NCBI GenBank assembly: GCA_903872505.1
Contig: CAIQKV010000050.1
Location: 1 to 57,611 of the forward strand
Length of the DNA: 57,611 nt
Direction: 5' to 3'
Source of the DNA: an uncultured Opitutia bacterium
GTDB taxonomy: Bacteria; Verrucomicrobiota; Verrucomicrobiia; Opitutales; Opitutaceae
The translations under genes and the position numbers were made by a program. This document shows, piece after piece, positions 1-57,611 of the stretch (its first letter is position 1; every line of letters begins with the position of its first letter). Under the pieces are notes generated by a model, which was not told where the DNA came from, ran no database searches, and saw only the letters and a list, made by a program, of their open reading frames with translations.

Positions 1-21
1 CTATTCGCGAATAGCGTATTC
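1..21. promoter_or_regulatory. Putative operator: three alternating half-sites before the winged-helix gene
   Basis: Bases 1-14 are a perfect palindrome (CTATTCGCGAATAG). The half-site TATTC recurs at 17-21, so the order is TATTC, GAATA, TATTC with 2- and 3-base spacers. It ends 2 bases before the ATG at 24. That position suits autoregulation by the winged-helix protein encoded next, which is inference. The left edge of the window cuts off whatever lies upstream. Confidence 0.4.
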
Positions 22-23
22 CA

Positions 24-542
24 ATGTTTACCAAGGCACAGGACATCGTAGTCGCGCTCAAGCTTAGTCTTGGAGCAGCGAAGAAAAGTTATGCAGATTT
101 GGGTCAAGCACTAGGAATGAGCGCCTCCGAAGTCCATGCGGCGGTGCGGCGCCTTGGCGCCGCCCATTTGATCGACCCCGAAACCAAGGAAATCCGGCGT
201 GAAGTGCTGCGCAACTTTCTCGTGCATGGCGTACCTTATGCCTATCCCGCGAGTCAGAAGGAAGTCACTCGTGGGATGCCCACGGCGTGGGCGGCTCCGG
301 CCATGTCCAGCAGGTTCAGCACATCCGACCAGCTTCCTCCAGTCTGGCCAGACCCGGACGGACGGGTGCAAGGCTCAGCCGTCGAACCACTCTATGCCAG
401 CGTGCCAGGTGCTGCGCGTCGCGACCCGGCACTCTACGACCTGCTGGCTTTAGTGGACGCCCTCCGCATTGGTCGGGCGCGGGAGCGTAATTTGGCAGAA
501 GAGGAAATCTCCCGTCGGTTGAACGTCCATGCCATCGCCTAA
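24..542 (+). CDS. Winged-helix protein, likely antitoxin/regulator of a two-gene module
   Basis: A 172-residue protein. Residues about 5-65 read as a winged helix: a helix with KLSLGAAKKSYADLGQALG, a recognition helix with SASEVHAAVRRL, then a short wing with LIDPETKEIRR. The C-terminal half is rich in Pro, Ala and Arg and I do not recognise it. There is an in-frame stop at 12-14, so ATG 24 is the first possible start; no Shine-Dalgarno is visible, so it may be leaderless. Its last 14 bases overlap the nucleotidyltransferase gene. The pairing resembles AbiEi/AbiEii-type toxin-antitoxin modules, where the first gene is a winged-helix antitoxin that represses its own promoter. The toxin-antitoxin role is inferred from arrangement, not from a recognised antitoxin signature. 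Confidence 0.75.
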   Translation: MFTKAQDIVVALKLSLGAAKKSYADLGQALGMSASEVHAAVRRLGAAHLIDPETKEIRREVLRNFLVHGVPYAYPASQKEVTRGMPTAWAAPAMSSRFSTSDQLPPVWPDPDGRVQGSAVEPLYASVPGAARRDPALYDLLALVDALRIGRARERNLAEEEISRRLNVHAIA

Positions 543-1221
543 CCTTGGAGCGTTGCGGGCGGTGGCGGACCGACTCGACGGGTTGGGACTCAGTTACGCC
601 TTTGTCGGCGGGTCCATCGTCGCCCTGCTTCTGGATGACCCCGGACTGTCACCGGTTCGCCCAACCGACGATTTCGACGTCATCTTGGGTGTCGTGACCA
701 CCGAACGATATTCCGACCTTGAGGCGCGGATCCGCACACTTGGATTCCAGCATGATATGAGACCAGGAGCACCGCTTTGCCGCTGGATGCTCGGCGATCT
801 GAGGGTGGATATCATGCCGACAGAGGGCGAAACCCTTGGGCTCAACACGGCTTGGTTTAAGGAAGCCCTGACAACGGTGACGGAGAAGGAGTTTGCGCAC
901 ACTAAGCTGAAACTGATTTCACCGGTCGCATTCCTTGCCACCAAGCACGTCGCCTTTACCGACCGCGGTGCCGGCGACTATTACGCGAGCCACGATCTCG
1001 AGGACTTTATCACGGTGATCGACGGCCGGGAAAATATCATCGACGAAGTGAACAACGCGCCGAAGGAACTCCGCGGCTACGTCATTGAATCCATTCGTCG
1101 CCTGATGGCGGTCAGGGCCTTTGTCGACGCGTTGCCTAGCCATGTTCCCGGTGACCAAGCCAGTCAGGGGCGGCTGCCGGGCCTGCGGGGTAAATTGCGC
1201 GCGATTGCGGCACTCACTTGA
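529..1221 (+). CDS. Nucleotidyltransferase-fold protein, AbiEii-like
   Basis: A 230-residue protein with the signature of the minimal nucleotidyltransferase fold: GGS at residues 27-29, the TDDFD motif at 46-50 supplying two acidic metal ligands (D48, D50), and a third Asp in LRVDIMP (D94). Proteins of this type transfer a nucleotide to RNA or protein; AbiEii and MenA relatives act as toxins on tRNA or by GTP binding. The start overlaps the preceding winged-helix gene by 14 bases, so the two are probably translationally coupled. It lies next to a tRNA-Gly remnant marking an island end, consistent with accessory or defence cargo. Toxicity is inference; a house-keeping nucleotidyltransferase of unknown target is the alternative. 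Confidence 0.75.
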   Translation: MPSPNLGALRAVADRLDGLGLSYAFVGGSIVALLLDDPGLSPVRPTDDFDVILGVVTTERYSDLEARIRTLGFQHDMRPGAPLCRWMLGDLRVDIMPTEGETLGLNTAWFKEALTTVTEKEFAHTKLKLISPVAFLATKHVAFTDRGAGDYYASHDLEDFITVIDGRENIIDEVNNAPKELRGYVIESIRRLMAVRAFVDALPSHVPGDQASQGRLPGLRGKLRAIAALT

Positions 1222-1256
1222 GTGCAGGGTAAAAATTTGGCGCGCAATGCCCGCGA

Positions 1257-1520
1257 CTACGAAGCACGCACGATCGCGAGGATGGCAACCTTGAGCTTCG
1301 GATTCAGTTCTGACCATGCTGCGATGACCTCGCGGAGATCAGCGTCATCGTTGGTCTCCACGAGGCGAGCTGGGGCACTTTCGGGCGCGATGGTTTCCGG
1401 ACATTTCTCCTCGTGTGCGTCTCCCAGTGCTCCGGGAGCTTGAACGCTTTCACACGTATCCGGCGCCGCAGTGGGTTGTGTAAATACTCCGTCCCGTTCG
1501 AGTCTCTTCGCCCGCTCCAT
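1257..1520 (-). CDS. Short reading frame starting inside the tRNA-Gly remnant; possible integrase C-terminal fragment
   Basis: An 87-residue frame on the minus strand. Its first residues (MERAKRLER) are simply the antisense of the tRNA-Gly remnant at 1496-1519. The last 25 residues contain an ordered helix (EVIAAWSELNPKLKVAILAI). I recall similar W..L.P.....I...V tails at the ends of tyrosine recombinases or small proteins beside them in Verrucomicrobia and Planctomycetes, but I cannot confirm that here. If so, this is the 3' remnant of an integrase lost when the island decayed. The middle is low-complexity (APE, Pro, Ala). It may also be non-coding. Confidence 0.3.
   Translation of the reverse strand: MERAKRLERDGVFTQPTAAPDTCESVQAPGALGDAHEEKCPETIAPESAPARLVETNDDADLREVIAAWSELNPKLKVAILAIVRAS
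1496..1519 (+). other. 3' end of a tRNA-Gly: attachment-site remnant (attR-like)
   Basis: The 24 bases hold the T-loop GTTCGAGT, the 3' T-stem strand CTCTT, the 3' acceptor strand CGCCCGC, discriminator T and CCA. T73 and this acceptor match bacterial tRNA-Gly (compare the TTCGAGTCTC...CCCGCTCCA end of E. coli tRNA-Gly-GCC). The bases before it (CGTCCC) cannot pair with CTCTT, so the tRNA breaks off here. Integrases commonly recombine inside the 3' part of a tRNA and leave such a copy at the far end of the element. The intact tRNA-Gly should lie to the left of this window. Confidence 0.75.
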
Positions 1521-1525
1521 TTACC

Positions 1526-1557
1526 AAAGACCCCCGGGTGTTCTCCCGGGGGTCTTT
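1526..1557. terminator. Rho-independent terminator, bidirectional
   Basis: A perfect stem of AAAGACCCCCGGG with CCCGGGGGTCTTT around a 6-base loop, with a T-run on the plus strand and a matching A-run before it, so it can work both ways. It starts 7 bases after the CCA of the tRNA-Gly remnant, as expected for the original tRNA terminator. It also separates the island from the lipoprotein gene on the minus strand. Confidence 0.9.
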
Positions 1558-1583
1558 TTGTGTCCAACGGCTGCGCGCCGGGC

Positions 1584-2111
1584 TCAGTTCGGGTCGAGCT
1601 TCAGCTTCACCGCTTTTCCGTTCTGGTAGGTGACCCAGAGGGTGTACGAGGGCAGGTCGGCGAGCTCCATCGAGCCGCCCTGCGGGCCGCCCGTGGTGGC
1701 AATGCTCTGCGGGCCCGTTCCCAGTCCGCCCATGCCGCGGGGCATCTGGCCGCCGGTGGGGCTCGGCTCGGTGTTGGACGGCTGGTAGTGCTGCTCGCTG
1801 TTGAGGTTGTACCTGAGGGCGCCGGCCTCGGGGGTGGGATAGTAGTTCTTGTACGTCCACTTCTCGCCCTTGCCCTCCGGGGTTGCCACCGGGTCCACCG
1901 TGGAAGGCTTGCCGATCGCCATGTAAACCATGTCGGGGGTGAACCCGAGCGCGATGACGCCCTTGTCGATGTAGTTCTTTTCCCACGGCTTCAGCGTGGC
2001 ATAGACGGCGGACTTTTCCTGGATGCGGGTGGAGGAGCCATCGGTTTCACAACCGGTGACGAACAGGGCGAGCCCGAGGGCGGCGCCGAGGAGAACGGTG
2101 GCTTTGTTCAT
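1584..2111 (-). CDS. Predicted lipoprotein
   Basis: A 175-residue protein with a short signal peptide and lipobox VTGC (lipidated Cys at residue 21). Residues 42-70 (LKPWEKNYIDKGVIALGFTPDMVYMAIGKP) resemble the short BamE/SmpA-type motif in which a helix-turn is followed by 'G.t...V...lGkP'. The middle (about residues 100-145) is Gly/Pro/Thr-rich and probably unstructured; the C-terminus (LPSYTLWVTYQNGKAVKLKLDPN) reads as two beta strands. It is probably an envelope lipoprotein, but its specific role is unknown. It is transcribed away from the hexapeptide gene, and the 224 bases between the two hold no recognised feature beyond probable promoters. Confidence 0.8.
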   Translation of the reverse strand: MNKATVLLGAALGLALFVTGCETDGSSTRIQEKSAVYATLKPWEKNYIDKGVIALGFTPDMVYMAIGKPSTVDPVATPEGKGEKWTYKNYYPTPEAGALRYNLNSEQHYQPSNTEPSPTGGQMPRGMGGLGTGPQSIATTGGPQGGSMELADLPSYTLWVTYQNGKAVKLKLDPN

Positions 2112-2335
2112 GTGGGTTGGGGGGAGAAAATCGGCGGGGACCGGCGGGCAGCCTGATCGGGGTGCGGGGGGCCGGCGATCCGTCTGCGGCGGGTGCGTGG
2201 GAAATGCGACATCGGGGCCCGCGAAAGGTTGCGCGCAGCAGAGCGGGGCCCGGCGGCACCGTCAATCGGCGAGTTTTCCCCGGCGCCGCGATTCGCGCGT
2301 TGCGACCGGCGCCGTGACCCACCTTACTCCGGGTC

Positions 2336-3019
2336 GTGAAAGCCTCCGATTTCTTTGCCCTGCCGGCGTCACTGGCGCCGTTTGAATCGGCGTTTCCCAC
2401 CAATGTTCCCCCCTGGGAGTGGCTGCGGGGCATCGCCCCGGCGCTCGCCGCGCACAAGTTCGACCAGCCGATGCGGCCGGTGCCCCCCGGCGTGCACGTG
2501 GAGGGGTTCGTCTACCTGCACCCCTCGGTCATTCTCCCGCACACGGCCACGATCATCGGCCCGGTGTGGATCGGGGCGAACACCGAGATCCGCCCCGGCG
2601 CGTTCCTCCGGGGCAACGTCATCGTCGGCGAGCACTGCATCCTCGGCAATTCGTGCGAGTACAAGAACTGCCTGCTCATGAACCGCGTGCAGACGCCGCA
2701 CTTCAACTACGTCGGCGACTCGATCCTCGGCAACGGCGCGCATTTCGGCGCCGGCGTCATCTGCTCCAACGTCCGGCTCGACAACAAGAACGTGACCATC
2801 GCCCTCCCGGGCGGCACCGTCGCCGACACCGGTTTGCGGAAGTTCGGCGCCGTGGTAGGCGACCGGGCCGAGGTGGGCTGCAACGCCGTGCTCCAGCCCG
2901 GCACGCTGCTCGGCCCGCGCTCGCTCGTGATGCCGCTCACGGCCTTCGGCGGCTGCCTCGCCCCCGCGACCATCGCCCACAGCCGCCAGCAGGTCAGCAC
3001 GCTGCCGCGCCGGGATTGA
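2336..3019 (+). CDS. Left-handed beta-helix (hexapeptide) acyl/nucleotidyltransferase, GlmU-C-like
   Basis: A 227-residue protein, GTG start. From about residue 60 to 205 it shows isoleucine/valine-spaced hexapeptide repeats (IIGPVWIGANTEIRPGAFLRGNVIVGEHCILGN), the left-handed parallel beta-helix of acyltransferases. The run NRVQTPHFNYVGDSILGNGAHFGAGVICSN is close to the C-terminal acetyltransferase part of GlmU and to stand-alone UDP-GlcNAc diphosphorylase-related proteins. There is no N-terminal pyrophosphorylase domain, only about 55 residues of unknown fold. Likely a sugar-nucleotide acyltransferase; the substrate is unknown. It sits 36 bases upstream of trpS on the same strand and could be cotranscribed. 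Confidence 0.8.
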   Translation: MKASDFFALPASLAPFESAFPTNVPPWEWLRGIAPALAAHKFDQPMRPVPPGVHVEGFVYLHPSVILPHTATIIGPVWIGANTEIRPGAFLRGNVIVGEHCILGNSCEYKNCLLMNRVQTPHFNYVGDSILGNGAHFGAGVICSNVRLDNKNVTIALPGGTVADTGLRKFGAVVGDRAEVGCNAVLQPGTLLGPRSLVMPLTAFGGCLAPATIAHSRQQVSTLPRRD

Positions 3020-3055
3020 CGCCCGCCCCCGGCCTCCGTGAAGCTCGCCCCTCCC

Positions 3056-4021
3056 ATGCGCACCCTCACCGGCATCCAGCCCACCGGCACGCTCCACATC
3101 GGCAATTATTTTGGCGCGATGCGGCCGGCCATCGAGGCGCAGGCGCGCGGCGACTGCTTCTATTTCATCGCCGACCTGCACTCGATGACGACGGTCACCG
3201 ATGCCGCGGTGCGCCGGGCGAACACCCGCGGCGTGGCCCTCGACTGGCTGGCCTGCGGACTCGACCCCAAGACCAGCGTGTTCTGGCGGCAGAGCGACGT
3301 GCCCGAGGTCTGCGAGCTGACCTGGATGATCGGCTCCCTCACGCCGATGGGGCTGCTCGAGCGCGCGCACAGCTACAAGGACAAGACCGCGAAGGGCATC
3401 GCCGCGAACTTCGGCCTCTTCGCCTACCCGGTGCTCATGGCGGCCGACATCCTGCTCTACGACACCCAGAAGGTGCCGGTGGGTCGCGACCAGAAGCAGC
3501 ACGTCGAGATGACGCGCGACATCGCGATCAAGTTCAACGAGGCCTATGGCGAGACCCTCGTGGTGCCGGAGCCGGTGATCCGCGAGGAGGTTGCACTGGT
3601 GCCCGGCCTCGACGGCCAGAAGATGAGCAAGAGCTACGGCAACACGATCGAGATTTTCGGCGACGAGGCGGTGCTCCGGAAAAAAATCATGGGCATCAAG
3701 ATGGACAGCCGCACGCCCGCGGAGCCGAAGCCCGACGCGGACAAGAACCTCGCCATCCAGCTGCTCCGGCTCGTGGCGCCCGCCGGGGTCGCGCTCGATT
3801 ACGAGAACCGGCTGCGCGCCGGGGGCCTGGGCTACGGCGACCTGAAGAAGGCGCTGTTCGAGCACTACTGGAGCTACTTTGCCGTCGCCCGCGCGCGGCG
3901 CGCGGATCTCGCGGCCGACCCCGGTTACGTCGAGGGCGTCCTGCGCGACGGCGCCACGCGCGCCCGGGCGGTTGCGGGGGTCGTGCTCCAGCGCGCCCGC
4001 AAGGCCTGCGGGCTGGAGTAA
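3056..4021 (+). CDS. trpS: Tryptophan--tRNA ligase
   Basis: Charges tRNA-Trp with tryptophan in the cytoplasm. 321 residues from ATG 3056; a GTG 18 bases upstream (3038) would add MKLAPP, but the conserved TrpS N-terminus starts at RTLTGIQPTG, so I prefer the ATG. Class I synthetase features are clear: the HIGH-type motif TLHIGN at residues 12-17, the tryptophan-pocket run MAADILLY (128-135), VGRDQKQHVE (142-151) and KMSKS at 189-193. The length fits the bacterial family (about 320-350). The C-terminal helical anticodon-binding part is complete. Confidence 0.97.
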   Translation: MRTLTGIQPTGTLHIGNYFGAMRPAIEAQARGDCFYFIADLHSMTTVTDAAVRRANTRGVALDWLACGLDPKTSVFWRQSDVPEVCELTWMIGSLTPMGLLERAHSYKDKTAKGIAANFGLFAYPVLMAADILLYDTQKVPVGRDQKQHVEMTRDIAIKFNEAYGETLVVPEPVIREEVALVPGLDGQKMSKSYGNTIEIFGDEAVLRKKIMGIKMDSRTPAEPKPDADKNLAIQLLRLVAPAGVALDYENRLRAGGLGYGDLKKALFEHYWSYFAVARARRADLAADPGYVEGVLRDGATRARAVAGVVLQRARKACGLE

Positions 4022-4025
4022 ATGG

Positions 4026-4165
4026 GGTGGAGCGCGTTGTCCCTAACGCGCTTGGTTTTTTTGGGGATGCGGCGCCCTCGCCGCGTCGGGGAGGTTTCCG
4101 CGGCGAGGGCGCCACGGCTCCATCTCCAGCCAAGACACAACGCGTTGAGGGCAATGCGTTCCACC
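4026..4165. repeat. 140-bp MITE-like palindromic element, copy 1
   Basis: Imperfect terminal inverted repeats start with GGTGGAGCGCGTTGTC and end with the complement of GGTGGAACGCATTG. Inside is a GC-rich core of GCGGCGCCCTCGCCGCG pairing with CGCGGCGAGGGCGCC. The whole element recurs in reverse orientation at 41362-41496. It fills the space between the convergent trpS and plsC genes. No protein is encoded, so it would depend on a transposase elsewhere or be an old scar. Confidence 0.8.
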
Positions 4166-4183
4166 TTCGGCCAAGCGTGGCGT

Positions 4184-4843
4184 CTAAATCACCAGCACCA
4201 CCGGCTCCCGCAGCGCGGCAATGTGCGCCATGATCCGGCTGCTGGCGACCTGGTAGCGCTCCTTGCCCGCCGCGGGATCGTCATACACGGCCGGCAGGAT
4301 GGGGGGACCGAACACGACCGACACCGGCGTGCCAAGGTGCAGCCCGCGGCCCCTGCCGTAGGCCTCGAAGGCGCCGAAGATCCGCGCCGGGATCACGGGC
4401 ACCTGCGCGCGGCAGCAGATGAGGCCGACGCCGGCCTTGGGCGCCTTCAACTCGCCGTCGGACGAGCGCGTGCCCTCGGGAAAAAGGATCAGGCCCTTGC
4501 CCTCCTTCAGGGCCCGCAGCACCCGCTTGATCGCACTGACATCCTGTCCGCTGTCGCGGTCGACCGGGATGGTGCCGACCGCGTCGAGCCACCAGGAGAC
4601 GAGACCGCCTGTCCACAGCGTCTTGCGCGCGAAGGGGATGATCTGGCGCGATACTTGGCAGCCGACCAGGGGCGGGTCGACGTAACTGGCGTGATTGGCT
4701 GCGATGAGAAACGCGCCCTCCCGCGGCAGGTTTTCCAGTCCGGCCACCTCGCCGCGGAACCCGATGTCAAAAATGACCGCCGAGAGATAATGGAAGAAGC
4801 CGTAGACGGGCTCCATCTCCGCCTGGTTGTAGGTCCGGTTCAT
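4184..4843 (-). CDS. plsC: 1-acyl-sn-glycerol-3-phosphate acyltransferase (PlsC family)
   Basis: Adds the second acyl chain to lysophosphatidic acid at the inner membrane, making phosphatidic acid. 219 residues with the family motifs: NHASYVD at residues 50-56 (catalytic His51 and Asp56, an HX4D box) and FPEGTRS at 121-127, plus VPVIPARIFG near 150. Hydrophobic stretches at about 14-28 and 75-92 fit a monotopic membrane protein. Its ATG overlaps the cmk stop by four bases (ATGA), so it is the last gene of the aroA-cmk-plsC operon, an order known from many bacteria. Confidence 0.93.
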   Translation of the reverse strand: MNRTYNQAEMEPVYGFFHYLSAVIFDIGFRGEVAGLENLPREGAFLIAANHASYVDPPLVGCQVSRQIIPFARKTLWTGGLVSWWLDAVGTIPVDRDSGQDVSAIKRVLRALKEGKGLILFPEGTRSSDGELKAPKAGVGLICCRAQVPVIPARIFGAFEAYGRGRGLHLGTPVSVVFGPPILPAVYDDPAAGKERYQVASSRIMAHIAALREPVVLVI

Positions 4844-5511
4844 GCGGGGGGCAGTTTGGCGGCGATGGCGGCGGCCATCTGCTCAATCACTTCGTCGAGC
4901 GTCACGTGCGTGGTGTTGATCGAGGTCGCGCCGGGCGGGCAGGTGAGGGGCGAGGCCTTGCGCGAGGAATCGATGCGGTCGCGCTCGCGGATCTGGTCCT
5001 GCTGACCCTGGCCGGCACGGCGGCGCTCGCGCTCCCCGGCCTCGGCATGGAGAAAAAACCGGAAGTCGGCCGACGGGAAAATCGCCGAGCCGATGTCGCG
5101 ACCCTCCATCACGAGGCCACGGAAACCCTTGGCGCGGGCCACCCCGGCGAGGCCGCGCTGGTAGGCGAGCAGCGCCGCCCGCAGCTCGGGGATGGCGGCG
5201 AAGTGGGACACGGCGTCGTTCACCTCACGACTGCGGATCTCGTCCCCGGCCACGCGCCCGTCGATCTCCATCTCGGCGGAGCGGCCGTTAAGGCGTGTGC
5301 TGAGTTTCAGGCCGCTGAGGGCGGCCTGAAGGGCCGGCAGGTCACCGGGCGAGACCCCGCGGCGCAGCATCTCGGCGGTGAGCGCGCGGTAGAAGGATCC
5401 GGTGTCGACATGCAGCAGGTCGAACCGCGCGCTCAGGGCGAGCGACGAGGAGGACTTGCCCGAGGCCGCGCCGCCGTCGATGGCGACAATGATGAAGGGG
5501 GTGGGGGCCAT
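4840..5511 (-). CDS. cmk: Cytidylate kinase
   Basis: Phosphorylates CMP and dCMP with ATP. 223 residues: P-loop GGAASGKS at 13-20, the DTGSFYRA segment (about 36-43) of the CMP-binding region, and GRDIGSAIFPSADFRFFLHA (about 140-160). The length matches bacterial Cmk. The ATG at 5511 shares a base with the aroA stop (TGATG), and the end overlaps plsC, so the three genes are translationally coupled. Pairing cmk with aroA and plsC is typical and here suggests growth-linked expression rather than a special function. Confidence 0.96.
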   Translation of the reverse strand: MAPTPFIIVAIDGGAASGKSSSSLALSARFDLLHVDTGSFYRALTAEMLRRGVSPGDLPALQAALSGLKLSTRLNGRSAEMEIDGRVAGDEIRSREVNDAVSHFAAIPELRAALLAYQRGLAGVARAKGFRGLVMEGRDIGSAIFPSADFRFFLHAEAGERERRRAGQGQQDQIRERDRIDSSRKASPLTCPPGATSINTTHVTLDEVIEQMAAAIAAKLPPA

Positions 5512-6803
5512 CAGGCTTTCAGCGAGTTTTGGCGCAGGGACTCCAGCAACTCAAAAAAGTTGGGAAAAGTCTTCGCGCAGCAGCCGGGTTCCCTGATCGC
5601 GAGCCACGGCCGTCCGTCCTGGTGCAGGTCATGGCAGCCGAGGATGCCGAAACTCATCGCGAACCGGTGGTCGTGGTAGGTCTCGATCTCGACGCCGGCC
5701 TTCAGCGGGCGGGGATGGATTTCCAGCGCATCCTCGGTCTCGACGACGTGCTGGCCGAGTTTGGTCAGCTCGCGCGCCATGCCGGCGACGCGGTCGGTCT
5801 CCTGCTTGCGAGTGTGCGCGATGCCGGTGATTTTCGTCGGACCACTGAGCAACGGGGCGATCGCGGCGAGTGTGAGAAAAGTGTCCGAGATTTCGCGGAA
5901 ATCCTCCACGATCAGGGCGCCGGGGGCCCGCTGCCGCACGCGGTCAAGGACCTCGGCGAAGGCCGCGTCGCCCTGCAGGCCGGCGCCGGGCGGGCGCAGC
6001 CCCGGCAGGGTCGCATCACCGCCGGCGACCAGGCCGAGGGCCTGGAAATAGCTCGCGGCGGTGGCGTCGGGCTCGATCGCGTAGGTGCCGCGCGAGGCAT
6101 AGCGGCCCGGGGCGAGGGAGAAGCGCGCCGCCGCGGCCGCCGGGACGACGGGTTGGCCGAACTCCGCCATGAGCCGCAGGGTCATGGCCACGAACGTCCG
6201 GCGCACGCCGCCGACGAGCTGCACCTCGACCGGGGCGGCGGCGAGCGGCGCGACCATGAGCAGGGCCGACAGCAGCTGGCTGCTTTCGCTTGCATCGAGG
6301 CTGACGGTGCCGCCGCGCAGGCCGTGCGCACGGATCTCAAGCGGAAGAAACCCCTCCTCACCCAGGCAGCGGATGTCCGCCCCCAGCGCGCGCAACCCCC
6401 CGATCAACCCTGACATCGGCCGCTTGCGCATCTGCGGCACGCCATCGAGGCGGTAGGTGCCCCGGGGCGCGGCGGCGCAGAGCGCCGTGAGGAATCGCGC
6501 CGCCGTGCCGGCGAGCCCGACCGAAAGATCCGCCTCACCCACCGTGAAGCCCTGCGCCTGGCCGGCGACGCGCAGGGTGAGGGCGCGTGCGTCGGCCTCG
6601 ACCGTGAAACCGAGCTGGCGGAGCGCCGCGGCCATCAGCTGCGTGTCCTCGCTGAACAGCGCGCCGGTCAGCGTGACGGGCTGGTCGCACAGCGCGGCAA
6701 GCAGCAGCGCGCGGTTGGTGATGCTCTTCGAGCCGGGCAGCGTCACCGCCCCGCGCACCGGGCGGGTGAAGGGCGGGATCGGCAGCGGGTCGGGCAGGGA
6801 CAT
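5511..6803 (-). CDS. aroA: 3-phosphoshikimate 1-carboxyvinyltransferase (EPSP synthase)
   Basis: Sixth step of the shikimate pathway: joins PEP to shikimate-3-phosphate. 430 residues from the ATG at 6803; the frame stays open upstream to 6872 but those residues (MRPAGGKK...) do not look like AroA. Motifs: PGSKSITNR (23-31, shikimate phosphate binding), GLAGTAARF in place of the usual GNAGTA (a Leu for Asn change beside the PEP loop), ASESSQ, and DHRFAMSF near the C-terminus. First gene of aroA-cmk-plsC; prephenate dehydrogenase lies upstream on the same strand, so aromatic amino acid synthesis is clustered here. Three 17-bp palindromes lie 97-230 bases upstream of the start. Confidence 0.95.
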   Translation of the reverse strand: MSLPDPLPIPPFTRPVRGAVTLPGSKSITNRALLLAALCDQPVTLTGALFSEDTQLMAAALRQLGFTVEADARALTLRVAGQAQGFTVGEADLSVGLAGTAARFLTALCAAAPRGTYRLDGVPQMRKRPMSGLIGGLRALGADIRCLGEEGFLPLEIRAHGLRGGTVSLDASESSQLLSALLMVAPLAAAPVEVQLVGGVRRTFVAMTLRLMAEFGQPVVPAAAAARFSLAPGRYASRGTYAIEPDATAASYFQALGLVAGGDATLPGLRPPGAGLQGDAAFAEVLDRVRQRAPGALIVEDFREISDTFLTLAAIAPLLSGPTKITGIAHTRKQETDRVAGMARELTKLGQHVVETEDALEIHPRPLKAGVEIETYHDHRFAMSFGILGCHDLHQDGRPWLAIREPGCCAKTFPNFFELLESLRQNSLKA

Positions 6804-6899
6804 GGAGCGCAGTAGCGTCGGCGAGCCCGGCCCCTGCGCCAAGGTGTTTTTTTTGCCTCCCGCCGGCCGCATTTATGCCCGGCCAGCCCGATGGTCAGC

Positions 6900-7033
6900 G
6901 TAACCTATTGGGTTACTCTTTACCGGGGGCGACGCCGGGGTGGGAAGGCCGGATTGTAACCCAATAGGTTATCATTGGCCGGGCGGACGCGGCGCCGCGG
7001 TGCGGAAAACCCGTTTGTAACGTATTGCGTTAC
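6900..7033. promoter_or_regulatory. Three 17-bp palindromes in tandem upstream of aroA
   Basis: Sites at 6900-6916 (GTAACCTATTGGGTTAC), 6956-6972 (GTAACCCAATAGGTTAT) and 7017-7033 (GTAACGTATTGCGTTAC). All fit RTAACSTATTGSGTTAC once the middle one is reversed; the arms GTAAC/GTTAC are symmetric, the core TATTG is not. Spacing is 56 and 61 bases, and the GC-rich spacers share similarity. They lie between prephenate dehydrogenase and aroA. Operators for an aromatic-pathway regulator are one reading; a small tandem repeat family is the other. Confidence 0.6.
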
Positions 7034-7067
7034 TAACGGGCGCGGCCGGGATCCGGCTGAGCCGGGG

Positions 7068-7922
7068 TCAGGGGAGCGGGCGGAACTGGTCGCGGTAGGC
7101 CTTGCCGCGCTCGAGCCGGGCGACGACCTCGAGCCAGTCGCGGTTGGAGATCGCGGCCGAGAGGGACTGCAGCTCGTCCTGGTATTGCCGCAGCGCGCGC
7201 AGCACCTCGTCGCGGTTCTGCTCGAGGATGGTGCGCCAGAGCGCGGGGTCGCTCGCGGCGATGCGGGTGGTGTCGCGCAGGCCGCCGCCGCCGTGGTGGC
7301 GCCACGCGGGATCCTTCGACGCGAGAAACGCGCACAGGCTCGACGCCAGCACCTGGGGCAGGTGGCTGATGTGGGCGACAATCTCGTCGTGCCGGTCCGG
7401 CGAGAGGGTGACGGGCTCGCCGCCCAGTTCAGACCAGAACTGGACGACGGCGGCGACGGCGGGCGGATGACTCTCCGCCAGCGGCGTGACAAAGCAGGTG
7501 CGGCGCTCGAAGAGCCCGGCGCTGGCGTGTTCCCAGCCGGTCTTCTCGGAACCGGCCATCGGGTGCGAGCCGACGAAGTGCGCGCGGTCGCCGAGGGCGG
7601 CATGGCCCAGCCGGGCGATCTCGCCCTTCACGCTGCCCACGTCGGTCACGACCGTGCCGGGCGCGAGGTGCGGGGCGATCTGCCGGATGAGCGGCCCGAT
7701 CCGGTCCACCGGCGCGGCGATCACCACCAGGCCCGCCTCGCGGACGGCCGCCTCGGGGGTGTCGGCCACGGCGTCGCACCACGGCTGGTCGCGCAGTTTC
7801 AGCCGCACCTCGGGCCGGCGCGCCCAGAGCACGATGCGCGCGGCGGCGCCGCGGGTGCGGGCAGCCCGCGCCACGGAACCGCCGAGCAGGCCGGGGGCGA
7901 GGATGGTGAGTGGGACGGGCAC
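7068..7922 (-). CDS. tyrA: Prephenate/arogenate dehydrogenase
   Basis: Oxidative decarboxylation of prephenate or arogenate with NAD(P), the tyrosine branch. 284 residues. N-terminal Rossmann segment LTILAPGLLGGSVARAAR (Gly motif here APGLLGGS rather than GxGxxGxS), VVIAAPVDRI, TVVTDVGSVKGEI, and the catalytic-region motif GSHPMAGSEKTGW; C-terminal helical domain with HISHLPQVLASSL and GGGLRDTTRIA. I place the start at GTG 7922: AAGGAG lies just upstream, although the 2-base gap is short; no ATG is available and the residues before it are not conserved in style. There is no ACT or chorismate mutase domain. Same strand as aroA, 264 bases upstream. Confidence 0.9.
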   Translation of the reverse strand: MPVPLTILAPGLLGGSVARAARTRGAAARIVLWARRPEVRLKLRDQPWCDAVADTPEAAVREAGLVVIAAPVDRIGPLIRQIAPHLAPGTVVTDVGSVKGEIARLGHAALGDRAHFVGSHPMAGSEKTGWEHASAGLFERRTCFVTPLAESHPPAVAAVVQFWSELGGEPVTLSPDRHDEIVAHISHLPQVLASSLCAFLASKDPAWRHHGGGGLRDTTRIAASDPALWRTILEQNRDEVLRALRQYQDELQSLSAAISNRDWLEVVARLERGKAYRDQFRPLP

Positions 7923-7965
7923 GGCTCCTTGGAAAGGGCAAACGGCGGCGGTGTCGAGCGGGGAT

Positions 7966-8032
7966 GTAGCCAAGAGCGTGAGCGAGTGGAGGGCCGGCGG
8001 TGGAAGGTCCACTCGCTCACGCTCGCGGCTAC
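7966..8032. repeat. Long inverted repeat downstream of the EVE gene
   Basis: Arms of about 25 bases (GTAGCCAAGAGCGTGAGCGA... and its complement ending CGCGGCTAC) around a 17-base loop, nearly perfect. The right arm includes the stop codon of the EVE gene (8029-8031). It can act as a transcription terminator without a T-run, or be a copy of a dispersed palindromic repeat. Confidence 0.75.
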
Positions 8033-8439
8033 GCGCCCAGTTTGGCGATGCGCCCGAATTCGCCGCGCGTGAGCGGCATGACCGAAAGCCGGCTCTGGCG
8101 CAGCAGCGCGATCTTCGCCAGTGCCGGATCCGCCTTGATTTGCGCGAGAGTGACGGGGCGGGGCAGGGCCGCGCCGGCCTCGATTTCGACCGCGACCCAG
8201 CCGGGCTCCTCCGCGGTCGGGTCGGGAAAGGCCGCCGACGTGACCGTGGCGGCGCCGAGCACCGCCTTGGTCGTGACACTCTCGTAGAACAGCACGCGGT
8301 CGCCGGGCCGCATGGCGTTAAGGTGGATGCGGGCCTGGTAGTTGCGGACGCCGGTCCACGCCGTGCGACCGTCGCGGACCAGGTCCGCCCACGCGTAGGC
8401 TCCGGGTTCCGATTTTACGAGCCAGTATTGGGTTGTCAT
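8029..8439 (-). CDS. EVE domain protein
   Basis: 136 residues from the ATG at 8439: MTTQYWLVKSEPGAYAW opens the EVE fold (PUA-like), followed by TAWTGVRNYQARIHLNAM and GDRVLFYESVTTKAVLGAATV. Single-domain EVE proteins are thought to bind modified bases in DNA or RNA; bacterial members next to restriction systems recognise modified cytosine, but none is nearby here. The frame extends 36 codons further upstream but those residues are not EVE-like. It is divergent from the small membrane peptide gene at 8471, with 31 bases between starts, so the two promoters must overlap. Confidence 0.93.
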   Translation of the reverse strand: MTTQYWLVKSEPGAYAWADLVRDGRTAWTGVRNYQARIHLNAMRPGDRVLFYESVTTKAVLGAATVTSAAFPDPTAEEPGWVAVEIEAGAALPRPVTLAQIKADPALAKIALLRQSRLSVMPLTRGEFGRIAKLGA

Positions 8440-8470
8440 GCCGGGTGGGTTTTGGTGCCGTGGCACTGAA

Positions 8471-8584
8471 ATGGACGAGATCTCCGCTGAAAAGGCAAAA
8501 GCCGACCGCGCCCTGCGGATTCTCCTGGTGGTAATGGCCGTGGGCATGGTGCTTCCGCTCGCCTTGTTCTATTTCTTCCGCTAG
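8471..8584 (+). CDS. 37-residue single-span membrane peptide
   Basis: The peptide is MDEISAEKAKADRALR followed by a hydrophobic stretch ILLVVMAVGMVLPLALFYFF and a final Arg: a charged cytoplasmic N-terminus and one transmembrane helix. It ends 11 bases before the PIN/TRAM membrane protein gene and probably shares its transcript. No strong Shine-Dalgarno is visible (GGCACTGAA before ATG). Coding status rests on the clean amphipathic-then-hydrophobic pattern and on position; no homolog can be checked here. A function in partnering the neighbouring membrane protein is a guess. Confidence 0.6.
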   Translation: MDEISAEKAKADRALRILLVVMAVGMVLPLALFYFFR

Positions 8585-8595
8585 ACCCCGCCGCC

Positions 8596-9600
8596 ATGAA
8601 CCGGACGTTGCTCGCCATCAGGCTGGTGTTTTTTGTACTCTGCGGGGCCTGCGGCTGGCTCGTGTGCTATGCGATCGAGGAGTGGGACGCGCATCGCACC
8701 CTGGCGACGCTGATCGGGCTGCTGCTCGGCGCGCTGGTCATCCTCGTGGACACCCTGCTCAAGGGCTTCTCCCTGCGCGGGCTCTCGGCCATCACCTTTG
8801 GCCTCGGGATGGGCACGCTCATCGCGTACTTCATCAGCACGTCACCGCTCTTCCGGTTCGGCGAGCCCCAGATCATCTACCTCTCGCAACTCGCCCTGTT
8901 CATCATCAGCACCTACCTCTGCACCGTCATCGCGCTGCGCGGGAAGGACGAGTTCAACCTCGTGATCCCCTACGTGCGGTTCGTGCCGCACGACGTGGAC
9001 GTGCCGCTGGTGGTGGTGGACACCAGCGTGCTGATCGACGGCCGCATCGCGCGGGTCTGCGACGCCGGCTTTCTCAGCGCGGCCCTGATCATCCCGCGCT
9101 TTGTGCTCAACGAGCTCCAGGCCGTGGCCGACTCGGGCGATCCGCACAAGCAGGCGCGCGGCCGGCGCGGGCTCGAGGTGCTGAACGAGCTGCGGCGCAA
9201 CAAGCGCCTCGACATCCGCATTGCCGAGAGCGAGGTCGCGAAGCGCGAGGACATCGAGGCCAAGCTCGTCTTCCTGGCGCTGAGCATGCGGGCCAAGCTG
9301 CTGACCACGGACTACAACCTGGCGAAGATGGCCGAGTTCCAGGGCGTGCCCTGGCTCAACCTCAACGAGCTGGCCCGCTCCCTGCGCTCCGAGCTGATGC
9401 TGGGCGAGACCGTCGAGGTCGAGCTGGTGAAGCCCGGCAAGGACGAGGGGCAGGCCGTGGGTTTCCTCGAGGACGGCTCGATGGTGGTGGTCAACGCCGG
9501 CCGGGCCCACCTCGGGCGCCGGGTCAGCGCGGAGATCACCAGCGTGCTGCCGACCGCGGGCGGCAAGATGGTCTTTGCCCGGCTGCTGAGCGCCAGCTGA
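8596..9600 (+). CDS. PIN/TRAM domain integral membrane protein (YacL-like)
   Basis: 334 residues: four transmembrane helices (about 6-27, 37-55, 62-82, 93-114), then a PIN nuclease domain (136-258) with its acidic residues visible in VVDTSVLIDGR (D142), FVLNELQ (E173) and LLTTDYN (D239), then a TRAM RNA-binding domain (265-331: LGETVEVELVKPGKDEGQAVGFLEDGSMVVV). This is the architecture of Bacillus YacL and its widespread relatives; a membrane-tethered ribonuclease is the usual suggestion, with the target unknown. Preceded by the 37-residue peptide gene and followed by tRNA-Ala. Confidence 0.93.
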   Translation: MNRTLLAIRLVFFVLCGACGWLVCYAIEEWDAHRTLATLIGLLLGALVILVDTLLKGFSLRGLSAITFGLGMGTLIAYFISTSPLFRFGEPQIIYLSQLALFIISTYLCTVIALRGKDEFNLVIPYVRFVPHDVDVPLVVVDTSVLIDGRIARVCDAGFLSAALIIPRFVLNELQAVADSGDPHKQARGRRGLEVLNELRRNKRLDIRIAESEVAKREDIEAKLVFLALSMRAKLLTTDYNLAKMAEFQGVPWLNLNELARSLRSELMLGETVEVELVKPGKDEGQAVGFLEDGSMVVVNAGRAHLGRRVSAEITSVLPTAGGKMVFARLLSAS

Positions 9601-9688
9601 CCGACGGCGGGCGAATTTCCATCGGAGCCCGATGGAAAATTGGTGTTTACTCGTGCTGGGCGATTGCCCAAAACCTCTCCTCCCTTTC

Positions 9689-9764
9689 GGGCCGGTAGCT
9701 CAGTTGGTAGAGCGCATCGTTCGCAATGATGAGGTCAGGAGTTCGATCCTCCTCCGGTCCACCA
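9689..9764 (+). tRNA. tRNA-Ala (CGC)
   Basis: 76 nt cloverleaf with encoded CCA. Acceptor GGGCCGG pairs with CCGGTCC including the G3-U70 wobble that identifies alanine tRNAs. D-arm GCTC/GAGC, anticodon stem CATCG/TGATG, loop TTCGCAA giving CGC, T-arm AGGAG-TTCGATC-CTCCT. It lies 88 bases after the PIN/TRAM gene. Confidence 0.97.
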
Positions 9765-10051
9765 TCCTTCGCCAAGCGGAGCGAGGACAAAGGATGCCCT
9801 GCGTAGCCTTGGCGTAGCAGGGCCCTTCACCTCCCTGGGCGGTGGTGGCTACGGATGGCAGGCCAGTTTTCGGCCCAAGAAGGAAAATCGCCCGCCGCCC
9901 CCTGGGTGAGGGCGGGCCCGCCGCCGGGCGCCCCAATCCTGCCGTTTTCGGTTACGGGAAGGCAAACTCTGGCTTACCGGACGCTTTGGCATCGCATTTG
10001 CTTTTATTTCGCGCGGAACCTAACTTCCGCCCTCGGCACAAACCTACTGCT
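9765..10051. repeat. Intergenic stretch with hairpin repeats after tRNA-Ala
   Basis: No gene. It holds a hairpin at 9796-9823 (GCCCTGC/GCAGGGC) and, from 9850, the string GCTACGGATGGCAGGCCA. Both belong to the same repeat family as the duplicated unit after tRNA-Arg at 32838-33110. The remainder before the CBM48 gene probably carries its promoter. Confidence 0.55.
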
Positions 10052-10417
10052 ATGAAAAAATCATCCAAGACTTCCGCCACGCCCGCCCCGGCCAAGAAAC
10101 GCGTTCCGGCCGGCCGCAAGGCTCCGGCCGCGCCCGCCGTCAAGAAAACCGCGCCCAAGCCGGTCCTGACCGCCATTTCCGCCCGCATCGACGTCGGCTT
10201 CGGCAACACCCTTTACCTGCGCGGCGAGGGCTCCGGCCTGAGCTGGGAGCGGGGCGTCGTCATGGACTGCGAGCACGATGACAAGTGGACGATCACGCTC
10301 CGCGAGTCCGACCGCCCGGTGGTGTTCAAATTCCTCGTCAACGACGAGGTCTGGAGCCTGGGCGAGGACTATGTCGCGAAGCCCGGCAGCAGCGTGGTGT
10401 TCACGCCGCTGTTCTAG
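10052..10417 (+). CDS. CBM48/E-set-like protein with a Lys/Ala/Pro-rich N-terminal tail
   Basis: 121 residues from ATG 10052. Residues 1-45 are a low-complexity basic tail (repeats of AP, KK, PAGRKAPAAPA) like histone H1-type tails. Residues 47-121 form a small beta domain: ISARIDVGFGNTLYLRGEGSGLSWERGVVM, then DDKWTITLRESDRPVVFKFLVND, resembling the early-set carbohydrate-binding module 48 of starch enzymes. A glycogen or glucan-binding role is possible; glycogen phosphorylase is encoded elsewhere in the window. The tail suggests nucleic acid or polyanion contact. The end overlaps the convergent acyltransferase gene by 4 bases. Confidence 0.8.
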   Translation: MKKSSKTSATPAPAKKRVPAGRKAPAAPAVKKTAPKPVLTAISARIDVGFGNTLYLRGEGSGLSWERGVVMDCEHDDKWTITLRESDRPVVFKFLVNDEVWSLGEDYVAKPGSSVVFTPLF

Positions 10418-11034
10418 GCCGCGGGCTTGTCGTCCGGATTGAGCGCGAGCAAGCGCGCCTGGATCCGGGCGACCGCGGCGTCGCGGTCCGCCAGCTCGCG
10501 GTTCTCGATCAGCTCACCGCTCATCCGCACGCGGGAAAAGGGCAGCGGCAGGTAAAAGCGGTCCCAGCTGCCCAGCCGCCACGCGGCGGTGAAGATTCCC
10601 CCGATGAGGATCACCGGTGCGCCCGTGCGCCGCGGCACGATGACCGCCCCCGGCTTGAAGTCGTAGCACGGCCCGCGCGGCCCGTCCGGCGTGATGCCGA
10701 TGTCGTGTCCCTCGCGCTGCACCTCGACGAGGGCGGTGGCGGCCTCGCGTCCGAGCCGGCTGCTCGAGCCGCGCGCGGCGCCCATGCCGCCGACCATCAT
10801 GAAGAATTCCGCCAGCCAGGCGCCGTCCTTGCTCGCGCTGATCAGCGCGTAAAGCTTCCGCTGCGGCCGGTAACGCCGGTGGATCTCCGTCGCGAGGAAC
10901 AGCCGGTTGTGCCAGAGCACGAACGCCACCGGCACATCGCACTTGCTGAAGATGCGCACCGTTTCCGGCGAGATCTCGAAGCGCAGGGTCATGCCCCAGA
11001 GCCGCACGAGGCGGGCCAGCGGCCACATCAGCAC
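10414..11034 (-). CDS. DUF374 family lysophospholipid/KDO-type acyltransferase
   Basis: About 206 residues. Motifs: FVLWHNRLFLATEI (HX4-like catalytic box of LPLAT enzymes), SASKDGAWLAEFFMMVGGMGAARGSSSR, and GITPDGPRGPCYDFKPGAV, the DUF374 signature. Family members acylate lipid A-related or lysophospholipid acceptors at the inner membrane. The start is uncertain: similarity of style extends upstream (TGWRHVLMWPLARLVRLW) but in frame there is only GTG 11034, ATG 11028, or non-standard CTG/TTG codons further out (for example CTG 11109). I give GTG 11034. The frame continues much further without looking like protein. Confidence 0.85.
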   Translation of the reverse strand: MLMWPLARLVRLWGMTLRFEISPETVRIFSKCDVPVAFVLWHNRLFLATEIHRRYRPQRKLYALISASKDGAWLAEFFMMVGGMGAARGSSSRLGREAATALVEVQREGHDIGITPDGPRGPCYDFKPGAVIVPRRTGAPVILIGGIFTAAWRLGSWDRFYLPLPFSRVRMSGELIENRELADRDAAVARIQARLLALNPDDKPAA

Positions 11035-11231
11035 GTGGCGCCAGCCGGTGATGCCGTAAACCGTCCGGTCCGGGCTGGGCGGGGGGGTGACTGGGGGAGG
11101 CGGATTCAGTGCCGGAGTTTTCCACGAAACTGGCGCGCACGCCAAGCGAAGAGTCGCGCGGTTTGGACCGCCGCCGGCGGGGCGAAGGCGGGCGGTTGAC
11201 GTGCCGGCCATTCCCGGCCACCAACCCGCGC

Positions 11232-11774
11232 ATGCCCACCGTGCTGCCGGCCTGCCCGCATCTGCCCCCGCTCCGCCCCGGGCTCGACTGGCGCACCCTG
11301 CACCGCTTCCGCGCCACGGAGCGGGGCGGGGCATTCTACCTGGCCTGCCTCGAGTACGGGCAGTCGCTCTGGACGCGCGGGCTGGCGGCGCGCGCGCTGC
11401 TCTGCCTCGACCGCGCCTTTGGCACCGACCTGTGCGGGGACGAACCGGCCGTGCGCGACTGGCCGCTGCCCTACGCGGCGATGGCGTGGCTGATCGCGCA
11501 TGCGCCGGCGGAGGTCTTCGTGGGCAACCCCCGCGTGCATTTCCAGCACTACGCCGGCCGGATGAATCCCCCGCGCCGCGAGCAGCGCCGGTGGCGCGCC
11601 TGGGCCTGCTGGGCGCTCGCCCGGGCCGTGCGCCCGGACCTGCCGGGCGATCCGCGCCATGCCATTGCGGAGCCCGCGCTGGACGAAATCGCCGCCCAGC
11701 TCGAGACCCACGGCCTGCCGGGCGAGGCGGGGTTGTGGCGGACGGCCCTGGCCGGCGCGCGGGCGTGCGCCTAG
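11232..11774 (+). CDS. Conserved-looking hypothetical protein
   Basis: 180 residues from ATG 11232 (MPTVLPACPHLPPLRPGLDW); the frame is open from GTG 11109 but the first 41 residues are Arg-rich and look non-coding. The protein is helical with many aromatics: WRTLHRFRATERGGAFYLACLEYGQSLW, ARALLCLDRAFG, LPYAAMAWLIAHAP, VHFQHYAGRM, RRWRAWACWALARAV. No catalytic motif, signal peptide or membrane span. I do not recognise the family. The end overlaps the convergent receiver gene by 4 bases, and base composition matches its neighbours. Confidence 0.7.
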   Translation: MPTVLPACPHLPPLRPGLDWRTLHRFRATERGGAFYLACLEYGQSLWTRGLAARALLCLDRAFGTDLCGDEPAVRDWPLPYAAMAWLIAHAPAEVFVGNPRVHFQHYAGRMNPPRREQRRWRAWACWALARAVRPDLPGDPRHAIAEPALDEIAAQLETHGLPGEAGLWRTALAGARACA

Positions 11775-12169
11775 GAGTATTGCTCCAGGATCTGCGCCAG
11801 GTGGTCAAAGTCCACCGGCTTGCTCACATGCATGATCGCGCCGGCGTCCCGGCAGCGCGCGACGATCTGGTCCATCGCAAATGCCGTCAGGCAGATGACC
11901 GGGATCAGCGCGGTCGCCGGGTCCTGCTTGAGTGCCCGCGTCGCCGTCAGGCCATCCATCTTCGGCATCTGGATGTCCATCAGGATGAGATTGGGCCGGT
12001 GCTGGTGGGCGAGGGCGATCGCCTCGAGGCCGTTGCGGGCCACCACCACCCGGTAGCCGAGTTCGCTGATGATCTCCGCGGTCACCTCCGCAGTCGCGTC
12101 GTCATCCTCCGCCAGCAGGATCGTGCGGCGGACGTCGGCCGGCCCTGGGATTTCAGGTGAGTCAGGCAT
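11771..12169 (-). CDS. Stand-alone receiver-domain response regulator
   Basis: 132 residues from the ATG at 12169; essentially a receiver domain with no output domain. Acidic pocket EDDD (21-24), phospho-acceptor D65 in LILMDIQMPKMDG, switch Thr in CLTAFA and Lys in VSKPVDF. Its start lies inside the end of the upstream histidine kinase gene (8-base overlap), so the two are translationally coupled and this is the likely phosphate acceptor for that kinase, which lacks its own receiver. Last gene of the seven-gene signalling operon. An upstream ATG at 12217 would add 16 residues of Pro-rich sequence and is less likely. Confidence 0.93.
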   Translation of the reverse strand: MPDSPEIPGPADVRRTILLAEDDDATAEVTAEIISELGYRVVVARNGLEAIALAHQHRPNLILMDIQMPKMDGLTATRALKQDPATALIPVICLTAFAMDQIVARCRDAGAIMHVSKPVDFDHLAQILEQYS

Positions 12170-14654
12170 GGGCAAAGGTGGCGGGTGCAATTCCGACCGG
12201 GATGGCGGGCAACTCAACCGTGAAGCGGCTGCCCGCGCCGGGAGCGGAGGTCATCGAGATGGTCCCGCCGTGCAGGTCGGTGAGGCGTTTGACGATCGTG
12301 AGGCCCAAGCCGGTGCCGGCGTATTGCCGCACCAGGCGGCTGTCGATCTGCTCGAAGGGCCGGAACAGGCGCGCCTGCTCGTCCGCCGACAGGCCGATGC
12401 CCGTGTCCCAGACCGTGAACTGCAGCCGGCGGCCCTCGTCGGTGGCGGCGACGTCGATGCCGATGGCGCCGCCCTCCGGGGTGAATTTCACCGCATTGCT
12501 GAGCAGGTTGTAGAGGATCTGCCGCAGGCGCCGCTTGTCCGCCGTCAGCCGGGAGGACTCCAAGGCGACCTTGAGGGTGAACGTGAGCCGGCCCTGGGCG
12601 CACTCCTCGTGGAAGAAGTCCTCGCATTCATCGAGGAGCTGCGCGACATCGACCGGACCGACTTCCGATTCGATCTTGCCCGCCTCCAGCTTGGCCAGGT
12701 CCAGGATGTCGTTGATCAGCACCAGCAGGTGGTCCGAGCTGGCCTTGATGCGGGCGATGCGCGTGGCCTGCGCTGGGCTCAGCGGATCGGTCGCGGAGCG
12801 CTGCAGCAGGTGGATGTTCCCCAGGGCCACGTTGAGCGGCGTGCGCAGCTCGTGGCTGACCGTAGCGAGGAACTCCGTCTTGGCCTGGTTGGCGCGTTCC
12901 GCGGCCTGCCGGGCCGTCTCCAGATCCAGGGTGCGCTCCCGCACGCGCTCGTCCAGCTCGCCGGTCAGCGTGACGAGTTCGGCGTTGCTGCGCTCGCGTT
13001 CCGTCACCGCCTGCTCGAGGTTGGCGTTCGTGTCCGCGAGGCTGACGGCGGCATTGCGCAGTTCCATCGCCAGGGTCCGCCATTCGGTCGGCAAGAGGCC
13101 CCGCGGCAGGGCCAGCGGCGGCGGATTCCTGCGCCGGACCAGGTCGTGGGCATAATTGACGATGTCTTGGAACGGCTGGGTGAAGCGGTCCGACGTGGTG
13201 CGCGAGAGCAGGAAGGCCAGCCCCAGCGCCCCGATCAGCCCGATCCCCTCGAGCAGAAGGAAGCGGGCCACCGGGGCCTCGCTGGCCCAGACTTCCTCCC
13301 GCAGGTAGATCCTCCAGCCGAGATTCGGCACGGTGTGCCAGATTCCGAGGTAACGCTGATAGACGCCGGTCCGCGGGTCCGGCATATCATCCATGACCAA
13401 CTCGTCCAGCAGGTTGCGGGCGGGGAGCCGATAGAGGTCGGAACTCGCGAAGTTCTCGCCGAATCCCTTCCGGAAAATGACGCGGGAGTGCTGGTCCAGC
13501 ACGAGGATTTCGCGCTGCTGCACCTCCGGGTGGAGGAGCACCAGGTCGCGCATCCGGTTCAGATGCAGCGAGCCCTCGATCACCATCCGGCGGCCCTCGG
13601 CCGAGGCGTAGGCCGCGCTGATGCCGACGATCAGGTCGTGGCCGAACCCGCGGCCGCGAAACACGGGGCTGATGTAGGCCCGGCCGCCCGTCCGGGGCTG
13701 CAGAAAATAGTCCCGGTCCGCCACGACGGTCAGGGTGACGGGCTTGCCCGCCGCGGTCCGGGGCTGCTGGGGCGCGATGACGCGCCCGGCCTCGTCCGCC
13801 ACAAGCATGGAGATGAAGCCGCTGTTGTTCGCGGCGAGCCGGGTCAGCATGGAATCGAGGATTTCGGGCCGGGTCGGGCGGCCTTCCAGGGCATCCGCCG
13901 TGCTCTCGATCGCCTGGACGTGGTTGGCCACGTAGGTGGCGATGACTTCGCTGGTCCGGTTGGTGACGCGGACCAGATCGGCCTGGGCGTCGTGGCGGTG
14001 CTGCCGGTTGACGATGAAGGCGGCGCCGACGGCAAATCCCGCGGCCGGGAGCACGGCGATGATGATGAAGCGCCGGTAGAGATTCCACCGCAGGCTTTCC
14101 TCGCGGTTGGTCAGCCGGGACAATTCCCCGGGCAGCCGCAGAAACGACCGCGTGTACACGAGGAACTGCACCACCACGTAGACGAGCAGGCCATTGACCG
14201 GGTACTTGATCACCATCGCCCAGTCGTGCGGAAACGGCGGGCGCAACAGGCCGAGGATGCAGATCGCGGTCACCGGCAGGCCCAGCACCGCCCAGTAGGT
14301 CACCGTGGCCTGAAACAAGGTCTTTCCCCGCCGATGCAGGAGCCATCCGATCGTCCACGCCTCGAGGGAAAACACCAACAGGCCATAGGGGTGGCCCCAG
14401 CCGGCGACGGTCTCAAGATACGTTCCGACGGCGGTGAGCAGACCCCACCACGGACCGTAGGCGACCACCATGAGCAGAGGGAATACGCCGCCAAAAACCA
14501 GCGAGGTGCCGCCAAAGACGGGAATATTGACGCCATTCAGCAGGTAGCCGCATGTGGCAGCGGCCAGGCAAACGATCGCCCGGCGGCTGCTCGGGGTGAG
14601 CCAGGCGCCCGGCCCGGAGGTTGGCGGCCACGACCCGGTGTCAGTGGGTGACAT
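12162..14654 (-). CDS. Membrane sensor histidine kinase (multi-TM, extracytoplasmic Cache-like, HisKA-HATPase)
   Basis: 830 residues. An N-terminal block of about six transmembrane helices (30-170), another helix near 205-225 (FIIIAVLPAAGFAVGAAFIV), a 250-residue extracytoplasmic region of double-Cache type (VADRDYFLQPRTGGRAYISPVFRGRG, DLIVGISAAY), a further helix near 455-475, a coiled coil (DTNANLEQAVTERERSNAELV), HisKA with H601 in VSHELRTPLN, and HATPase with NLLSNAVKFTPEGG, DTGIGLS and GTGLGLTIVKRL. No receiver; the lone receiver downstream overlaps it. The start overlaps the preceding kinase gene by 14 bases. It senses a small molecule or envelope state; the ligand is unknown. Confidence 0.93.
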   Translation of the reverse strand: MSPTDTGSWPPTSGPGAWLTPSSRRAIVCLAAATCGYLLNGVNIPVFGGTSLVFGGVFPLLMVVAYGPWWGLLTAVGTYLETVAGWGHPYGLLVFSLEAWTIGWLLHRRGKTLFQATVTYWAVLGLPVTAICILGLLRPPFPHDWAMVIKYPVNGLLVYVVVQFLVYTRSFLRLPGELSRLTNREESLRWNLYRRFIIIAVLPAAGFAVGAAFIVNRQHRHDAQADLVRVTNRTSEVIATYVANHVQAIESTADALEGRPTRPEILDSMLTRLAANNSGFISMLVADEAGRVIAPQQPRTAAGKPVTLTVVADRDYFLQPRTGGRAYISPVFRGRGFGHDLIVGISAAYASAEGRRMVIEGSLHLNRMRDLVLLHPEVQQREILVLDQHSRVIFRKGFGENFASSDLYRLPARNLLDELVMDDMPDPRTGVYQRYLGIWHTVPNLGWRIYLREEVWASEAPVARFLLLEGIGLIGALGLAFLLSRTTSDRFTQPFQDIVNYAHDLVRRRNPPPLALPRGLLPTEWRTLAMELRNAAVSLADTNANLEQAVTERERSNAELVTLTGELDERVRERTLDLETARQAAERANQAKTEFLATVSHELRTPLNVALGNIHLLQRSATDPLSPAQATRIARIKASSDHLLVLINDILDLAKLEAGKIESEVGPVDVAQLLDECEDFFHEECAQGRLTFTLKVALESSRLTADKRRLRQILYNLLSNAVKFTPEGGAIGIDVAATDEGRRLQFTVWDTGIGLSADEQARLFRPFEQIDSRLVRQYAGTGLGLTIVKRLTDLHGGTISMTSAPGAGSRFTVELPAIPVGIAPATFAHA

Positions 14655-15378
14655 GGGGAAGGTGGGGCCTGGGCCCGGTCGGGAATAACAGGCTCACCAC
14701 GGTGCCCTGGCCGGGGGCACTTTCGATCCGCAGTTCGCCGCGATGGGCCTGCAGTACCCGGCGCACCGTGGGCAGGCCGAGGCCGAAGCTCCGGCCCCCG
14801 GCCTTGGTGGTGAAAAACGGGCGGTCCATTTGGGTGCGCAGCTCGGCGGGCAGGCCGGGACCGTGGTCCCGGACGGACAAAGCCACCCAGGTCTGGCCGG
14901 CCGTGATCACCGGCTCCGCGCTGATCTCCACGGGCTCGCCCGGCGCCGCCGCCTGGCGGGAGTTCTGCACGAGATTCGCGAGGGCAATTTTAATCAGGTC
15001 GGCACAGCCAAGTATTTCCGGGAGCGGCTGGACCAGCCGCAGGTGCAGCGGCGCCACCGCGTCCGTCGCCGGCTCCGCCGTGTCCACGAATTCCCGCAGG
15101 AACGGCTCCAGCCCGAGGGGGACGAAGACATTCCCGACGGTGGTCGCGGCGCCGTATTCCGCCAACCGGTCCATGAGCTGCGTCGCGAGGTCCGCATTGC
15201 CCCGCAGCCGGCCGATGAGCTTCTGCATCCGGGCATCGTCCACCTGCCGCGTGATCATCTCCAGCACCAGCCGGAAGGGTGCGAGCAGGTTCTTGACCTC
15301 GTGCGCCAGACCTTCCGTCAGTTCTGCGATTTCATCCGGGACCGCCGGGGTGGGGAGACTTTCGTCGATGGACTTCAT
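14641..15378 (-). CDS. Soluble histidine kinase, NtrB-like core
   Basis: 245 residues with no membrane span and almost no sensor region: a short N-terminus, then the phospho-acceptor box EGLAHEVKNLLAPF with H26, then HATPase with NLVQNSRQAA (N-box), VRDHGPGLP, TTKAGGRSFGLGLPTVRRVL and SAPGQGTVVSLLFP. The HEVKN box is of the NtrB/ZraS type rather than the HE(L/F)RTPL type of its neighbours. With no input domain, it likely serves as a relay or phosphatase step in the operon, or is recruited by another component. It overlaps the hybrid kinase gene upstream by ATGA and the next kinase by 14 bases. Confidence 0.93.
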   Translation of the reverse strand: MKSIDESLPTPAVPDEIAELTEGLAHEVKNLLAPFRLVLEMITRQVDDARMQKLIGRLRGNADLATQLMDRLAEYGAATTVGNVFVPLGLEPFLREFVDTAEPATDAVAPLHLRLVQPLPEILGCADLIKIALANLVQNSRQAAAPGEPVEISAEPVITAGQTWVALSVRDHGPGLPAELRTQMDRPFFTTKAGGRSFGLGLPTVRRVLQAHRGELRIESAPGQGTVVSLLFPTGPRPHLPHVTH

Positions 15379-18300
15379 GGTGGAAAGGGGTTGGCCGGCG
15401 AGGCGCGAATGCGGAGATGGGTGGCGATCATGGCATCAAGGGCGGCAAAATCCACGGGCTTGGACAGGTAGCCCACGGCGCCCGCCTCAAAACACTGCGT
15501 GGCGTCCGAGAGCCGGGCGAAGGCGGTGAGCATGACGACGGGAATCTCCGCGGTCCGGGGATCCGCCTTGAGGCGGCAGGTGGCCTCCAGGCCGTCGATA
15601 CCGGGCATCCGGACATCCATCAGGATGAGGTTCGGCTGCAGGGCGAGGGCCTGGGCGATCGCCGCCTCGCCGTGGGTGGCCTGGGCCACCCGATAACCCT
15701 CGAGTTCCAGGTAGGCCGAGAGGATCTCCAGATTCGCGGGATAGTCCTCGACGGCCAGGATCAGGAAATCGCCCGGCCGCTCCGGCTTGGCCGGGACCGG
15801 CGGGGTGATGGGCGGCGGTTTGGCGGCGAGGACCGGCGCACGAACCGGCAGGCGCACGATAAACTCGCTGGCATGGCCGGGCTCGCAGCTGAGTTCCAGC
15901 GAGCCGCCGTGCATTTCCGCCAGCCGCCGCGCGATGGGCAGGCCCAAGCCGGTGCCGCCCGGCAACGCCGGCGATGTCCCGGTGGCGGAGCCCTGCTCGA
16001 ACTCCTGGAAGATCCGGTCGCGATCCGCCGGGGCCACGCCCTTCCCGGTGTCCGTCACCGTGAACACGATTTCGGGCGGGCTGGCGGTTTCCTGGGTCCG
16101 CAGGGTGATGGTGCCGTGCGCGGGGGTGAACTTCACCGCGTTGCTCAGGAGGTTGATCAGGATCTGTTTCAGGCGCAGCGGATCGGCCGCGATTGCCGGG
16201 GTGCGGTGATGAAAATTCTTTATGAGCCGGATCTCCTTGAGCGCCGCCTGGACGTCGTGCATTTCCAGGCAGGCTTCGCACAGCGCGGTCACATCCACTG
16301 CCGCCAACTCCAGGGTGAGCTTGCCGGACTCGGCCTTGGTGAGGTCCAGCAGGTCATTGATCAGGGAAAGTAAATGGGCGCTATTTTCCTTGGTCCGCTG
16401 CAGGGAGTGCATTTGGCGGTCATCCAACGGGCCCAACCGGCCCTGCACGAGCAACTGGAGGTTGCCCAGGATCACATTCAGCGGGGTGCGGAGCTCGTGG
16501 CTGATGTTGCCCAGGAATGCGCTCTTGGCTTGGTTGGCCGCCTCGGCCCGCTCCTTCGCCCGCCCGATTTCCACCGCCGCCTGCTTCAGCCGCGTGATGT
16601 CGGTGCTGATGCCCATGTAGTTCACCAGGCGGCCCGCTTCGTCAAAGACCGGCTGAATCTCGACACTGGCCCAATACCGGCGCCGATCCTTGGTATAGTT
16701 TTGCACCTCGGCCGTGAACGCACGTTGAGTTTGAAACCCCTCCCGAAAGCGTTGGACGCTGATCGGGTCGGTTTCCGGTCCATGCAGGAGGGAGCCCGGG
16801 GTCCGGCCCAGCGCTTCAGCTTGCGTGTAACCGGTTACGCGGGTGAAACCCGCGTTGGACCACTCGATCCTGCCCGCTGCATCCGCCAGGATCACCGAGT
16901 TGTTGGTGGACGTCGCCACCAGCGCCAGCTTGCGCGCCTCCAGTTCCTTGGCGTGGATGATTAGGTTGGCGGCGCGAATGGACTCGTTGGAAACCTCCAG
17001 CTGCTGGTTGGCCAATTTCAGGTCACTGGTCCGTCCCTCGGCGATCTCATTCGCCCGCTGGGCGAAACCCTGCAGGTTCAGGATCAGACCGGCCAGCAGC
17101 ACCGTCACGAACGCGAGCCCGCTGGCCGCCAGGAGGGCCATCAACTGCTCAAATCTCGCCGTCCCCGGCCGGACACTCAGTCCGACGGTGAAGCGATATT
17201 GCGCCAGCAGGACCGATGCGGTCTGGTCAAAGGTGGAGGGAGCCGCCGCGTCCGCATAAAGCAGGTCGGAGGGCGCCGTGTAGCTCCCCTCAAACAGGCT
17301 GCAGGTAAACTCCCGCTGTTTCGTTCCCAGTGCGCCGTGGATGAATTCCTCGTAGACAAACGGAGAGTAGACCCAGCATTGGAAAGCGGCACGGCGCTGC
17401 GCCACGGTGTTGATTTCGTGCCCGGCCGCATAGACGGGAACCATGAGCAGGAATCCCGGCCGGGACCGTTGATCCTGCACCAGGCGGATCGGGCGCGTGA
17501 TCTGCGGCATCCCGGTGTCCCGGGCCAGCTCGGCGGCCTCCCGCCGCTTGCTCTCCGTGGCCAGGTCCAACCCGAGGGCGGGCCCGTTGGATTCGAGAGG
17601 TTCGATCAGCCCGATCACATAGTGCTGCCCGTCGGCCAGCGGGCCTAGACCCTCCGCGACCGGATGGATCCGCAACTCCGGCCGCCGGGCTTCCGCGCGG
17701 AGGGCCTGAAACGTCGGCAGCATCTCGGTTGTGACCGGGTAGACGACCCCCACGCCATGGACCCCGGGATACTCGTCGAACAGGCGCAGGCTGGAAACGT
17801 AGTTGTGCCATTGGGCCCGGCTCAGGGGGGCCGACGTGATGCTGAGCATGCTGGCCCCGCCCCGCAGCGTGTCGATGTAGGTCTGCATCCGCTCCTGCAG
17901 GTCGTGCCGCACGCCATCCATCTGGCTGGACACGCGCTGCTCGGCGAGCATGCGCCGCTCCTGCTCCACCGTGGAGAAAAGCCAGCTGCTCGCGCAAAAT
18001 CCCCCCACGAGCACCACCCCCGACCAGCCGAGCAACCGGCGGCGGTCGAACGAAGCGAGCAACAGGCAAACCAGGCTGAAAAGCACCAGAAAGATGCCGA
18101 GGGGCGCAAAACTGACCTCCACGCTTCCCGGGCTCAGCGCCCATCCCCAGAACCGGACGAGCAGGATCAGCATCGTGACCACGATGACAGGCGTGAACTT
18201 AACCGCGTTCTCCCCCGCGAGCAGATATGCAATCACGGGCAGCAGCAGCAGCAGAAAGATCAGGTTCCGGCCCCCGGGAATCACGATCAAGCCCACGAGC

Positions 18301-18899
18301 GCCGCCGCCAGGAGCATGACCATGATCCCTCCCAGCGCGGCGCTGCGCGGGGTGATGCGCGACGGTTCCGCCAGCCAGGCGCCAATCGTCAGGCAGGCCG
18401 GACCGGCCACCAGGATTCCCAGCGCATCGCCCAGCCACCAAGTCTGGGCCAGCGCGGGCGCGGCGGCGATTGGCATGCAACCCAATTCCACCAGCACGCT
18501 GCTGCCGATCAGGATTGCGCCGAGCGGAGCCACGGCCGCCACCACCAGGAAGCCGACCGTCTCGCGCTGGGTGTTCAGCCATTCGCTGCCGACCAGGACC
18601 CGGTGAAAGATTTCGCGTCCCAGCCACGCGGCCGTCGTTGCGCCGACGGCGAGGCCGGCGGCCCCCAGCCACGGCGTGTCGAACCAGGCGCTGGCGAAGG
18701 CCCCCAGCAGCGTGCCCGCCAGGGTCCGGCGGCCGCCCTTGATCGCCGCCACCGTGGCCAGGCCCGCGGCGGGCCAGAAGGCGGAGACGCCCCGGTCCGA
18801 GAGCCCGAAATGCACGCTGGCGCGGGCCAGCAGAAAATACCCCACGGCCGTCAGGGCCATGAGGGGGAGGGTGCGGAAGGCTGGCCTATTCGGACGCAT
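15375..18899 (-). CDS. Hybrid sensor kinase: MASE1-CHASE-PAS-HisKA-HATPase-receiver
   Basis: 1174 residues from the ATG at 18899; the frame is open 60 codons further up but that part lies inside the neighbouring gene. Residues 1-300 form a MASE1-type membrane sensor (GVSAFWPAAGLATVAAIKGGRRTLAGTLLGAF). About 330-560 is a CHASE extracytoplasmic domain (RHDLQERMQTYIDTLRGGASML, EYPGVHGVGVVYPV), a transmembrane helix follows near 590, PAS at about 655-780 (TNNSVILADAAGRIEWSN), HisKA with H801 (ISHELRTPLN), HATPase, and a receiver with D1095 (LILMDVRMPGIDG). Internal kinase-receiver pairing indicates a phosphorelay, yet no Hpt protein is visible nearby. Overlaps both neighbours. Confidence 0.94.
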   Translation of the reverse strand: MRPNRPAFRTLPLMALTAVGYFLLARASVHFGLSDRGVSAFWPAAGLATVAAIKGGRRTLAGTLLGAFASAWFDTPWLGAAGLAVGATTAAWLGREIFHRVLVGSEWLNTQRETVGFLVVAAVAPLGAILIGSSVLVELGCMPIAAAPALAQTWWLGDALGILVAGPACLTIGAWLAEPSRITPRSAALGGIMVMLLAAALVGLIVIPGGRNLIFLLLLLPVIAYLLAGENAVKFTPVIVVTMLILLVRFWGWALSPGSVEVSFAPLGIFLVLFSLVCLLLASFDRRRLLGWSGVVLVGGFCASSWLFSTVEQERRMLAEQRVSSQMDGVRHDLQERMQTYIDTLRGGASMLSITSAPLSRAQWHNYVSSLRLFDEYPGVHGVGVVYPVTTEMLPTFQALRAEARRPELRIHPVAEGLGPLADGQHYVIGLIEPLESNGPALGLDLATESKRREAAELARDTGMPQITRPIRLVQDQRSRPGFLLMVPVYAAGHEINTVAQRRAAFQCWVYSPFVYEEFIHGALGTKQREFTCSLFEGSYTAPSDLLYADAAAPSTFDQTASVLLAQYRFTVGLSVRPGTARFEQLMALLAASGLAFVTVLLAGLILNLQGFAQRANEIAEGRTSDLKLANQQLEVSNESIRAANLIIHAKELEARKLALVATSTNNSVILADAAGRIEWSNAGFTRVTGYTQAEALGRTPGSLLHGPETDPISVQRFREGFQTQRAFTAEVQNYTKDRRRYWASVEIQPVFDEAGRLVNYMGISTDITRLKQAAVEIGRAKERAEAANQAKSAFLGNISHELRTPLNVILGNLQLLVQGRLGPLDDRQMHSLQRTKENSAHLLSLINDLLDLTKAESGKLTLELAAVDVTALCEACLEMHDVQAALKEIRLIKNFHHRTPAIAADPLRLKQILINLLSNAVKFTPAHGTITLRTQETASPPEIVFTVTDTGKGVAPADRDRIFQEFEQGSATGTSPALPGGTGLGLPIARRLAEMHGGSLELSCEPGHASEFIVRLPVRAPVLAAKPPPITPPVPAKPERPGDFLILAVEDYPANLEILSAYLELEGYRVAQATHGEAAIAQALALQPNLILMDVRMPGIDGLEATCRLKADPRTAEIPVVMLTAFARLSDATQCFEAGAVGYLSKPVDFAALDAMIATHLRIRASPANPFPP

Positions 18900-19983
18900 G
18901 GAACGTGAAGCCGGCCTCGACGCCGCGCGGTTCCGCGTGGTTTCGGATGAAGAACTCGCCGTTGACCGACCGGGCAAACAGGGTGCAGATCGCCAAGCCC
19001 AGGCCGATGCCTTGCTGCTCCGCCTCACTGCGTTCAAATTGGTGGAACGTGCCGATCTGGGGAATGAACTTCGGGGCAATGCCGGGCCCTTGATCCACCA
19101 TGGTCAGCCGATAGCCGCTGTCCGTCATCCGGCCATGCAGGTGGAGCGGCGTGCGCGGCAGGGTGAACTTGCAGGCGTTGTCCACCAGTTGCGCCACCAC
19201 CCGGTGCAGGAAGCCGTCGGGAATCTCCAGGGCGGCCGGCGCCACGTCCAGTGAGAGGTCGCGCTCGCGGCCGTACCGCTCCGCGGTCCAGACGGCCGAG
19301 GCCAGCATCTGGGCCAGCCACCCGGACCGGCGAACCGTGTCCCGCGGACCCTGATCCCGGAGGCGGCCGTCCAGTTCCAGCCACAGCGTGAACGTGTCCA
19401 TCAGCAGCATCAGCCGGTGGCCGCTGGCCTTGAGGTTCGTGGAATATTGCTCGGTCTCTTCCAGCGAGAGCCCGCGGCCCTCGCGCGCGGTCTCCGCCAT
19501 GAGATCCGCATAGCCCAGCAGCCCGGTCAGGGGCGTCCGGATTTCGTGCGGCAGGTAGCGCATCAGGAATTTCGTCCGGTCCTCGCGGGCGTGGCGAATC
19601 CGCTCGGCGCGCTCCAGGCGGACGCGGATGCTGCCGAGCGCGTCCTCCGGCTCAAACGGCTTGGGAATGTAGTCGTCCGCACCCATCGCCAGCCCGGTGC
19701 GCACGTCGGCGACCGCGGCCTTGGCGGAGAGGAAGATGAACGGCACGTCGTCAAACGCCGCCAGGTTGCGCACGCTCCGCAGCAGCTCGTAGCCGTTTTT
19801 CTTCGGCATGCGGATGTCGCTGAGGATCAGCGCGGGTTTGGCCCCCGCCAGCAACAGGTCCAGGGCCACCTGGCCGTCCGTGGCCGTCTGCACCTCGTAA
19901 CCCTCGTCTACGAGCAGCATTTCCAGGGTGGCCATGACGAGCGGGTCATCCTCGACGATGAGCAGTAGGGGCTTGGGGCTCAT
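18886..19983 (-). CDS. Receiver-first histidine kinase (REC-HisKA-HATPase)
   Basis: 365 residues from the ATG at 19983; an upstream ATG (20091) would add 36 Arg/Pro-rich residues. An N-terminal receiver with EDD (11-13), phospho-acceptor D56 in LILSDIRMPKKNG and Lys in IPKPFEP; then a kinase core with H146 in YLPHEIRTPLTGLLGY, N-box VAQLVDNACKFTLP, DQGPGIAP and GIGLGLAICTLFARS. The receiver probably gates the kinase, so it can take phosphate from one kinase and pass it on. Soluble. Its start overlaps the end of the PAS kinase gene and its end overlaps the hybrid kinase gene start by 14 bases. Confidence 0.93.
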   Translation of the reverse strand: MSPKPLLLIVEDDPLVMATLEMLLVDEGYEVQTATDGQVALDLLLAGAKPALILSDIRMPKKNGYELLRSVRNLAAFDDVPFIFLSAKAAVADVRTGLAMGADDYIPKPFEPEDALGSIRVRLERAERIRHAREDRTKFLMRYLPHEIRTPLTGLLGYADLMAETAREGRGLSLEETEQYSTNLKASGHRLMLLMDTFTLWLELDGRLRDQGPRDTVRRSGWLAQMLASAVWTAERYGRERDLSLDVAPAALEIPDGFLHRVVAQLVDNACKFTLPRTPLHLHGRMTDSGYRLTMVDQGPGIAPKFIPQIGTFHQFERSEAEQQGIGLGLAICTLFARSVNGEFFIRNHAEPRGVEAGFTFHASE

Positions 19984-21836
19984 GGGCTGGAGGGGTGGGC
20001 GGCCGCGACCGGCTGGTGCAGGGGAAAGTACAATTCGAACGTGGTGCCGGCATCCTCGGCGCTGCTGAACGCGATGCGCCCGTGGTGGCAATCCACCGCA
20101 CGTTTCACGATCGCCAGTCCCAGGCCGGTCCCCGGAGTCACCCCGACGTTGGCGGCCCGGAAGAAGGCCGAGAATACCTTGTCCTGCTGCTGGAGGGGGA
20201 TGCCCCGGCCCTGGTCGCGGATGCGGAACGCCAGTTCGTCCCCCGCGGAGGTGACCTGGATGGCAACCTTGGTCGAGGCGGGTGAATACTTGAGCGCGTT
20301 GGAAATCAGGTTCTCGAAGGCGGCGCTGAGCAGGTTCTCGTCGGCGTGGAGGGTGAGTTCCGGCGGCACGGCGCAGGTCAGTTCCAGCCGGGGATCCGTC
20401 GTGAGGGTCGTGTCGTTGAACCGGGTGACGAGCGCGGTGACCAGCTCCGCGACCGGCACCGGCTTCAGCTCGATTTCTTCCGTGTTGTACTCCAGACGGT
20501 TCAGGAACAGCACCTGGTCCACCAACTCCTTCAGCGACCGGATGGACTCCGCCTGCAGGTCGAAGTACCGGGTCACTTTCTCGTCGACCCCCTTGTCGAT
20601 CCGCTTCCGAAGCAGGAAATGGGCGCCCTGCATGGCCGTGAGGGGCGTGCGGAATCCGTGCGAGATCATGGACACAAACTCGCGCTGCATGGTGAACAGT
20701 TCGTACTGGTGGTCGGCGACCTTGGCCGCCTCCCGCTCCAGCCGCGTCCGCTGCGTGATATCGAGGTAGATGCCGCCAATTTGCTGCACCTGCCCGGCTT
20801 GGTCGAAGATCGGAAACTTCGCGATTTCCAGTTCCAGGGCGCCGTCCGGCCGATGCAGCAGCCCCACCCGACTCACGGCGTTACGCGTGCGCAGGATCTC
20901 ACGGTCAAATTGCTCAAGCTGCTCGGCCTCATCACGCGGAAACACCTCGTGCGCGCGGCGTCCGATCACTAGATTCGGTGCGATGCCGAGCATCTCGGAT
21001 CCACGTTGGTTGATAAAGATGTAAGGCCCGTCCACCTGCTTGATCACGACGGCGGCCGGCACGTGATCGACGAAGCTGCGGAACAGTGCCTCGCTGGTCG
21101 CCAACCGCTCGTGCATCTCCACCTCGGGGCTGCGGTCGCGGCAGTTGCAGGCAATGCCGCCGTCGGGCAGCAGGGAAAGGGTCAAGTCCTCGCTGAAGGC
21201 GGTTCCGTCCTGTCGTTGCGCCGGCATCACGCCGTGCCAGTGTCCTTCGGATTGAAGGGCCGGGAAAGCCTCCGCCTGGATATGCTGCACGCCTTCCGGC
21301 GAATAGAGGATCTGCCAGGGCTTGCCCAAGACCTCCGCTTGGTCCTTGAAGCCGAAGATCCGCAGATGCTCCGGGTTCATGTACGTGAAGCAGCCGGCGG
21401 CATCGGTCAGGGCAAACCCCTCGCGGGATTTTTCGAGGCCCTGCAGGAGCCCCTTCGACTTGGCGTCGATCGCCGTCAGCGGCGAGGCGGACTGGCCGGT
21501 CAATTCCCCCTCCCTGGGCGTGAAGGTCACGATCGCCTCATTCGGGCCCGGGTTGAAAATCTGGAGGGTGGTGGTTTCCGCCTTGGTGCCGGCGGATGCC
21601 ACGTCTGCCTGGCCGCCAGGATGCGCGGAGCCGCCAAAGATCCAGTGGCCCGCCAGGGCCGAGCGCTGCGTCGCCAGTTGGCGCGCGACCAGCGCGACGG
21701 GGCTCGCGGGGTCGCCCACCGCGAGCCAGCCGGAGCCGGGCGAACCCGCCACGACGGTGCATTGGATCGCGCGACTGGTGCCCGTGCGGCAAAACTTCAG
21801 GACTCCGGCCAGGGGCGGGCGCAGCCCGGCGTTCAC
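19980..21836 (-). CDS. PAS-PAS histidine kinase with an altered H-box
   Basis: 618 residues from GTG 21836, which overlaps the stop of the LuxR-type regulator gene (GTGA). Residues 1-140 are an input region I do not recognise (CTVVAGSPGSGWLAVGDP...). PAS1 at about 145-265 (REGFALTDAAGCFTYMNPEHLRIFGF), PAS2 at about 270-380 (VPAAVVIKQVDGPYIFINQRGSEMLG), HisKA, and HATPase (NLISNALKYSPAST, DQGRGIPL, GTGLGLAIVKRAV). The H-box reads MISHGFRTPLT: H393 is present but the acidic residue that normally follows it is Gly394 (codon GGA, against GAA/GAG for Glu). No membrane span, so cytoplasmic. Likely partner of the overlapping response regulator. Confidence 0.93.
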   Translation of the reverse strand: MNAGLRPPLAGVLKFCRTGTSRAIQCTVVAGSPGSGWLAVGDPASPVALVARQLATQRSALAGHWIFGGSAHPGGQADVASAGTKAETTTLQIFNPGPNEAIVTFTPREGELTGQSASPLTAIDAKSKGLLQGLEKSREGFALTDAAGCFTYMNPEHLRIFGFKDQAEVLGKPWQILYSPEGVQHIQAEAFPALQSEGHWHGVMPAQRQDGTAFSEDLTLSLLPDGGIACNCRDRSPEVEMHERLATSEALFRSFVDHVPAAVVIKQVDGPYIFINQRGSEMLGIAPNLVIGRRAHEVFPRDEAEQLEQFDREILRTRNAVSRVGLLHRPDGALELEIAKFPIFDQAGQVQQIGGIYLDITQRTRLEREAAKVADHQYELFTMQREFVSMISHGFRTPLTAMQGAHFLLRKRIDKGVDEKVTRYFDLQAESIRSLKELVDQVLFLNRLEYNTEEIELKPVPVAELVTALVTRFNDTTLTTDPRLELTCAVPPELTLHADENLLSAAFENLISNALKYSPASTKVAIQVTSAGDELAFRIRDQGRGIPLQQQDKVFSAFFRAANVGVTPGTGLGLAIVKRAVDCHHGRIAFSSAEDAGTTFELYFPLHQPVAAAHPSSP

Positions 21837-22552
21837 GTGGAGGCCCCCCGGGGCGCGGAATTGCCCGCCGCTGGCTGGGCCTCGATTTCCAGCCAACCCT
21901 GGGCGACCGCCAGGACGATCAGGTCCTCGTTGGTCCGCGCCGTGAACTTGTCACGGAGCTTCATGAGGAGCTTGTAGATCATGGAGACGCTGAGATCGAG
22001 TTCGGTGGCGATTTCCTTCACCACCGCGCCCCGCGCGAGACTCCGCAGGATCGCCCGCTCCTGCGCGGCCAGGGTGGATTGCTTCAACCCGCCCATCACG
22101 GCTTCGCGCAGCAGGGCGCTGGCCTGCGCGCCCAGGTAGGTTTGCCCTTCGCGCACGCGGTTCACCGCCTCGACCAACTCGGAGAAAGGGGCGGATTTTT
22201 CCAAGAATCCGTGGGCGCCGAGCCGGATCGCCTCCTGCACCACCTGCATGGTGCAGGACGCGGTGAACACGAGGACGTTGATGTGGGGGTAATCCCGCTT
22301 CACCTCCGCCAGCAGGGCGAAACCGACGCTCCTTTCCGGCAGTCCGATGTCCAGCATCACGAGGTTCGGACTGGTGGTCGCCAAGGCCTCGCGCGCCGTC
22401 GCGGCATCGTAGGCGATTCCGGCGAGCGCATAGCCCTCTTGCTGGGTGATAAAGTCAGCCAAGAGCCGGGCGATGGAATGGTGATCATCGACGACCAGGA
22501 CACGACATACGCATGAGGGTGAGGCTGGGAGGTCTTTTGATGTGGCGGGCAC
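21833..22552 (-). CDS. NarL/LuxR-type response regulator
   Basis: 239 residues, GTG start at 22552. A receiver domain with VDDH (21-24) and phospho-acceptor D68 (LVMLDIGLPERSVG), switch region VFTAS and EKSAPF (Lys), then a C-terminal LuxR-type helix-turn-helix at about 155-220 (LAAQERAILRSLARGAVVKEIATELDLSVSMIYKLLMKLRDKF). The recognition helix follows the family pattern. It is the first gene and the only DNA-binding protein of the seven-gene operon, so it is the probable transcriptional output and perhaps its autoregulator. The 400 bases upstream are AT-rich and include a TATAAT (complement at 22597-22602) about 45 bases before the start. Confidence 0.95.
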   Translation of the reverse strand: MPATSKDLPASPSCVCRVLVVDDHHSIARLLADFITQQEGYALAGIAYDAATAREALATTSPNLVMLDIGLPERSVGFALLAEVKRDYPHINVLVFTASCTMQVVQEAIRLGAHGFLEKSAPFSELVEAVNRVREGQTYLGAQASALLREAVMGGLKQSTLAAQERAILRSLARGAVVKEIATELDLSVSMIYKLLMKLRDKFTARTNEDLIVLAVAQGWLEIEAQPAAGNSAPRGAST

Positions 22553-22969
22553 TGAGTGGAGAATACTACCGAAAGAGGGATGGTGCTATGATAGATATTA
22601 TATTTCGATAGGGGGTAATACCTATATTATATTCAATAACGCCATTAGTAGTAGTACTCACAATTCAACTTTATCGACCATTTAAATTACTGTCTGACAA
22701 TTAATAGTTAGATAGATGCAACTTTTTTGTGGATTCTGATCAGAAAATAAAAATAGGGTATAGCACCTAGATTATCTGCTACATTCCACGCTCTTATCGA
22801 TTCGGTATTTTACCGCGACTAGGGTGTCGGCTACAGGTATGCGCCACTGCAGGGCCAACCAAGGGGTATTTTATGCCACTCGCGCAGGTGGCCTTGATGA
22901 CTGATTAGCCCGGACGGACGCGAAAAACCCGCCAAGGTCCGCCGTCTGAAGATGAGTCTTGGTCGGCTT
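22553..22969. other. AT-rich gene-free stretch upstream of the signalling operon
   Basis: About 420 bases, strikingly AT-rich from 22560 to 22820 in an otherwise GC-rich window; no open frame of substance. It contains GGTAATACC-like and TAGGTATTACC-like runs around 22613-22626, a TATAAT on the minus strand (22597-22602), and several short dyads. It probably carries the promoter and operators of the seven-gene operon, and may in part be foreign DNA left by an integration event at tRNA-Asp. Confidence 0.5.
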
Positions 22970-22993
22970 AAATTGCGGGAGGGACGGGACTCG
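22970..22993 (-). other. Partial copy of the tRNA-Asp 3' end
   Basis: AAATTGCGGGAGGGACGGGACTCG matches 23109-23133, the 3' end of tRNA-Asp plus flank, with one deleted base and one substitution, in the same orientation 139 bases away. Such copies mark integration sites used by tRNA-targeting integrases. The element between is now only 140 bases, so if real it is a scar. Confidence 0.4.
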
Positions 22994-23083
22994 TCTGCGA
23001 GCGAAGCGAGTGGCCTGACACCTGCGATGGGCGGCTGCGCCCAAGGTCGCGGCTCGAGGCCCGCCTGGCTGCCCGGAAAACAG

Positions 23084-23107
23084 AAAAACCCCCGTTTTAC
23101 GGAGGTT
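23084..23107 (-). terminator. Terminator of tRNA-Asp
   Basis: On the minus strand, AACCTCCGT pairs with ACGGGGGTT (one G-T pair) around a 3-base loop, followed by TTTTTCTGTTTT. It starts 5 bases after the tRNA CCA end. Confidence 0.85.
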
Positions 23108-23112
23108 GAAAT

Positions 23113-23189
23113 TGGCGGGATGGACGGGACTCGAACCCGCGACCTTCTGCGTGACAGGCAGACGCTCTAACCAGCTGAGCTACCACCCC
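23113..23189 (-). tRNA. tRNA-Asp (GTC)
   Basis: 77 nt with encoded CCA. Acceptor GGGGTGG pairs with CCATCCC (one G-T), discriminator G73 as expected for Asp, D-arm GCTC/GAGC, anticodon loop CTGTCAC giving GTC, T-arm GCGGG-TTCGAGT-CCCGT. A terminator follows immediately. Confidence 0.97.
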
Positions 23190-23289
23190 GTGAATCGGGA
23201 AAGAGGCGGAACGTAGAATCGAGGTCAGGCAAGTCAAGAGTGGTTTCACCCTGATTGCCTGACCCCGGGCCCAGCCGGGCGCGATGGGC

Positions 23290-24729
23290 TCAGAAAGCGA
23301 TCCAGGCTTCCAGATAAAGCGTGTTGTTGCCGGACGCGTTCGCTCCGGCCCCGTCGTAGTTGTTGCGGGCCCCGTCGAAGCGGTTGTACATGGTGTACTG
23401 GAGCGAGAACTTGACGTTGCTGCGGGGCCAGAAGGCCGGTCCGCCGTTCTTGTTGAAGGGCAGGTAATCCGCCTGGAAAACGAAGCCGTCGCTCGCCGGG
23501 GAACCGTTCTGGCTGCCCGAGTACAGGATCTCATCCTTGCTGCCGGTGATGGAGAAATACTGCACGGTCAATCCGTAGGTCTTGTCGTGCAGGTAACTGG
23601 CGGTGACCTTGAAGCTGTCGAGCGAGTCCGACAGGTTTTCAGTGTCGCCCAGTGCCTCGCTCGCATTCCAGCTCTGGTGCTCGTGAATCCAGGAAGCCAG
23701 CAGGGCAAAGTCCCCGTGTGCAGTGGGGCATTGGTACTGGGTATCGAACCCGTAATCCGTGAGGCGGTCGGAGCCTTCGCTGGAGTCGCGCCCGGGGTAG
23801 ATCGAAGCGGACATCCCGAAGGTGCCGATTTCCCAACGGCCCTCGCCCGCCGGCCGTTCGAACGCGAAGCGCCAGTACGGTGCCAGCTTGGAGATTTGGG
23901 ACTCCCCGGTGGGATCGACGCCCATCGATTTTTGAAAGCTGGTGGAGAGCGTCCGGTAACCGGCGACATCGAAATAGAAGCGGTCGTTGACCATCGCATA
24001 GGCGCCAAAGCCGCCGACCTGCTGGGAGACGCCGCCCTCGATCAGGGTCGCTGCGGCCGGGGTGGGTGCCAGGCCGGAACCGCTGAAGGGAAAACCGAAG
24101 GCCGGCGTGCTGTTCCACGGATCCTGAAAGGCCGGGTTGTTGTTTGCATAGACGCCGTAGACCACGTCGTTGTCGCCGGCCTCCGCCTTGTTGGCGAAGC
24201 GCAGCTCGGTGTTGTCCCAGGCCCATTTTTTGGCGATGCCATCATAGGTGACTTGGGCGAAGATGCCGAATTTGTTGGCCACGGCGGCACCGTTGGTTCC
24301 GAAAATGTCCTTGGCGAAGGACCCGAAGAGGCGGCCGGCGTAGAAGATGCTGGCCTGCGTCATCGCGTAATTGTTGTTGTCGCCGAAGCCCGGCGCCGCG
24401 CCGCCCGCCTGCGCCGTGTTGGTGCTGGTGATCGAGGGCATGAGCATGACGGCGAGGGGCAGCTGTTTGCCGCTGTCCGCGCTCTCCGTGTACCCGGTCA
24501 GCTTGAAGGTGCGGCCAAACTGGTTGAGCATGGGGAACTCCGTGTGGCAGGCCGTGCATTGCATGTCCATTTGACGGGCAAAGCTGGGCAGGGCCCGGGC
24601 CGTGGTGGGTGCGAGCATGAGACCAATCGCGAGCAAGGCGAAGCCGCCAAAGGTCGCGCGCAGCCCGGGGCCGCGACGATCCTTGGTGCCCGGGGGTGGG
24701 GTTTCGGGATTCTTGGGGTCGGTTTTCAT
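23290..24729 (-). CDS. Outer-membrane beta-barrel with N-terminal haem c motif, Cyc2-like
   Basis: 479 residues from the ATG at 24729. A signal peptide (about 1-46, hydrophobic FALLAIGLMLAPTTARA), then ALPSFARQMDMQCTACH with one CxxCH (58-62), followed by FPMLNQFGRTFKLTGYT. That run matches the pattern of Cyc2 outer-membrane cytochromes ('FARQ..M.C..CH...P.LN.FGR.FK..GY'). The rest is a string of alternating beta strands with aromatic girdles ending in a C-terminal Phe (YLEAWIAF), typical of a porin-like barrel. The length fits fused Cyc2 proteins, which move electrons across the outer membrane. Last gene of the cytochrome operon, 72 bases after the hexahaem gene. Fe(II) oxidation is not shown; other extracellular donors or acceptors are possible. 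Confidence 0.85.
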   Translation of the reverse strand: MKTDPKNPETPPPGTKDRRGPGLRATFGGFALLAIGLMLAPTTARALPSFARQMDMQCTACHTEFPMLNQFGRTFKLTGYTESADSGKQLPLAVMLMPSITSTNTAQAGGAAPGFGDNNNYAMTQASIFYAGRLFGSFAKDIFGTNGAAVANKFGIFAQVTYDGIAKKWAWDNTELRFANKAEAGDNDVVYGVYANNNPAFQDPWNSTPAFGFPFSGSGLAPTPAAATLIEGGVSQQVGGFGAYAMVNDRFYFDVAGYRTLSTSFQKSMGVDPTGESQISKLAPYWRFAFERPAGEGRWEIGTFGMSASIYPGRDSSEGSDRLTDYGFDTQYQCPTAHGDFALLASWIHEHQSWNASEALGDTENLSDSLDSFKVTASYLHDKTYGLTVQYFSITGSKDEILYSGSQNGSPASDGFVFQADYLPFNKNGGPAFWPRSNVKFSLQYTMYNRFDGARNNYDGAGANASGNNTLYLEAWIAF

Positions 24730-24801
24730 TAGGTGGTGAACGGTTGAGTGTGGAGTGGGTTGAGCCAGAGGCGGCGGGATGTTGCACCGCACGCCGCCGG
24801 C

Positions 24802-26190
24802 CTAGAAGCCGAGGTCTTTATCCTTGGTGCTGAGGCTGAAAACATAGGCGGCCAGGTCGTCGAGCTCGCCTTCCTGGATCACGCCGCGCCAGGGCGGCAT
24901 GTAGAGCGGGGGCGGCGGACGGTGGGGATCGAGTGGGGCGATTTCCTTCTGGCCGCGCAGCAGCAGGATTTTCAACTCGTCCTTGGTGTAGCCGTCGGCG
25001 ACATGCTGCAGGCCGGGCACCTGCTCGGCGGTCTTGGCGTTCGGGTTCGGCACGCCGCCCTTGCCCTCGGGTCCGTGGCAGCCGATGCAGCCATACTTGC
25101 GGAACACCTCCCGGCCACGCTCCACGGGCGAGATCATGCCGGGGAGGCTGAGCGAGACCTGCTGGTCGCGCAGGTGCAGCAGGAACTCCGTCAGGGCCCG
25201 GGTCTGGTTCTCGGAGAAGCCGAATTTCGGCATGACCGAGCCGGGCGTGACCGACTGCGGATCGCGGAAGTGGCGCATGATCCAGTCGGGCGACCGGCGG
25301 AGGCTGACGTCATCGAGGGCGGGACCGATCTTGCCGCCCCGGTTGGCGATGGAATGGCAGCCGATGCAGCCCTTCTGCTCGAAGAGCTTGCGGCCCTCCG
25401 TGGCACTGGGAATCACCTTCATCGAGGCGTAGTAGCCGGGCAGGCCGCCGCCGGTCTGGCTCAGCATGAACAGGGTGATCGCCTCGAGGTCGGGCTCGGA
25501 AAGCTTCTGCGGGGGCATGCCGGAGCCGGGTGTGACGGACGCCGGGTCGGTGAAATGCTTCCGCAGCCAGTCGGGTGTGCGCCGGGCGCCCACCGTGTCC
25601 AGTTCCGGTCCGATCAACCCGCCGGTGCCGCCGAGCTTGTGGCAGCCGCGGCAGCCGTTCGTCTCAAAGACCTGCTCGCCGCGAGCCAGCTTGGGTGCGG
25701 CCGGGTTGTCGGCGGCCTGGTGGCACTGGCCGCAGGACGCCTGGATGTAGCGGAGCGGCAGCATGGGTTCGTCCCAGTGCTCGGCGTGGCCGTGGGCGGC
25801 GGCGGTCGTCGTGGCGCGGCCCTGCCCGCGATGGCAGACGGTGCAGCCGAACTTGTCGAAGGGGTGCTGGTCGTGATGCGGGTGGTACGCCAGCGGCTGC
25901 GGGTAGCCGCCGTAGCTGGGATCCTCGGAGGCGATATGGCACGTCGTGCACCGGTCGACCCGGTTGAGGTCGGGGAGCACGATCTGCCGGATCTGCACCG
26001 GCGTGCTTTCCGCCAGCAGGCGCTGCTGCGGGGTGGTGGCCCGCCGGACTTCCTCCTTCACGAACTGATGCTGGTAGGTCTTCCAGTCCCGGAACTGGTC
26101 CTTGTAATAGCCGAGGACGACGAGGACGCTCACGAGCAGCCCGAGGACGATGAACAGGCCGTAAAACTTGCGCGGGGATTCGTCGGGCAT
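24802..26190 (-). CDS. Membrane-anchored hexahaem cytochrome c
   Basis: 462 residues: a transmembrane anchor (about 10-28), then six CxxCH haem motifs at residues 81-85, 116-120, 153-157, 180-184, 275-279 and 368-372. The first three lie in a multihaem-like segment rich in His (YHPHHDQHPFDKFG). The last three are class I cytochrome c domains, each followed by GxIGPxLDxVxxRRxPDW...GSxMP, which supplies a Met ligand. Periplasmic, attached to the inner membrane. It directly follows cytochrome b (1-base gap) and would take electrons from, or give them to, the Rieske/cytochrome b pair, replacing cytochrome c1/f. Tandem fusion of di- and monohaem modules is likely. Confidence 0.95.
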   Translation of the reverse strand: MPDESPRKFYGLFIVLGLLVSVLVVLGYYKDQFRDWKTYQHQFVKEEVRRATTPQQRLLAESTPVQIRQIVLPDLNRVDRCTTCHIASEDPSYGGYPQPLAYHPHHDQHPFDKFGCTVCHRGQGRATTTAAAHGHAEHWDEPMLPLRYIQASCGQCHQAADNPAAPKLARGEQVFETNGCRGCHKLGGTGGLIGPELDTVGARRTPDWLRKHFTDPASVTPGSGMPPQKLSEPDLEAITLFMLSQTGGGLPGYYASMKVIPSATEGRKLFEQKGCIGCHSIANRGGKIGPALDDVSLRRSPDWIMRHFRDPQSVTPGSVMPKFGFSENQTRALTEFLLHLRDQQVSLSLPGMISPVERGREVFRKYGCIGCHGPEGKGGVPNPNAKTAEQVPGLQHVADGYTKDELKILLLRGQKEIAPLDPHRPPPPLYMPPWRGVIQEGELDDLAAYVFSLSTKDKDLGF

Positions 26191-26191
26191 G

Positions 26192-27478
26192 TCAGTGTTC
26201 CTCCCTTGCCGCCGGCGGCTCCTTCCAAGGCACCTGCCACGACCAGTTGGGGCCGCGGAAAACCGTCCCGATGATGGTCAGCACGACCATGACGAGCAGG
26301 CAGACGGAGAAGATCGTGTTCGCGACCGCCCGTTCGCGGGCAAACCAGCGGCCCACGCCGGCACGGCCCCGGTCGAAGAACGGCAGCAGCGCCAGCAGGG
26401 CGACGAGCAGGCCGGGCACGACCACGCCGCCCCAGAACGCCGAGTAGCTCACGAGTTCCTGCAGCCCGAGGAAATACCACGGGGCCTTGGCGGGATTCGG
26501 CGGATGGATCGGGTTGGCAAACTGCTCGAGCGGGGCATCCCAGAAGACGGCCAGGCTGAGCACGAGGGCGAGCACCGCGAGGAAGACGAGCAGCTCGCGG
26601 AACAACAGGTGCGGCCAGGAGGACACGAGGTCCTCGGGGTCCACGCCGACCTGCGGGCTCGTGCCCTTGGCCAGTTCCATGAGCCCGTAGCTTTTGTTGG
26701 TGGGCAGCTGGCCGGCATCGAGCTGTTCCACGGCTTCCAGCGGCTCGTCGGGCCGGGCCAGGCCGCCGTCCTTGCGGACCCGCCAGATGTGCACCGCGAT
26801 CATGAACCCGGCCACGGCCGGCAGCACAATCACGTGGAGCGCGTAGAAGCGGATCAGCGCTTCCTGACCCACGACGTTGCCGCCGAGGAGCAGGTATTTG
26901 AGCTTGGGGCCGACGACGGGCGCGTAGGAGGCGATGTTGGTGCCGACGGTGATCGCCCAGAAGGCCAGCTGGTCCCACGGCAGCAGATAGCCGGTGAAGC
27001 TGAGCCCCAGTGTGAGCAGGAACAGCCCCACGCCGAGCAGCCAGTTGAATTCGCGCGGCCGCTTGTACGCCCCGGTGTAGAACACGCGGCACAGGTGCAG
27101 TATCACGGCCAGCACCATCAGATGGGCCGACCAGCGGTGCATGTTGCGGATCAGTAGGCCGGCCGAGACGACGAACTCCAGGTCCTTCATGCCGTTGTAG
27201 GCGCGCTCGGTGCTCGGCACGTAGTAGAACATCAGCAGCACCCCGGTGACCGTCAGGATCGCGAAGAGGAACAGCGAGATGAGCCCGAGCCCGAGGGTGG
27301 TGGCGGGCTGGAGCGTGCGTTTCTGCACCTTGGCCGGCTGCAGGTGCAGCAGGAAGCTGGAGACCATCGCCTGCGCCCGGGCGAGGTTGCTCCGCGGCAC
27401 GCCGACCCGGAAGATCGCGCGGCCGGGGGTGGTCTGCTCGAACCACTGCCAGAGTCGGACGGGAAGGGGCGGCTTCAT
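26192..27478 (-). CDS. Cytochrome b of a Rieske/cytochrome b (bc-type) complex
   Basis: 428 residues, about ten hydrophobic helices: the four-helix haem-binding core with His pairs in [18 protein letters not shown] and [19 protein letters not shown], then a C-terminal part fused on (b6 plus subunit IV-like). The Qo-site segment reads [15 protein letters not shown], so the usual PEWY is APWY, as seen in several menaquinone-using lineages. It would oxidise or reduce quinol in the inner membrane. Its start overlaps the Rieske gene stop (ATGA) and its end abuts the hexahaem gene, so the three subunits are co-translated. No cytochrome c1 gene is present. Confidence 0.96.
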
Positions 27479-27945
27479 ACGACGAGGTATTTGTCGGACT
27501 CGACGGGCTGGCCCTTGTCGACCAGCAGCCGCTCATCCTTGCTCAGGGTCACGAGGTACCAGGTCAGGGCCCGCGGGGCCGGGCCGCTGGTCACCTTGCC
27601 CTGGCTGTCAAAGGTGCTGCCGTGGCACGGGCAGTGGAACCCCTCGCCGGAGTGGTTGACGGTGCACCCGAGGTGGGTGCAGGTGGACGACAGGCAGCGG
27701 AAGGTGTTGCCGCGCCGGATGAGGAAGACGCGCTGGTCCTCGAGGAAGGTGATCGCGCCGTCGGGGTAGTCTTCCGGCCGGCCGGCCTTGAACCGCTGGT
27801 CCGGCTCGTAGAGCACGTTGGGGACGAGGAAACGGACGGCGCCGATGCCGGCGGCCAGCCCGGCGAACGCGCCGGCCGTCCAGCCGCAGGCCAGGGCGAT
27901 GAATCCGCGGCGGGTGACGTCGGAGTTGGGGGTGGGTGGGTTCAT
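27475..27945 (-). CDS. Rieske iron-sulfur protein
   Basis: 156 residues from the ATG at 27945. N-terminal TRRGFIAL (11-18) is a Tat-like motif followed by a transmembrane anchor (about 15-40). The [2Fe-2S] cluster motifs are CTHLGC (89-94) and CPCHGS (105-110), then GPAPRAL and a beta-strand end. It carries electrons from quinol oxidised at cytochrome b to the c-type haems. The frame is open upstream to 28278 but that stretch overlaps the oxidoreductase gene and lacks protein character. The stop of the upstream gene is one base away; the end overlaps cytochrome b by 4 bases. Confidence 0.96.
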
Positions 27946-27946
27946 G

Positions 27947-29869
27947 TCAGGCAGGCAAAAGTTCGACGCGCTCCATGGTGATTGCCCCGGTCGGGCAGCG
28001 CGCGGCGCACAAGCCGCAGCGGATGCAGCGCAGCTCGTCCTTGATGATCGCGGCCTGCTCGCCGGGCAGGGGCGGGCGGCCGTAGCGGGCCAGGACGGCC
28101 GCCTGCAGCTGGGCGTTGCCGCGCAGCCGGGCGATGTCCACGAGGCGCAGGCAGGATTCCGGGCAGACGTCGGCGCAGCCGCCGCACAGGATGCACTCGT
28201 CGCCGTTGAAGACCGGGCCCATGTGGCAGACGAGGCAGCGCTCGGCCTGCTGCCGGGCCGCGGGCTCGGGAAAGGCATGCTCCACCTCCGCGATGCCGAT
28301 GCGGCGGTCGAGCGAGAGCATCGGCGGCGTGCTCCGGGGCCGGGTCTCGTAACCCGATTGCAGCGGAAAGCGCCCGGTCGGATAGGTCGTGATGCGGGCG
28401 GTGCGCGGCTCCGGGGGCGTCTGGCCCGTCAGGTACGTCGCGATGGAACGCGCCGCCCGCTTGCCCTCGGCCACGGCGGTGATGATGATGCGCGGGCCGA
28501 AGGCGACGTCGCCGCCGGCGAAGATGTCGGGCCGCGAGGTCGCCAGCGTGCGCGGGTCGGCCTGGAGCGATCCGCGCGGCGTGACTTTCAGGTCGTCCTC
28601 CGGGCGGATCCAGCTGAGGTCGGCGGTCTGGCCGATCGCCAGCACCACGGTGTCGCAGTCGACGGCCTCCTCGCTGCCCTCGATGAACTGCGGATTGAAG
28701 CGGCGGTTCTCGTCGAACACCCGGCTGCAGCGGACCAGCTCGATGCCCGTGAGCTTGCCGTCCTGGCCGTAGATGCGCTTGGGCCCGTAGCGGGTGTGGA
28801 GGCGGATACCCTCCCGCTCGGCCTCCTCGATCTCCTCGTGGGCCGCGGGAATCTCGTCGAGGCTCTCGAGGCAGTACATGTGCACCTCGGGCACGCCCTT
28901 GCGGATGGCCTCGCGGGCGACGTCGAGGGCGAGGCGCACCTGGTCCGGCGCCTCGGGTTCCTGCGCGGTGAGCTGCTCGAGGGCCGCGGCCGCCTGCTGC
29001 AGGGAGGAACGCAGCTCCTTCTCGGTCATGCCCGCCATGCGCTCGGTCTGGCGGAGCACCGAGCGGGCGACGTCGAAGGCCACGTTGCCGCCGCCGATCA
29101 CGACGACCTTGCGGCCCATCGTCACGCGGTAGCCGAGATTGATGTTGAGCAGGAAATCGATGGCCCGGAGCACGCCGTCGAGCTGCACGCCCTCGATCGC
29201 CATCTCCCGGCTCTTGTGGGCGCCGATGCCGAGGAAGACCGCCTCGAAACCCTGCCGCTTCAGGTCGGCGAGGGAAAAGTCGCGCCCCAGCCGGCTGTTG
29301 GGTTTGATTTCGACGCCGAGGGATGCGATCGCGTCGATCTCGGCCTGGATGACGTCGCGGGGCAGCCGGTACTCGGGCACGCCGAGCACGAGCATCCCGC
29401 CGGAGATCTGCTGCGCCTCGAACACCGTCGGGGCAAAGCCCATCAGGGCGAGGTCGTGGGCGCAGGACAGGCCCGCGGGCCCGCCGCCGACCACCGCCAC
29501 GCGGCGCCCGCCGCCCAGCTTGCCGGCCACGGGCTGGTTTTTGTCCGGGTAGATGCGCGCCAGGTCGAAGGCGGACGACTCGACCCCGTGTTTTTCGCAG
29601 ACAAACCGCTTGAGTGCCCGGATGGACACGGCGGCATCCAGGGCGCCGCGCCGGCATTTCGCCTCGCAGGGGGCCGCGCAGACGCGGCCGCAGATCGACG
29701 CGAACGGATTGGGCGTGCGCGCGATCACGTAGGCGTCCTCGTCGCGGCCCTCGGCGATGGCCTGCACATACCCGCCGGAGTCGGTGCCGACCGGGCAATG
29801 CTCCCGGCACAGCACCTGCCGCGTGAAGTACTTCACGTCGGGCACCTCGACGGTGTAGGTGGCGGGCAT
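27947..29869 (-). CDS. FAD/Fe-S NAD(P)H oxidoreductase, GltD-like with C-terminal ferredoxin domain
   Basis: 640 residues. N-terminal Cys-rich GltD-type region (C21, C25, then C60, C64, C68, C72 for [4Fe-4S] clusters). FAD-binding motif [15 protein letters not shown] (127-141), a second dinucleotide motif [17 protein letters not shown] for NAD(P)H, and [21 protein letters not shown] closing the FAD site. The C-terminus carries a two-cluster ferredoxin domain ([29 protein letters not shown]). This is the NAD(P)H-facing module of an operon that otherwise encodes a quinol:cytochrome complex. Comparable sets are known in anammox planctomycetes, where NAD(P)H oxidoreductase subunits sit beside Rieske/cytochrome b genes. 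Likely a soluble subunit on the cytoplasmic side. Confidence 0.94.
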
Positions 29870-29885
29870 GGTCCGGGACGCGCCG

Positions 29886-30356
29886 CTATTTCTTGCCGGG
29901 GTCGGCGAGGATTTCCTTGATCTTGGCCTCCTCGGCGGCGCGCACGTCGGCGGCCAGCTTGGCCAGCTTCTCGTCGACCATCGCCTTCTTGCGCACGGCC
30001 GAGTCGTAGACGAGGAACGTGTAGATCTTCTTGCCGGCGCCGGTGGAAATGTTCGAGCCCGGCTTGAACATCATGCGTTTCACGTAGCGCGACCACTCGT
30101 CGGGCAGGGCATAGTCGGAATTGATGGGCCGGCTGAGCTTGTGGCACAGCGCGCATTTTTCGCGGAAGACCTCGTAATTCGCCTTGATGGGCGCGGGATA
30201 CGCCGAGACGTCGATCGAGGCGGGGCCCTTTTCAAAGCGGTCGACGCGCGCCTGGGTCTCCGGGTCGAGTTTCTTGTCATCCGCGCGGAGCACTCCGGCG
30301 GCCAGCAGCAGGGCGGACAGGGCCCAGGGGACATATTTGGTGATAGGCGAATGCAT
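29886..30356 (-). CDS. Periplasmic monohaem cytochrome c
   Basis: 156 residues from the ATG at 30356. A signal peptide (KYVPWALSALLLAAGVLRA) then one CALCH haem site at 68-72, with a helical C-terminus (DEWSRYVKRMMFKPG, KKAMVDEKLAKLAADVRAAEEAKIKEI). A Met in RYVKRMM could be the sixth ligand. No class I c-type Met loop of the usual form, so the family is not certain. First gene of the electron-transfer operon, 16 bases before the oxidoreductase gene; it may shuttle electrons between the Rieske/cytochrome b complex and other partners. Between its start and the regulator gene lie 164 bases that probably hold the operon promoter. Confidence 0.93.
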   Translation of the reverse strand: MHSPITKYVPWALSALLLAAGVLRADDKKLDPETQARVDRFEKGPASIDVSAYPAPIKANYEVFREKCALCHKLSRPINSDYALPDEWSRYVKRMMFKPGSNISTGAGKKIYTFLVYDSAVRKKAMVDEKLAKLAADVRAAEEAKIKEILADPGKK

Positions 30357-30520
30357 TTTTTTCGGGGTTGAGGGCTGTCGGGATCGCACCGGGGGCCGAA
30401 TTGCCGGTGCCATCACCGGGGTCGTGCTCCAGCACAAGTGCCTTTATAGCAGCTCCCTTCCCCGGGGGCTACCGGGTGGTTGGCATAGACTGCTGGCGGA
30501 TTGTCCGCCCCTCCCGCCGG

Positions 30521-31429
30521 TCAGCCGGTCAGATTGGCGCTCGAGGGCAATTCCCGCTTCAGCGACTCGCGATACTCGGTCGGCGAAACTCCGGCGTAGC
30601 GCCGGAAGACGCTGTTGAACTGCGGAATCGACCCGAAACCCGCGGCATAGGCGGCCTCGGAGATCCGGACCGACGGGTTGACGAGCAGGGTCTTGGCTTT
30701 TTCCAGCCGCATGCGCGCCACGTGCTCGGTCAGGGTCATGCCCGTCGCCTTCTTGAACAGCTTGCAGAAATAGAACCGGCTCACGCCCACATGCTGCACC
30801 ACCTGTTCCAAGCTGATCGGCTCGGCGAGGCGTGCCTCGATGTAGTCCTTGGCCTTGGTCACGGCGGCCGGCTCCGCCGGGCCCCGGGCAATCGCCTGGT
30901 GCGTGGCGTATTCCCCGACGTAGTCCGCAAACAGGCCGAGCATCTGGACAATCGCCTGCAGGCGGTCCGCGGTCACCACCGGGGTCACGAAATACGCCTG
31001 CCGCGCCTCGCGCCGCCATTTCTCGTCTGTTTCCTTCCCGACCATCCGGGCGATCATCGCGAAATCGCGCTCGGTCGCCTCGCGCCGGAGCACCTGCCCG
31101 CTCAGCATGGTGGCGAGGTGGGTTTCGCCGACCATGATCGGGACCGCGACGTCGGTCAGCCCCGCGAAACAGTTCATCTGATACGGGGCGCGCCGGTTGG
31201 CCGCCCCCTCCAGCGCCCGCGACTGTGCCTCGTGGCAGGCCTCGCAGCCTGCGGGGGTGCCGGCGACGAAATGGCAGAACGCGTTTTCCCCGAGCCCGAC
31301 TTCCAGTCGCTGCGCGGCCGCCCCGGGCGGCACGATCTTGAGCGGAACCCCCGTCGCCTTGCGGAATGACTCCTCGTAGAACTTGATCACTGGCAGCTTG
31401 GCCAGCTCGCTGAACGACAGGAGGTTCAT
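30521..31429 (-). CDS. PocR/AraC transcriptional regulator
   Basis: 302 residues. Residues about 10-165 are a PocR sensory domain (FCHFVAGTPAGCEACHEAQSRALEG, NCFAGLTDVAVPIMVGETHLATMLSGQV) with conserved Cys52, Cys62 and Cys65; such domains bind small ligands or redox-active compounds. Residues about 195-295 are the AraC/XylS double helix-turn-helix (ISLEQVVQHVGVSRFYFCKLFKKATG and VRISEAAYAAGFGSIPQFNSVFRRYAGVSPTEYR). Same strand and directly upstream of the cytochrome operon, so it is the likely regulator of those six genes. CEACH resembles a haem site but the protein has no signal peptide. Confidence 0.93.
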   Translation of the reverse strand: MNLLSFSELAKLPVIKFYEESFRKATGVPLKIVPPGAAAQRLEVGLGENAFCHFVAGTPAGCEACHEAQSRALEGAANRRAPYQMNCFAGLTDVAVPIMVGETHLATMLSGQVLRREATERDFAMIARMVGKETDEKWRREARQAYFVTPVVTADRLQAIVQMLGLFADYVGEYATHQAIARGPAEPAAVTKAKDYIEARLAEPISLEQVVQHVGVSRFYFCKLFKKATGMTLTEHVARMRLEKAKTLLVNPSVRISEAAYAAGFGSIPQFNSVFRRYAGVSPTEYRESLKRELPSSANLTG

Positions 31430-31637
31430 CCGGTAATGATTCTAGTGGGTCCGGCTTGATTCACAAGCCTGCAGCCGGGACCAGCTGGTTCCGTACCCAA
31501 ACCGGTTGTTCAAACCGAAGACGTTCAAGGATCGTTCTCGGTTTCGCCGGAATTTCGTAACCCGGACGACCAGCCCCGATACGCCTTCCTACTGGGCTCG
31601 GTCATTTGCGGCGCGTTGCGCTTTGCTGTGGCTCTCC

Positions 31638-32654
31638 TCACGAACCCGCCGCGCCGCCACGCTTCGGCTTCGCCGGGAGACCCGTGCGGGCCGACGCATA
31701 GATCGCGTCCATCAACTCGCTCTGCACGATGCCGTTCTGCAGCGAGGTGCGGGGCGCGGCCCGGCCGAGGATGGCGTCGACAAAATTGTCGTCCGGCGTC
31801 TGCCGCCGGCCGGGGATGACGGGGTATTTCACTTTGCCGGCGCGGTCCCAGACGTGGATCCACTCGCCGCTCCAGCCGTCGATGTCGACGCGGCCGTTCT
31901 CGAACATGAAGTGCATCGCCGCCCCGTCGGCCGGGCAGTTGCCGCTGACGACGATGCTCGCCAGCACGCCGCTGGTGAAACGCAGGTTGATCGCCGCGTT
32001 GATGTCCACCGGCGTGCCGTGGTTGTCCAGAAACGCGAAGACCTCGGCGATGTCGGACTCCACCGTCCAGCACAGTGAGTTGAGGAGGTGCGCGCCGCTG
32101 TCATAGGCCTGGCCGCCGCCGGAGAGCTTCGGGTTCTGCCGCCAGCTGCCGGTGGTGAGCCGCATCCAGTCCTGCGAGAGGTAGCCGCTGACGAGTTCCA
32201 GCCGGCCGAAGGTGCGGTTGCGGATGGCGGTGCGCAGCCAGTCGAACTCGGGCGTGCATGGGGTGTTGTAGCCGATCGTGAAAATCTTGCCCGTCGCCTG
32301 GAACCGTGCCGCGAGCGCATGCGCCTGCTCCGCCGAGGTGACCATCGGCTTTTCCATGAGCACGTGCAGCCCGGCGTCGGCCGCGAGCATGGCGTGGTCA
32401 AAATGCAGGGTGTGCGGGGTGATGATCGCCACCGCGTCGAGCCGGGCCTCGCGGAACATCGCGGCGGGGTCGGTGAACAGCCGGGGCCGCGACCCGCCGT
32501 CGCCGAGTTTCAGGCGTGCGATGAACTTTTCCAGGATCTCCGTCGAGACGTCGCAGAGCGCGGCGAGCTCGACGTCGGGGTTTTGGCGGAGGCGCTCGGC
32601 GTGCGTGCCGCCCATGCCGCCGGTGCCGAGGATGGCGATGCGAAGTTTGGCCAT
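31638..32654 (-). CDS. Gfo/Idh/MocA family oxidoreductase
   Basis: 338 residues. N-terminal Rossmann domain with GTGGMGGTHAERL (10-22), then AVAIITPHTLHFDHAMLAADAGLHVLMEKPMV, which includes the EKP motif (catalytic Lys region). The C-terminal alpha/beta domain has GGGQAYDSGAHLLNSLCW with the usual D..H pair and DIDGWSGEWI. The enzyme oxidises or reduces a sugar or related polyol with NAD(P); the substrate cannot be told from sequence. Transcribed alone, divergent from tRNA-Arg. The 208 bases between its stop and the PocR/AraC gene start hold no gene. Confidence 0.93.
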   Translation of the reverse strand: MAKLRIAILGTGGMGGTHAERLRQNPDVELAALCDVSTEILEKFIARLKLGDGGSRPRLFTDPAAMFREARLDAVAIITPHTLHFDHAMLAADAGLHVLMEKPMVTSAEQAHALAARFQATGKIFTIGYNTPCTPEFDWLRTAIRNRTFGRLELVSGYLSQDWMRLTTGSWRQNPKLSGGGQAYDSGAHLLNSLCWTVESDIAEVFAFLDNHGTPVDINAAINLRFTSGVLASIVVSGNCPADGAAMHFMFENGRVDIDGWSGEWIHVWDRAGKVKYPVIPGRRQTPDDNFVDAILGRAAPRTSLQNGIVQSELMDAIYASARTGLPAKPKRGGAAGS

Positions 32655-32760
32655 GGGGGAGGAGCTTGCGCGGGTCCGGCGGGTTTGTCCATCGCCGGTG
32701 GTGGCATGGTTTTGCCCTTGTCGCTTCGCGGGCTGGCCGCTACCCGTGCTGCACCAAAAT

Positions 32761-32837
32761 GCGGTGGTAGCTCAGCTGGATAGAGCAGCGGTTTTCTAAA
32801 CCGCCGGTCGGGTGTTCGAGTCACCTCCACCGCGCCA
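32761..32837 (+). tRNA. tRNA-Arg (TCT)
   Basis: 77 nt with encoded CCA. Acceptor GCGGTGG pairs with CCACCGC, G73, D-arm GCTC/GAGC, anticodon stem GCGGT/ACCGC, loop TTTCTAA giving TCT, T-arm GGGTG-TTCGAGT-CACCT. Reads AGA. Confidence 0.97.
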
Positions 32838-33177
32838 TGCTTCGCTCGTTCGTCGATGCCGAGCGAGCTACGCATGGCACGCCATCTGCACTGAAAGCAG
32901 AAAACGCGCAGTAGCGAAGCATGCCCTTCGTAGTCCCATCTAGGCGGGACGGAGTAGGGCAAAGTCCCATTCACGCCATCCACCTCTTCGCTCGCGGGTC
33001 GTTGCCCCACGAGCTACGGATGGCAGGCCATTTTGTCGGCCGGCGGAAGTCACGCCCGCGCGAAGGATGCCCTTCGTAGTCCCACAGCAATGGGACGGAG
33101 TCGGGCTGACCAGGTCCCGCCGCCAGATCCAGCTCTTGCCGGATTGCCAACCGCGGGAAAACGCCAAGGCTCCGGCT
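32838..33177. repeat. Two copies of a ~145-bp hairpin repeat unit after tRNA-Arg
   Basis: No gene here. The same unit appears twice: GAGCTACG.ATGGCA.GCCAT at about 32867 and 33008, then about 45 bases later ATGCCCTTCGTAGTCCCA at 32920 and 33067, each followed by GGGACGGAGT.GGGC, which folds back on it. Related sequence follows tRNA-Ala at 9796-9868. The copies are diverged between the conserved blocks. The last 70 bases before 33178 carry the OsmC gene promoter region. Confidence 0.75.
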
Positions 33178-33591
33178 ATGGTCAAAATCACCGGCGAATA
33201 CCAGGGCGACCTCCACTGCCTCGCCCTGCACGAACCCTCGGGCAGCCCGCTCAGCACCGACGCGCCGCTCGACAACCAGGGCCGCGGCGCGGCGTTCTCG
33301 CCGACCGACCTCACCGCCACGTCGCTCGTCACCTGCATCGCGACCACGATGGCGATGGCGGCGCGCAAGCACGGCATCGAGCTGCGCGGGCTCCGGTTCG
33401 AGGTGACGAAGGAGATGTCCACTGACGCCCCGCGCCGCATCGTCCGGCTGGCGTCCGAGCTCTGGCTGCCGATCGCGCGGACCGACGCGGCGGCCGCGTT
33501 GCTGGAATCCGCCGCCCACAACTGCCCGGTCGCCCAGAGCCTCAATCCCTACATCGACCGGCCCGTGACCTTCCACTGGGCGGGGGAGTGA
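33178..33591 (+). CDS. OsmC family peroxiredoxin-like protein
   Basis: 137 residues from ATG 33178; the frame is open from 33067 but the upstream part lies in repeats. Typical OsmC layout: N-terminal strands (VKITGEYQGDLHC), SPTDLTATSLVTCIATTMAMAARKHG with peroxidatic Cys53, VTKEM and a C-terminal HNCPVAQSL with Cys116. The Cys pair fits reduction of organic hydroperoxides, acting in the cytoplasm as a dimer. Alternative: the OsmC-like subgroup of unknown substrate. Monocistronic, in a repeat-rich stretch. Confidence 0.92.
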   Translation: MVKITGEYQGDLHCLALHEPSGSPLSTDAPLDNQGRGAAFSPTDLTATSLVTCIATTMAMAARKHGIELRGLRFEVTKEMSTDAPRRIVRLASELWLPIARTDAAAALLESAAHNCPVAQSLNPYIDRPVTFHWAGE

Positions 33592-33607
33592 GGCTGGTTG
33601 GCTTGGT

Positions 33608-33667
33608 GTAGTTCGGGCTTTACGCCCGATATTTTAACAATCCTGTCGGGGATAAACCCCGACCTAC
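33608..33667. repeat. Palindromic intergenic repeat
   Basis: GTAGTTCGGGCTTTACGCCCGA at one end and TCGGGGATAAACCCCGACCTAC at the other: each end is itself a small hairpin, and the ends are complementary overall (GTAGTTCGGG against CCCCGACCTAC). It lies between the convergent OsmC and 33689 genes and can terminate both. This shape is common among dispersed bacterial palindromes. Confidence 0.7.
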
Positions 33668-33688
33668 GAATCAACGCAGGCACGCCGC

Positions 33689-34141
33689 CTACGGCCCGAT
33701 CCGGTAGGTGGTGTTGAAGATCAGCTGGATTCGCTTCGACACGAAGACCCGCACCTTGATCTTGCCACTGTTCGCGTCCGTCGGCACGGCCCGGCCCTCG
33801 ATGTGGCGCTCGTCGCCGTCGTCGCTCATGCCCCGGCCCTTGAACTGGATGGTCTCGCCCCGGGCGAGCTGCTGCAGAGCCTCATCCGGCACCTCGATCG
33901 CGATCCAGCCGCTTTCGCTGTAGAAAAAGTAGGGGAAGACCTTGGCGTGGTAATCGGAGTGGTAGAGGCCGGGCTTTCGCGCGAACGGCGTCAGGGTCAG
34001 CGTCACGTTGCCGATGAAGATGGAGGTCTTGGCTGGCGCGATTTCGACGCGGTCGTAGCGCGCGAGCGGCGCCTCGGCGCCCTGCACGGCGAGCCCGCAT
34101 GTCGCGGAACACAGGCAGGCGAGCAGCAGGCGGAGGACCAT
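33689..34141 (-). CDS. Exported beta-rich protein of unknown function
   Basis: 150 residues from the ATG at 34141. A signal peptide ([24 protein letters not shown], cleavage near AEA), then mostly beta strands: [78 protein letters not shown]. No catalytic motif. The frame is open to 34273 but that part overlaps a repeat. Probably periplasmic. I do not recognise the family. Confidence 0.75.
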
Positions 34142-34201
34142 GCGGGGACATTGGGCGCAGGGTGGGGCATGGCCATCCTGTTTTCGGGTAGTGGCCCGGT
34201 T

Positions 34202-34294
34202 TGTCATTGCGAGAAGTCCCGCTCTGGCGGGACGACGAAGCAATCCATCCGGATGGATCGCCACGCCCGGCAATGCGGGGCTCGCGATGACAAG
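34202..34294. repeat. 93-bp dispersed repeat with TTGTCATTGCGAG ends
   Basis: Ends TTGTCATTGCGAG and CTCGCGATGACAA are inverted, with AAGCAATCC and ATGGATCGCC inside. This is the widespread 'GTCATTGCGAG...GACGAAGCAATCC' type of small palindromic element found in many unrelated bacteria. It lies between the exported protein gene and argH. Confidence 0.8.
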
Positions 34295-34360
34295 CCAAAG
34301 GGTGCCACCGCCTGTTTTCGCGTTGCGCGCCGCCGCGCCCCGGCGTCATCTCATGCCGCC

Positions 34361-35764
34361 ATGGCCAAGAAGTCTTCCCCTGCGATCTGGGGCGGCCGCT
34401 TCACCGCGGGTCCCGCCGAGTTGATGCTGCGCTTCAGCGAGTCAGTCTCGTTCGACCGCCGCCTCGCGCCGTTTGACATCGCCGGCAGCAAGGCCCACTC
34501 GGCCATGCTCGCGCACGCCGGCCTCATCACGGCGAAGGAGCGCGACGCGATCCACGCCGGGCTTGACGCCATCCTCGCCGAGGTCGCAGCGGGCGCTTTC
34601 GCCTGGGACATCGCGCTCGAGGACGTCCACATGAACATCGAGGCGGCGCTGACGAGGCGCGTGCCCGCCGCCGCCAAGCTCCACACCGCGCGCAGCCGGA
34701 ACGACCAGGTCGCGACCGACATGCGGCTCTGGCTCAAGCACGCCTGCGGCGTCCTGCGCGAAAAGATCGCCGGCGCCGAGCGGGCGCTGCTGGCCGTGGC
34801 CGCGGCGAATCGCGACGTGCTGATTCCCGGCTACACCCACCTCCAGCGGGCGCAGCCCGTGCCGCTCGCGCACCACCTCTTTGCCTGGCTCGAGATGCTC
34901 GACCGCGACCGGGCGCGCCTGGCCGACGTGGCCGCGCACGCCAACTGGTGCCCGCTCGGCGCCGGCGCCCTCGCCGGCACCACGCTGCCGATCGACCGCG
35001 AATTCACCGCCAAGGCGCTGGGCTTCACCGACGCCCGGGGCCGCCCGCAGGTCACCGCCAACTCCATGGACGCCGTGGCCGACCGCGACGTCTTCATCGA
35101 GTTCGCGGCTGCCTGCGCGCTCTTCGGCGTGCATCTCTCGCGCATCGCGGAGGACCTGGTCCTCTGGAGCAGCATCGAGTTCAAGTTCGTCGAGCTGTCC
35201 GATGCGTTCTGCACCGGCTCGTCGCTGATGCCGCAGAAGAAGAATCCCGACGCCTGCGAGCTGCTGCGGGGCAAGTCCGCCCGCCTCCAGGGCAACCTGC
35301 ACACCCTCCTCACGCTGGTGAAGGGCCTGCCGCTGACCTACAACCGCGATCTGCAGGAGGACAAGCCGCCGCTTTTTGACAGCTTCGACCAGTCGGCGCT
35401 GTGCGCCGACGTGCTGGCCGGCACCCTCGGGGGCATGACCTTCCACCGCGAGCGGTGCGCCGCCGCGGTGGCCGACCCGGCGCTGCTGGCGACCGACCTG
35501 GCCGACTACCTCGTGCTCCGGGGCGTGCCGTTCCGCGATGCCCACCACGCGGTGGGCGCGGTTGTGCGGCTGGCGGAGAAAAACGTCGTCGCGCTCAATC
35601 TCCTCCCCACCACCGAGGTGCAGCAGATTCATCCCGCGTTCGGCCCGGACTGGGTGGAGGTGTTCGACCTGAAGCGGGCGCTGGCGAAGCGCACCGGCAG
35701 CGGCATGCCCGGCCCGGCGCAGCTCGCGAAACAATTCAAGCGGTGGGAAAAGATCCTGAAGTAG
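34361..35764 (+). CDS. argH: Argininosuccinate lyase
   Basis: Last step of arginine synthesis: splits argininosuccinate to arginine and fumarate. 467 residues from ATG 34361; the frame is open upstream to 33803 but that part overlaps the repeat and is not ArgH-like. Visible family features: [14 protein letters not shown] at the start, [36 protein letters not shown], and the signature [12 protein letters not shown] at residues 286-297 (catalytic Ser loop). The length fits. A hairpin follows the stop, and mutL is 45 bases further on. Confidence 0.96.
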
Positions 35765-35784
35765 GGCGGGTCTGAGACCCGCCC
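35764..35784. terminator. Hairpin after argH
   Basis: GGGCGGGTC-TGA-GACCCGCCC begins in the argH stop codon. The stem is perfect but there is no T-run, so termination would be weak; it may rather stabilise the argH end before mutL. Confidence 0.5.
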
Positions 35785-35809
35785 CACCGGGACCAACGTC
35801 CACCTTTCG

Positions 35810-37624
35810 ATGGCCAAAGTCCGCATCCTTCCCGACCGGGTCGCCAACCAGATCGCCGCCGGCGAGGTGATCGAGCGCCCGGCCGCGGTGGTGAAGGAAC
35901 TGGTCGAGAATGCCCTCGACGCCGGCGCCACCCGCATCGAGGTCGAGTTCCGCCACGGCGGGCGCTCGCTCATGCGGGTCGAGGACAACGGCTCCGGCAT
36001 GACGCGCGACGACGCCCTGCTGGCGCTCGAGCGCCACGCCACGAGCAAGATCGCCGAGGCGGCGGACCTTGATCATCTCGCGAGCTACGGTTTTCGCGGC
36101 GAGGCGCTGCCCTCGATCGCGAGCGTGTCGCGGTTCGAGCTGCAGACGCGCGAGGCGGCGAGCGACGCGGGCACGGAGATTTTGGTCAACGGCGGCAAGT
36201 TCGTCCACGTGCGCGACTGCGGCCGGCCGGTGGGCACGCGGATCGAGGTGACGCACCTGTTCAACTCGGTGCCGGCGCGCCGCAAGTTCCTGAAGACCGA
36301 CCAGACCGAGGCGGCGCACATCATCCAGTGCGTGCGGCTCTACGCGCTGGCGTGCCCGGGCACGTCGTTCACGCTGGTGGAGGACGGGCGGGTGATCTTC
36401 CGCTCGCCGGAGTGCACCACGCTGGCCGAGCGAGTGGGGGAGATCTTCGGCCGGCAGACCGCCGCGGCGCTCGTGCCCTTGGAGACCGGCGAGCACGCGA
36501 TGCGGTTGAGCGGCCTGATCGGCCGGCCCGGCGCGGGCCGCGCGACCCGGCACGAGATGATCGTGTTTGTGAACCAGCGGCCGGTGGACAGCCGCACGCT
36601 GAACTACGCGCTGATCGAGAGCTACCATGAGTCGCTGCCGAAGGGGCGCTACCCGCTCGCCTTCGTGTTTTTCGAGTGCGACCCCGCGGAGGTCGACGTG
36701 AACGTGCACCCGGCGAAGCGCGAGGTGCGTTTCCGCAACGAGCCCGCCGTGCGGGCGTTCGTGATCCGCAGCGTGCTGCAGCGGCTCCGCGAACTCGGGG
36801 TGGCGCCGCCGCCGGCGGAGGGCCCCGCGGCGCGAGCCGGACCGCAAGGTTTTCAGCCGGCGGCTTTGGCGACCCTGCCCCCGGGTGCGCCGGGCCAGCG
36901 TATCGAGGTCTCCGCGCTCCACCGGGCGGCGGCGTGGCCGGCCGCCCCGGTCACACCCGCGCCCGCCGGCCCGCCGGTGGCCGGATCCGCCAACGTCCCG
37001 CCCGCGGCACCGGCCATCCCGGCGCCGGCCGGTCCCCGCCAACCCGCCGCCTTGGGCTGGCGCTTCGTCGGGCTCGCGCATGGCAATTACGCGCTGTTCG
37101 AGACCGCGGCCGGGCTGGTGCTGCTCGACCGTCGCGCGGCGCACGAGCGGGTGTGGTTCGAGCGGCTGCGCGAGCAGTTCCAGGCGGGCACGGTGCCCGG
37201 CCAGCGCCTGCTGCTGCCGGTGCCCGTCGAGCTCGACCCGATCATGAGCGCCCTGCTGCTCGACCGGCTGGCGTTTCTCCATGCGCACGGCCTCGAGATC
37301 GCGGAATTCGGCCGCAATTTCTTCCGCATCGAGGCGGTGCCGGCGTGGATGGAGCCGGCGGATGCCGAGCCGTTCCTGCGCGACCTGCTGGGGGCGGTGC
37401 GCGAGGGGCGGCTGCCGGACCACAATCCCGGCTTGGCGCGGGAGGAACTCGCGCGCCTCGCCGCAGCGAAGGCCATCCGCCTCCCGGCCACGGCGGGCGA
37501 GGCGGAGTTGCAGGCGCTGGCGGCGCAGCTCTTCGCCACCCGCGCGCCGCTGACGAGCCCGGCCGGCCGGCCGACCTACATTGAGTTACCTTTGGGTGAA
37601 CTGGCGCGGCGTTTCCAAAAATAG
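35810..37624 (+). CDS. mutL: DNA mismatch repair protein MutL
   Basis: 604 residues. The N-terminal GHKL ATPase is complete: IAAGEVIERPAAVVKELVENALDAGA, DNGSGM and GFRGEALPSIASVS; then the transducer domain (NVHPAKREVRF). A linker of about residues 330-410 is Ala/Pro/Gly-rich. The C-terminal dimerisation domain keeps the shape of endonuclease MutLs but not the metal residues: DRRAAHERVWFE (from 440) in place of DQHA..E....E, AAAKAIR (551 on) in place of ACK/ACR, and SPAGRP (583-588) in place of CPHGRP. The protein is likely a matchmaker without nicking activity, or nicks by another residue set. Confidence 0.95.
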   Translation: MAKVRILPDRVANQIAAGEVIERPAAVVKELVENALDAGATRIEVEFRHGGRSLMRVEDNGSGMTRDDALLALERHATSKIAEAADLDHLASYGFRGEALPSIASVSRFELQTREAASDAGTEILVNGGKFVHVRDCGRPVGTRIEVTHLFNSVPARRKFLKTDQTEAAHIIQCVRLYALACPGTSFTLVEDGRVIFRSPECTTLAERVGEIFGRQTAAALVPLETGEHAMRLSGLIGRPGAGRATRHEMIVFVNQRPVDSRTLNYALIESYHESLPKGRYPLAFVFFECDPAEVDVNVHPAKREVRFRNEPAVRAFVIRSVLQRLRELGVAPPPAEGPAARAGPQGFQPAALATLPPGAPGQRIEVSALHRAAAWPAAPVTPAPAGPPVAGSANVPPAAPAIPAPAGPRQPAALGWRFVGLAHGNYALFETAAGLVLLDRRAAHERVWFERLREQFQAGTVPGQRLLLPVPVELDPIMSALLLDRLAFLHAHGLEIAEFGRNFFRIEAVPAWMEPADAEPFLRDLLGAVREGRLPDHNPGLAREELARLAAAKAIRLPATAGEAELQALAAQLFATRAPLTSPAGRPTYIELPLGELARRFQK

Positions 37625-37631
37625 GCGTGCC

Positions 37632-37651
37632 TCGTGCTGGTACTGGCACGA
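37632..37651. other. Small dyad between mutL and glgP
   Basis: TCGTGC and GCACGA around an 8-base loop, 8 bases after the mutL stop and 30 before the glgP ATG. It could end mutL transcription weakly or be part of the glgP control region. The 56-base gap otherwise shows AATATTGGTTAACTT, an AT-rich stretch suited to a promoter. Confidence 0.35.
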
Positions 37652-37680
37652 ATATTGGTTAACTTAAGCTACCTTTGCCC

Positions 37681-40194
37681 ATGCCGACCGACGCTGAAAA
37701 GAAGCCGCCCGTGCTCTCCGTCTCCCAGGCCTCCCACGCCGGGCGACCGCATACCGACCCGCCCGAGGAGATCCTGCGTTCGCTCATCGAGCGGCACCTG
37801 ATCTCGACACTGGCCCGCCCGCCCGCGCTGGCGCGGCCGCGGGACTGGTGGATCGCCACGGCTCTCGCGGTGCGCGACACCATCCACGAGCGGTTGATCG
37901 CCACGCAGGCGGTGCACAACCAGCAAAACGCCCGCCGGCTCTATTACTTTTCACTCGAGTACCTCATCGGCCGGCTGTTCGGCAACAATCTCTACGCAAC
38001 CGGCCTGTTCGAAACCGCCCGGACGGCGCTCGCCTCGCTGGGGCAGGACATGGACGAGATCCGTGACGCGGAGGTGGACATGGGGCTGGGCAACGGCGGC
38101 CTGGGCCGGCTGGCGGCGTGCTTCCTGGACTCGCTCGCGACGCTCGATTATCCGGCCCTCGGCTACGGCATCTACTACGAGTACGGCCTGTTCAAGCAGG
38201 AGTTCGTCAACGGCGCGCAGGTCGAGCACCCGGACAACTGGATCCGGTTCGGCGAGCCGTGGGAGGTGGTCCGCCCCGAGTTCACGCAGGAGGTGCGCTT
38301 CTACGGGCGGGTGGACAACGTGTTCGACGACCGCGGCCGGTACCGCCCGCGCTGGGTCGGGACCAAGATCATCCTCGGCGTGCCGCATGACATCCCGATC
38401 GCGGGCTACGGGACGGGCACCGTCAACCTGCTCCGCCTCTGGGCGTCGAAATCGAGCGAGGACTTCGACCTCGCGGCGTTCAACGCCGGGGGCTACGTCG
38501 CGGCGGTGCAGGAGAAGGCGGTCGGCGAGACGGTCTCAAAGGTGCTGTACCCGAACGACAAGACCGAGAACGGCAAGGAGCTGCGCCTGATGCAGCAGTA
38601 TTTCTTCGTGGCCTGCTCGCTGCGCGACATCATCCGCCGCCACACCCGCACGCCGGGCAACGGCTGGGACAACTTTGCCGACAAGGTGGCCGTGCAGCTC
38701 AACGACACCCACCCGGCCATCGCGATCGTCGAGTTGATGCGCATCCTGATCGACGAGGTGGACATGCAATGGGACGCCGCCTGGGCCATCACCACCAAGA
38801 CCTTCGCCTACACCAACCACACGCTCATGCCCGAGGCGCTGGAGAAGTGGGGCGTGGGGCTCTTCGAGCGCGTGCTCCCGCGCCACCTCCAGCTGATCTT
38901 CGACATCAACGCGCAGCTGATCAAGGTGGTCGAGGCCAAGTGGCCCGGCGATGACGGCAAGAAGCGCGCCTGCTCCCTGATCGAGGAAAACGGGCAGAAG
39001 CAGGTCCGCATGGCGAACCTGGCCGTGGCCGGCTCGCACACGGTCAACGGCGTCGCGGCGCTGCACACCGCGCTCCTGAAGAAGGACCTGTTCCCCGACT
39101 ACGACGCGCTCTACCCGGGCAAATTCCAGAACAAGACCAACGGCATCACGCCGCGCCGCTGGCTCCTCAAGAGCAACCCGCGCCTGGCGGCGCTTGTCAC
39201 TGAGCAGCTGGGCAGCGAGGCCTGGGTGCGCGACCTGGACCAGCTGCGCGGCCTGGAAAAGGTCGCGGACGACCCGGGGTTCCAGCGCGAGTTCATGGCG
39301 ATCAAGCGCGCCAACAAGGTCGACCTGGCCGCCCTGATCCGGCGGCAGTGCGACGTGGAGGTGTCGCCCGACGCGCTCTTCGACGTGCAGATCAAGCGGC
39401 TGCACGAGTACAAGCGCCAGCACCTGAACCTGCTCCACATCCTCGCGCTCTACCGCCGGCTGCTCCAGAATCCCGGGCTCGAGGTCGTGCCGCGGGTGTT
39501 CATCTTCGCCGCCAAGGCCGCGCCCGGCTACGACCTTGCGAAGAACATCATCCGCGCGATCAACCTCGTCGGCGCGCGCATCAACGCCGACACGCGCATC
39601 AACGGCAAACTCAAGGTCGCCTTCCTGCCCAACTACTGCGTGTCGCTCGCCGAGAAGATCATCCCGGCGGCGGACGTGTCCGAGCAGATCTCGACCGCGG
39701 GCAAGGAGGCTTCCGGCACCGGCAACATGAAGCTCGCGCTCAACGGCGCGCTCACGGTCGGCACGCTCGACGGCGCCAACGTCGAGATCCGGGAGGAGGT
39801 GGGCGACGAGAACATCTTCATCTTCGGCCTGACGGTGGAGGCGATCGCGGCCCTGCGCGCGAAGGGCTACCGCTCGGCGGACTGCTACAACGCCGACGAG
39901 GAGCTGCGCGCCGTGCTGGACTGGCTGGGGTCCGACTTTTTCGTCCCGGGCGAGCACGAGCCCTTTGCCCTCACGCACCACAGCCTGCTGCAGGGCGGCG
40001 ACCCGTACCTGGTGCTTGCCGACTTCCGCGCCTACAGCGACGCGCACCTCCGGGTCGACGCCGCCTACCGCGACCCGGCCCGGTGGGCGCGGATGGCCAT
40101 CCTCAACACCGCGCGCGTCGGCAAGTTCTCGAGCGACCGCACGATCCGCGAGTACGCGAACGACATCTGGCACCTGAAGCCGGTGACGCCCTGA
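37681..40194 (+). CDS. glgP: Glycogen/maltodextrin phosphorylase
   Basis: Releases glucose-1-phosphate from glycogen or maltodextrins with phosphate. 837 residues from ATG 37681 (a TTG at 37675 is in frame but less likely). Family features: [14 protein letters not shown] near the start, [61 protein letters not shown], and the PLP site [14 protein letters not shown] with Lys684. The length matches bacterial GlgP. Monocistronic. The CBM48-like protein at 10052 could also bind glucan, but nothing links the two directly. Confidence 0.97.
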
Positions 40195-40196
40195 GC

Positions 40197-40238
40197 GGCG
40201 CCAAGTCGCAGGCTGGCGGCGCCAGGTCGGAGGCTGGC
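40197..40238. repeat. Tandem pair of 21-bp units after glgP
   Basis: GGCGCCAAGTCGCAGGCTGGC is followed at once by GGCGCCAGGTCGGAGGCTGGC (two differences). It lies just after the glgP stop. Confidence 0.7.
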
Positions 40239-40332
40239 GTCGCGGTTGCGGCGGTGGATCCGCGCGGGCGCGCCGGATGGGCATTGATTCGCGGCCGGCT
40301 TTTTCCCAGCGTCACCGGCAGCGTCCCTCCCG

Positions 40333-41316
40333 ATGATCTCCCTCCGACTTTCCCTCGCGCTGCCGGCTGCCTTGGGCTTCGCCGCGCTCGCCGCCGCGGG
40401 GGAGTTTGCCCCGGCCATCGTCTACGATTTCGGCGGCAAGTTCGACCGCTCCTTCAACCAGTCGGCCAGCGAGGGCGCGGAGCGGTTCAAGCGCGACACG
40501 GGCATCGCCTTCCGCGAGTTCGAGATCACCAACGCCGCCCAGCGCGAGCAGATTATGGCGCAGCTGGCGAAGCGGGGCTCCAGCATCATCGTGGCCGTCG
40601 GTTTCACCCAGGCCTCGGCGGTGGAAAAGGTCGCCCGGCAGTTTCCCGGGGTGAAGTTCACCATCATCGACGCGGTCGTCGACCTGCCCAACGTCCAGTC
40701 GATCAACTTCCGCGAGCAGGAGTCGTCGTACCTCTGCGGCATGGCGGCCGCGCTGGTGTCGAAGACCGGCAAGATCGGCTTCGTCGGCGGCATGGACATC
40801 CCGCTCATCCGGAAATTCGCCCTCGGCTATGTCGCGGGCGCGCGCCAGGTGCACCCGAACATCGAGGTGATCCAGAACATGACCGGCACGACGCCCGCGG
40901 CGTGGGGCGACCCGACGAAGGGCGCCGAGCTGGCCAAGAGCCAGTTCGGCCGCGGCGTCGACGTGGTCTTCCATGCGGCCGGGGCCACCGGCATCGGCGT
41001 GATGCAGGCGGCGAAGGATGCGGGCCTGCTCAGCATCGGCTGCGACAGCAACCAGGACTACCTGCACCCCGGCAGCGTGCTCACGTCGGCGCTGAAACGC
41101 GTGGATGTCGCCGTCTACAAGGCGTTCTCGGATGCGAAAAGCGGCACGTGGCACGCGGGCCAGACCGTGCTCGGGCTGGCGGAAAACGGCGTGGACTACT
41201 CGTACGACGAGCACAACCGCGCCGTGCTGACGCCGGCGATGAAGCAGCGGCTGGACCAGGCGCGCGCCGACATCATCAGCGGCAAATTGCCGGTGCCCGA
41301 ATACCGGGCGCAGTAA
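40333..41316 (+). CDS. BMP family (nucleoside-type) ABC transporter substrate-binding protein
   Basis: 327 residues with a signal peptide (MISLRLSLALPAALGFAALAAAGEF) and no lipobox Cys, so probably a soluble periplasmic protein rather than a lipoprotein. BMP/Med family features: IVYDFGGKFDRSFNQSASEGAERF near the start, SSIIVAVGFTQASAVEKVARQFPGVKF, YLCGMAAALVSKTGKIGFVGGMDIPLIRKFALGYVAGA, and DVVFHAAGATGIGVMQAA. Members bind purine nucleosides or related ligands. First gene of a four-gene transporter set. An inverted copy of the 140-bp element at 4026 lies between it and the ATPase gene. Confidence 0.94.
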   Translation: MISLRLSLALPAALGFAALAAAGEFAPAIVYDFGGKFDRSFNQSASEGAERFKRDTGIAFREFEITNAAQREQIMAQLAKRGSSIIVAVGFTQASAVEKVARQFPGVKFTIIDAVVDLPNVQSINFREQESSYLCGMAAALVSKTGKIGFVGGMDIPLIRKFALGYVAGARQVHPNIEVIQNMTGTTPAAWGDPTKGAELAKSQFGRGVDVVFHAAGATGIGVMQAAKDAGLLSIGCDSNQDYLHPGSVLTSALKRVDVAVYKAFSDAKSGTWHAGQTVLGLAENGVDYSYDEHNRAVLTPAMKQRLDQARADIISGKLPVPEYRAQ

Positions 41317-41361
41317 GCGCCGAGCCCACCGCCGATGAATAGCGCTACGGTCGCGACTCGA

Positions 41362-41496
41362 GGTGGAGCGCGTTGTCTCCAACGCGCATGGATCGTGAGT
41401 TGGAGCCGTGGCGCCCCCGCCGCGGTTAGAGGTGGTGACGCGGCGAGGGCGCCGCATCTCCAAAAAACCAACGCGTTGGGGACAACGCATTCCACC
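41362..41496. repeat. MITE-like palindromic element, copy 2 (inverted relative to copy 1)
   Basis: Ends GGTGGAGCGCGTTGTC and the complement of GGTGGAATGCGTTGTC, and core GGCGCCCCCGCCGCG pairing with CGCGGCGAGGGCGCC. The reverse complement of this core matches the core at 4026-4165. It fills the gap between the substrate-binding and ATPase genes; its right end touches the ATPase start codon, so the ATPase ribosome-binding region is made of element sequence. Confidence 0.8.
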
Positions 41497-41497
41497 C

Positions 41498-43045
41498 ATG
41501 GAACCTGAGGCCCAGGCATCGGCTCCGGCGCTGGAGCTGCGCGGCATCGACAAGCGCTTCGGCCCGGTGCACGCGAACCGAACCGTTTCACTCTCAGTGG
41601 CCGCGGGCAGCATCCACGGGCTCATCGGCGAGAACGGCGCCGGCAAGTCCACGCTGATGAACATCGTCTACGGGTTCCACCGCGCCGACGCCGGCGAGAT
41701 TTGGGTGCGGGGGCGGCGGGTGGAGATCGGTTCGCCGCAGGACGCGATCGCGGCGGGCATCGGCATGGTGCACCAGCACTTCATGCTCGTGGAGAATTTC
41801 ACGGTGCTGGAAAACGTCGTCCTCGGCGCCGAGGGCGGCCGGCGGCTCGCCGGCAGCCTCGCGGCGGCGCGCACAGGGCTGGCGCAGCTCGCGCGGGACT
41901 ACGGCCTCGACGTGCCGCTGGACGCCATCGTCTCCGAGCTCCCGGTCGGCCTGCAGCAGCGCGTCGAGATCCTGAAGGCGCTCCACCGTGGCGCGGAGAT
42001 CCTGATCCTCGACGAGCCGACCGCCGTGCTGACGCCGCAGGAGGCGGACCAGCTGTTCCGGATGCTCGGCCGGCTCCGGGCGCAGGGCAAGACGGTCATC
42101 CTCGTCACGCACAAGCTGCGCGAAATTATGGCCGCGACCGACCGCGTCACCGTCATGCGGCAGGGGGCGATCGTGGGGGAGTTCGAGACGAGGGCCACCT
42201 CGCCGCGCGAGCTGGCCGAGAAGATGGTGGGCCGCGCGGTCCTCCTGCGGGTGGAGAAGGCGCCGGCCCGGCCCGGCGCTACGCTGCTCACCGTGCGCGA
42301 CCTCGAGGTGCGCGACCGGCTGGGGGTGGCGCGGGTGAAGGGCCTCAGCTTTGCGGTGCGGGCGGGGGAGATCGTCGGCATCGCGGGCGTGGCCGGCAAC
42401 GGCCAGTCGGAGCTGCTCGAGGCGCTGGCGGGCATCCGTCCGCCCAGCCGCGGCGAGATCGTGCTCAGCGGGCGGGAGCTTGTGCGGGAGGGGCTGGATG
42501 CGCGCGCCCGCCACCGGCTCGGCCTCGCGCATGTGCCGGAGGACCGGCTGCGGATGGGCGTCGTCGCGGGTTTTTCCGCGCAGGACAACGCCATCCTCGG
42601 CTACCACGACCTGCCGGCCTACCGCCGCGGCCCCCTGCTGGACCGGGCCGCCATCCTCGCGGGCTGCGGGAAAAAGATGGCCGCCTACGACGTGCGGCCG
42701 CCGGAGCCCGGACGGCGCATCACGGAGTTTTCCGGCGGCAACCAGCAGAAGCTCGTGCTTGCGCGCGAGATCGACTCCGACCCGCGCGTGCTGCTGGTCG
42801 GCCAGCCGACCCGGGGCGTGGACATCGGCGCGATCGAGTTCATCCATCGCCAGCTGGTCGCGCTGCGCGACGCCGGCAAGGCCGTGCTGCTCGTCTCGGT
42901 CGAGCTCGATGAGATCCTCGGGCTGGCCGACCGGATCCTCGTGATGAACGCGGGCGAGATCGTCGGCGAGGTCGCCGGCGCCGACGCCACCGAGGAAAAA
43001 CTCGGCCTGATGATGGCCGGGGTGAAAGGGGAGGGGCACGCATGA
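41498..43045 (+). CDS. ABC transporter ATP-binding protein (double ABC, nucleoside/sugar type)
   Basis: 515 residues from ATG 41498; an upstream start (41408) would run through the repeat element and is unlikely. Two nucleotide-binding domains: first Walker A GENGAGKST, weak signature LPVGLQQRVEILK and Walker B ILILDEPTAVLTPQ; second with degenerate Walker A GVAGNGQSE and strong signature FSGGNQQKLVLAREI. This two-domain ATPase pattern is that of YufO/NupA and sugar transporters of the same family. Operon with the binding protein upstream and two permeases downstream; its end overlaps permease 1 by ATGA. Confidence 0.96.
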   Translation: MEPEAQASAPALELRGIDKRFGPVHANRTVSLSVAAGSIHGLIGENGAGKSTLMNIVYGFHRADAGEIWVRGRRVEIGSPQDAIAAGIGMVHQHFMLVENFTVLENVVLGAEGGRRLAGSLAAARTGLAQLARDYGLDVPLDAIVSELPVGLQQRVEILKALHRGAEILILDEPTAVLTPQEADQLFRMLGRLRAQGKTVILVTHKLREIMAATDRVTVMRQGAIVGEFETRATSPRELAEKMVGRAVLLRVEKAPARPGATLLTVRDLEVRDRLGVARVKGLSFAVRAGEIVGIAGVAGNGQSELLEALAGIRPPSRGEIVLSGRELVREGLDARARHRLGLAHVPEDRLRMGVVAGFSAQDNAILGYHDLPAYRRGPLLDRAAILAGCGKKMAAYDVRPPEPGRRITEFSGGNQQKLVLAREIDSDPRVLLVGQPTRGVDIGAIEFIHRQLVALRDAGKAVLLVSVELDEILGLADRILVMNAGEIVGEVAGADATEEKLGLMMAGVKGEGHA

Positions 43046-44151
43046 GCGCCCCGGCCAAACTGCCGCGCTGGGCCGAGCTCGGCCTCCTGCCCGCGGTGAA
43101 TCTCGTCGCGGCCCTGCTGCTCTCCGGCGTGATCATCCGGCTCATCGGCGAGAGCCCGTGGGCGGCGTTGAAGCTGCTGGCCGACGGCGCGTTTGGCTCG
43201 CAGGAGGCGGTCGGCTACACGCTCTACTACGCGACGAATTTCATCTTCACGGGCCTCGCGGTGGCGGTCGCGTACCATGCGGGGCTGTTCAACATCGGCG
43301 CGGAGGGGCAGGCCTACATCGGCGGGCTCGGGACCGGCCTCGTCTGCCTGTGGCTCGGCGCCTGGCCGTTCTGGGTGGTGCTGCCGCTGGCCATCCTCGC
43401 CGGCGCGGTCGGCGGGGCGGCGTGGGCGTTCATCCCGGGCTGGCTGCAGGCCCGCCGCGGCAGCCACATCGTCATCACGACGATCATGTTCAACTTCATC
43501 GCCTCGGCGGTGATGACCTGGCTGCTGGTCAACATCCTGATCAAGCCCGGCCAGCAGTCGCCCGAGTCGCGCGAATTCGCCGCGAATGCCTTCATGCCCG
43601 GCCTGCACACGCTGCTGGGGAAGGTCGGGCTCGCGTTCACCGCCACGCCGCTGAACCTCGCCTTTCTCCTCGCGCTGGCGGCCTCCTTCCTCGTGTGGCT
43701 GCTCGTTTGGCGGACCCGCTGGGGCTATGCGCTGCGCGTCGCCGGGCAGAATCCCGCCGCCGCCGTCTATGCCGGCATCCTGCCGCCGCGCGTCACCATC
43801 GCGGCCATGCTGCTGTCCGGCGCGCTGGCCGGCTCGCTCGGGCTCAACGAGCTCATGGGCGCGCAGCACCGCATCCTCCTCGATTTTCCCGGCGGCGCCG
43901 GCTTTGTCGGCATCGCCGTCGCGCTGATGGGGCGCAACCACCCGGTGGGAATTTTCCTCGCGGCGGTGCTCTTCGGCGCGCTGATGCAGGGCGGCTCGCA
44001 GCTCTCGTTCGACATGCCGCGCGTCAACCGCGACATGGTTGTGGTCATCCAGGGCCTCGTGATCCTGTTCTGCGGTGCGCTGGAAAACGTAGCCCGCGTC
44101 CCGCTCGCGGCGCTGCTGGCGCGGCTCCGCGGCGAAAAGGAGGCGGAGTGA
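43042..44151 (+). CDS. ABC transporter permease 1 (BMP system)
   Basis: 369 residues, about nine hydrophobic helices with GLFNIGAEGQAYIGGLGTGL and the conserved permease helix region AGSLGLNELMGAQHRIL. Member of the branched-chain amino acid/ribose/BMP permease family (BPD_transp_2 fold). It forms a heteromeric channel with the next gene. Overlaps the ATPase gene by 4 bases and the second permease by one base (TGATG), so they are translationally coupled. Confidence 0.94.
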   Translation: MSAPAKLPRWAELGLLPAVNLVAALLLSGVIIRLIGESPWAALKLLADGAFGSQEAVGYTLYYATNFIFTGLAVAVAYHAGLFNIGAEGQAYIGGLGTGLVCLWLGAWPFWVVLPLAILAGAVGGAAWAFIPGWLQARRGSHIVITTIMFNFIASAVMTWLLVNILIKPGQQSPESREFAANAFMPGLHTLLGKVGLAFTATPLNLAFLLALAASFLVWLLVWRTRWGYALRVAGQNPAAAVYAGILPPRVTIAAMLLSGALAGSLGLNELMGAQHRILLDFPGGAGFVGIAVALMGRNHPVGIFLAAVLFGALMQGGSQLSFDMPRVNRDMVVVIQGLVILFCGALENVARVPLAALLARLRGEKEAE

Positions 44152-45125
44152 TGGAAACCTACACGCTCATCGTCCTGCTGCTGGCCGCCACGATCCGGGT
44201 GGCGACGCCGCTGCTGCTGGCGGCGCTGGCGGGGCTGTTTTCCGAGCGCTCGGGAGTGATCGCGCTCGGGCTGGAGGGCATGATGCTGGGCGCCGCGTTT
44301 GCGGCGGCGGCGGCCTCGGCGGTGACCGGTTCGGTGTGGCTCGGCCTCGGCGCCGGCATCGCGACCGCCGTGGCGCTCGCGCTGCTGCTCGCGTTCGCCG
44401 GGGTGACCCACCGCGGCAACCAGGTCGTGGCCGGCATGGCGGTCAACATCATGGTCGCCGGGCTTGGGCCGGCGCTGGCGCTGGCGTGGTTCAACCTCGG
44501 CGGCCAGACGCCGCAGCTCGAGGGTGCGGGCCAACGCTTTCTCGCCCTGACGTGGCCGTGGGCGGACGCCGCGCGCGCCGCGCCGTTTCCCGGACTGCTC
44601 TATGCCGAGCTGCTGAGCGGGCACAATCTCGTCGTCTATTTCGCGGCGGCGCTGGTGCCGTTCAGCGCGTGGGTGCTTTACCGCACGCGCTTCGGCCTGC
44701 GGCTGCGGGCCGTCGGCGAAAACCCGTCGGCGGTCGACACGGCGGGCATCTCGGTGACACGCCTCCGCTACCAGGCGGTCATGATCTCGGGCGTGCTGTG
44801 TGGGGTCGCGGGCACGTACCTGTCCACCGCGGCGAGCGCTGGGTTCGTCCGCGACATGACGGCGGGCAAGGGCTATCTCGCGCTGGCGGCGTTGATCTTC
44901 GGCAAATGGCGGCCCTATCCCACGCTCGGCGCCTGCCTGCTCTTCGCGTTCACCGACGCGCTCGCGACGCGGCTGCAGGGCGTGGCGCTGCCGCTCGTGG
45001 GGGTGATCCCGGTGCAGTTCATCCTCGCGCTGCCCTACGTGCTCACCGTGCTGCTGCTCGCCGGCTTTGTCGGCACGGCGGTGGCGCCCAAGGCGATCGG
45101 CGCGCCCTATGCCAAGGAAAAATAA
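44151..45125 (+). CDS. ABC transporter permease 2 (BMP system)
   Basis: 324 residues from ATG 44151, which overlaps the stop of permease 1. About eight to nine hydrophobic helices; LFSERSGVIALGLEGMMLGAAFAAAAAS and VDTAGISVTRLRYQAVMISGVLCGVAGTYLST are family-typical. Shorter than permease 1, as in the YufP/YufQ pairs. It ends one base before the gamma-carbonic-anhydrase-like gene, so cotranscription with it is likely. Substrate not shown; purine nucleosides are the best guess by family. Confidence 0.94.
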   Translation: METYTLIVLLLAATIRVATPLLLAALAGLFSERSGVIALGLEGMMLGAAFAAAAASAVTGSVWLGLGAGIATAVALALLLAFAGVTHRGNQVVAGMAVNIMVAGLGPALALAWFNLGGQTPQLEGAGQRFLALTWPWADAARAAPFPGLLYAELLSGHNLVVYFAAALVPFSAWVLYRTRFGLRLRAVGENPSAVDTAGISVTRLRYQAVMISGVLCGVAGTYLSTAASAGFVRDMTAGKGYLALAALIFGKWRPYPTLGACLLFAFTDALATRLQGVALPLVGVIPVQFILALPYVLTVLLLAGFVGTAVAPKAIGAPYAKEK

Positions 45126-45126
45126 C

Positions 45127-45657
45127 ATGACCATCGAGGAACGCCTGGCCCGCCATTTCACCAAGACCCCGGACACCGCCGGGGCGCTGTTCGTCGCCGC
45201 CAACGCCACTGTGATCGGCGACGTCGTGCTTGGGCCGCAGAGCAGCGTCTTCTACGGCGCGGTGCTGCGCGGCGACATCCATGAGATCCGCGTGGGCGAG
45301 GGGACCAACATCCAGGACAGCGCCATCATCCACCTGGCCGACGACTATGGCGCCTACATTGGCGCGTGGTGCACGGTCGGCCACGCGGCCATCATCCACG
45401 CCTGCACGATCGGCGACGAGTGCCTGATCGGCATGGGCGCGACCATCCTCGATGGCGCGAAGATCGGCGCGCGGAGCATCGTGGGCGCGAATTCCCTCGT
45501 GCCGCAGCGATTCGAATGCCCGCCGGGCTCGATGGTCTACGGTTCGCCCGCGAAGGTCGTTCGGCCCCTGACCGACGCCGAGCAGGCCGGCCTGCGCCGG
45601 TGGGCGGAGAAATACCTGCCGACCGCCCGGGCGCACGCGGCGGCGGCGCGGCGCTGA
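45127..45657 (+). CDS. Gamma-class carbonic anhydrase-like hexapeptide protein
   Basis: 176 residues from ATG 45127. Left-handed beta-helix repeats (ANATVIGDVVLGPQSSVFYGAVLRGDIHEIRVGEGTNIQ...) and a C-terminal helix. The three zinc-ligand histidines of the Cam/YrdA group are present: H69 in AIIHLAD, H86 and H91 in TVGHAAIIHA. Such trimeric proteins may be carbonic anhydrases or related hydrolases/acyltransferases; the acidic loop needed for full anhydrase activity in Cam is not obvious. One base after the permease gene, so probably in the transporter operon by position rather than function. Confidence 0.93.
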   Translation: MTIEERLARHFTKTPDTAGALFVAANATVIGDVVLGPQSSVFYGAVLRGDIHEIRVGEGTNIQDSAIIHLADDYGAYIGAWCTVGHAAIIHACTIGDECLIGMGATILDGAKIGARSIVGANSLVPQRFECPPGSMVYGSPAKVVRPLTDAEQAGLRRWAEKYLPTARAHAAAARR

Positions 45658-45660
45658 TCC

Positions 45661-46155
45661 TCAGGACCGCTCGAGCGTGAAGAACGTGTAACGGTAGTTG
45701 GCGTCGGCGCTCTCCCGCCGGTCGAGCTCGCGCCAGGCGAGGTGCCGCCATTCCGGGAAAAACGTGTCCCCGGGCACGTCGGCATGGACGAGCGTCAGGT
45801 GGAGCCGCATCGGGCGGTCCAGGGCGAGGGTCTCCTGATAGATGCGCTGCCCGCCGCAGATGTGGATCTCGCCGGGGAGGGCTTCCGCGAGGGCGAGGGC
45901 GGCCGCGAGCGAGGAGGCCGTCCGGACCGCGCCTCCGGCCAGTGCGGCGTTGCGGGTGACGACGACCGGGCGGCGGCCGTCCTGCTGGACGCGCGGCCAG
46001 GTCTCGAAGCACACGCGGCCGAGCACGACGATCTGCCCGGCGGTCTGCGCGTGGAAGAAGGCCATGTCCTCCGGGATGCTCCACGGCAGCCGGCCGTCGC
46101 GGCCGATGACGCGGTTCTCGGCGCAGGCGACCTGGAGATGGAGGAGCTTGGGCAT
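45661..46155 (-). CDS. folA: Dihydrofolate reductase
   Basis: Reduces dihydrofolate to tetrahydrofolate with NADPH. 164 residues from the ATG at 46155. Features: LHLQVACAENRVIGRDGRLPWSIPEDMAFFHAQTAG (catalytic acid in PED, Met20-loop region), VVLGRVCFETWP, VVVTRNAAL, HICGGQRIYQETL and DRMRLHLTLVHADVPGDTFFPEW-type C-terminus. The length fits chromosomal FolA. Transcribed alone, convergent with the gamma-carbonic-anhydrase gene (3-base gap) and divergent from the TPR gene. Confidence 0.95.
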   Translation of the reverse strand: MPKLLHLQVACAENRVIGRDGRLPWSIPEDMAFFHAQTAGQIVVLGRVCFETWPRVQQDGRRPVVVTRNAALAGGAVRTASSLAAALALAEALPGEIHICGGQRIYQETLALDRPMRLHLTLVHADVPGDTFFPEWRHLAWRELDRRESADANYRYTFFTLERS

Positions 46156-46274
46156 GGGATTGGACCGACGCAAAGGACGAAAGCGCGCGCCCGACACGTG
46201 GCAAACTCCGATTCGAGGATGGTTGGATTCTCAGCCCGCGAATCGTCCAGGCTTGCCCAATTCCGCAGGATTGA

Positions 46275-48110
46275 ATGCATATTCCCATGCGCAGATGCCC
46301 TGTCCTGCTTGGGTGCTGGCTCGGACTCTTGCTGGGAATTGCCTCCCCGGCTCTCGCCAAGGAGCAGTGGTCGAAAGTCAGCACGCCCCGTTATTCCATC
46401 GTGACCGCGGATTCAGCGGATACGGCAAAGGAATGGGCCATGTGTCTCGAGGGGTTCCGGCAATTCTTGCGCAATCTGGGCCCGACGGACGACCGCGTCC
46501 TCGATCCGATGCTGGTCGTGATCTTCCCGGGCGATGCGGAATTCTACCGGATTTTCCCCAAGCCGCCGGATGAAAACTTCAACCAGACTACGACGAGTTG
46601 GATCAAATACAGCACCTGGATCCAGCGCGACGGCCGGTTTCTCTGCGCGATCAACCCGGTGCGGGCGGATTTGGCACGGCAATCCTATTTCATGCTGACG
46701 GGACTCTGGGCCACGCAGGCCTACTACCGGCCGTTGCCGCGCTGGCTGTCGAACGGGCTGCTGCAGTTCTACCTGACCGCTTCTTTTCAACGCGACCGGG
46801 TGACGCTGGGCGGGCCATCCAGCCAGAACAAGCGGCAGCTGGGCGGAAAGGTCGTGATCCCGCTGGAGCAACTCCTGGCTGCAACGACTGATGTGACTGG
46901 GCGCGCGAAGGCGCTTAATGACGACAACTTCTATGCGGAGTCGTGGGCTTTCGTGCACTTTCTGGTGTCGGGTGAGGACGGGGCAAACCGCGCGGCCCTG
47001 GTCCGTTACATTGGCGCACTTGAGGCGGGCCGGTCGGCCCAGCAGGCGACCGCGGAGGCCTTTCCCGGCGGGTTGGAGGAAGTTGGCAGGCGGTTTGCCA
47101 AGTATGTGAAGTCGGGAAGCTATCGCGCGGAGTCCGTGCCAGTCGCCCAGGGGGACGCGGCGAATGCAGTCCATGCAGCCCCGGCTACGGATGTAGAGAG
47201 CCAGCTTGCGCTGGGTTACACTCGCTTGATGGCCGATGCGTCCGAGCAAGCTGAGCCATTTTTCAACCGGGCGGCCGAAATGCAGCCAAATGCGCCCAGC
47301 ACCCTCGAGGCGCAGGCGGATCTGGCTTACCTGCGCCACGATGAGGCCCAGGCGGCCGATTATTACCGGCGGGCGGTTCAAGCCGGAAGCCACTGGTATA
47401 TGGCGCATTTTCTGCCCGCCGCGGAGATAAGCCGCTCCTTGTTCGGCAGTGAAATTGCGATGGATCACGGTGATCCGGCGGTCGCGCGACAGGCGGCCGA
47501 GGCGCTGCGCCAGACCCTTCAGATGAATCCGACTTTTTATCCGGCCTTGGAAAGGTATGCCGGCCTGATCGGGGCGCTTGCGGAAGTGACAGAGGAGGAC
47601 GGCAGGTTCCTGACGGAATCCATGGAGCGATTTCCACGCAAGATGGTGCTGGAGGTTGGCCGGGCCGCCTACGAACTGAAGTCCGGTCAGATTGACGCGG
47701 CCAGGGCGCGATTGGACCGCTTGAGGAGCGAGCAGATTCCCGGCCCGGACTACGCCATCGCCTATGCCGAAAAGATCGAGGCCCGAATCCAGGCGATACA
47801 GGGCTTGGCGCAGGCCCAGGCAGCCTACGACCAAGGGGCATTGGACCGAGCGCACGACGCCTTGATTCATTTGCCCCGGGCATCGCTCTCGCCGGAGGAG
47901 CAGCAGAGGTATGAGAGCCTCTTGGCGGCAATGGCCAGCGTGGAGACACTGGCCAACGTCCGGGCGGCCATCGATCGCAAGGACTTCGAGGCGGCGGAGG
48001 TGTTGCTGGCGGGCGTACCCGCTGAGAACCTGCCGGAGAAAATTCGCGCCGAGGTTGCGGCGCTTTCCGCTCAGGTCACGGCCGGGAAGAATACTGCAGC
48101 CAAAAAATGA
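46275..48110 (+). CDS. Exported TPR-repeat protein
   Basis: 611 residues with a signal peptide (RRCPVLLGCWLGLLLGIASPALA). ATG 46275 and ATG 46287 are both possible; the signal peptide is intact either way. Residues about 30-280 form a domain with STPRYSIVTADSADTAKEWAMCLEGFRQFL and the run FYAESWAFVHFLVSGE, the layout of putative peptidase-like (DUF1570-type) envelope proteins; the usual HExxH is absent where expected (LPRWLSNGLLQFY is seen instead). From about 310 to 600 are TPR-like helix pairs (QAADYYRRAVQAG, ALERYAGLIGAL). Convergent with the cyclophilin gene (17-base gap). Role unknown. Confidence 0.8.
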   Translation: MHIPMRRCPVLLGCWLGLLLGIASPALAKEQWSKVSTPRYSIVTADSADTAKEWAMCLEGFRQFLRNLGPTDDRVLDPMLVVIFPGDAEFYRIFPKPPDENFNQTTTSWIKYSTWIQRDGRFLCAINPVRADLARQSYFMLTGLWATQAYYRPLPRWLSNGLLQFYLTASFQRDRVTLGGPSSQNKRQLGGKVVIPLEQLLAATTDVTGRAKALNDDNFYAESWAFVHFLVSGEDGANRAALVRYIGALEAGRSAQQATAEAFPGGLEEVGRRFAKYVKSGSYRAESVPVAQGDAANAVHAAPATDVESQLALGYTRLMADASEQAEPFFNRAAEMQPNAPSTLEAQADLAYLRHDEAQAADYYRRAVQAGSHWYMAHFLPAAEISRSLFGSEIAMDHGDPAVARQAAEALRQTLQMNPTFYPALERYAGLIGALAEVTEEDGRFLTESMERFPRKMVLEVGRAAYELKSGQIDAARARLDRLRSEQIPGPDYAIAYAEKIEARIQAIQGLAQAQAAYDQGALDRAHDALIHLPRASLSPEEQQRYESLLAAMASVETLANVRAAIDRKDFEAAEVLLAGVPAENLPEKIRAEVAALSAQVTAGKNTAAKK

Positions 48111-48127
48111 GCCGAAGCGGCCCGGCG

Positions 48128-48646
48128 TTACTTCGCCGGGACGATGCGGATGCTCTCGACCTCGACGCGCTCGATCGGGGTGCTCTTCTCGCCACCGCCG
48201 CCCGAGCTGGTCGGCATGGTCGCGATGCGCTCGAGCACGTCGTCGCCCTTCACAAGCTCGCCAAACGCGGTGTACTGGCGGTCGAGGAACTTGGCGTCGC
48301 CGTGGCAGATGAAGAACTGGCAGCCGGCCGAGTCGGGGTGGGCCGAGCGCGCCATGGAGATGACGCCGCGGACGTGCGACTTGGGGTTGAACTCGGCCTT
48401 GACCGTGTGGCCGGGGCCGCCGGTGCCGGGCATGCCGGTCGCGCCCTTCTTGGTGTTGGGGCAGCCGCCCTGGATCATGAAGCCCTTGATGATGCGGTGG
48501 AAGGCGGTGCCGTCGTAGAACTTGTCGTTCGCGAGCTTCTTGAAGTTCTCGACCGTCTTGGGGGCGACGTCGGGCCAGAAGGCGATGGTCATGTCACCGT
48601 AGCTGGTCTTGATGATGGCGTGTTCGGCGGGGGCGGGAGTGCTCAT
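48128..48646 (-). CDS. Cyclophilin-type peptidyl-prolyl cis-trans isomerase
   Basis: 172 residues from the ATG at 48646; the longer frame up to 48742 lacks family similarity. Features: IIKTSYGDMTIAFWPDVAPKTVENFKKLANDKFYDGTAFHRIIKGFMIQGGCP (catalytic Arg in FHRII), GISMARSAHPDSAGCQFFICHGDAKFLDRQYTAFGELVKGDDVL. The usual 'GD(P)xGtG' loop is GGCPNTKKGATGMPGTGGPG. No signal peptide, so cytoplasmic. Catalyses proline isomerisation in protein folding. Confidence 0.95.
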   Translation of the reverse strand: MSTPAPAEHAIIKTSYGDMTIAFWPDVAPKTVENFKKLANDKFYDGTAFHRIIKGFMIQGGCPNTKKGATGMPGTGGPGHTVKAEFNPKSHVRGVISMARSAHPDSAGCQFFICHGDAKFLDRQYTAFGELVKGDDVLERIATMPTSSGGGGEKSTPIERVEVESIRIVPAK

Positions 48647-48821
48647 AGGAAAGGGCAGCGAACCGGACCGAGCGCGCCGCGGCAAGAAGCAAAAAGTCCA
48701 CTTTCCGTCCGCATTTTCGCGGAAACCCGGAGCGGTGGACACGCATGGGCCCAGAATCTGGGCAACCGTTCCAGTATTTCCGTCGTTTCCCGCCTTTGCG
48801 GTAGAGTCAGGGTATTTCCTC

Positions 48822-50708
48822 CTATTTCAACACTTGGTCCAAATAGTCCGCCGCCTTGGTACAGAATTGGGCGGCGTATACGTGACTCTTGGTGTGCTCA
48901 TACCCGTGAAAATCGATCTCGAACCATTCGAATGTTTTGTGACGTCGCTTAAAGCCGCCCCTGATTTGCGAGGCCTGCGAATTGTTGCTGTGCCCGTACC
49001 AAGTCGAACACACGATCAGAGTAGGTGCGGAGATTTGGTCCAGAAAAGATTCGGGCTCGAACTGATGGATTGAGGCGTACGCGGCCTTGGTGCCGCCAGC
49101 CTGCTGGACGATGGCTGGCACATCGGCATGCGAAGAGCTCAGCCATTTAATCCCGTTAGTGGTCAGGTCGCCTTCCGGGTCGTACACGACGGCTGCATGA
49201 AATACCTTGGAAACCGCCGCCGTGTAGAGGGCCGCGATCCCGCCGCTATTGTAGCCCAGGATGGCCACGCGCCGCGGGTCGATTCGTCCGGTCTGGACGA
49301 GATGCTGGACGCCGTCTTCGAGGTCGTGGACGACCTTTCCGCCCAATTCGAAGTCGCCGGCTTTGGCATAGGCGTGCCCGAAACCTCCTGTGCCCCGTAC
49401 GTCGATGTGGGCCACGGCGTAGCCCCGGCTGGCAAAATACTGATCGTCCGCATTGAACGCACTAGGCGAGTAGGCGGCGGCTCCGGCGCCATTAACCGCC
49501 AATACGATCAGCGGGACAGGGCCGGCATGCAGTCTCGAGGAAGGGAAAAGCACGTGACCGAATTCATCCAGGCCGTCGCGCGATTTGAACCGAAAGACCT
49601 CCACCTGCCCCAGGGCGCCTGGTGGGATGTCCGGTCGTGAATCACCCAGCATGGACAGTCGGTGTTGCGTGCCATCGAAGAGATAATAGCGGGTCGGGTA
49701 GCCCGGAAACCAAGCTTGGATTACACGTAAGTTGCCGTTCGCGGAGGAACTGGTCACCCGGTGAAGCATGCCGGGAAGAGATAGATCCAGAGCTGCGGAA
49801 AAACGCTGATCGGCTTCATCGAAATACATGACGTCCTGGGCGCCGACGTTGCAAAATTCCACCCCGATGGGCCTGCGCTCGGGGCCGATCGTGACTAATC
49901 CCAAGACATCGTGCTGGGGTCGCTGGCCGAGCAGCGTGCGCTGGCCTGTGACCGGATCCAACCGCATTAGGGCCTGAGTGTCGCCTTGGTCGTTCGCGAC
50001 CACGAGAATGCCGTGATCGTCCGGCGCCATGGCGATCGGAATAAACGTGGGCTGATCTTGGTCCGTGCAGCTGATCCTTTGCCAAGGGTCGGACCCCCGG
50101 GCACGCCAGGCGATATACCATTTGCCCGTTTCATCCCACAGCTTGGCCCGGGTTTCGCCCTCAGCCGAAAAGACGGGGGTGATGTCCGCGGAAGCGTTCT
50201 CGATCAGGGTGTACTTTCCCGTCGTGACGTCGAAGCGCTTGTTGTAACTGACGATATGGTTGGGGTCGTTGGGCAGGATTTTGATCCAGTCGGTGCCCCA
50301 GTTGCGCAGCGTATCGATGGAACGTGGCTTTGATTTGGCCAAATCCTGGACAAAATATTCCCGCCCGGAAATCCCGCGGCCCGCAAGCAGGACGCGATCA
50401 CTGCCGGTCCACCAGAATGTCTCCACGTCACCGTCACCCGCACTGAACAAGCCCGAAATCTGGCCGGTTTGCAGCTCAAGCCGGAACAAGCACGCATGGC
50501 CGTTGAGTTGGGCGATGAAGACGACATTTTTCCCGTCCGGAGAAATGGCCGGCGCGGTGAATTCGGGCGGCTTAAAATAGACCTCGCCGGCCAGGGCGGG
50601 AGCTGGAACAGGGGCCTTGGCGGCCAGCGCTGGGTGGCTGGTGAAGCAGGCAACCAGTAGTAGCAATGCGATCGGGTAAGTTCGTGGCAGAGTTGCAGGG
50701 TAAGCCAT
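48822..50708 (-). CDS. Prolyl oligopeptidase (S9)-like protein lacking the nucleophile
   Basis: 628 residues. The N-terminus (MAYPATLPRTYPIALLLLVAC) is a signal peptide with a possible lipobox LVAC at 18-21. Residues about 40-380 form a beta-propeller (FTAPAISPDGKNVVFIAQLNG). The C-terminal alpha/beta-hydrolase region has VPLIVLAVNGAGAAAY, YFASRGYAVAHIDVRGTGGFGHAY and DLEDGVQHLVQTGRIDPRRVAILGYNSGG. At the nucleophile elbow, normally GxSxGG, this reads G-Y-N-S-G-G: Asn487 stands where Ser should be. The region after it (STWYGHSNNSQAS) lacks the Asp, while a His (DFHGYEHTKSH) remains. Catalysis is doubtful, so it may be a binding protein. Confidence 0.9.
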   Translation of the reverse strand: MAYPATLPRTYPIALLLLVACFTSHPALAAKAPVPAPALAGEVYFKPPEFTAPAISPDGKNVVFIAQLNGHACLFRLELQTGQISGLFSAGDGDVETFWWTGSDRVLLAGRGISGREYFVQDLAKSKPRSIDTLRNWGTDWIKILPNDPNHIVSYNKRFDVTTGKYTLIENASADITPVFSAEGETRAKLWDETGKWYIAWRARGSDPWQRISCTDQDQPTFIPIAMAPDDHGILVVANDQGDTQALMRLDPVTGQRTLLGQRPQHDVLGLVTIGPERRPIGVEFCNVGAQDVMYFDEADQRFSAALDLSLPGMLHRVTSSSANGNLRVIQAWFPGYPTRYYLFDGTQHRLSMLGDSRPDIPPGALGQVEVFRFKSRDGLDEFGHVLFPSSRLHAGPVPLIVLAVNGAGAAAYSPSAFNADDQYFASRGYAVAHIDVRGTGGFGHAYAKAGDFELGGKVVHDLEDGVQHLVQTGRIDPRRVAILGYNSGGIAALYTAAVSKVFHAAVVYDPEGDLTTNGIKWLSSSHADVPAIVQQAGGTKAAYASIHQFEPESFLDQISAPTLIVCSTWYGHSNNSQASQIRGGFKRRHKTFEWFEIDFHGYEHTKSHVYAAQFCTKAADYLDQVLK

Positions 50709-50758
50709 GGAAGAAACACGGGTGGCGGCGCGACGCGCAGCCCGAAGGCGGACAAAGT

Positions 50759-51319
50759 TCAGACCGGGAACGCCGCGTCCACCAGTTCGCAGAAGTGGTG
50801 GATCAGGAACAGGTGCGCCTCCTGCGCGCTGGCGCCGCTTGCGCCGGGGATGATCAGCTCGCAGGTGGCGAGCCCCTTGGCCTGGCCGCCGCCGCGGCCG
50901 AGGAAGGCGATGCTGGACAGGCCCTGGTTCTTCGCCTCGTGCAGCGCCGCGATGATGTTGGCGGAGTTGCCGCTCGACGTGAACACCACGACGAGGTCGC
51001 CGGGGTGGCCGAGGCCGGAGATCTGGCGCGAGAAGACCTGGTCGTAGCCGTAGTCGTTGCCGATGCAGGTGACGAGCGAGCCGTCGGCCGAGAGGGCGAT
51101 CGCCGGGAGCGAGGCGCGGTGCTTCTGGTAGCGGCCGACCAGTTCGGTGGAGAAATGCGCCGCCTCGGCCGCGCTGCCGCCGTTGCCGCAGACCAGCAGT
51201 TTCTTGTCGTGCCGCAGCGTCTCGACGATCAGCCGGCCGGCCTGGTCGATGGCCGGGCGGATGGTGGACAGCGACTGCAGGGTTTTGACGGACTCGGCGA
51301 GCGAGGCTTCGAAGGTCAT
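50759..51319 (-). CDS. gmhA: Sedoheptulose-7-phosphate isomerase (SIS domain)
   Basis: 186 residues from the ATG at 51319; the open frame continues upstream in non-coding DNA. Features: LLVCGNGGSAAEAAHFSTELVGRY (SIS phosphosugar loop), VTCIGNDYGYDQVFSRQI, LVVVFTSSGNSANIIAALHEAKNQG. This is the GmhA form, which makes D-glycero-D-manno-heptose-7-phosphate for the LPS inner core, consistent with a Gram-negative envelope. Divergent from recF, 162 bases apart; that gap shows a GC-rich run of short dyads at about 51380-51430. Confidence 0.93.
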   Translation of the reverse strand: MTFEASLAESVKTLQSLSTIRPAIDQAGRLIVETLRHDKKLLVCGNGGSAAEAAHFSTELVGRYQKHRASLPAIALSADGSLVTCIGNDYGYDQVFSRQISGLGHPGDLVVVFTSSGNSANIIAALHEAKNQGLSSIAFLGRGGGQAKGLATCELIIPGASGASAQEAHLFLIHHFCELVDAAFPV

Positions 51320-51481
51320 GGGAGACGCAACCACTAGCCGAGGGAACGGCGGAGGGAAAGAATTTGTTGGAGGCGCCGGGGTGGCGCCCGCCGACGCCGC
51401 CGACGGCGGGGCCCGGCGACTCCGTCGTCCGTGGGTTGACTCGGCCCGGCCGCCGTTGCCTCCTGTTGTCCTCCCCCTGTC

Positions 51482-52570
51482 ATGCGCCTGAGCAAGATCA
51501 CGCTGCGGCATTTTCGAAACGTGGGCTTTGCCACGCTCGGGTTTTCCGGCCGGCTGCAGTTCCTGGCGGGCGCGAACGGGCAGGGGAAGACGAACCTGCT
51601 CGAGGCGGCGGGGTTCATCACGGCGCTGCGGTCGTTCCGGGCGACGGACAACCGGCTGCTGATCGGCCATGGCGAGCATTGTGCGGCGATCACGGCGGAG
51701 GTGGAGCACGAGCGGCTGGGCACGACCCACGTGACGGTCAAGCTGCGGCACGACGGCAAGGAGCTGTGGTGCGACCAGGCGCGCGTCACCCGGCTCGCCG
51801 ACCATCTGGGCAAGTTCCCGACGGTGGTGTTTTCCGCGCAGGACCTGCAGCTGGTGCGCGGCGCCCCGGCGCTCCGGCGGCGCTGGCTGGACCTGACGCT
51901 GGCGGCGATGGACGCCGCCTACCTGCAGGCACTGCAGACCTACGGGCGGGCGCTGGCGGAGCGGAACAGCCTGCTGAAGCGGGGCGGCGGGGTGGAGGCG
52001 GAGCTGGCGGCCTTTGAGCAGATCCTGGCGCCGGCGGGGGCCGAGCTGATTGCCCGGCGCGAGGCCGGCCTGCGCGAACTCGGCCAGGGCCTGGAAAGAT
52101 TTTACGGGCAGCTGTGCGACGAGAAGGAGCCGGCCGGGCTGGGCTACGAACCCGATTTTTCCCCGGCATCCGCGGAGTCGCTGCTCGCGCGGCTCGAGTC
52201 CGGCCGGGCGCGCGACCTGCAGTTCCGCACCACGCTGGCCGGGCCGCATCGCGATGATTTCCACTTCTCGGTGCATGGCACGGCGGCGAAGGATTTTGCC
52301 TCGGAGGGCCAGCAGCGCTCGCTCGTGCTGGCGCTGCGGCTGGCGCAGGCGGCGTGGTTTCACGGGAAGAGCGGCGTACGGCCGGTGCTCTTGGCGGATG
52401 ATGTGCTGGGTGAACTCGACCCGGCGCGGCGGCGGCGGTTCTGGACGGCCATCGATCGCGAGTCGCAGGTCATCGCCACCGGCACGAGCGGGCCGGATGC
52501 CGAGCTGGGCGCCTGGCAGGTGTTTGAGGTCGCCGACGGAATGTTTACCGAAAAAACCGCCGCCCCATGA
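51482..52570 (+). CDS. recF: DNA replication/repair protein RecF
   Basis: Binds ATP and gapped DNA and loads RecA with RecOR at gaps. 362 residues. Features: [13 protein letters not shown], Walker [10 protein letters not shown] (30-38), [38 protein letters not shown] signature and [15 protein letters not shown] (Walker B). The length fits the family. It is not next to dnaA/dnaN here, unlike the classic origin arrangement. Overlaps the TauE-like gene by 4 bases (ATGA), so the two are coupled. Confidence 0.95.
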
Positions 52571-53301
52571 CGCTCGAACCGTGGCAATGGGCGCTGGCCG
52601 TGGCCGGGGCGCTGGGGATCGGCCTCGCCAAGACCGGCATCAGCGGGCTGGGCATGCTGGCCGTGGTCATCTTTGCGAACCTGCTGCCGGCGCGGCAGGC
52701 GAGCGGCTTCGTGCTGCCGATGCTGATCTTTGCGGACGTGGTGGCCGTGGCCTCGTACCGGCAGCACACGCAATGGCGGTACCTATGGCGGTTGTTCCCG
52801 TGGACGGCGCTGGGCGTCGCGGCGGGGTATCTCGCCCTGGGCCGGATCGACGACCGGCAGGCGCGGCTGCTCGTCGGCGGCATCGTGCTCACGCTGCTGG
52901 TGCTGCACCTGGCGCGGCGGAAGCGCCCGCCCGGGGAGGACCCGGAACTGGGCGCGTGGGCGGCGCCGGTGTTCGGCGTGCTGGCCGGATTCACGACGCT
53001 CGTGGCCAACGCCGCCGGGCCGCTGATGATCATCTACCTGCTCTCCATGCGCCTGCCGAAGCTGGAATACATGGGCACGGGCGCGTATTTTTTCCTGCTG
53101 ATCAACCTGTTCAAGGTGCCGTTCATGGTGAACCTCGGGCTGATCGACGCCCGGAGCTTCACGGGCAACCTGGTGCTGCTGCCGGCCGTGATCGTCGGAG
53201 CGCTCGCGGGCCGCGTGATCCTGCGGCGGATTGACCAGAAGCTGTTTGAAAACCTTGCGCTTGGACTCTCGGCCGCGGCCGGGTTAAAGCTGCTGTTCTA
53301 A
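52567..53301 (+). CDS. TauE/SafE family sulfite exporter-like membrane protein
   Basis: 244 residues, about seven to eight transmembrane helices with the duplicated family motifs [38 protein letters not shown] and [23 protein letters not shown]. TauE/SafE proteins export sulfite, sulfoacetate or related anions across the inner membrane. It is coupled to recF (4-base overlap) and ends 2 bases before ruvC, so the recF-tauE-ruvC order is one transcript; no functional reason is obvious. A SulP sulfate-type transporter lies just downstream. Confidence 0.9.
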
Positions 53302-53303
53302 AG

Positions 53304-53882
53304 ATGGCGCGCATGAACGTCAGGCAGATGTGGAAGGCGAAGCTCGAGGGGCGGACGGTCCCGGCGAGCGGACCGGCCGTAGTCTCGCTGCAGCGGCCGC
53401 CGTTCGCCGGGCGGGTGCTCGGCATCGACCCCTCGCTGCGCGGCACGGGCCTGGCACTGGTGGAGTTCGCGCCCGGCCGGCAGCCCGTGCTGCTGCGCTG
53501 CCAGACGGTCCGCGTGCCGGCGAAGCAGCCCATGGCGGTGGCCCTGGCCGAGATCCACCGGGCGGTGACCGCGTTTGTCGCGGGGACCGAGGTCCGGCAC
53601 GTGGCGCTGGAGCAGACGATCTACGTGCAGAACTTCCAGACCGCCCAGATCCTCGGCGCGGCGCGCGGCGCGGCGATCGCGGCCGTGGCGTTGCACGCGC
53701 GGCCGGTGTTCGAGTACGCCCCGCTGCGCGTCAAGCTGGCGGTGGTCGGGTCGGGCCGCGCCAGCAAGGAGCAGCTCGCGCGGACGGTGATGGCGCTGCT
53801 CGGCCACGGCCGGCCGCTTGCCGCCGACGAGGCCGACGCCGCGGGCGTGGCGCTGTGCCACGCCTTCACCTGGCGGGAGTGA
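53304..53882 (+). CDS. ruvC: Crossover junction endodeoxyribonuclease RuvC
   Basis: Resolves Holliday junctions with RuvAB. 192 residues. Core starts at LGIDPSLRGTGLALVEF with catalytic Asp42, then EQTIYVQNFQTAQILGAARGAAIA (acidic residue and hydrophobic core), FEYAPLRVKLAVVGSGRASKEQ and DEADAAGVALCHAF with the terminal acidic pair. Compared with E. coli RuvC, which starts at the core, there is an N-terminal extension of about 35 residues; MARMNV may be shortened to the second Met. Third gene of recF-tauE-ruvC. Confidence 0.94.
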   Translation: MARMNVRQMWKAKLEGRTVPASGPAVVSLQRPPFAGRVLGIDPSLRGTGLALVEFAPGRQPVLLRCQTVRVPAKQPMAVALAEIHRAVTAFVAGTEVRHVALEQTIYVQNFQTAQILGAARGAAIAAVALHARPVFEYAPLRVKLAVVGSGRASKEQLARTVMALLGHGRPLAADEADAAGVALCHAFTWRE

Positions 53883-53965
53883 GGCCGGCGCCGGGCCGCA
53901 CGGCAGAATGACAGGTTGGCCGCTTGCGTGGGCGGACCCGGCCCGGCAATCTCGCCCGCTTCACG

Positions 53966-55672
53966 ATGACCCAGCCGAAAACCGATTATTTTTCATTCCG
54001 CCCCAAGCTCATCGAGTGCCTGCGCGACTACACGCGCGCCCGGTTCGTCGCCGACGTGCTGGCGGGGCTGACGGTCGGGATCGTGGCGCTGCCGCTGGCG
54101 ATCGGCTTCGGCATCGCGTCGGGTGCGTCGCCGGCCACGGGCCTCTACACGGCGATCATCGGTGGCTTCCTCGTCTCGGCCTTGGGCGGATCGCGCGTGC
54201 AGATCGGCGGCCCGGCGGGGGCGTTCGTCGGGCTCGTCTACATGATCATCGCGCGCTACGGCCTGCCGAACCTGCTGATCTGCACCATGATGTCGGGCGT
54301 GTTCCTGTTCCTGCTGGGGGCGGCGCGGCTGGGGACGCTGGTCAAGTTCATCCCGCATCCCGTGACCACGGGGTTCACCTGCGGCATCGCAATCACGATC
54401 ATCATCACACAGGTGAAGGACTTCCTCGGGCTGGCGATCGACAAGGTGCCGCCGGAGTTTTTTGAGAAAATGACGGCCCTGATCGTGGCGCTGCCGTCGT
54501 TCAGCGGCTGGACCCTGGCGGTGGGGGCGGTGGGGTACGCGATCCTGAAGCTCTGGCCGGGGCGGTGGGCGCGCTATGTGCCCGGCTCCATCGTGGTCGT
54601 GGCGGCAGGCACCTTCGCGGTGTGGTATTTCAAGCTGCCGGTCGAGACGATTCAGAGCCGGTTTGGCGCGGGTGGCATCCCGCAGGGCCTGCCGGAGTTT
54701 CACCTGCTGGAATTTGACTGGACGCACCTGCGCGACCTGGTGGCGCCGGCCATCGCCATCACCCTGATGGGTTCAATCGAGTCGCTGCTCTCCGCGGTGG
54801 TCTCCGACGGCATGATCGACGACCGGCACGACTCGAATCAGGAGCTGATGGCGCAGGGCATCGCGAACTTCACCGTGCCGTTTTTCGGCGGCATCCCCGT
54901 CACCGGCGTCATCGCCCGCACGGCCACGAATGTCCGCGTGGGCGCGACGACACCCGTGGCCGGCATGGTCCACGCGGTCACGCTGTTTCTCATCATCCTG
55001 CTGGCGGCGCCGCTGGCGCGTCTGATTCCGCTCACGAGCCTGGGGGCCGTGCTCATCTTCGTCGCCCTGAAAATGGGCGAATGGGACGAGTTCGTGCTCC
55101 TGAAACGCCAGGCCAAGAGTGACGCGGCCGTGTTCCTCGCGACCTTCGGCTTGACGGTGATGTTCGATCTCACGGTCGCGATCGAGAGCGGCATGATGCT
55201 GGCGGCGGTCCTCTTCATCAAGCGGGTGACAGACACGACGCAGGTGCACCTGCTGGACGAGGACGCGCCGGGCGGCCAGGGGCACGAGCAGGTGAAGAAC
55301 CTGCCGCCGGGCGTGCTGGTCTACCGTGTGTTTGGCGCGCTGCTGTTCGGGGCGGCGGACAAGATCGACAACGTCATCCGGCGGGCCGGCGGCGACACCC
55401 GGGTCGTGATCCTGCACATGGCGGCCGTGACGGCGCTCGACGCCACCGCGCTCAACGCGCTGGAAAACCTGCACGAAAAACTGCGCCACCACGGCAAGTA
55501 CCTCGTGCTGAGCGGACCGCACACGCAGCCCTATTTCCTGATGGCCAAGACGGGTTTTCTGGAGCGGGTCGGACCGGACAACATCGTGGCCGACCTGGCC
55601 TCCGCCGCCGACCGGGCGCGCGTGCTGATCCCGGCGAAGAAGCCCAAGGCCGCTAGCCGAGCACCGTTTTGA
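53966..55672 (+). CDS. SulP family anion transporter with STAS domain
   Basis: 568 residues from ATG 53966. About ten to twelve transmembrane helices: RARFVADVLAGLTVGIVALPLAIGFGIASG, family signature SALGGSRVQIGGPAGAFVGLVY, GTLVKFIPHPVTTGFTCGIAITIII, IPVTGVIARTATNVRVGATTPVAGMVHA. The C-terminal STAS domain covers about residues 440-555 (VLVYRVFGALLFGAADKIDNVI...VVILHMAAVTALDATALNAL). SulP proteins move sulfate, bicarbonate or organic anions; the substrate is not determined. It ends inside the convergent kinase gene (20-base overlap). Confidence 0.94.
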   Translation: MTQPKTDYFSFRPKLIECLRDYTRARFVADVLAGLTVGIVALPLAIGFGIASGASPATGLYTAIIGGFLVSALGGSRVQIGGPAGAFVGLVYMIIARYGLPNLLICTMMSGVFLFLLGAARLGTLVKFIPHPVTTGFTCGIAITIIITQVKDFLGLAIDKVPPEFFEKMTALIVALPSFSGWTLAVGAVGYAILKLWPGRWARYVPGSIVVVAAGTFAVWYFKLPVETIQSRFGAGGIPQGLPEFHLLEFDWTHLRDLVAPAIAITLMGSIESLLSAVVSDGMIDDRHDSNQELMAQGIANFTVPFFGGIPVTGVIARTATNVRVGATTPVAGMVHAVTLFLIILLAAPLARLIPLTSLGAVLIFVALKMGEWDEFVLLKRQAKSDAAVFLATFGLTVMFDLTVAIESGMMLAAVLFIKRVTDTTQVHLLDEDAPGGQGHEQVKNLPPGVLVYRVFGALLFGAADKIDNVIRRAGGDTRVVILHMAAVTALDATALNALENLHEKLRHHGKYLVLSGPHTQPYFLMAKTGFLERVGPDNIVADLASAADRARVLIPAKKPKAASRAPF

Positions 55673-57611
55673 GCAGCTTGCCGAGGTCCGTCACCCGGTA
55701 GGGCTTGGTGAGGTGGCCGCAGAAGCCGGAGTCGAGGAAACGGCGGGCCATGTCCTCGTTGTCGTAGCCGCTGGAAATGATGGCGCGCACGTCGGGGTCG
55801 AGCTGGCGCAGCGCGAGGAACGTCTCCTCGGCGCCCATGCCGCCGATGACGCTGAGGTCCATGATGACGGCGTCGTACGGGCGGCCGATGTTGAGGTAGC
55901 GCTTGTAGAGGGTGATCGCCTCTTCGCCGCTCTTGGCGAGGTCGAACTTGTAATCCAGGCTCTTGAGCATGGCGGCGGTGAGCGAGGTGATGGTGGCGTC
56001 GTCGTCCATGAACAGCACGCGGCCGGTGCCGAAGCGCAGCGAGGGGGCCCGGCGGGCCTGCACCTCGGGCGGGCGGTTGGCGGGCGGCAGGTAGACCGTG
56101 AACGCGGTGCCGACGCCCACCGCGGTGTTCACGGAGATCTGGCCGCCGTGCTTGCGCACGACGGTGAGCACCGTGGCGAGGCCGAGGCCGGTGCCGTGCT
56201 TCTTGGTGGTGAAGAAGGGATCGAAGATCTTCGCGAGGTGCTCGGCCGCGATGCCGCTGCCGTTGTCGCGCACCTCGAACTCCACGTAGTCGCCCGCCGG
56301 GAGCGCGGTCACCTGGCCCTCGGCCAGCGTGACGTTGGTGGCGCTGAGCTGGAGGCGTGGCCGGTGCGGCGGCGGCGGCATGGCCTGCAGCGCGTTGACG
56401 ATGAGGTTCTGGAACACCTGCATGATTTGCGCGCGATCCACCATCACGGGCGCGGTCTGGTCGGCGATCTCGATGCTGATCTCGGCGGTGGAGCCGGCCG
56501 CGGCGACCTTGACCGCGTCGGCGAGGATTTCCTGGGCCGGCACCACGGCCTCAACCCCGGCGCCGCCCTTGGCGAAGGAGAGCAGTTGCTTGGTCAGGCC
56601 CTTCGCGACCATGCAGGCCTTCTCGCTGTCATCGAGCGCCGAGTAGTCGCGGTTGTCCTTGGCCAGCGAGATGCCGCCGAGGATGGTGGTGAGCAGGTTG
56701 TTGAAGTCGTGCGCGATGCCGCCGGCGAGCATGCCGAGCGACTCGAAGCGGTTGGCCTTCACCAGTTCCTCGGGGGTGAGGTTCATCTCGGCCGGGTCGC
56801 GGAAGGCGATCACGACGCCGCGGGGCTTGTTGTCGGCGCCAAAGCTGGCGCGGGCCGTCCAGACGACGGGGATGGCGGCGCCCCCCTCGGTGGCGGGGGC
56901 CAGGGCGTCCTGGGTGATCAGCGGCAGCGGGTGATCGGCGCTGAGCGCGCGATCGAACGGGGCGTCGGCCGCGCGCCCGCTCTGGCGGTTCACCAGGCGG
57001 AGCACGTCGTTGACCAGCAGGCCGAGCGCCGACTCGGGGGTGCGCGCGAGCAGGCGGGCGGCGACGGGATTGAACAGGACGATCTTCCCATGGCCGTCGG
57101 CCACGATCACGCCCTCGGCGACGGCGGACAGGGCCTCCTCGGCCAGCACGGTGGCCGGACTGGCGGCGGGAGTGGCCGGGACCGGGGCGGCGGCGGCGGG
57201 GGCGGCCGGGAGCGCGCAGATGAAGCCGGTCACGCGCAGCAGGTCGCGCTTGCGGTTGAACGTGCGGTGCGCGCCGAGCAGGACGGTCACCGGTTGGCCG
57301 GTCTTGTCGAGGAGTTGGACCGGCTCGAGGAAGGACGGCTGCCCGGCGGCGGGCTGGAGCAGCCAGGCCTCGGGTCCGCCGGCGGCGGAATCCGGCGGCA
57401 GGGCGGCGGTGAAGGTGTCGAGCTCATCGGCGCGTTCGTCGGTGGCCCAGCCGAGGGTCTTCTTCCAGGCGGGGGAGAACCAGAAGACCTTGCCCACGAA
57501 ATCGAGCTCGAAGGCGCCGAGCGGGCCCGTGCCGCTGAGCTCCTGCATCCGCGCGTCGTTGGCGATGCTGGCCTCCTCGAGCTCCTTGCGCTCGGTGATG
57601 TCGAGGTGCAG
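55653..57611 (-). CDS. PAS-type hybrid histidine kinase with C-terminal receiver, 5'-truncated by the window
   Basis: The 652 residues in view continue in frame to the window edge, where LHLDITERKELEEASIAND is the end of a PAS/PAC domain, so the start lies to the right. The order in view is: PAS end, a second PAS (TGPLGAFELDFVGKVFWFSPAWKKTLGW), a Pro/Ala linker, a third PAS (ALSAVAEGVIVADGHGKIVLFNPVAARLLA), HisKA of the HDFNN type (LAGGIAHDFNNLLTTILGGI), HATPase (NLIVNALQAMPPPP, DNGSGI, GTGLGLATVLTVV) and a receiver (VLFMDDDATITS, MDLSVIGGMGAEE). Kinase and receiver are fused, so it may feed a phosphorelay. Convergent with SulP. Confidence 0.93.
   Translation of the reverse strand: MHLDITERKELEEASIANDARMQELSGTGPLGAFELDFVGKVFWFSPAWKKTLGWATDERADELDTFTAALPPDSAAGGPEAWLLQPAAGQPSFLEPVQLLDKTGQPVTVLLGAHRTFNRKRDLLRVTGFICALPAAPAAAAPVPATPAASPATVLAEEALSAVAEGVIVADGHGKIVLFNPVAARLLARTPESALGLLVNDVLRLVNRQSGRAADAPFDRALSADHPLPLITQDALAPATEGGAAIPVVWTARASFGADNKPRGVVIAFRDPAEMNLTPEELVKANRFESLGMLAGGIAHDFNNLLTTILGGISLAKDNRDYSALDDSEKACMVAKGLTKQLLSFAKGGAGVEAVVPAQEILADAVKVAAAGSTAEISIEIADQTAPVMVDRAQIMQVFQNLIVNALQAMPPPPHRPRLQLSATNVTLAEGQVTALPAGDYVEFEVRDNGSGIAAEHLAKIFDPFFTTKKHGTGLGLATVLTVVRKHGGQISVNTAVGVGTAFTVYLPPANRPPEVQARRAPSLRFGTGRVLFMDDDATITSLTAAMLKSLDYKFDLAKSGEEAITLYKRYLNIGRPYDAVIMDLSVIGGMGAEETFLALRQLDPDVRAIISSGYDNEDMARRFLDSGFCGHLTKPYRVTDLGKLLKTVLG

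Follow-up and report, generated by a model that had tools for sequence, protein, structure and literature searches.

Why would an operon that encodes a Rieske/cytochrome b core and an NAD(P)-type oxidoreductase also encode a cytochrome-porin of the outer membrane? The question is raised by a locus in the window, by which we mean the whole 57,611-nt stretch that was analysed (contig CAIQKV010000050.1, assembly GCA_903872505.1). The minus strand carries, from 31429 to 23290, seven ORFs, all of them intact and in the order given by the first-pass annotation, from a regulator to an outer-membrane cytochrome (Table 1). The five genes from the monohaem to the hexahaem cytochrome are very probably co-transcribed, because the gaps between them are of 16, 1, -4, and 1 bp. 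The regulator precedes them by 164 bp and the outer-membrane gene follows after 72 bp; both are likely, by prediction, to belong to the same transcript. A pattern scan detected one promoter-like site before the regulator gene, at 31466-31439, and a terminator-like site of 9 pairs just past the tRNA-Asp (23107-23087), together with three weak 5-pair sites and one promoter-like site inside the outer-membrane gene.

Table 1. Features of the operon and its flanks in the window.
Feature	Position	Strand	Evidence
Regulator, PocR sensory domain and AraC-type helix-turn-helix, 302 aa	30521..31429	-	PF10114 9.4e-28, PF12833 4.1e-22
Small cytochrome c with one haem, probably periplasmic; ATG start, 156 aa	29886..30356	-	one CxxCH
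NAD(P)-type flavo-Fe/S oxidoreductase, 640 aa	27947..29869	-	Pfam Fer4_20, Pyr_redox_2, C-terminal Fer4
Rieske [2Fe-2S] protein, 156 aa from ATG, one N-terminal hydrophobic segment	27475..27945	-	PF00355 2.8e-14
Cytochrome b, fused b6 and subunit-IV type, 428 aa	26192..27478	-	PF13631, PF00033, PF00032
Hexahaem cytochrome c, 462 aa, N-terminal hydrophobic segment	24802..26190	-	six CxxCH; three Pfam cytochrome c stretches
Fused cytochrome-porin of the outer membrane, Cyc2-like; ATG start, 479 aa	23290..24729	-	ALPSFARQM, one CxxCH (CTACH), PML
tRNA-Asp, immediately past the operon; bounds the variable region on the left	23113..23189	-	ARAGORN
Gfo/Idh/MocA oxidoreductase, upstream, within the same variable segment	31638..32654	-	Pfam
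tRNA-Arg, bounds the variable region on the right	32761..32837	+	ARAGORN

In two congeners, where the tRNA-Asp flank is 94-95% identical, the tRNA-Arg is 0.3-1.3 kb from the tRNA-Asp and the gap between the two measures 0.24-1.2 kb; here the operon fills the gap. We considered a tRNA-borne integrase island and set it aside. Both tRNAs have their 5' ends turned towards the insert, and there is no integrase among the named genes, so we use only the label "variable segment", which may reflect either a gain here or a loss in the congeners. We do not count the Gfo/Idh/MocA gene of this segment with the system; a search of G060, G348, G372, and G283 for it, run without a positive control, gave no hit at E <= 1e-40. 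Elsewhere in the source genome there are three haem-copper oxidase matches and a cluster named ACIII-like from its gene order, by the ActA-F pattern. No other Rieske/cytochrome b complex was found there: the second and third PF00355 proteins were rejected as candidates, being of 105 and 101 aa and without a cytochrome b in their 3.2-kb stretches.

The core of the operon is conserved. The order oxidoreductase, Rieske, cytochrome b, and hexahaem cytochrome recurs in other Verrucomicrobia, in 22 of 24 close loci, and the contig ends first in the other two. A counterpart also exists in the anammox planctomycete Kuenenia, the source of the two best PDB matches of the Rieske protein; the first-pass annotation had pointed to both groups. 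We then took 60 loci from other phyla, found via cytochrome b and picked non-randomly from 106 places (mostly by descending score, with some places skipped; several from one genome). They contain the oxidoreductase in 57 cases, the Rieske gene in 60, and a multihaem gene in 59. The oxidoreductase was not found at L167 (where the contig ends), L192, and L207, which are the three exceptions among the 60, nor at L036. The first-pass annotation had named an oxidoreductase always found with other partners as grounds for refutation; the 57 loci, and the 22 close loci with all four core genes, speak against that. In the larger set of 96 loci, three pairs represent the same place (L028/L060, L030/L049, and L031/L053), and 26 loci (L038-L063) were found via the oxidoreductase and hold it by construction. 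One genome search scored only three candidates per genome, and ORFs in these analyses were delimited by a simple rule on composition, their starts left unrefined. At L045, a gap of 0.9 kb separates the oxidoreductase from the Rieske gene, and at L046 the Rieske match is split over two frames. The stretches around 54 distant GltD-type relatives (33-39% identity) gave no Rieske or cytochrome b match, which argues that the link is a trait of the subfamily and not of GltD-like proteins at large. Viral contigs searched with the oxidoreductase yielded no relative. At the level of gene order, the view that the core genes make up one functional unit is supported.

What adjoins this core is exchanged from locus to locus. 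In the 60 loci, the neighbouring module, named by BLAST with family checks on representatives, is a cbb3 oxidase (19), a Cyc2-like gene (17), a molybdenum oxidoreductase (14), a nitrous-oxide reductase (NosZ, 6), or NrfD (1), and is absent or cut off in 3. Among the close loci, window included, the Cyc2-like gene is present in 6 of 25. Twelve close loci have a porin gene, which in the 10 long enough to tell never occurs together with the Cyc2-like gene, and in four the core lies beside a tetrahaem/Fe-S/NrfD module. At L165 and L172 the same parts as in the window recur, including members of the monohaem family (57-63% identity in the aligned portion), and the Cyc2 next to them belongs to a different clade. 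The association of the core with Cyc2-like genes thus spans two phyla and two Cyc2 clades, and lies on either side of the core.

The proteins of the core resemble those of known NAD(P)-linked complexes and differ from them in several residues. The best PDB matches of the Rieske protein are 9rk4 (1.7e-21) and 9rk3 (2.7e-17), i.e., Kuste4569 and Kustd1480, the Rieske subunits of the Kuenenia complexes; the Kuenenia study gives measured potentials of +303 and +335 mV for them. Its CPCHGSTF motif has Ser and Phe as in Kustd1480. Cytochrome b has 7 hydrophobic segments in its hydropathy profile, three of them in the C-terminal part. Its His pairs 114/128 and 215/230 we take to be haem ligands, from the b6-type spacing rule. 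Where canonical cytochrome b has PEWY, the Qo motif here is KAPWY, which is also found in 90 of the 95 matches with a pattern-detected motif; because the PEWY glutamate is missing, quinol chemistry may differ. His45 is kept in all 95 BLAST matches (counted as matches, not loci, here and below) covering that column, and is also found in one PEWY-type paralogue, L044. The column of the haem-cN cysteine, placed by comparison with spinach b6 and with the CxGG that L032 has, contains Gly here and Cys in 1 of 95 BLAST matches. By residue number, with no Kuenenia cytochrome b in the alignment, His45 is close to His43/His62, the ligand proposed for the extra haem in Kuenenia. The authors of that study see a leak to menaquinone as a large problem; the missing haem-cN cysteine would remove such a leak. 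In the hexahaem protein, five haem sites align in all 32 rows and the sixth in all but one, a conservation that on this alignment is more than chance; the relatives' multihaem proteins have 5-10 haems. None of the seven proteins has a Pfam match to cytochrome c1 or f at 0.01 and a multihaem gene takes that place, in line with the earlier proposal that the hexahaem protein substitutes for an absent c1.

The oxidoreductase had been described as a fusion of GltD-type and ferredoxin domains, and its Pfam matches (Table 1) confirm a GltD-like FAD/NAD part followed by a C-terminal ferredoxin domain. An Arg-Arg pair marks NADP binding under nucleotide-specificity rules. Two GltD paralogues have Tyr-Arg-Arg where 89 of 94 BLAST matches have x-Cys/Ser-Leu/Ile-Glu, which makes NAD(H) the likelier nucleotide; of the NAD(P)H partner first suggested, the NAD(P) type of enzyme stands and NADP becomes less likely. 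Its PDB relatives include NfnA (9n5u) and 9bov/9bp5. Two structures, 9bp5 and 5t5i, are relatives common to this and the Kuenenia oxidoreductase, and the Kuenenia subunit was modelled with 9bp5.

The outer-membrane cytochrome of the first-pass annotation can now be named, from its motifs and its plasmid relatives (27.9-42.3% identity, 9 plasmid records), as a Cyc2-like fused cytochrome-porin. The ALPSFARQM before CTACH is one position off the Cyc2 motif AXPXFAR[Q/K][T/Y], with Met at the T/Y position; the close relative L048 has the exact motif. Three further Cyc2 traits are present: PXL after CXXCH (PML), a single haem, and a length of at least 365 aa. The relaxed motif occurs in 23 of the 96 complex loci, 13 of which have the strict form, and in 0 of 54 background loci (L064-L117), a background not matched by phylum. 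Our Cyc2 tree includes 4 of the 17 Acidobacteriota-type copies and carries a long-branch warning. AlphaFold2, given six sequences, predicted 16 strands at a mean pLDDT of 54.7 (below 50 in the haem part), and Foldseek matched this low-confidence barrel to OmpF/OprP with TM-scores of 0.38-0.47 on the query. The model of the split porin also has 16 strands (pLDDT 53.7). We rejected the idea that the fused protein shares its origin with the split c7/c6 pair: hhalign found no similarity (probabilities of 4.4% and 0.5%). The monohaem protein has no Pfam or NCBIfam match at 0.01; 18 of the 24 close loci have a match to it. In the regulator, CEACH probably does not bind haem, since it falls among the four invariant PocR-domain cysteines (C52, C62, C65, and C87, in 15 of 15 aligned rows) of a DNA-binding protein.

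Our best reading, held tentatively, is that the operon encodes a quinol-bifurcating NAD+ reductase, the high-potential arm of which reaches the outer membrane. The core (29869-24802) would form a Rieske/cytochrome b complex related to the NAD(P)-linked ones of Kuenenia and would oxidise quinol on the periplasmic side. One electron would pass to the Rieske cluster and on to the membrane-anchored hexahaem protein, the stand-in for cytochrome c1/f; the other would pass to NAD+ by way of the b haems, the ferredoxin domain, and FAD, perhaps with an additional haem, bound by His45, between the b haems and the ferredoxin domain. NADH would thus be made from quinol and paid for by the high-potential branch, which would continue from the hexahaem to the monohaem protein and to the Cyc2-like haem at a putative 16-strand outer-membrane barrel, an outlet to a high-potential outside acceptor. 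We lean towards export because sister operons often place cbb3, NosZ, or molybdenum oxidoreductase genes at this position, and regard Fe(II) oxidation as nearly as likely. Where the first-pass annotation offered reverse flow or bifurcation, these acceptor modules and the Kuenenia proposal favour bifurcation; plain proton-driven reverse flow is disfavoured, since the membrane potential would oppose electron transfer from the b haems to NAD at the membrane's negative side. For Kuenenia itself, quinol bifurcation to NAD(P)+ is a proposal from potentials and models, and no driving reaction has been proposed so far for Kustd1480-1485. Several observations point against our reading: the missing PEWY glutamate, the occurrence of His45 in a PEWY-type paralogue, the four loci that show no oxidoreductase, the low pLDDT in the haem part of the barrel model, the absence of the haem-cN cysteine, the 7 helices in place of the 9 of Kuenenia, and the tetrahaem/Fe-S/NrfD module of four close loci, which is not an obvious acceptor. 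Moreover, the Mariprofundus Cyc2 is reported at about +208 mV, and an outlet at that potential would leave little energy to drive bifurcation. A broader version, doubtful at present, would have a modular class in which a fixed Rieske/cytochrome b/NAD core serves interchangeable acceptors (O2, N2O, and substrates of molybdenum enzymes), with the Cyc2-family barrel here leading outward to an extracellular acceptor that pays for NADH.

The barrel could also work inward, which we consider quite possible. The Cyc2-like protein would then take electrons from dissolved Fe(II) or another outside donor into the monohaem/hexahaem pool and mainly on to terminal oxidases, with the Rieske complex sharing the pool and making NADH from quinol, a form of mixotrophy. 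The Cyc2 motif itself points this way, strict as it is in 13 loci, although the window protein has Met at the Thr/Tyr position. The three Cyc2 proteins that PMC8406198 lists as tested oxidise Fe(II), which also counts against an outlet. One plasmid relative sits on an A. ferrooxidans plasmid, a small c-type cytochrome is the next downstream gene in 5 of the 6 plasmid relatives examined, and two stand-alone Verrucomicrobiota copies precede a cupredoxin gene. All 24 carriers examined have a COX1 match, and the record titles of several carriers give a bog, palsa, or Lake Pavin as the sample source. An inlet is harder to reconcile with the electron acceptors found at this place in many sister operons, and Fe(II) electrons alone would be insufficient to drive the complex to NADH. 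Nor is there a sign of autotrophy by the RuBisCO route: the source genome and 16 of 23 other carriers lack a RuBisCO match, and the 7 of 24 carriers that have one match mostly over part of the profile only.

Two further explanations seem improbable. The oxidoreductase might run in the opposite direction, as an overflow valve that oxidises NADH and passes electrons to quinone or, via the hexahaem protein, to the outside. Its NAD-type binding signature and the outer-membrane module would suit such a valve, and bog Verrucomicrobia have been proposed, in PMC5615132, to transfer electrons extracellularly via other porin-cytochromes; yet a simple valve would have no use for a Rieske protein or a quinol site, sister operons carry cbb3 or NosZ, and the Kuenenia authors describe the use of NADH to reduce quinone as wasteful. 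Slightly less probable still is a merely shared regulon with no electron exchange between the Cyc2-like protein and the Rieske complex: the Cyc2-like gene comes last, after its 72-bp gap, and is seen in only 6 of the 25 close loci, but the pairing recurs across the phyla, clades, and arrangements described above.

On gene content, this conserved Verrucomicrobia cluster is one that links an anammox-like complex to a Cyc2-like outer-membrane protein, with a similar link in a second phylum. The accessible text of the open-access papers PMC12954380, PMC8406198, PMC10654088, PMC8357290, PMC7029218, PMC12285243, PMC5615132, PMC8790237, and PMC9040806 contains no description of a Cyc2 with an NAD-linked Rieske complex. 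Anammox bacteria are the known source of NAD(P)-making Rieske complexes; with a related core now seen next to cbb3, NosZ, molybdenum oxidoreductases, and Cyc2-like porins, bifurcation becomes testable both by genome context and in other organisms. The Cyc2 family serves as a marker of iron oxidation, and here it is tied to a complex with a possible outward direction. In Verrucomicrobiota and Acidobacteriota, the presence of cyc2 may therefore be insufficient by itself as a sign of iron oxidation.

Several known systems share parts of this arrangement. The porin-multihaem clusters of Trout Bog Verrucomicrobia (PMC5615132) are likewise a proposed outer-membrane electron conduit, but they combine a porin of at least 20 predicted segments with an eight-haem protein, and the word Rieske is absent from that paper. 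Candidatus Manganitrophaceae (PMC9040806) also have Cyc2, and the authors discuss for them a membrane complex (TO_2) that would bifurcate electrons supplied from the outside; there, a bd-like oxidase complex splits Mn(II) electrons between O2 and quinone, and a Rieske/NAD module was not seen in the accessible text. The Cyc2 proteins of A. ferrooxidans (Cyc2), Mariprofundus (Cyc2PV-1), and Leptospirillum (Cyt572) share with the window protein the N-terminal single haem, AxPxFAR[Q/K], PxL, a length of about 480 aa, a small soluble electron carrier encoded nearby, and a predicted 16-strand barrel, which for the window protein is of low confidence. The window protein, predicted from sequence, differs by its Met and by its place beside an NAD-linked Rieske complex. 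The Geobacter Ext operon (selenite/tellurite reduction) provides the best NCBIfam names for cytochrome b, and ExtS is top for the hexahaem protein, but the scores for ExtP, ExtQ, and ExtS (270.9, 79, and 78.7 bits) fall below the curated cut-offs (290, 150, and 100), and membership was rejected. Cytochromes bc1/b6f share the Rieske cluster ligands and, presumably, the b6-type haem spacing, whereas the window operon has no c1 or f match, has KAPWY in place of PEWY, and includes an NAD module. The closest counterparts are the Kuenenia stuttgartiensis complexes Kustd1480-1485 and Kuste4569-4574, which likewise combine a Rieske protein, a b6-type cytochrome b, a GltD/NfnA-like oxidoreductase with Fe/S sites, and a hexa- or octahaem cytochrome that replaces c1/f. 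Here, cytochrome b and subunit IV are fused, with 7 helices and no haem-cN cysteine, and the operon includes a monohaem and a Cyc2-like protein where Kuenenia has an HAO-like enzyme. The five-helix subunit IV and haem cN are traits of two Kuenenia models that we do not take as defining; because both are lacking here, the complex predicted from this operon is best described as a variant of the Kuenenia kind and not as the same complex.

The seven-gene operon proposed in the first-pass annotation is complete: an ORF check placed every gene on the minus strand, from 31429 to 23290, with gaps of 164, 16, 1, -4, 1, and 72 bp from the first gene to the last, and the gene cluster is a real finding. 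The PocR domain of the regulator has four cysteines that are invariant in 15 of 15 rows and may serve to sense a metal or the redox state. Elsewhere in the window, at 12165-14654, 21836-22552, and 55656-57548, Pfam identifies two histidine kinases and one response regulator.

Operon genes of the window, and Cyc2-like genes standing alone in further genomes of its phylum
Feature	Coordinates	Strand	Evidence or neighbour
Regulator	30521-31429	-	Pfam PocR + AraC
Small monohaem protein		-	Pfam: no match
Oxidoreductase		-	Pfam Fer4_20 + Pyr_redox_2 + Fer4
Rieske protein		-	Pfam Rieske; one hydrophobic segment (hydropathy)
Cytochrome b		-	Pfam cytochrome b N and C parts; seven segments (hydropathy)
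Hexahaem protein		-	Pfam: three cytochrome c stretches; one hydrophobic segment (hydropathy)
Last gene (outer-membrane protein)		-	Pfam: no match
Stand-alone Cyc2-like gene, L131	6661-8562		Small protein next
Stand-alone Cyc2-like gene, L133	7868-10132		Small protein next
Stand-alone Cyc2-like gene, L134	8469-10429 (broken)		Small protein next

We scanned genome contigs with the oxidoreductase as query, counting each place once, and obtained 24 close loci besides the window. These relatives (64-80% identity) come from MAGs mostly titled Verrucomicrobia, a few being titled bacterium only; more distant ones are from Vicinamibacteria and Longimicrobiales. The order oxidoreductase-Rieske-cytochrome b-hexahaem, which the first-pass annotation proposed to look for in other Verrucomicrobia, recurs in 22 of the 24, and in the remaining two (L043, L057) the contig ends before the core is complete. 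The monohaem protein precedes the core in 18 of the 24; four others have a different monohaem protein there, and in two the contig starts at or inside the oxidoreductase. With the window counted among 25 loci, a Cyc2-like gene lies 3' of the hexahaem gene in six (window, L028, L041, L048, L054, L059), a porin precedes the monohaem gene in 12 (accompanied in 11 by another small monohaem gene), a tetrahaem/Fe-S/NrfD module occurs in four, and three are cut off by contig ends before a module can be assigned. No locus has both the Cyc2-like gene and the porin, a comparison for which 10 of the 12 loci with a porin are long enough. AlphaFold2 gives both barrels 16 strands, at low confidence (pLDDT 54.7 and 53.7, respectively), and both models match porins in the PDB. 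Another contig of the window genome (L146, G000:C28) carries 11-haem, monohaem, tetrahaem, and Fe-S/NrfD genes resembling those that adjoin the operon in L028; its 11-haem protein matches, at 73%, an L059 protein containing a cytochrome b561 domain.

The distribution of the complex is patchy. The oxidoreductase occurs in 6 of 387 genomes and in none of three congeners (E <= 1e-130), and in the window's phylum cytochrome b is found in 13 of 194 genomes (E <= 1e-40). A Cyc2-like protein is encoded in 4 of 288 genomes of this phylum (E <= 1e-15). In the place of window positions 23247-32760 (9514 bp), congener G060 has 239 bp, and in that of 23247-32708, congener G372 has 1174 bp; the operon is therefore a variable segment of the genus. 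In all three genomes it is bounded by tRNA-Asp and tRNA-Arg, the same two genes each time; both congeners are collinear with the window on the left flank but have the stretch right of 33.1 kb elsewhere. In the window, the operon together with a Gfo/Idh gene occupies the gap between these tRNA genes (23190-32760; 0.24-1.2 kb in the two congeners), and its transcripts could continue into tRNA-Asp.

The product of the last gene is Cyc2-like, judging from its motifs: its haem region has the sequence ALPSFARQMDMQCTACHTEFPML, to be compared with the Cyc2 consensus of the literature, AXPXFAR[Q/K][T/Y], CXXCH, PXL, and the close relative in L048 matches that consensus exactly. Nine plasmid records (Polymorphobacter, Caballeronia, Methylocystis, Acidiphilium, A. 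ferrooxidans, Paraburkholderia, and Ideonella) hold relatives at 28-42% identity. The next downstream gene encodes a small c-type cytochrome in five of six inspected; the Caballeronia copy also has a HiPIP upstream, and for the Paraburkholderia copy a c-type cytochrome gene lies two positions upstream. In the window's phylum, Cyc2-like genes stand alone in G122 (one of two copies), G257, and G283 (broken), each with a small protein encoded next; both of those tested (L131, L134) are cupredoxins.

The cytochrome b type (E <= 1e-70) is present in 78 of 297 genomes in the phylum to which L061 (from Vicinamibacteria) belongs, and in 5 of 121 in that of L063 (Longimicrobiales). Of the 106 places listed, we examined 60, of which 59 are in the first phylum and one in the second; they were chosen mostly down the score list with gaps, and several share one genome. 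The adjoining modules, named by BLAST with Pfam and NCBIfam checks on representatives, are cbb3-type oxidase subunits (19), Cyc2-like protein (17), molybdopterin oxidoreductase (14), nitrous-oxide reductase (6), NrfD (1), and none or cut off (3); L197 has both Cyc2-like and NrfD genes. Against the type II DMSO reductase model, the Mo protein of L167 scores above the cut-off and that of L173 below it. Clusters of nosZ type lie directly 3' of the NAD-linked Rieske complex in L174, which exceeds the Sec-dependent NosZ cut-off, and in L063, L182, L183, L185, L187, and L188, named by BLAST or Pfam. All 17 Cyc2 copies carry the relaxed motif and 12 the strict one. Four of them, placed in a tree, fall apart from the window-type clade (100/100, with a long-branch warning), and that clade takes in proteobacterial copies; from this tree, Cyc2-like proteins look to have been recruited to the complex twice, independently. 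In L165 and L172 the order is Cyc2, monohaem, oxidoreductase, Rieske, cytochrome b, six-haem protein, with a monohaem match of 57-63% over the aligned part and adjoining regulator genes, a histidine kinase among them.

Among the 95 cytochrome b matches in which the search pattern found a Qo motif, 90 have KAPWY; L044 encodes a further cytochrome b, of canonical type, with PEWY. His45, N-terminal of the first helix, is kept in 95/95 and in the L044 paralogue; the haem-cN cysteine appears in 1/95. In the Rieske protein, CPCHGSx is followed by Phe in 82 of 89 matches and by Tyr in the other seven. Of 34 rows, 33 retain the cysteines of the ferredoxin domain, and the remaining one has a gap there. 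In such nucleotide-binding folds, rules link one stretch to NAD(H) or NADP(H) specificity. This stretch is x-Cys/Ser-Leu/Ile-Glu in 89 of 94 oxidoreductase matches and Tyr-Arg-Arg in the GltD-type paralogues of L059 and L032; by these rules, the former favours NAD(H) over NADP(H). L032 (G270) has two tandem cytochrome b/multihaem clusters with two GltD-like genes, and one of its cytochromes b carries CxGG, as expected at the haem-cN site.

The following mechanism is plausible. One quinol electron would enter the Rieske/hexahaem branch and the other would pass through the b haems to NAD+. Proton-motive force alone could not, we infer, push the NAD+ route, because an electron crossing from the positive side to the negative does so at the expense of membrane potential; the high-potential branch would pay for it, which agrees with the Kuenenia literature. 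High-potential electrons can be accepted by most of the modules in sister operons (oxidase, NosZ, many Mo enzymes), so an outward role of the window's barrel is favoured. A review reports a proposal that in A. ferrooxidans growing anaerobically Cyc2 may be the terminal ferric reductase. Close to this stands the reading of the Cyc2-like protein as an inlet carrying Fe(II) electrons inward, since tested Cyc2 proteins have Fe(II) activity (PMC8406198). Three matches to haem-copper oxidases are present in the window genome, and none to RuBisCO. On another of its contigs (L148, G000:C107), one of the three lies directly beside an ACIII-like cluster, recognised by the gene order of an alternative complex III.

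The suggested anammox counterpart is borne out. In the PDB, the Rieske protein scores best against 9rk4 (1.7e-21) and 9rk3 (2.7e-17), and b6f Rieskes follow at 1.4e-14 and weaker; the first two are Kuste4569 and Kustd1480 of Kuenenia stuttgartiensis, with potentials of +303 and +335 mV. According to the published account, the Kuenenia complexes contain a b6-like cytochrome b, subunit IV, an NAD(P) oxidoreductase, and a hexa- or octahaem protein replacing cytochrome f, and are proposed to produce NAD(P)H via bifurcation. The window oxidoreductase matches NfnABC (9bp5) and FwdF (5t5i), both used to model that of Kuenenia. Among the 60 loci of other phyla found via cytochrome b, the oxidoreductase is present in 57, the Rieske protein in 60, and a multihaem gene in 59, and 0 of 54 stretches around more distant GltD-type relatives has a Rieske or cytochrome b match; this subfamily is thus not one always found with other partners. 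The window system is a variant among NAD-linked Rieske/cytochrome b complexes, one in which a Cyc2-like protein recurs as partner.
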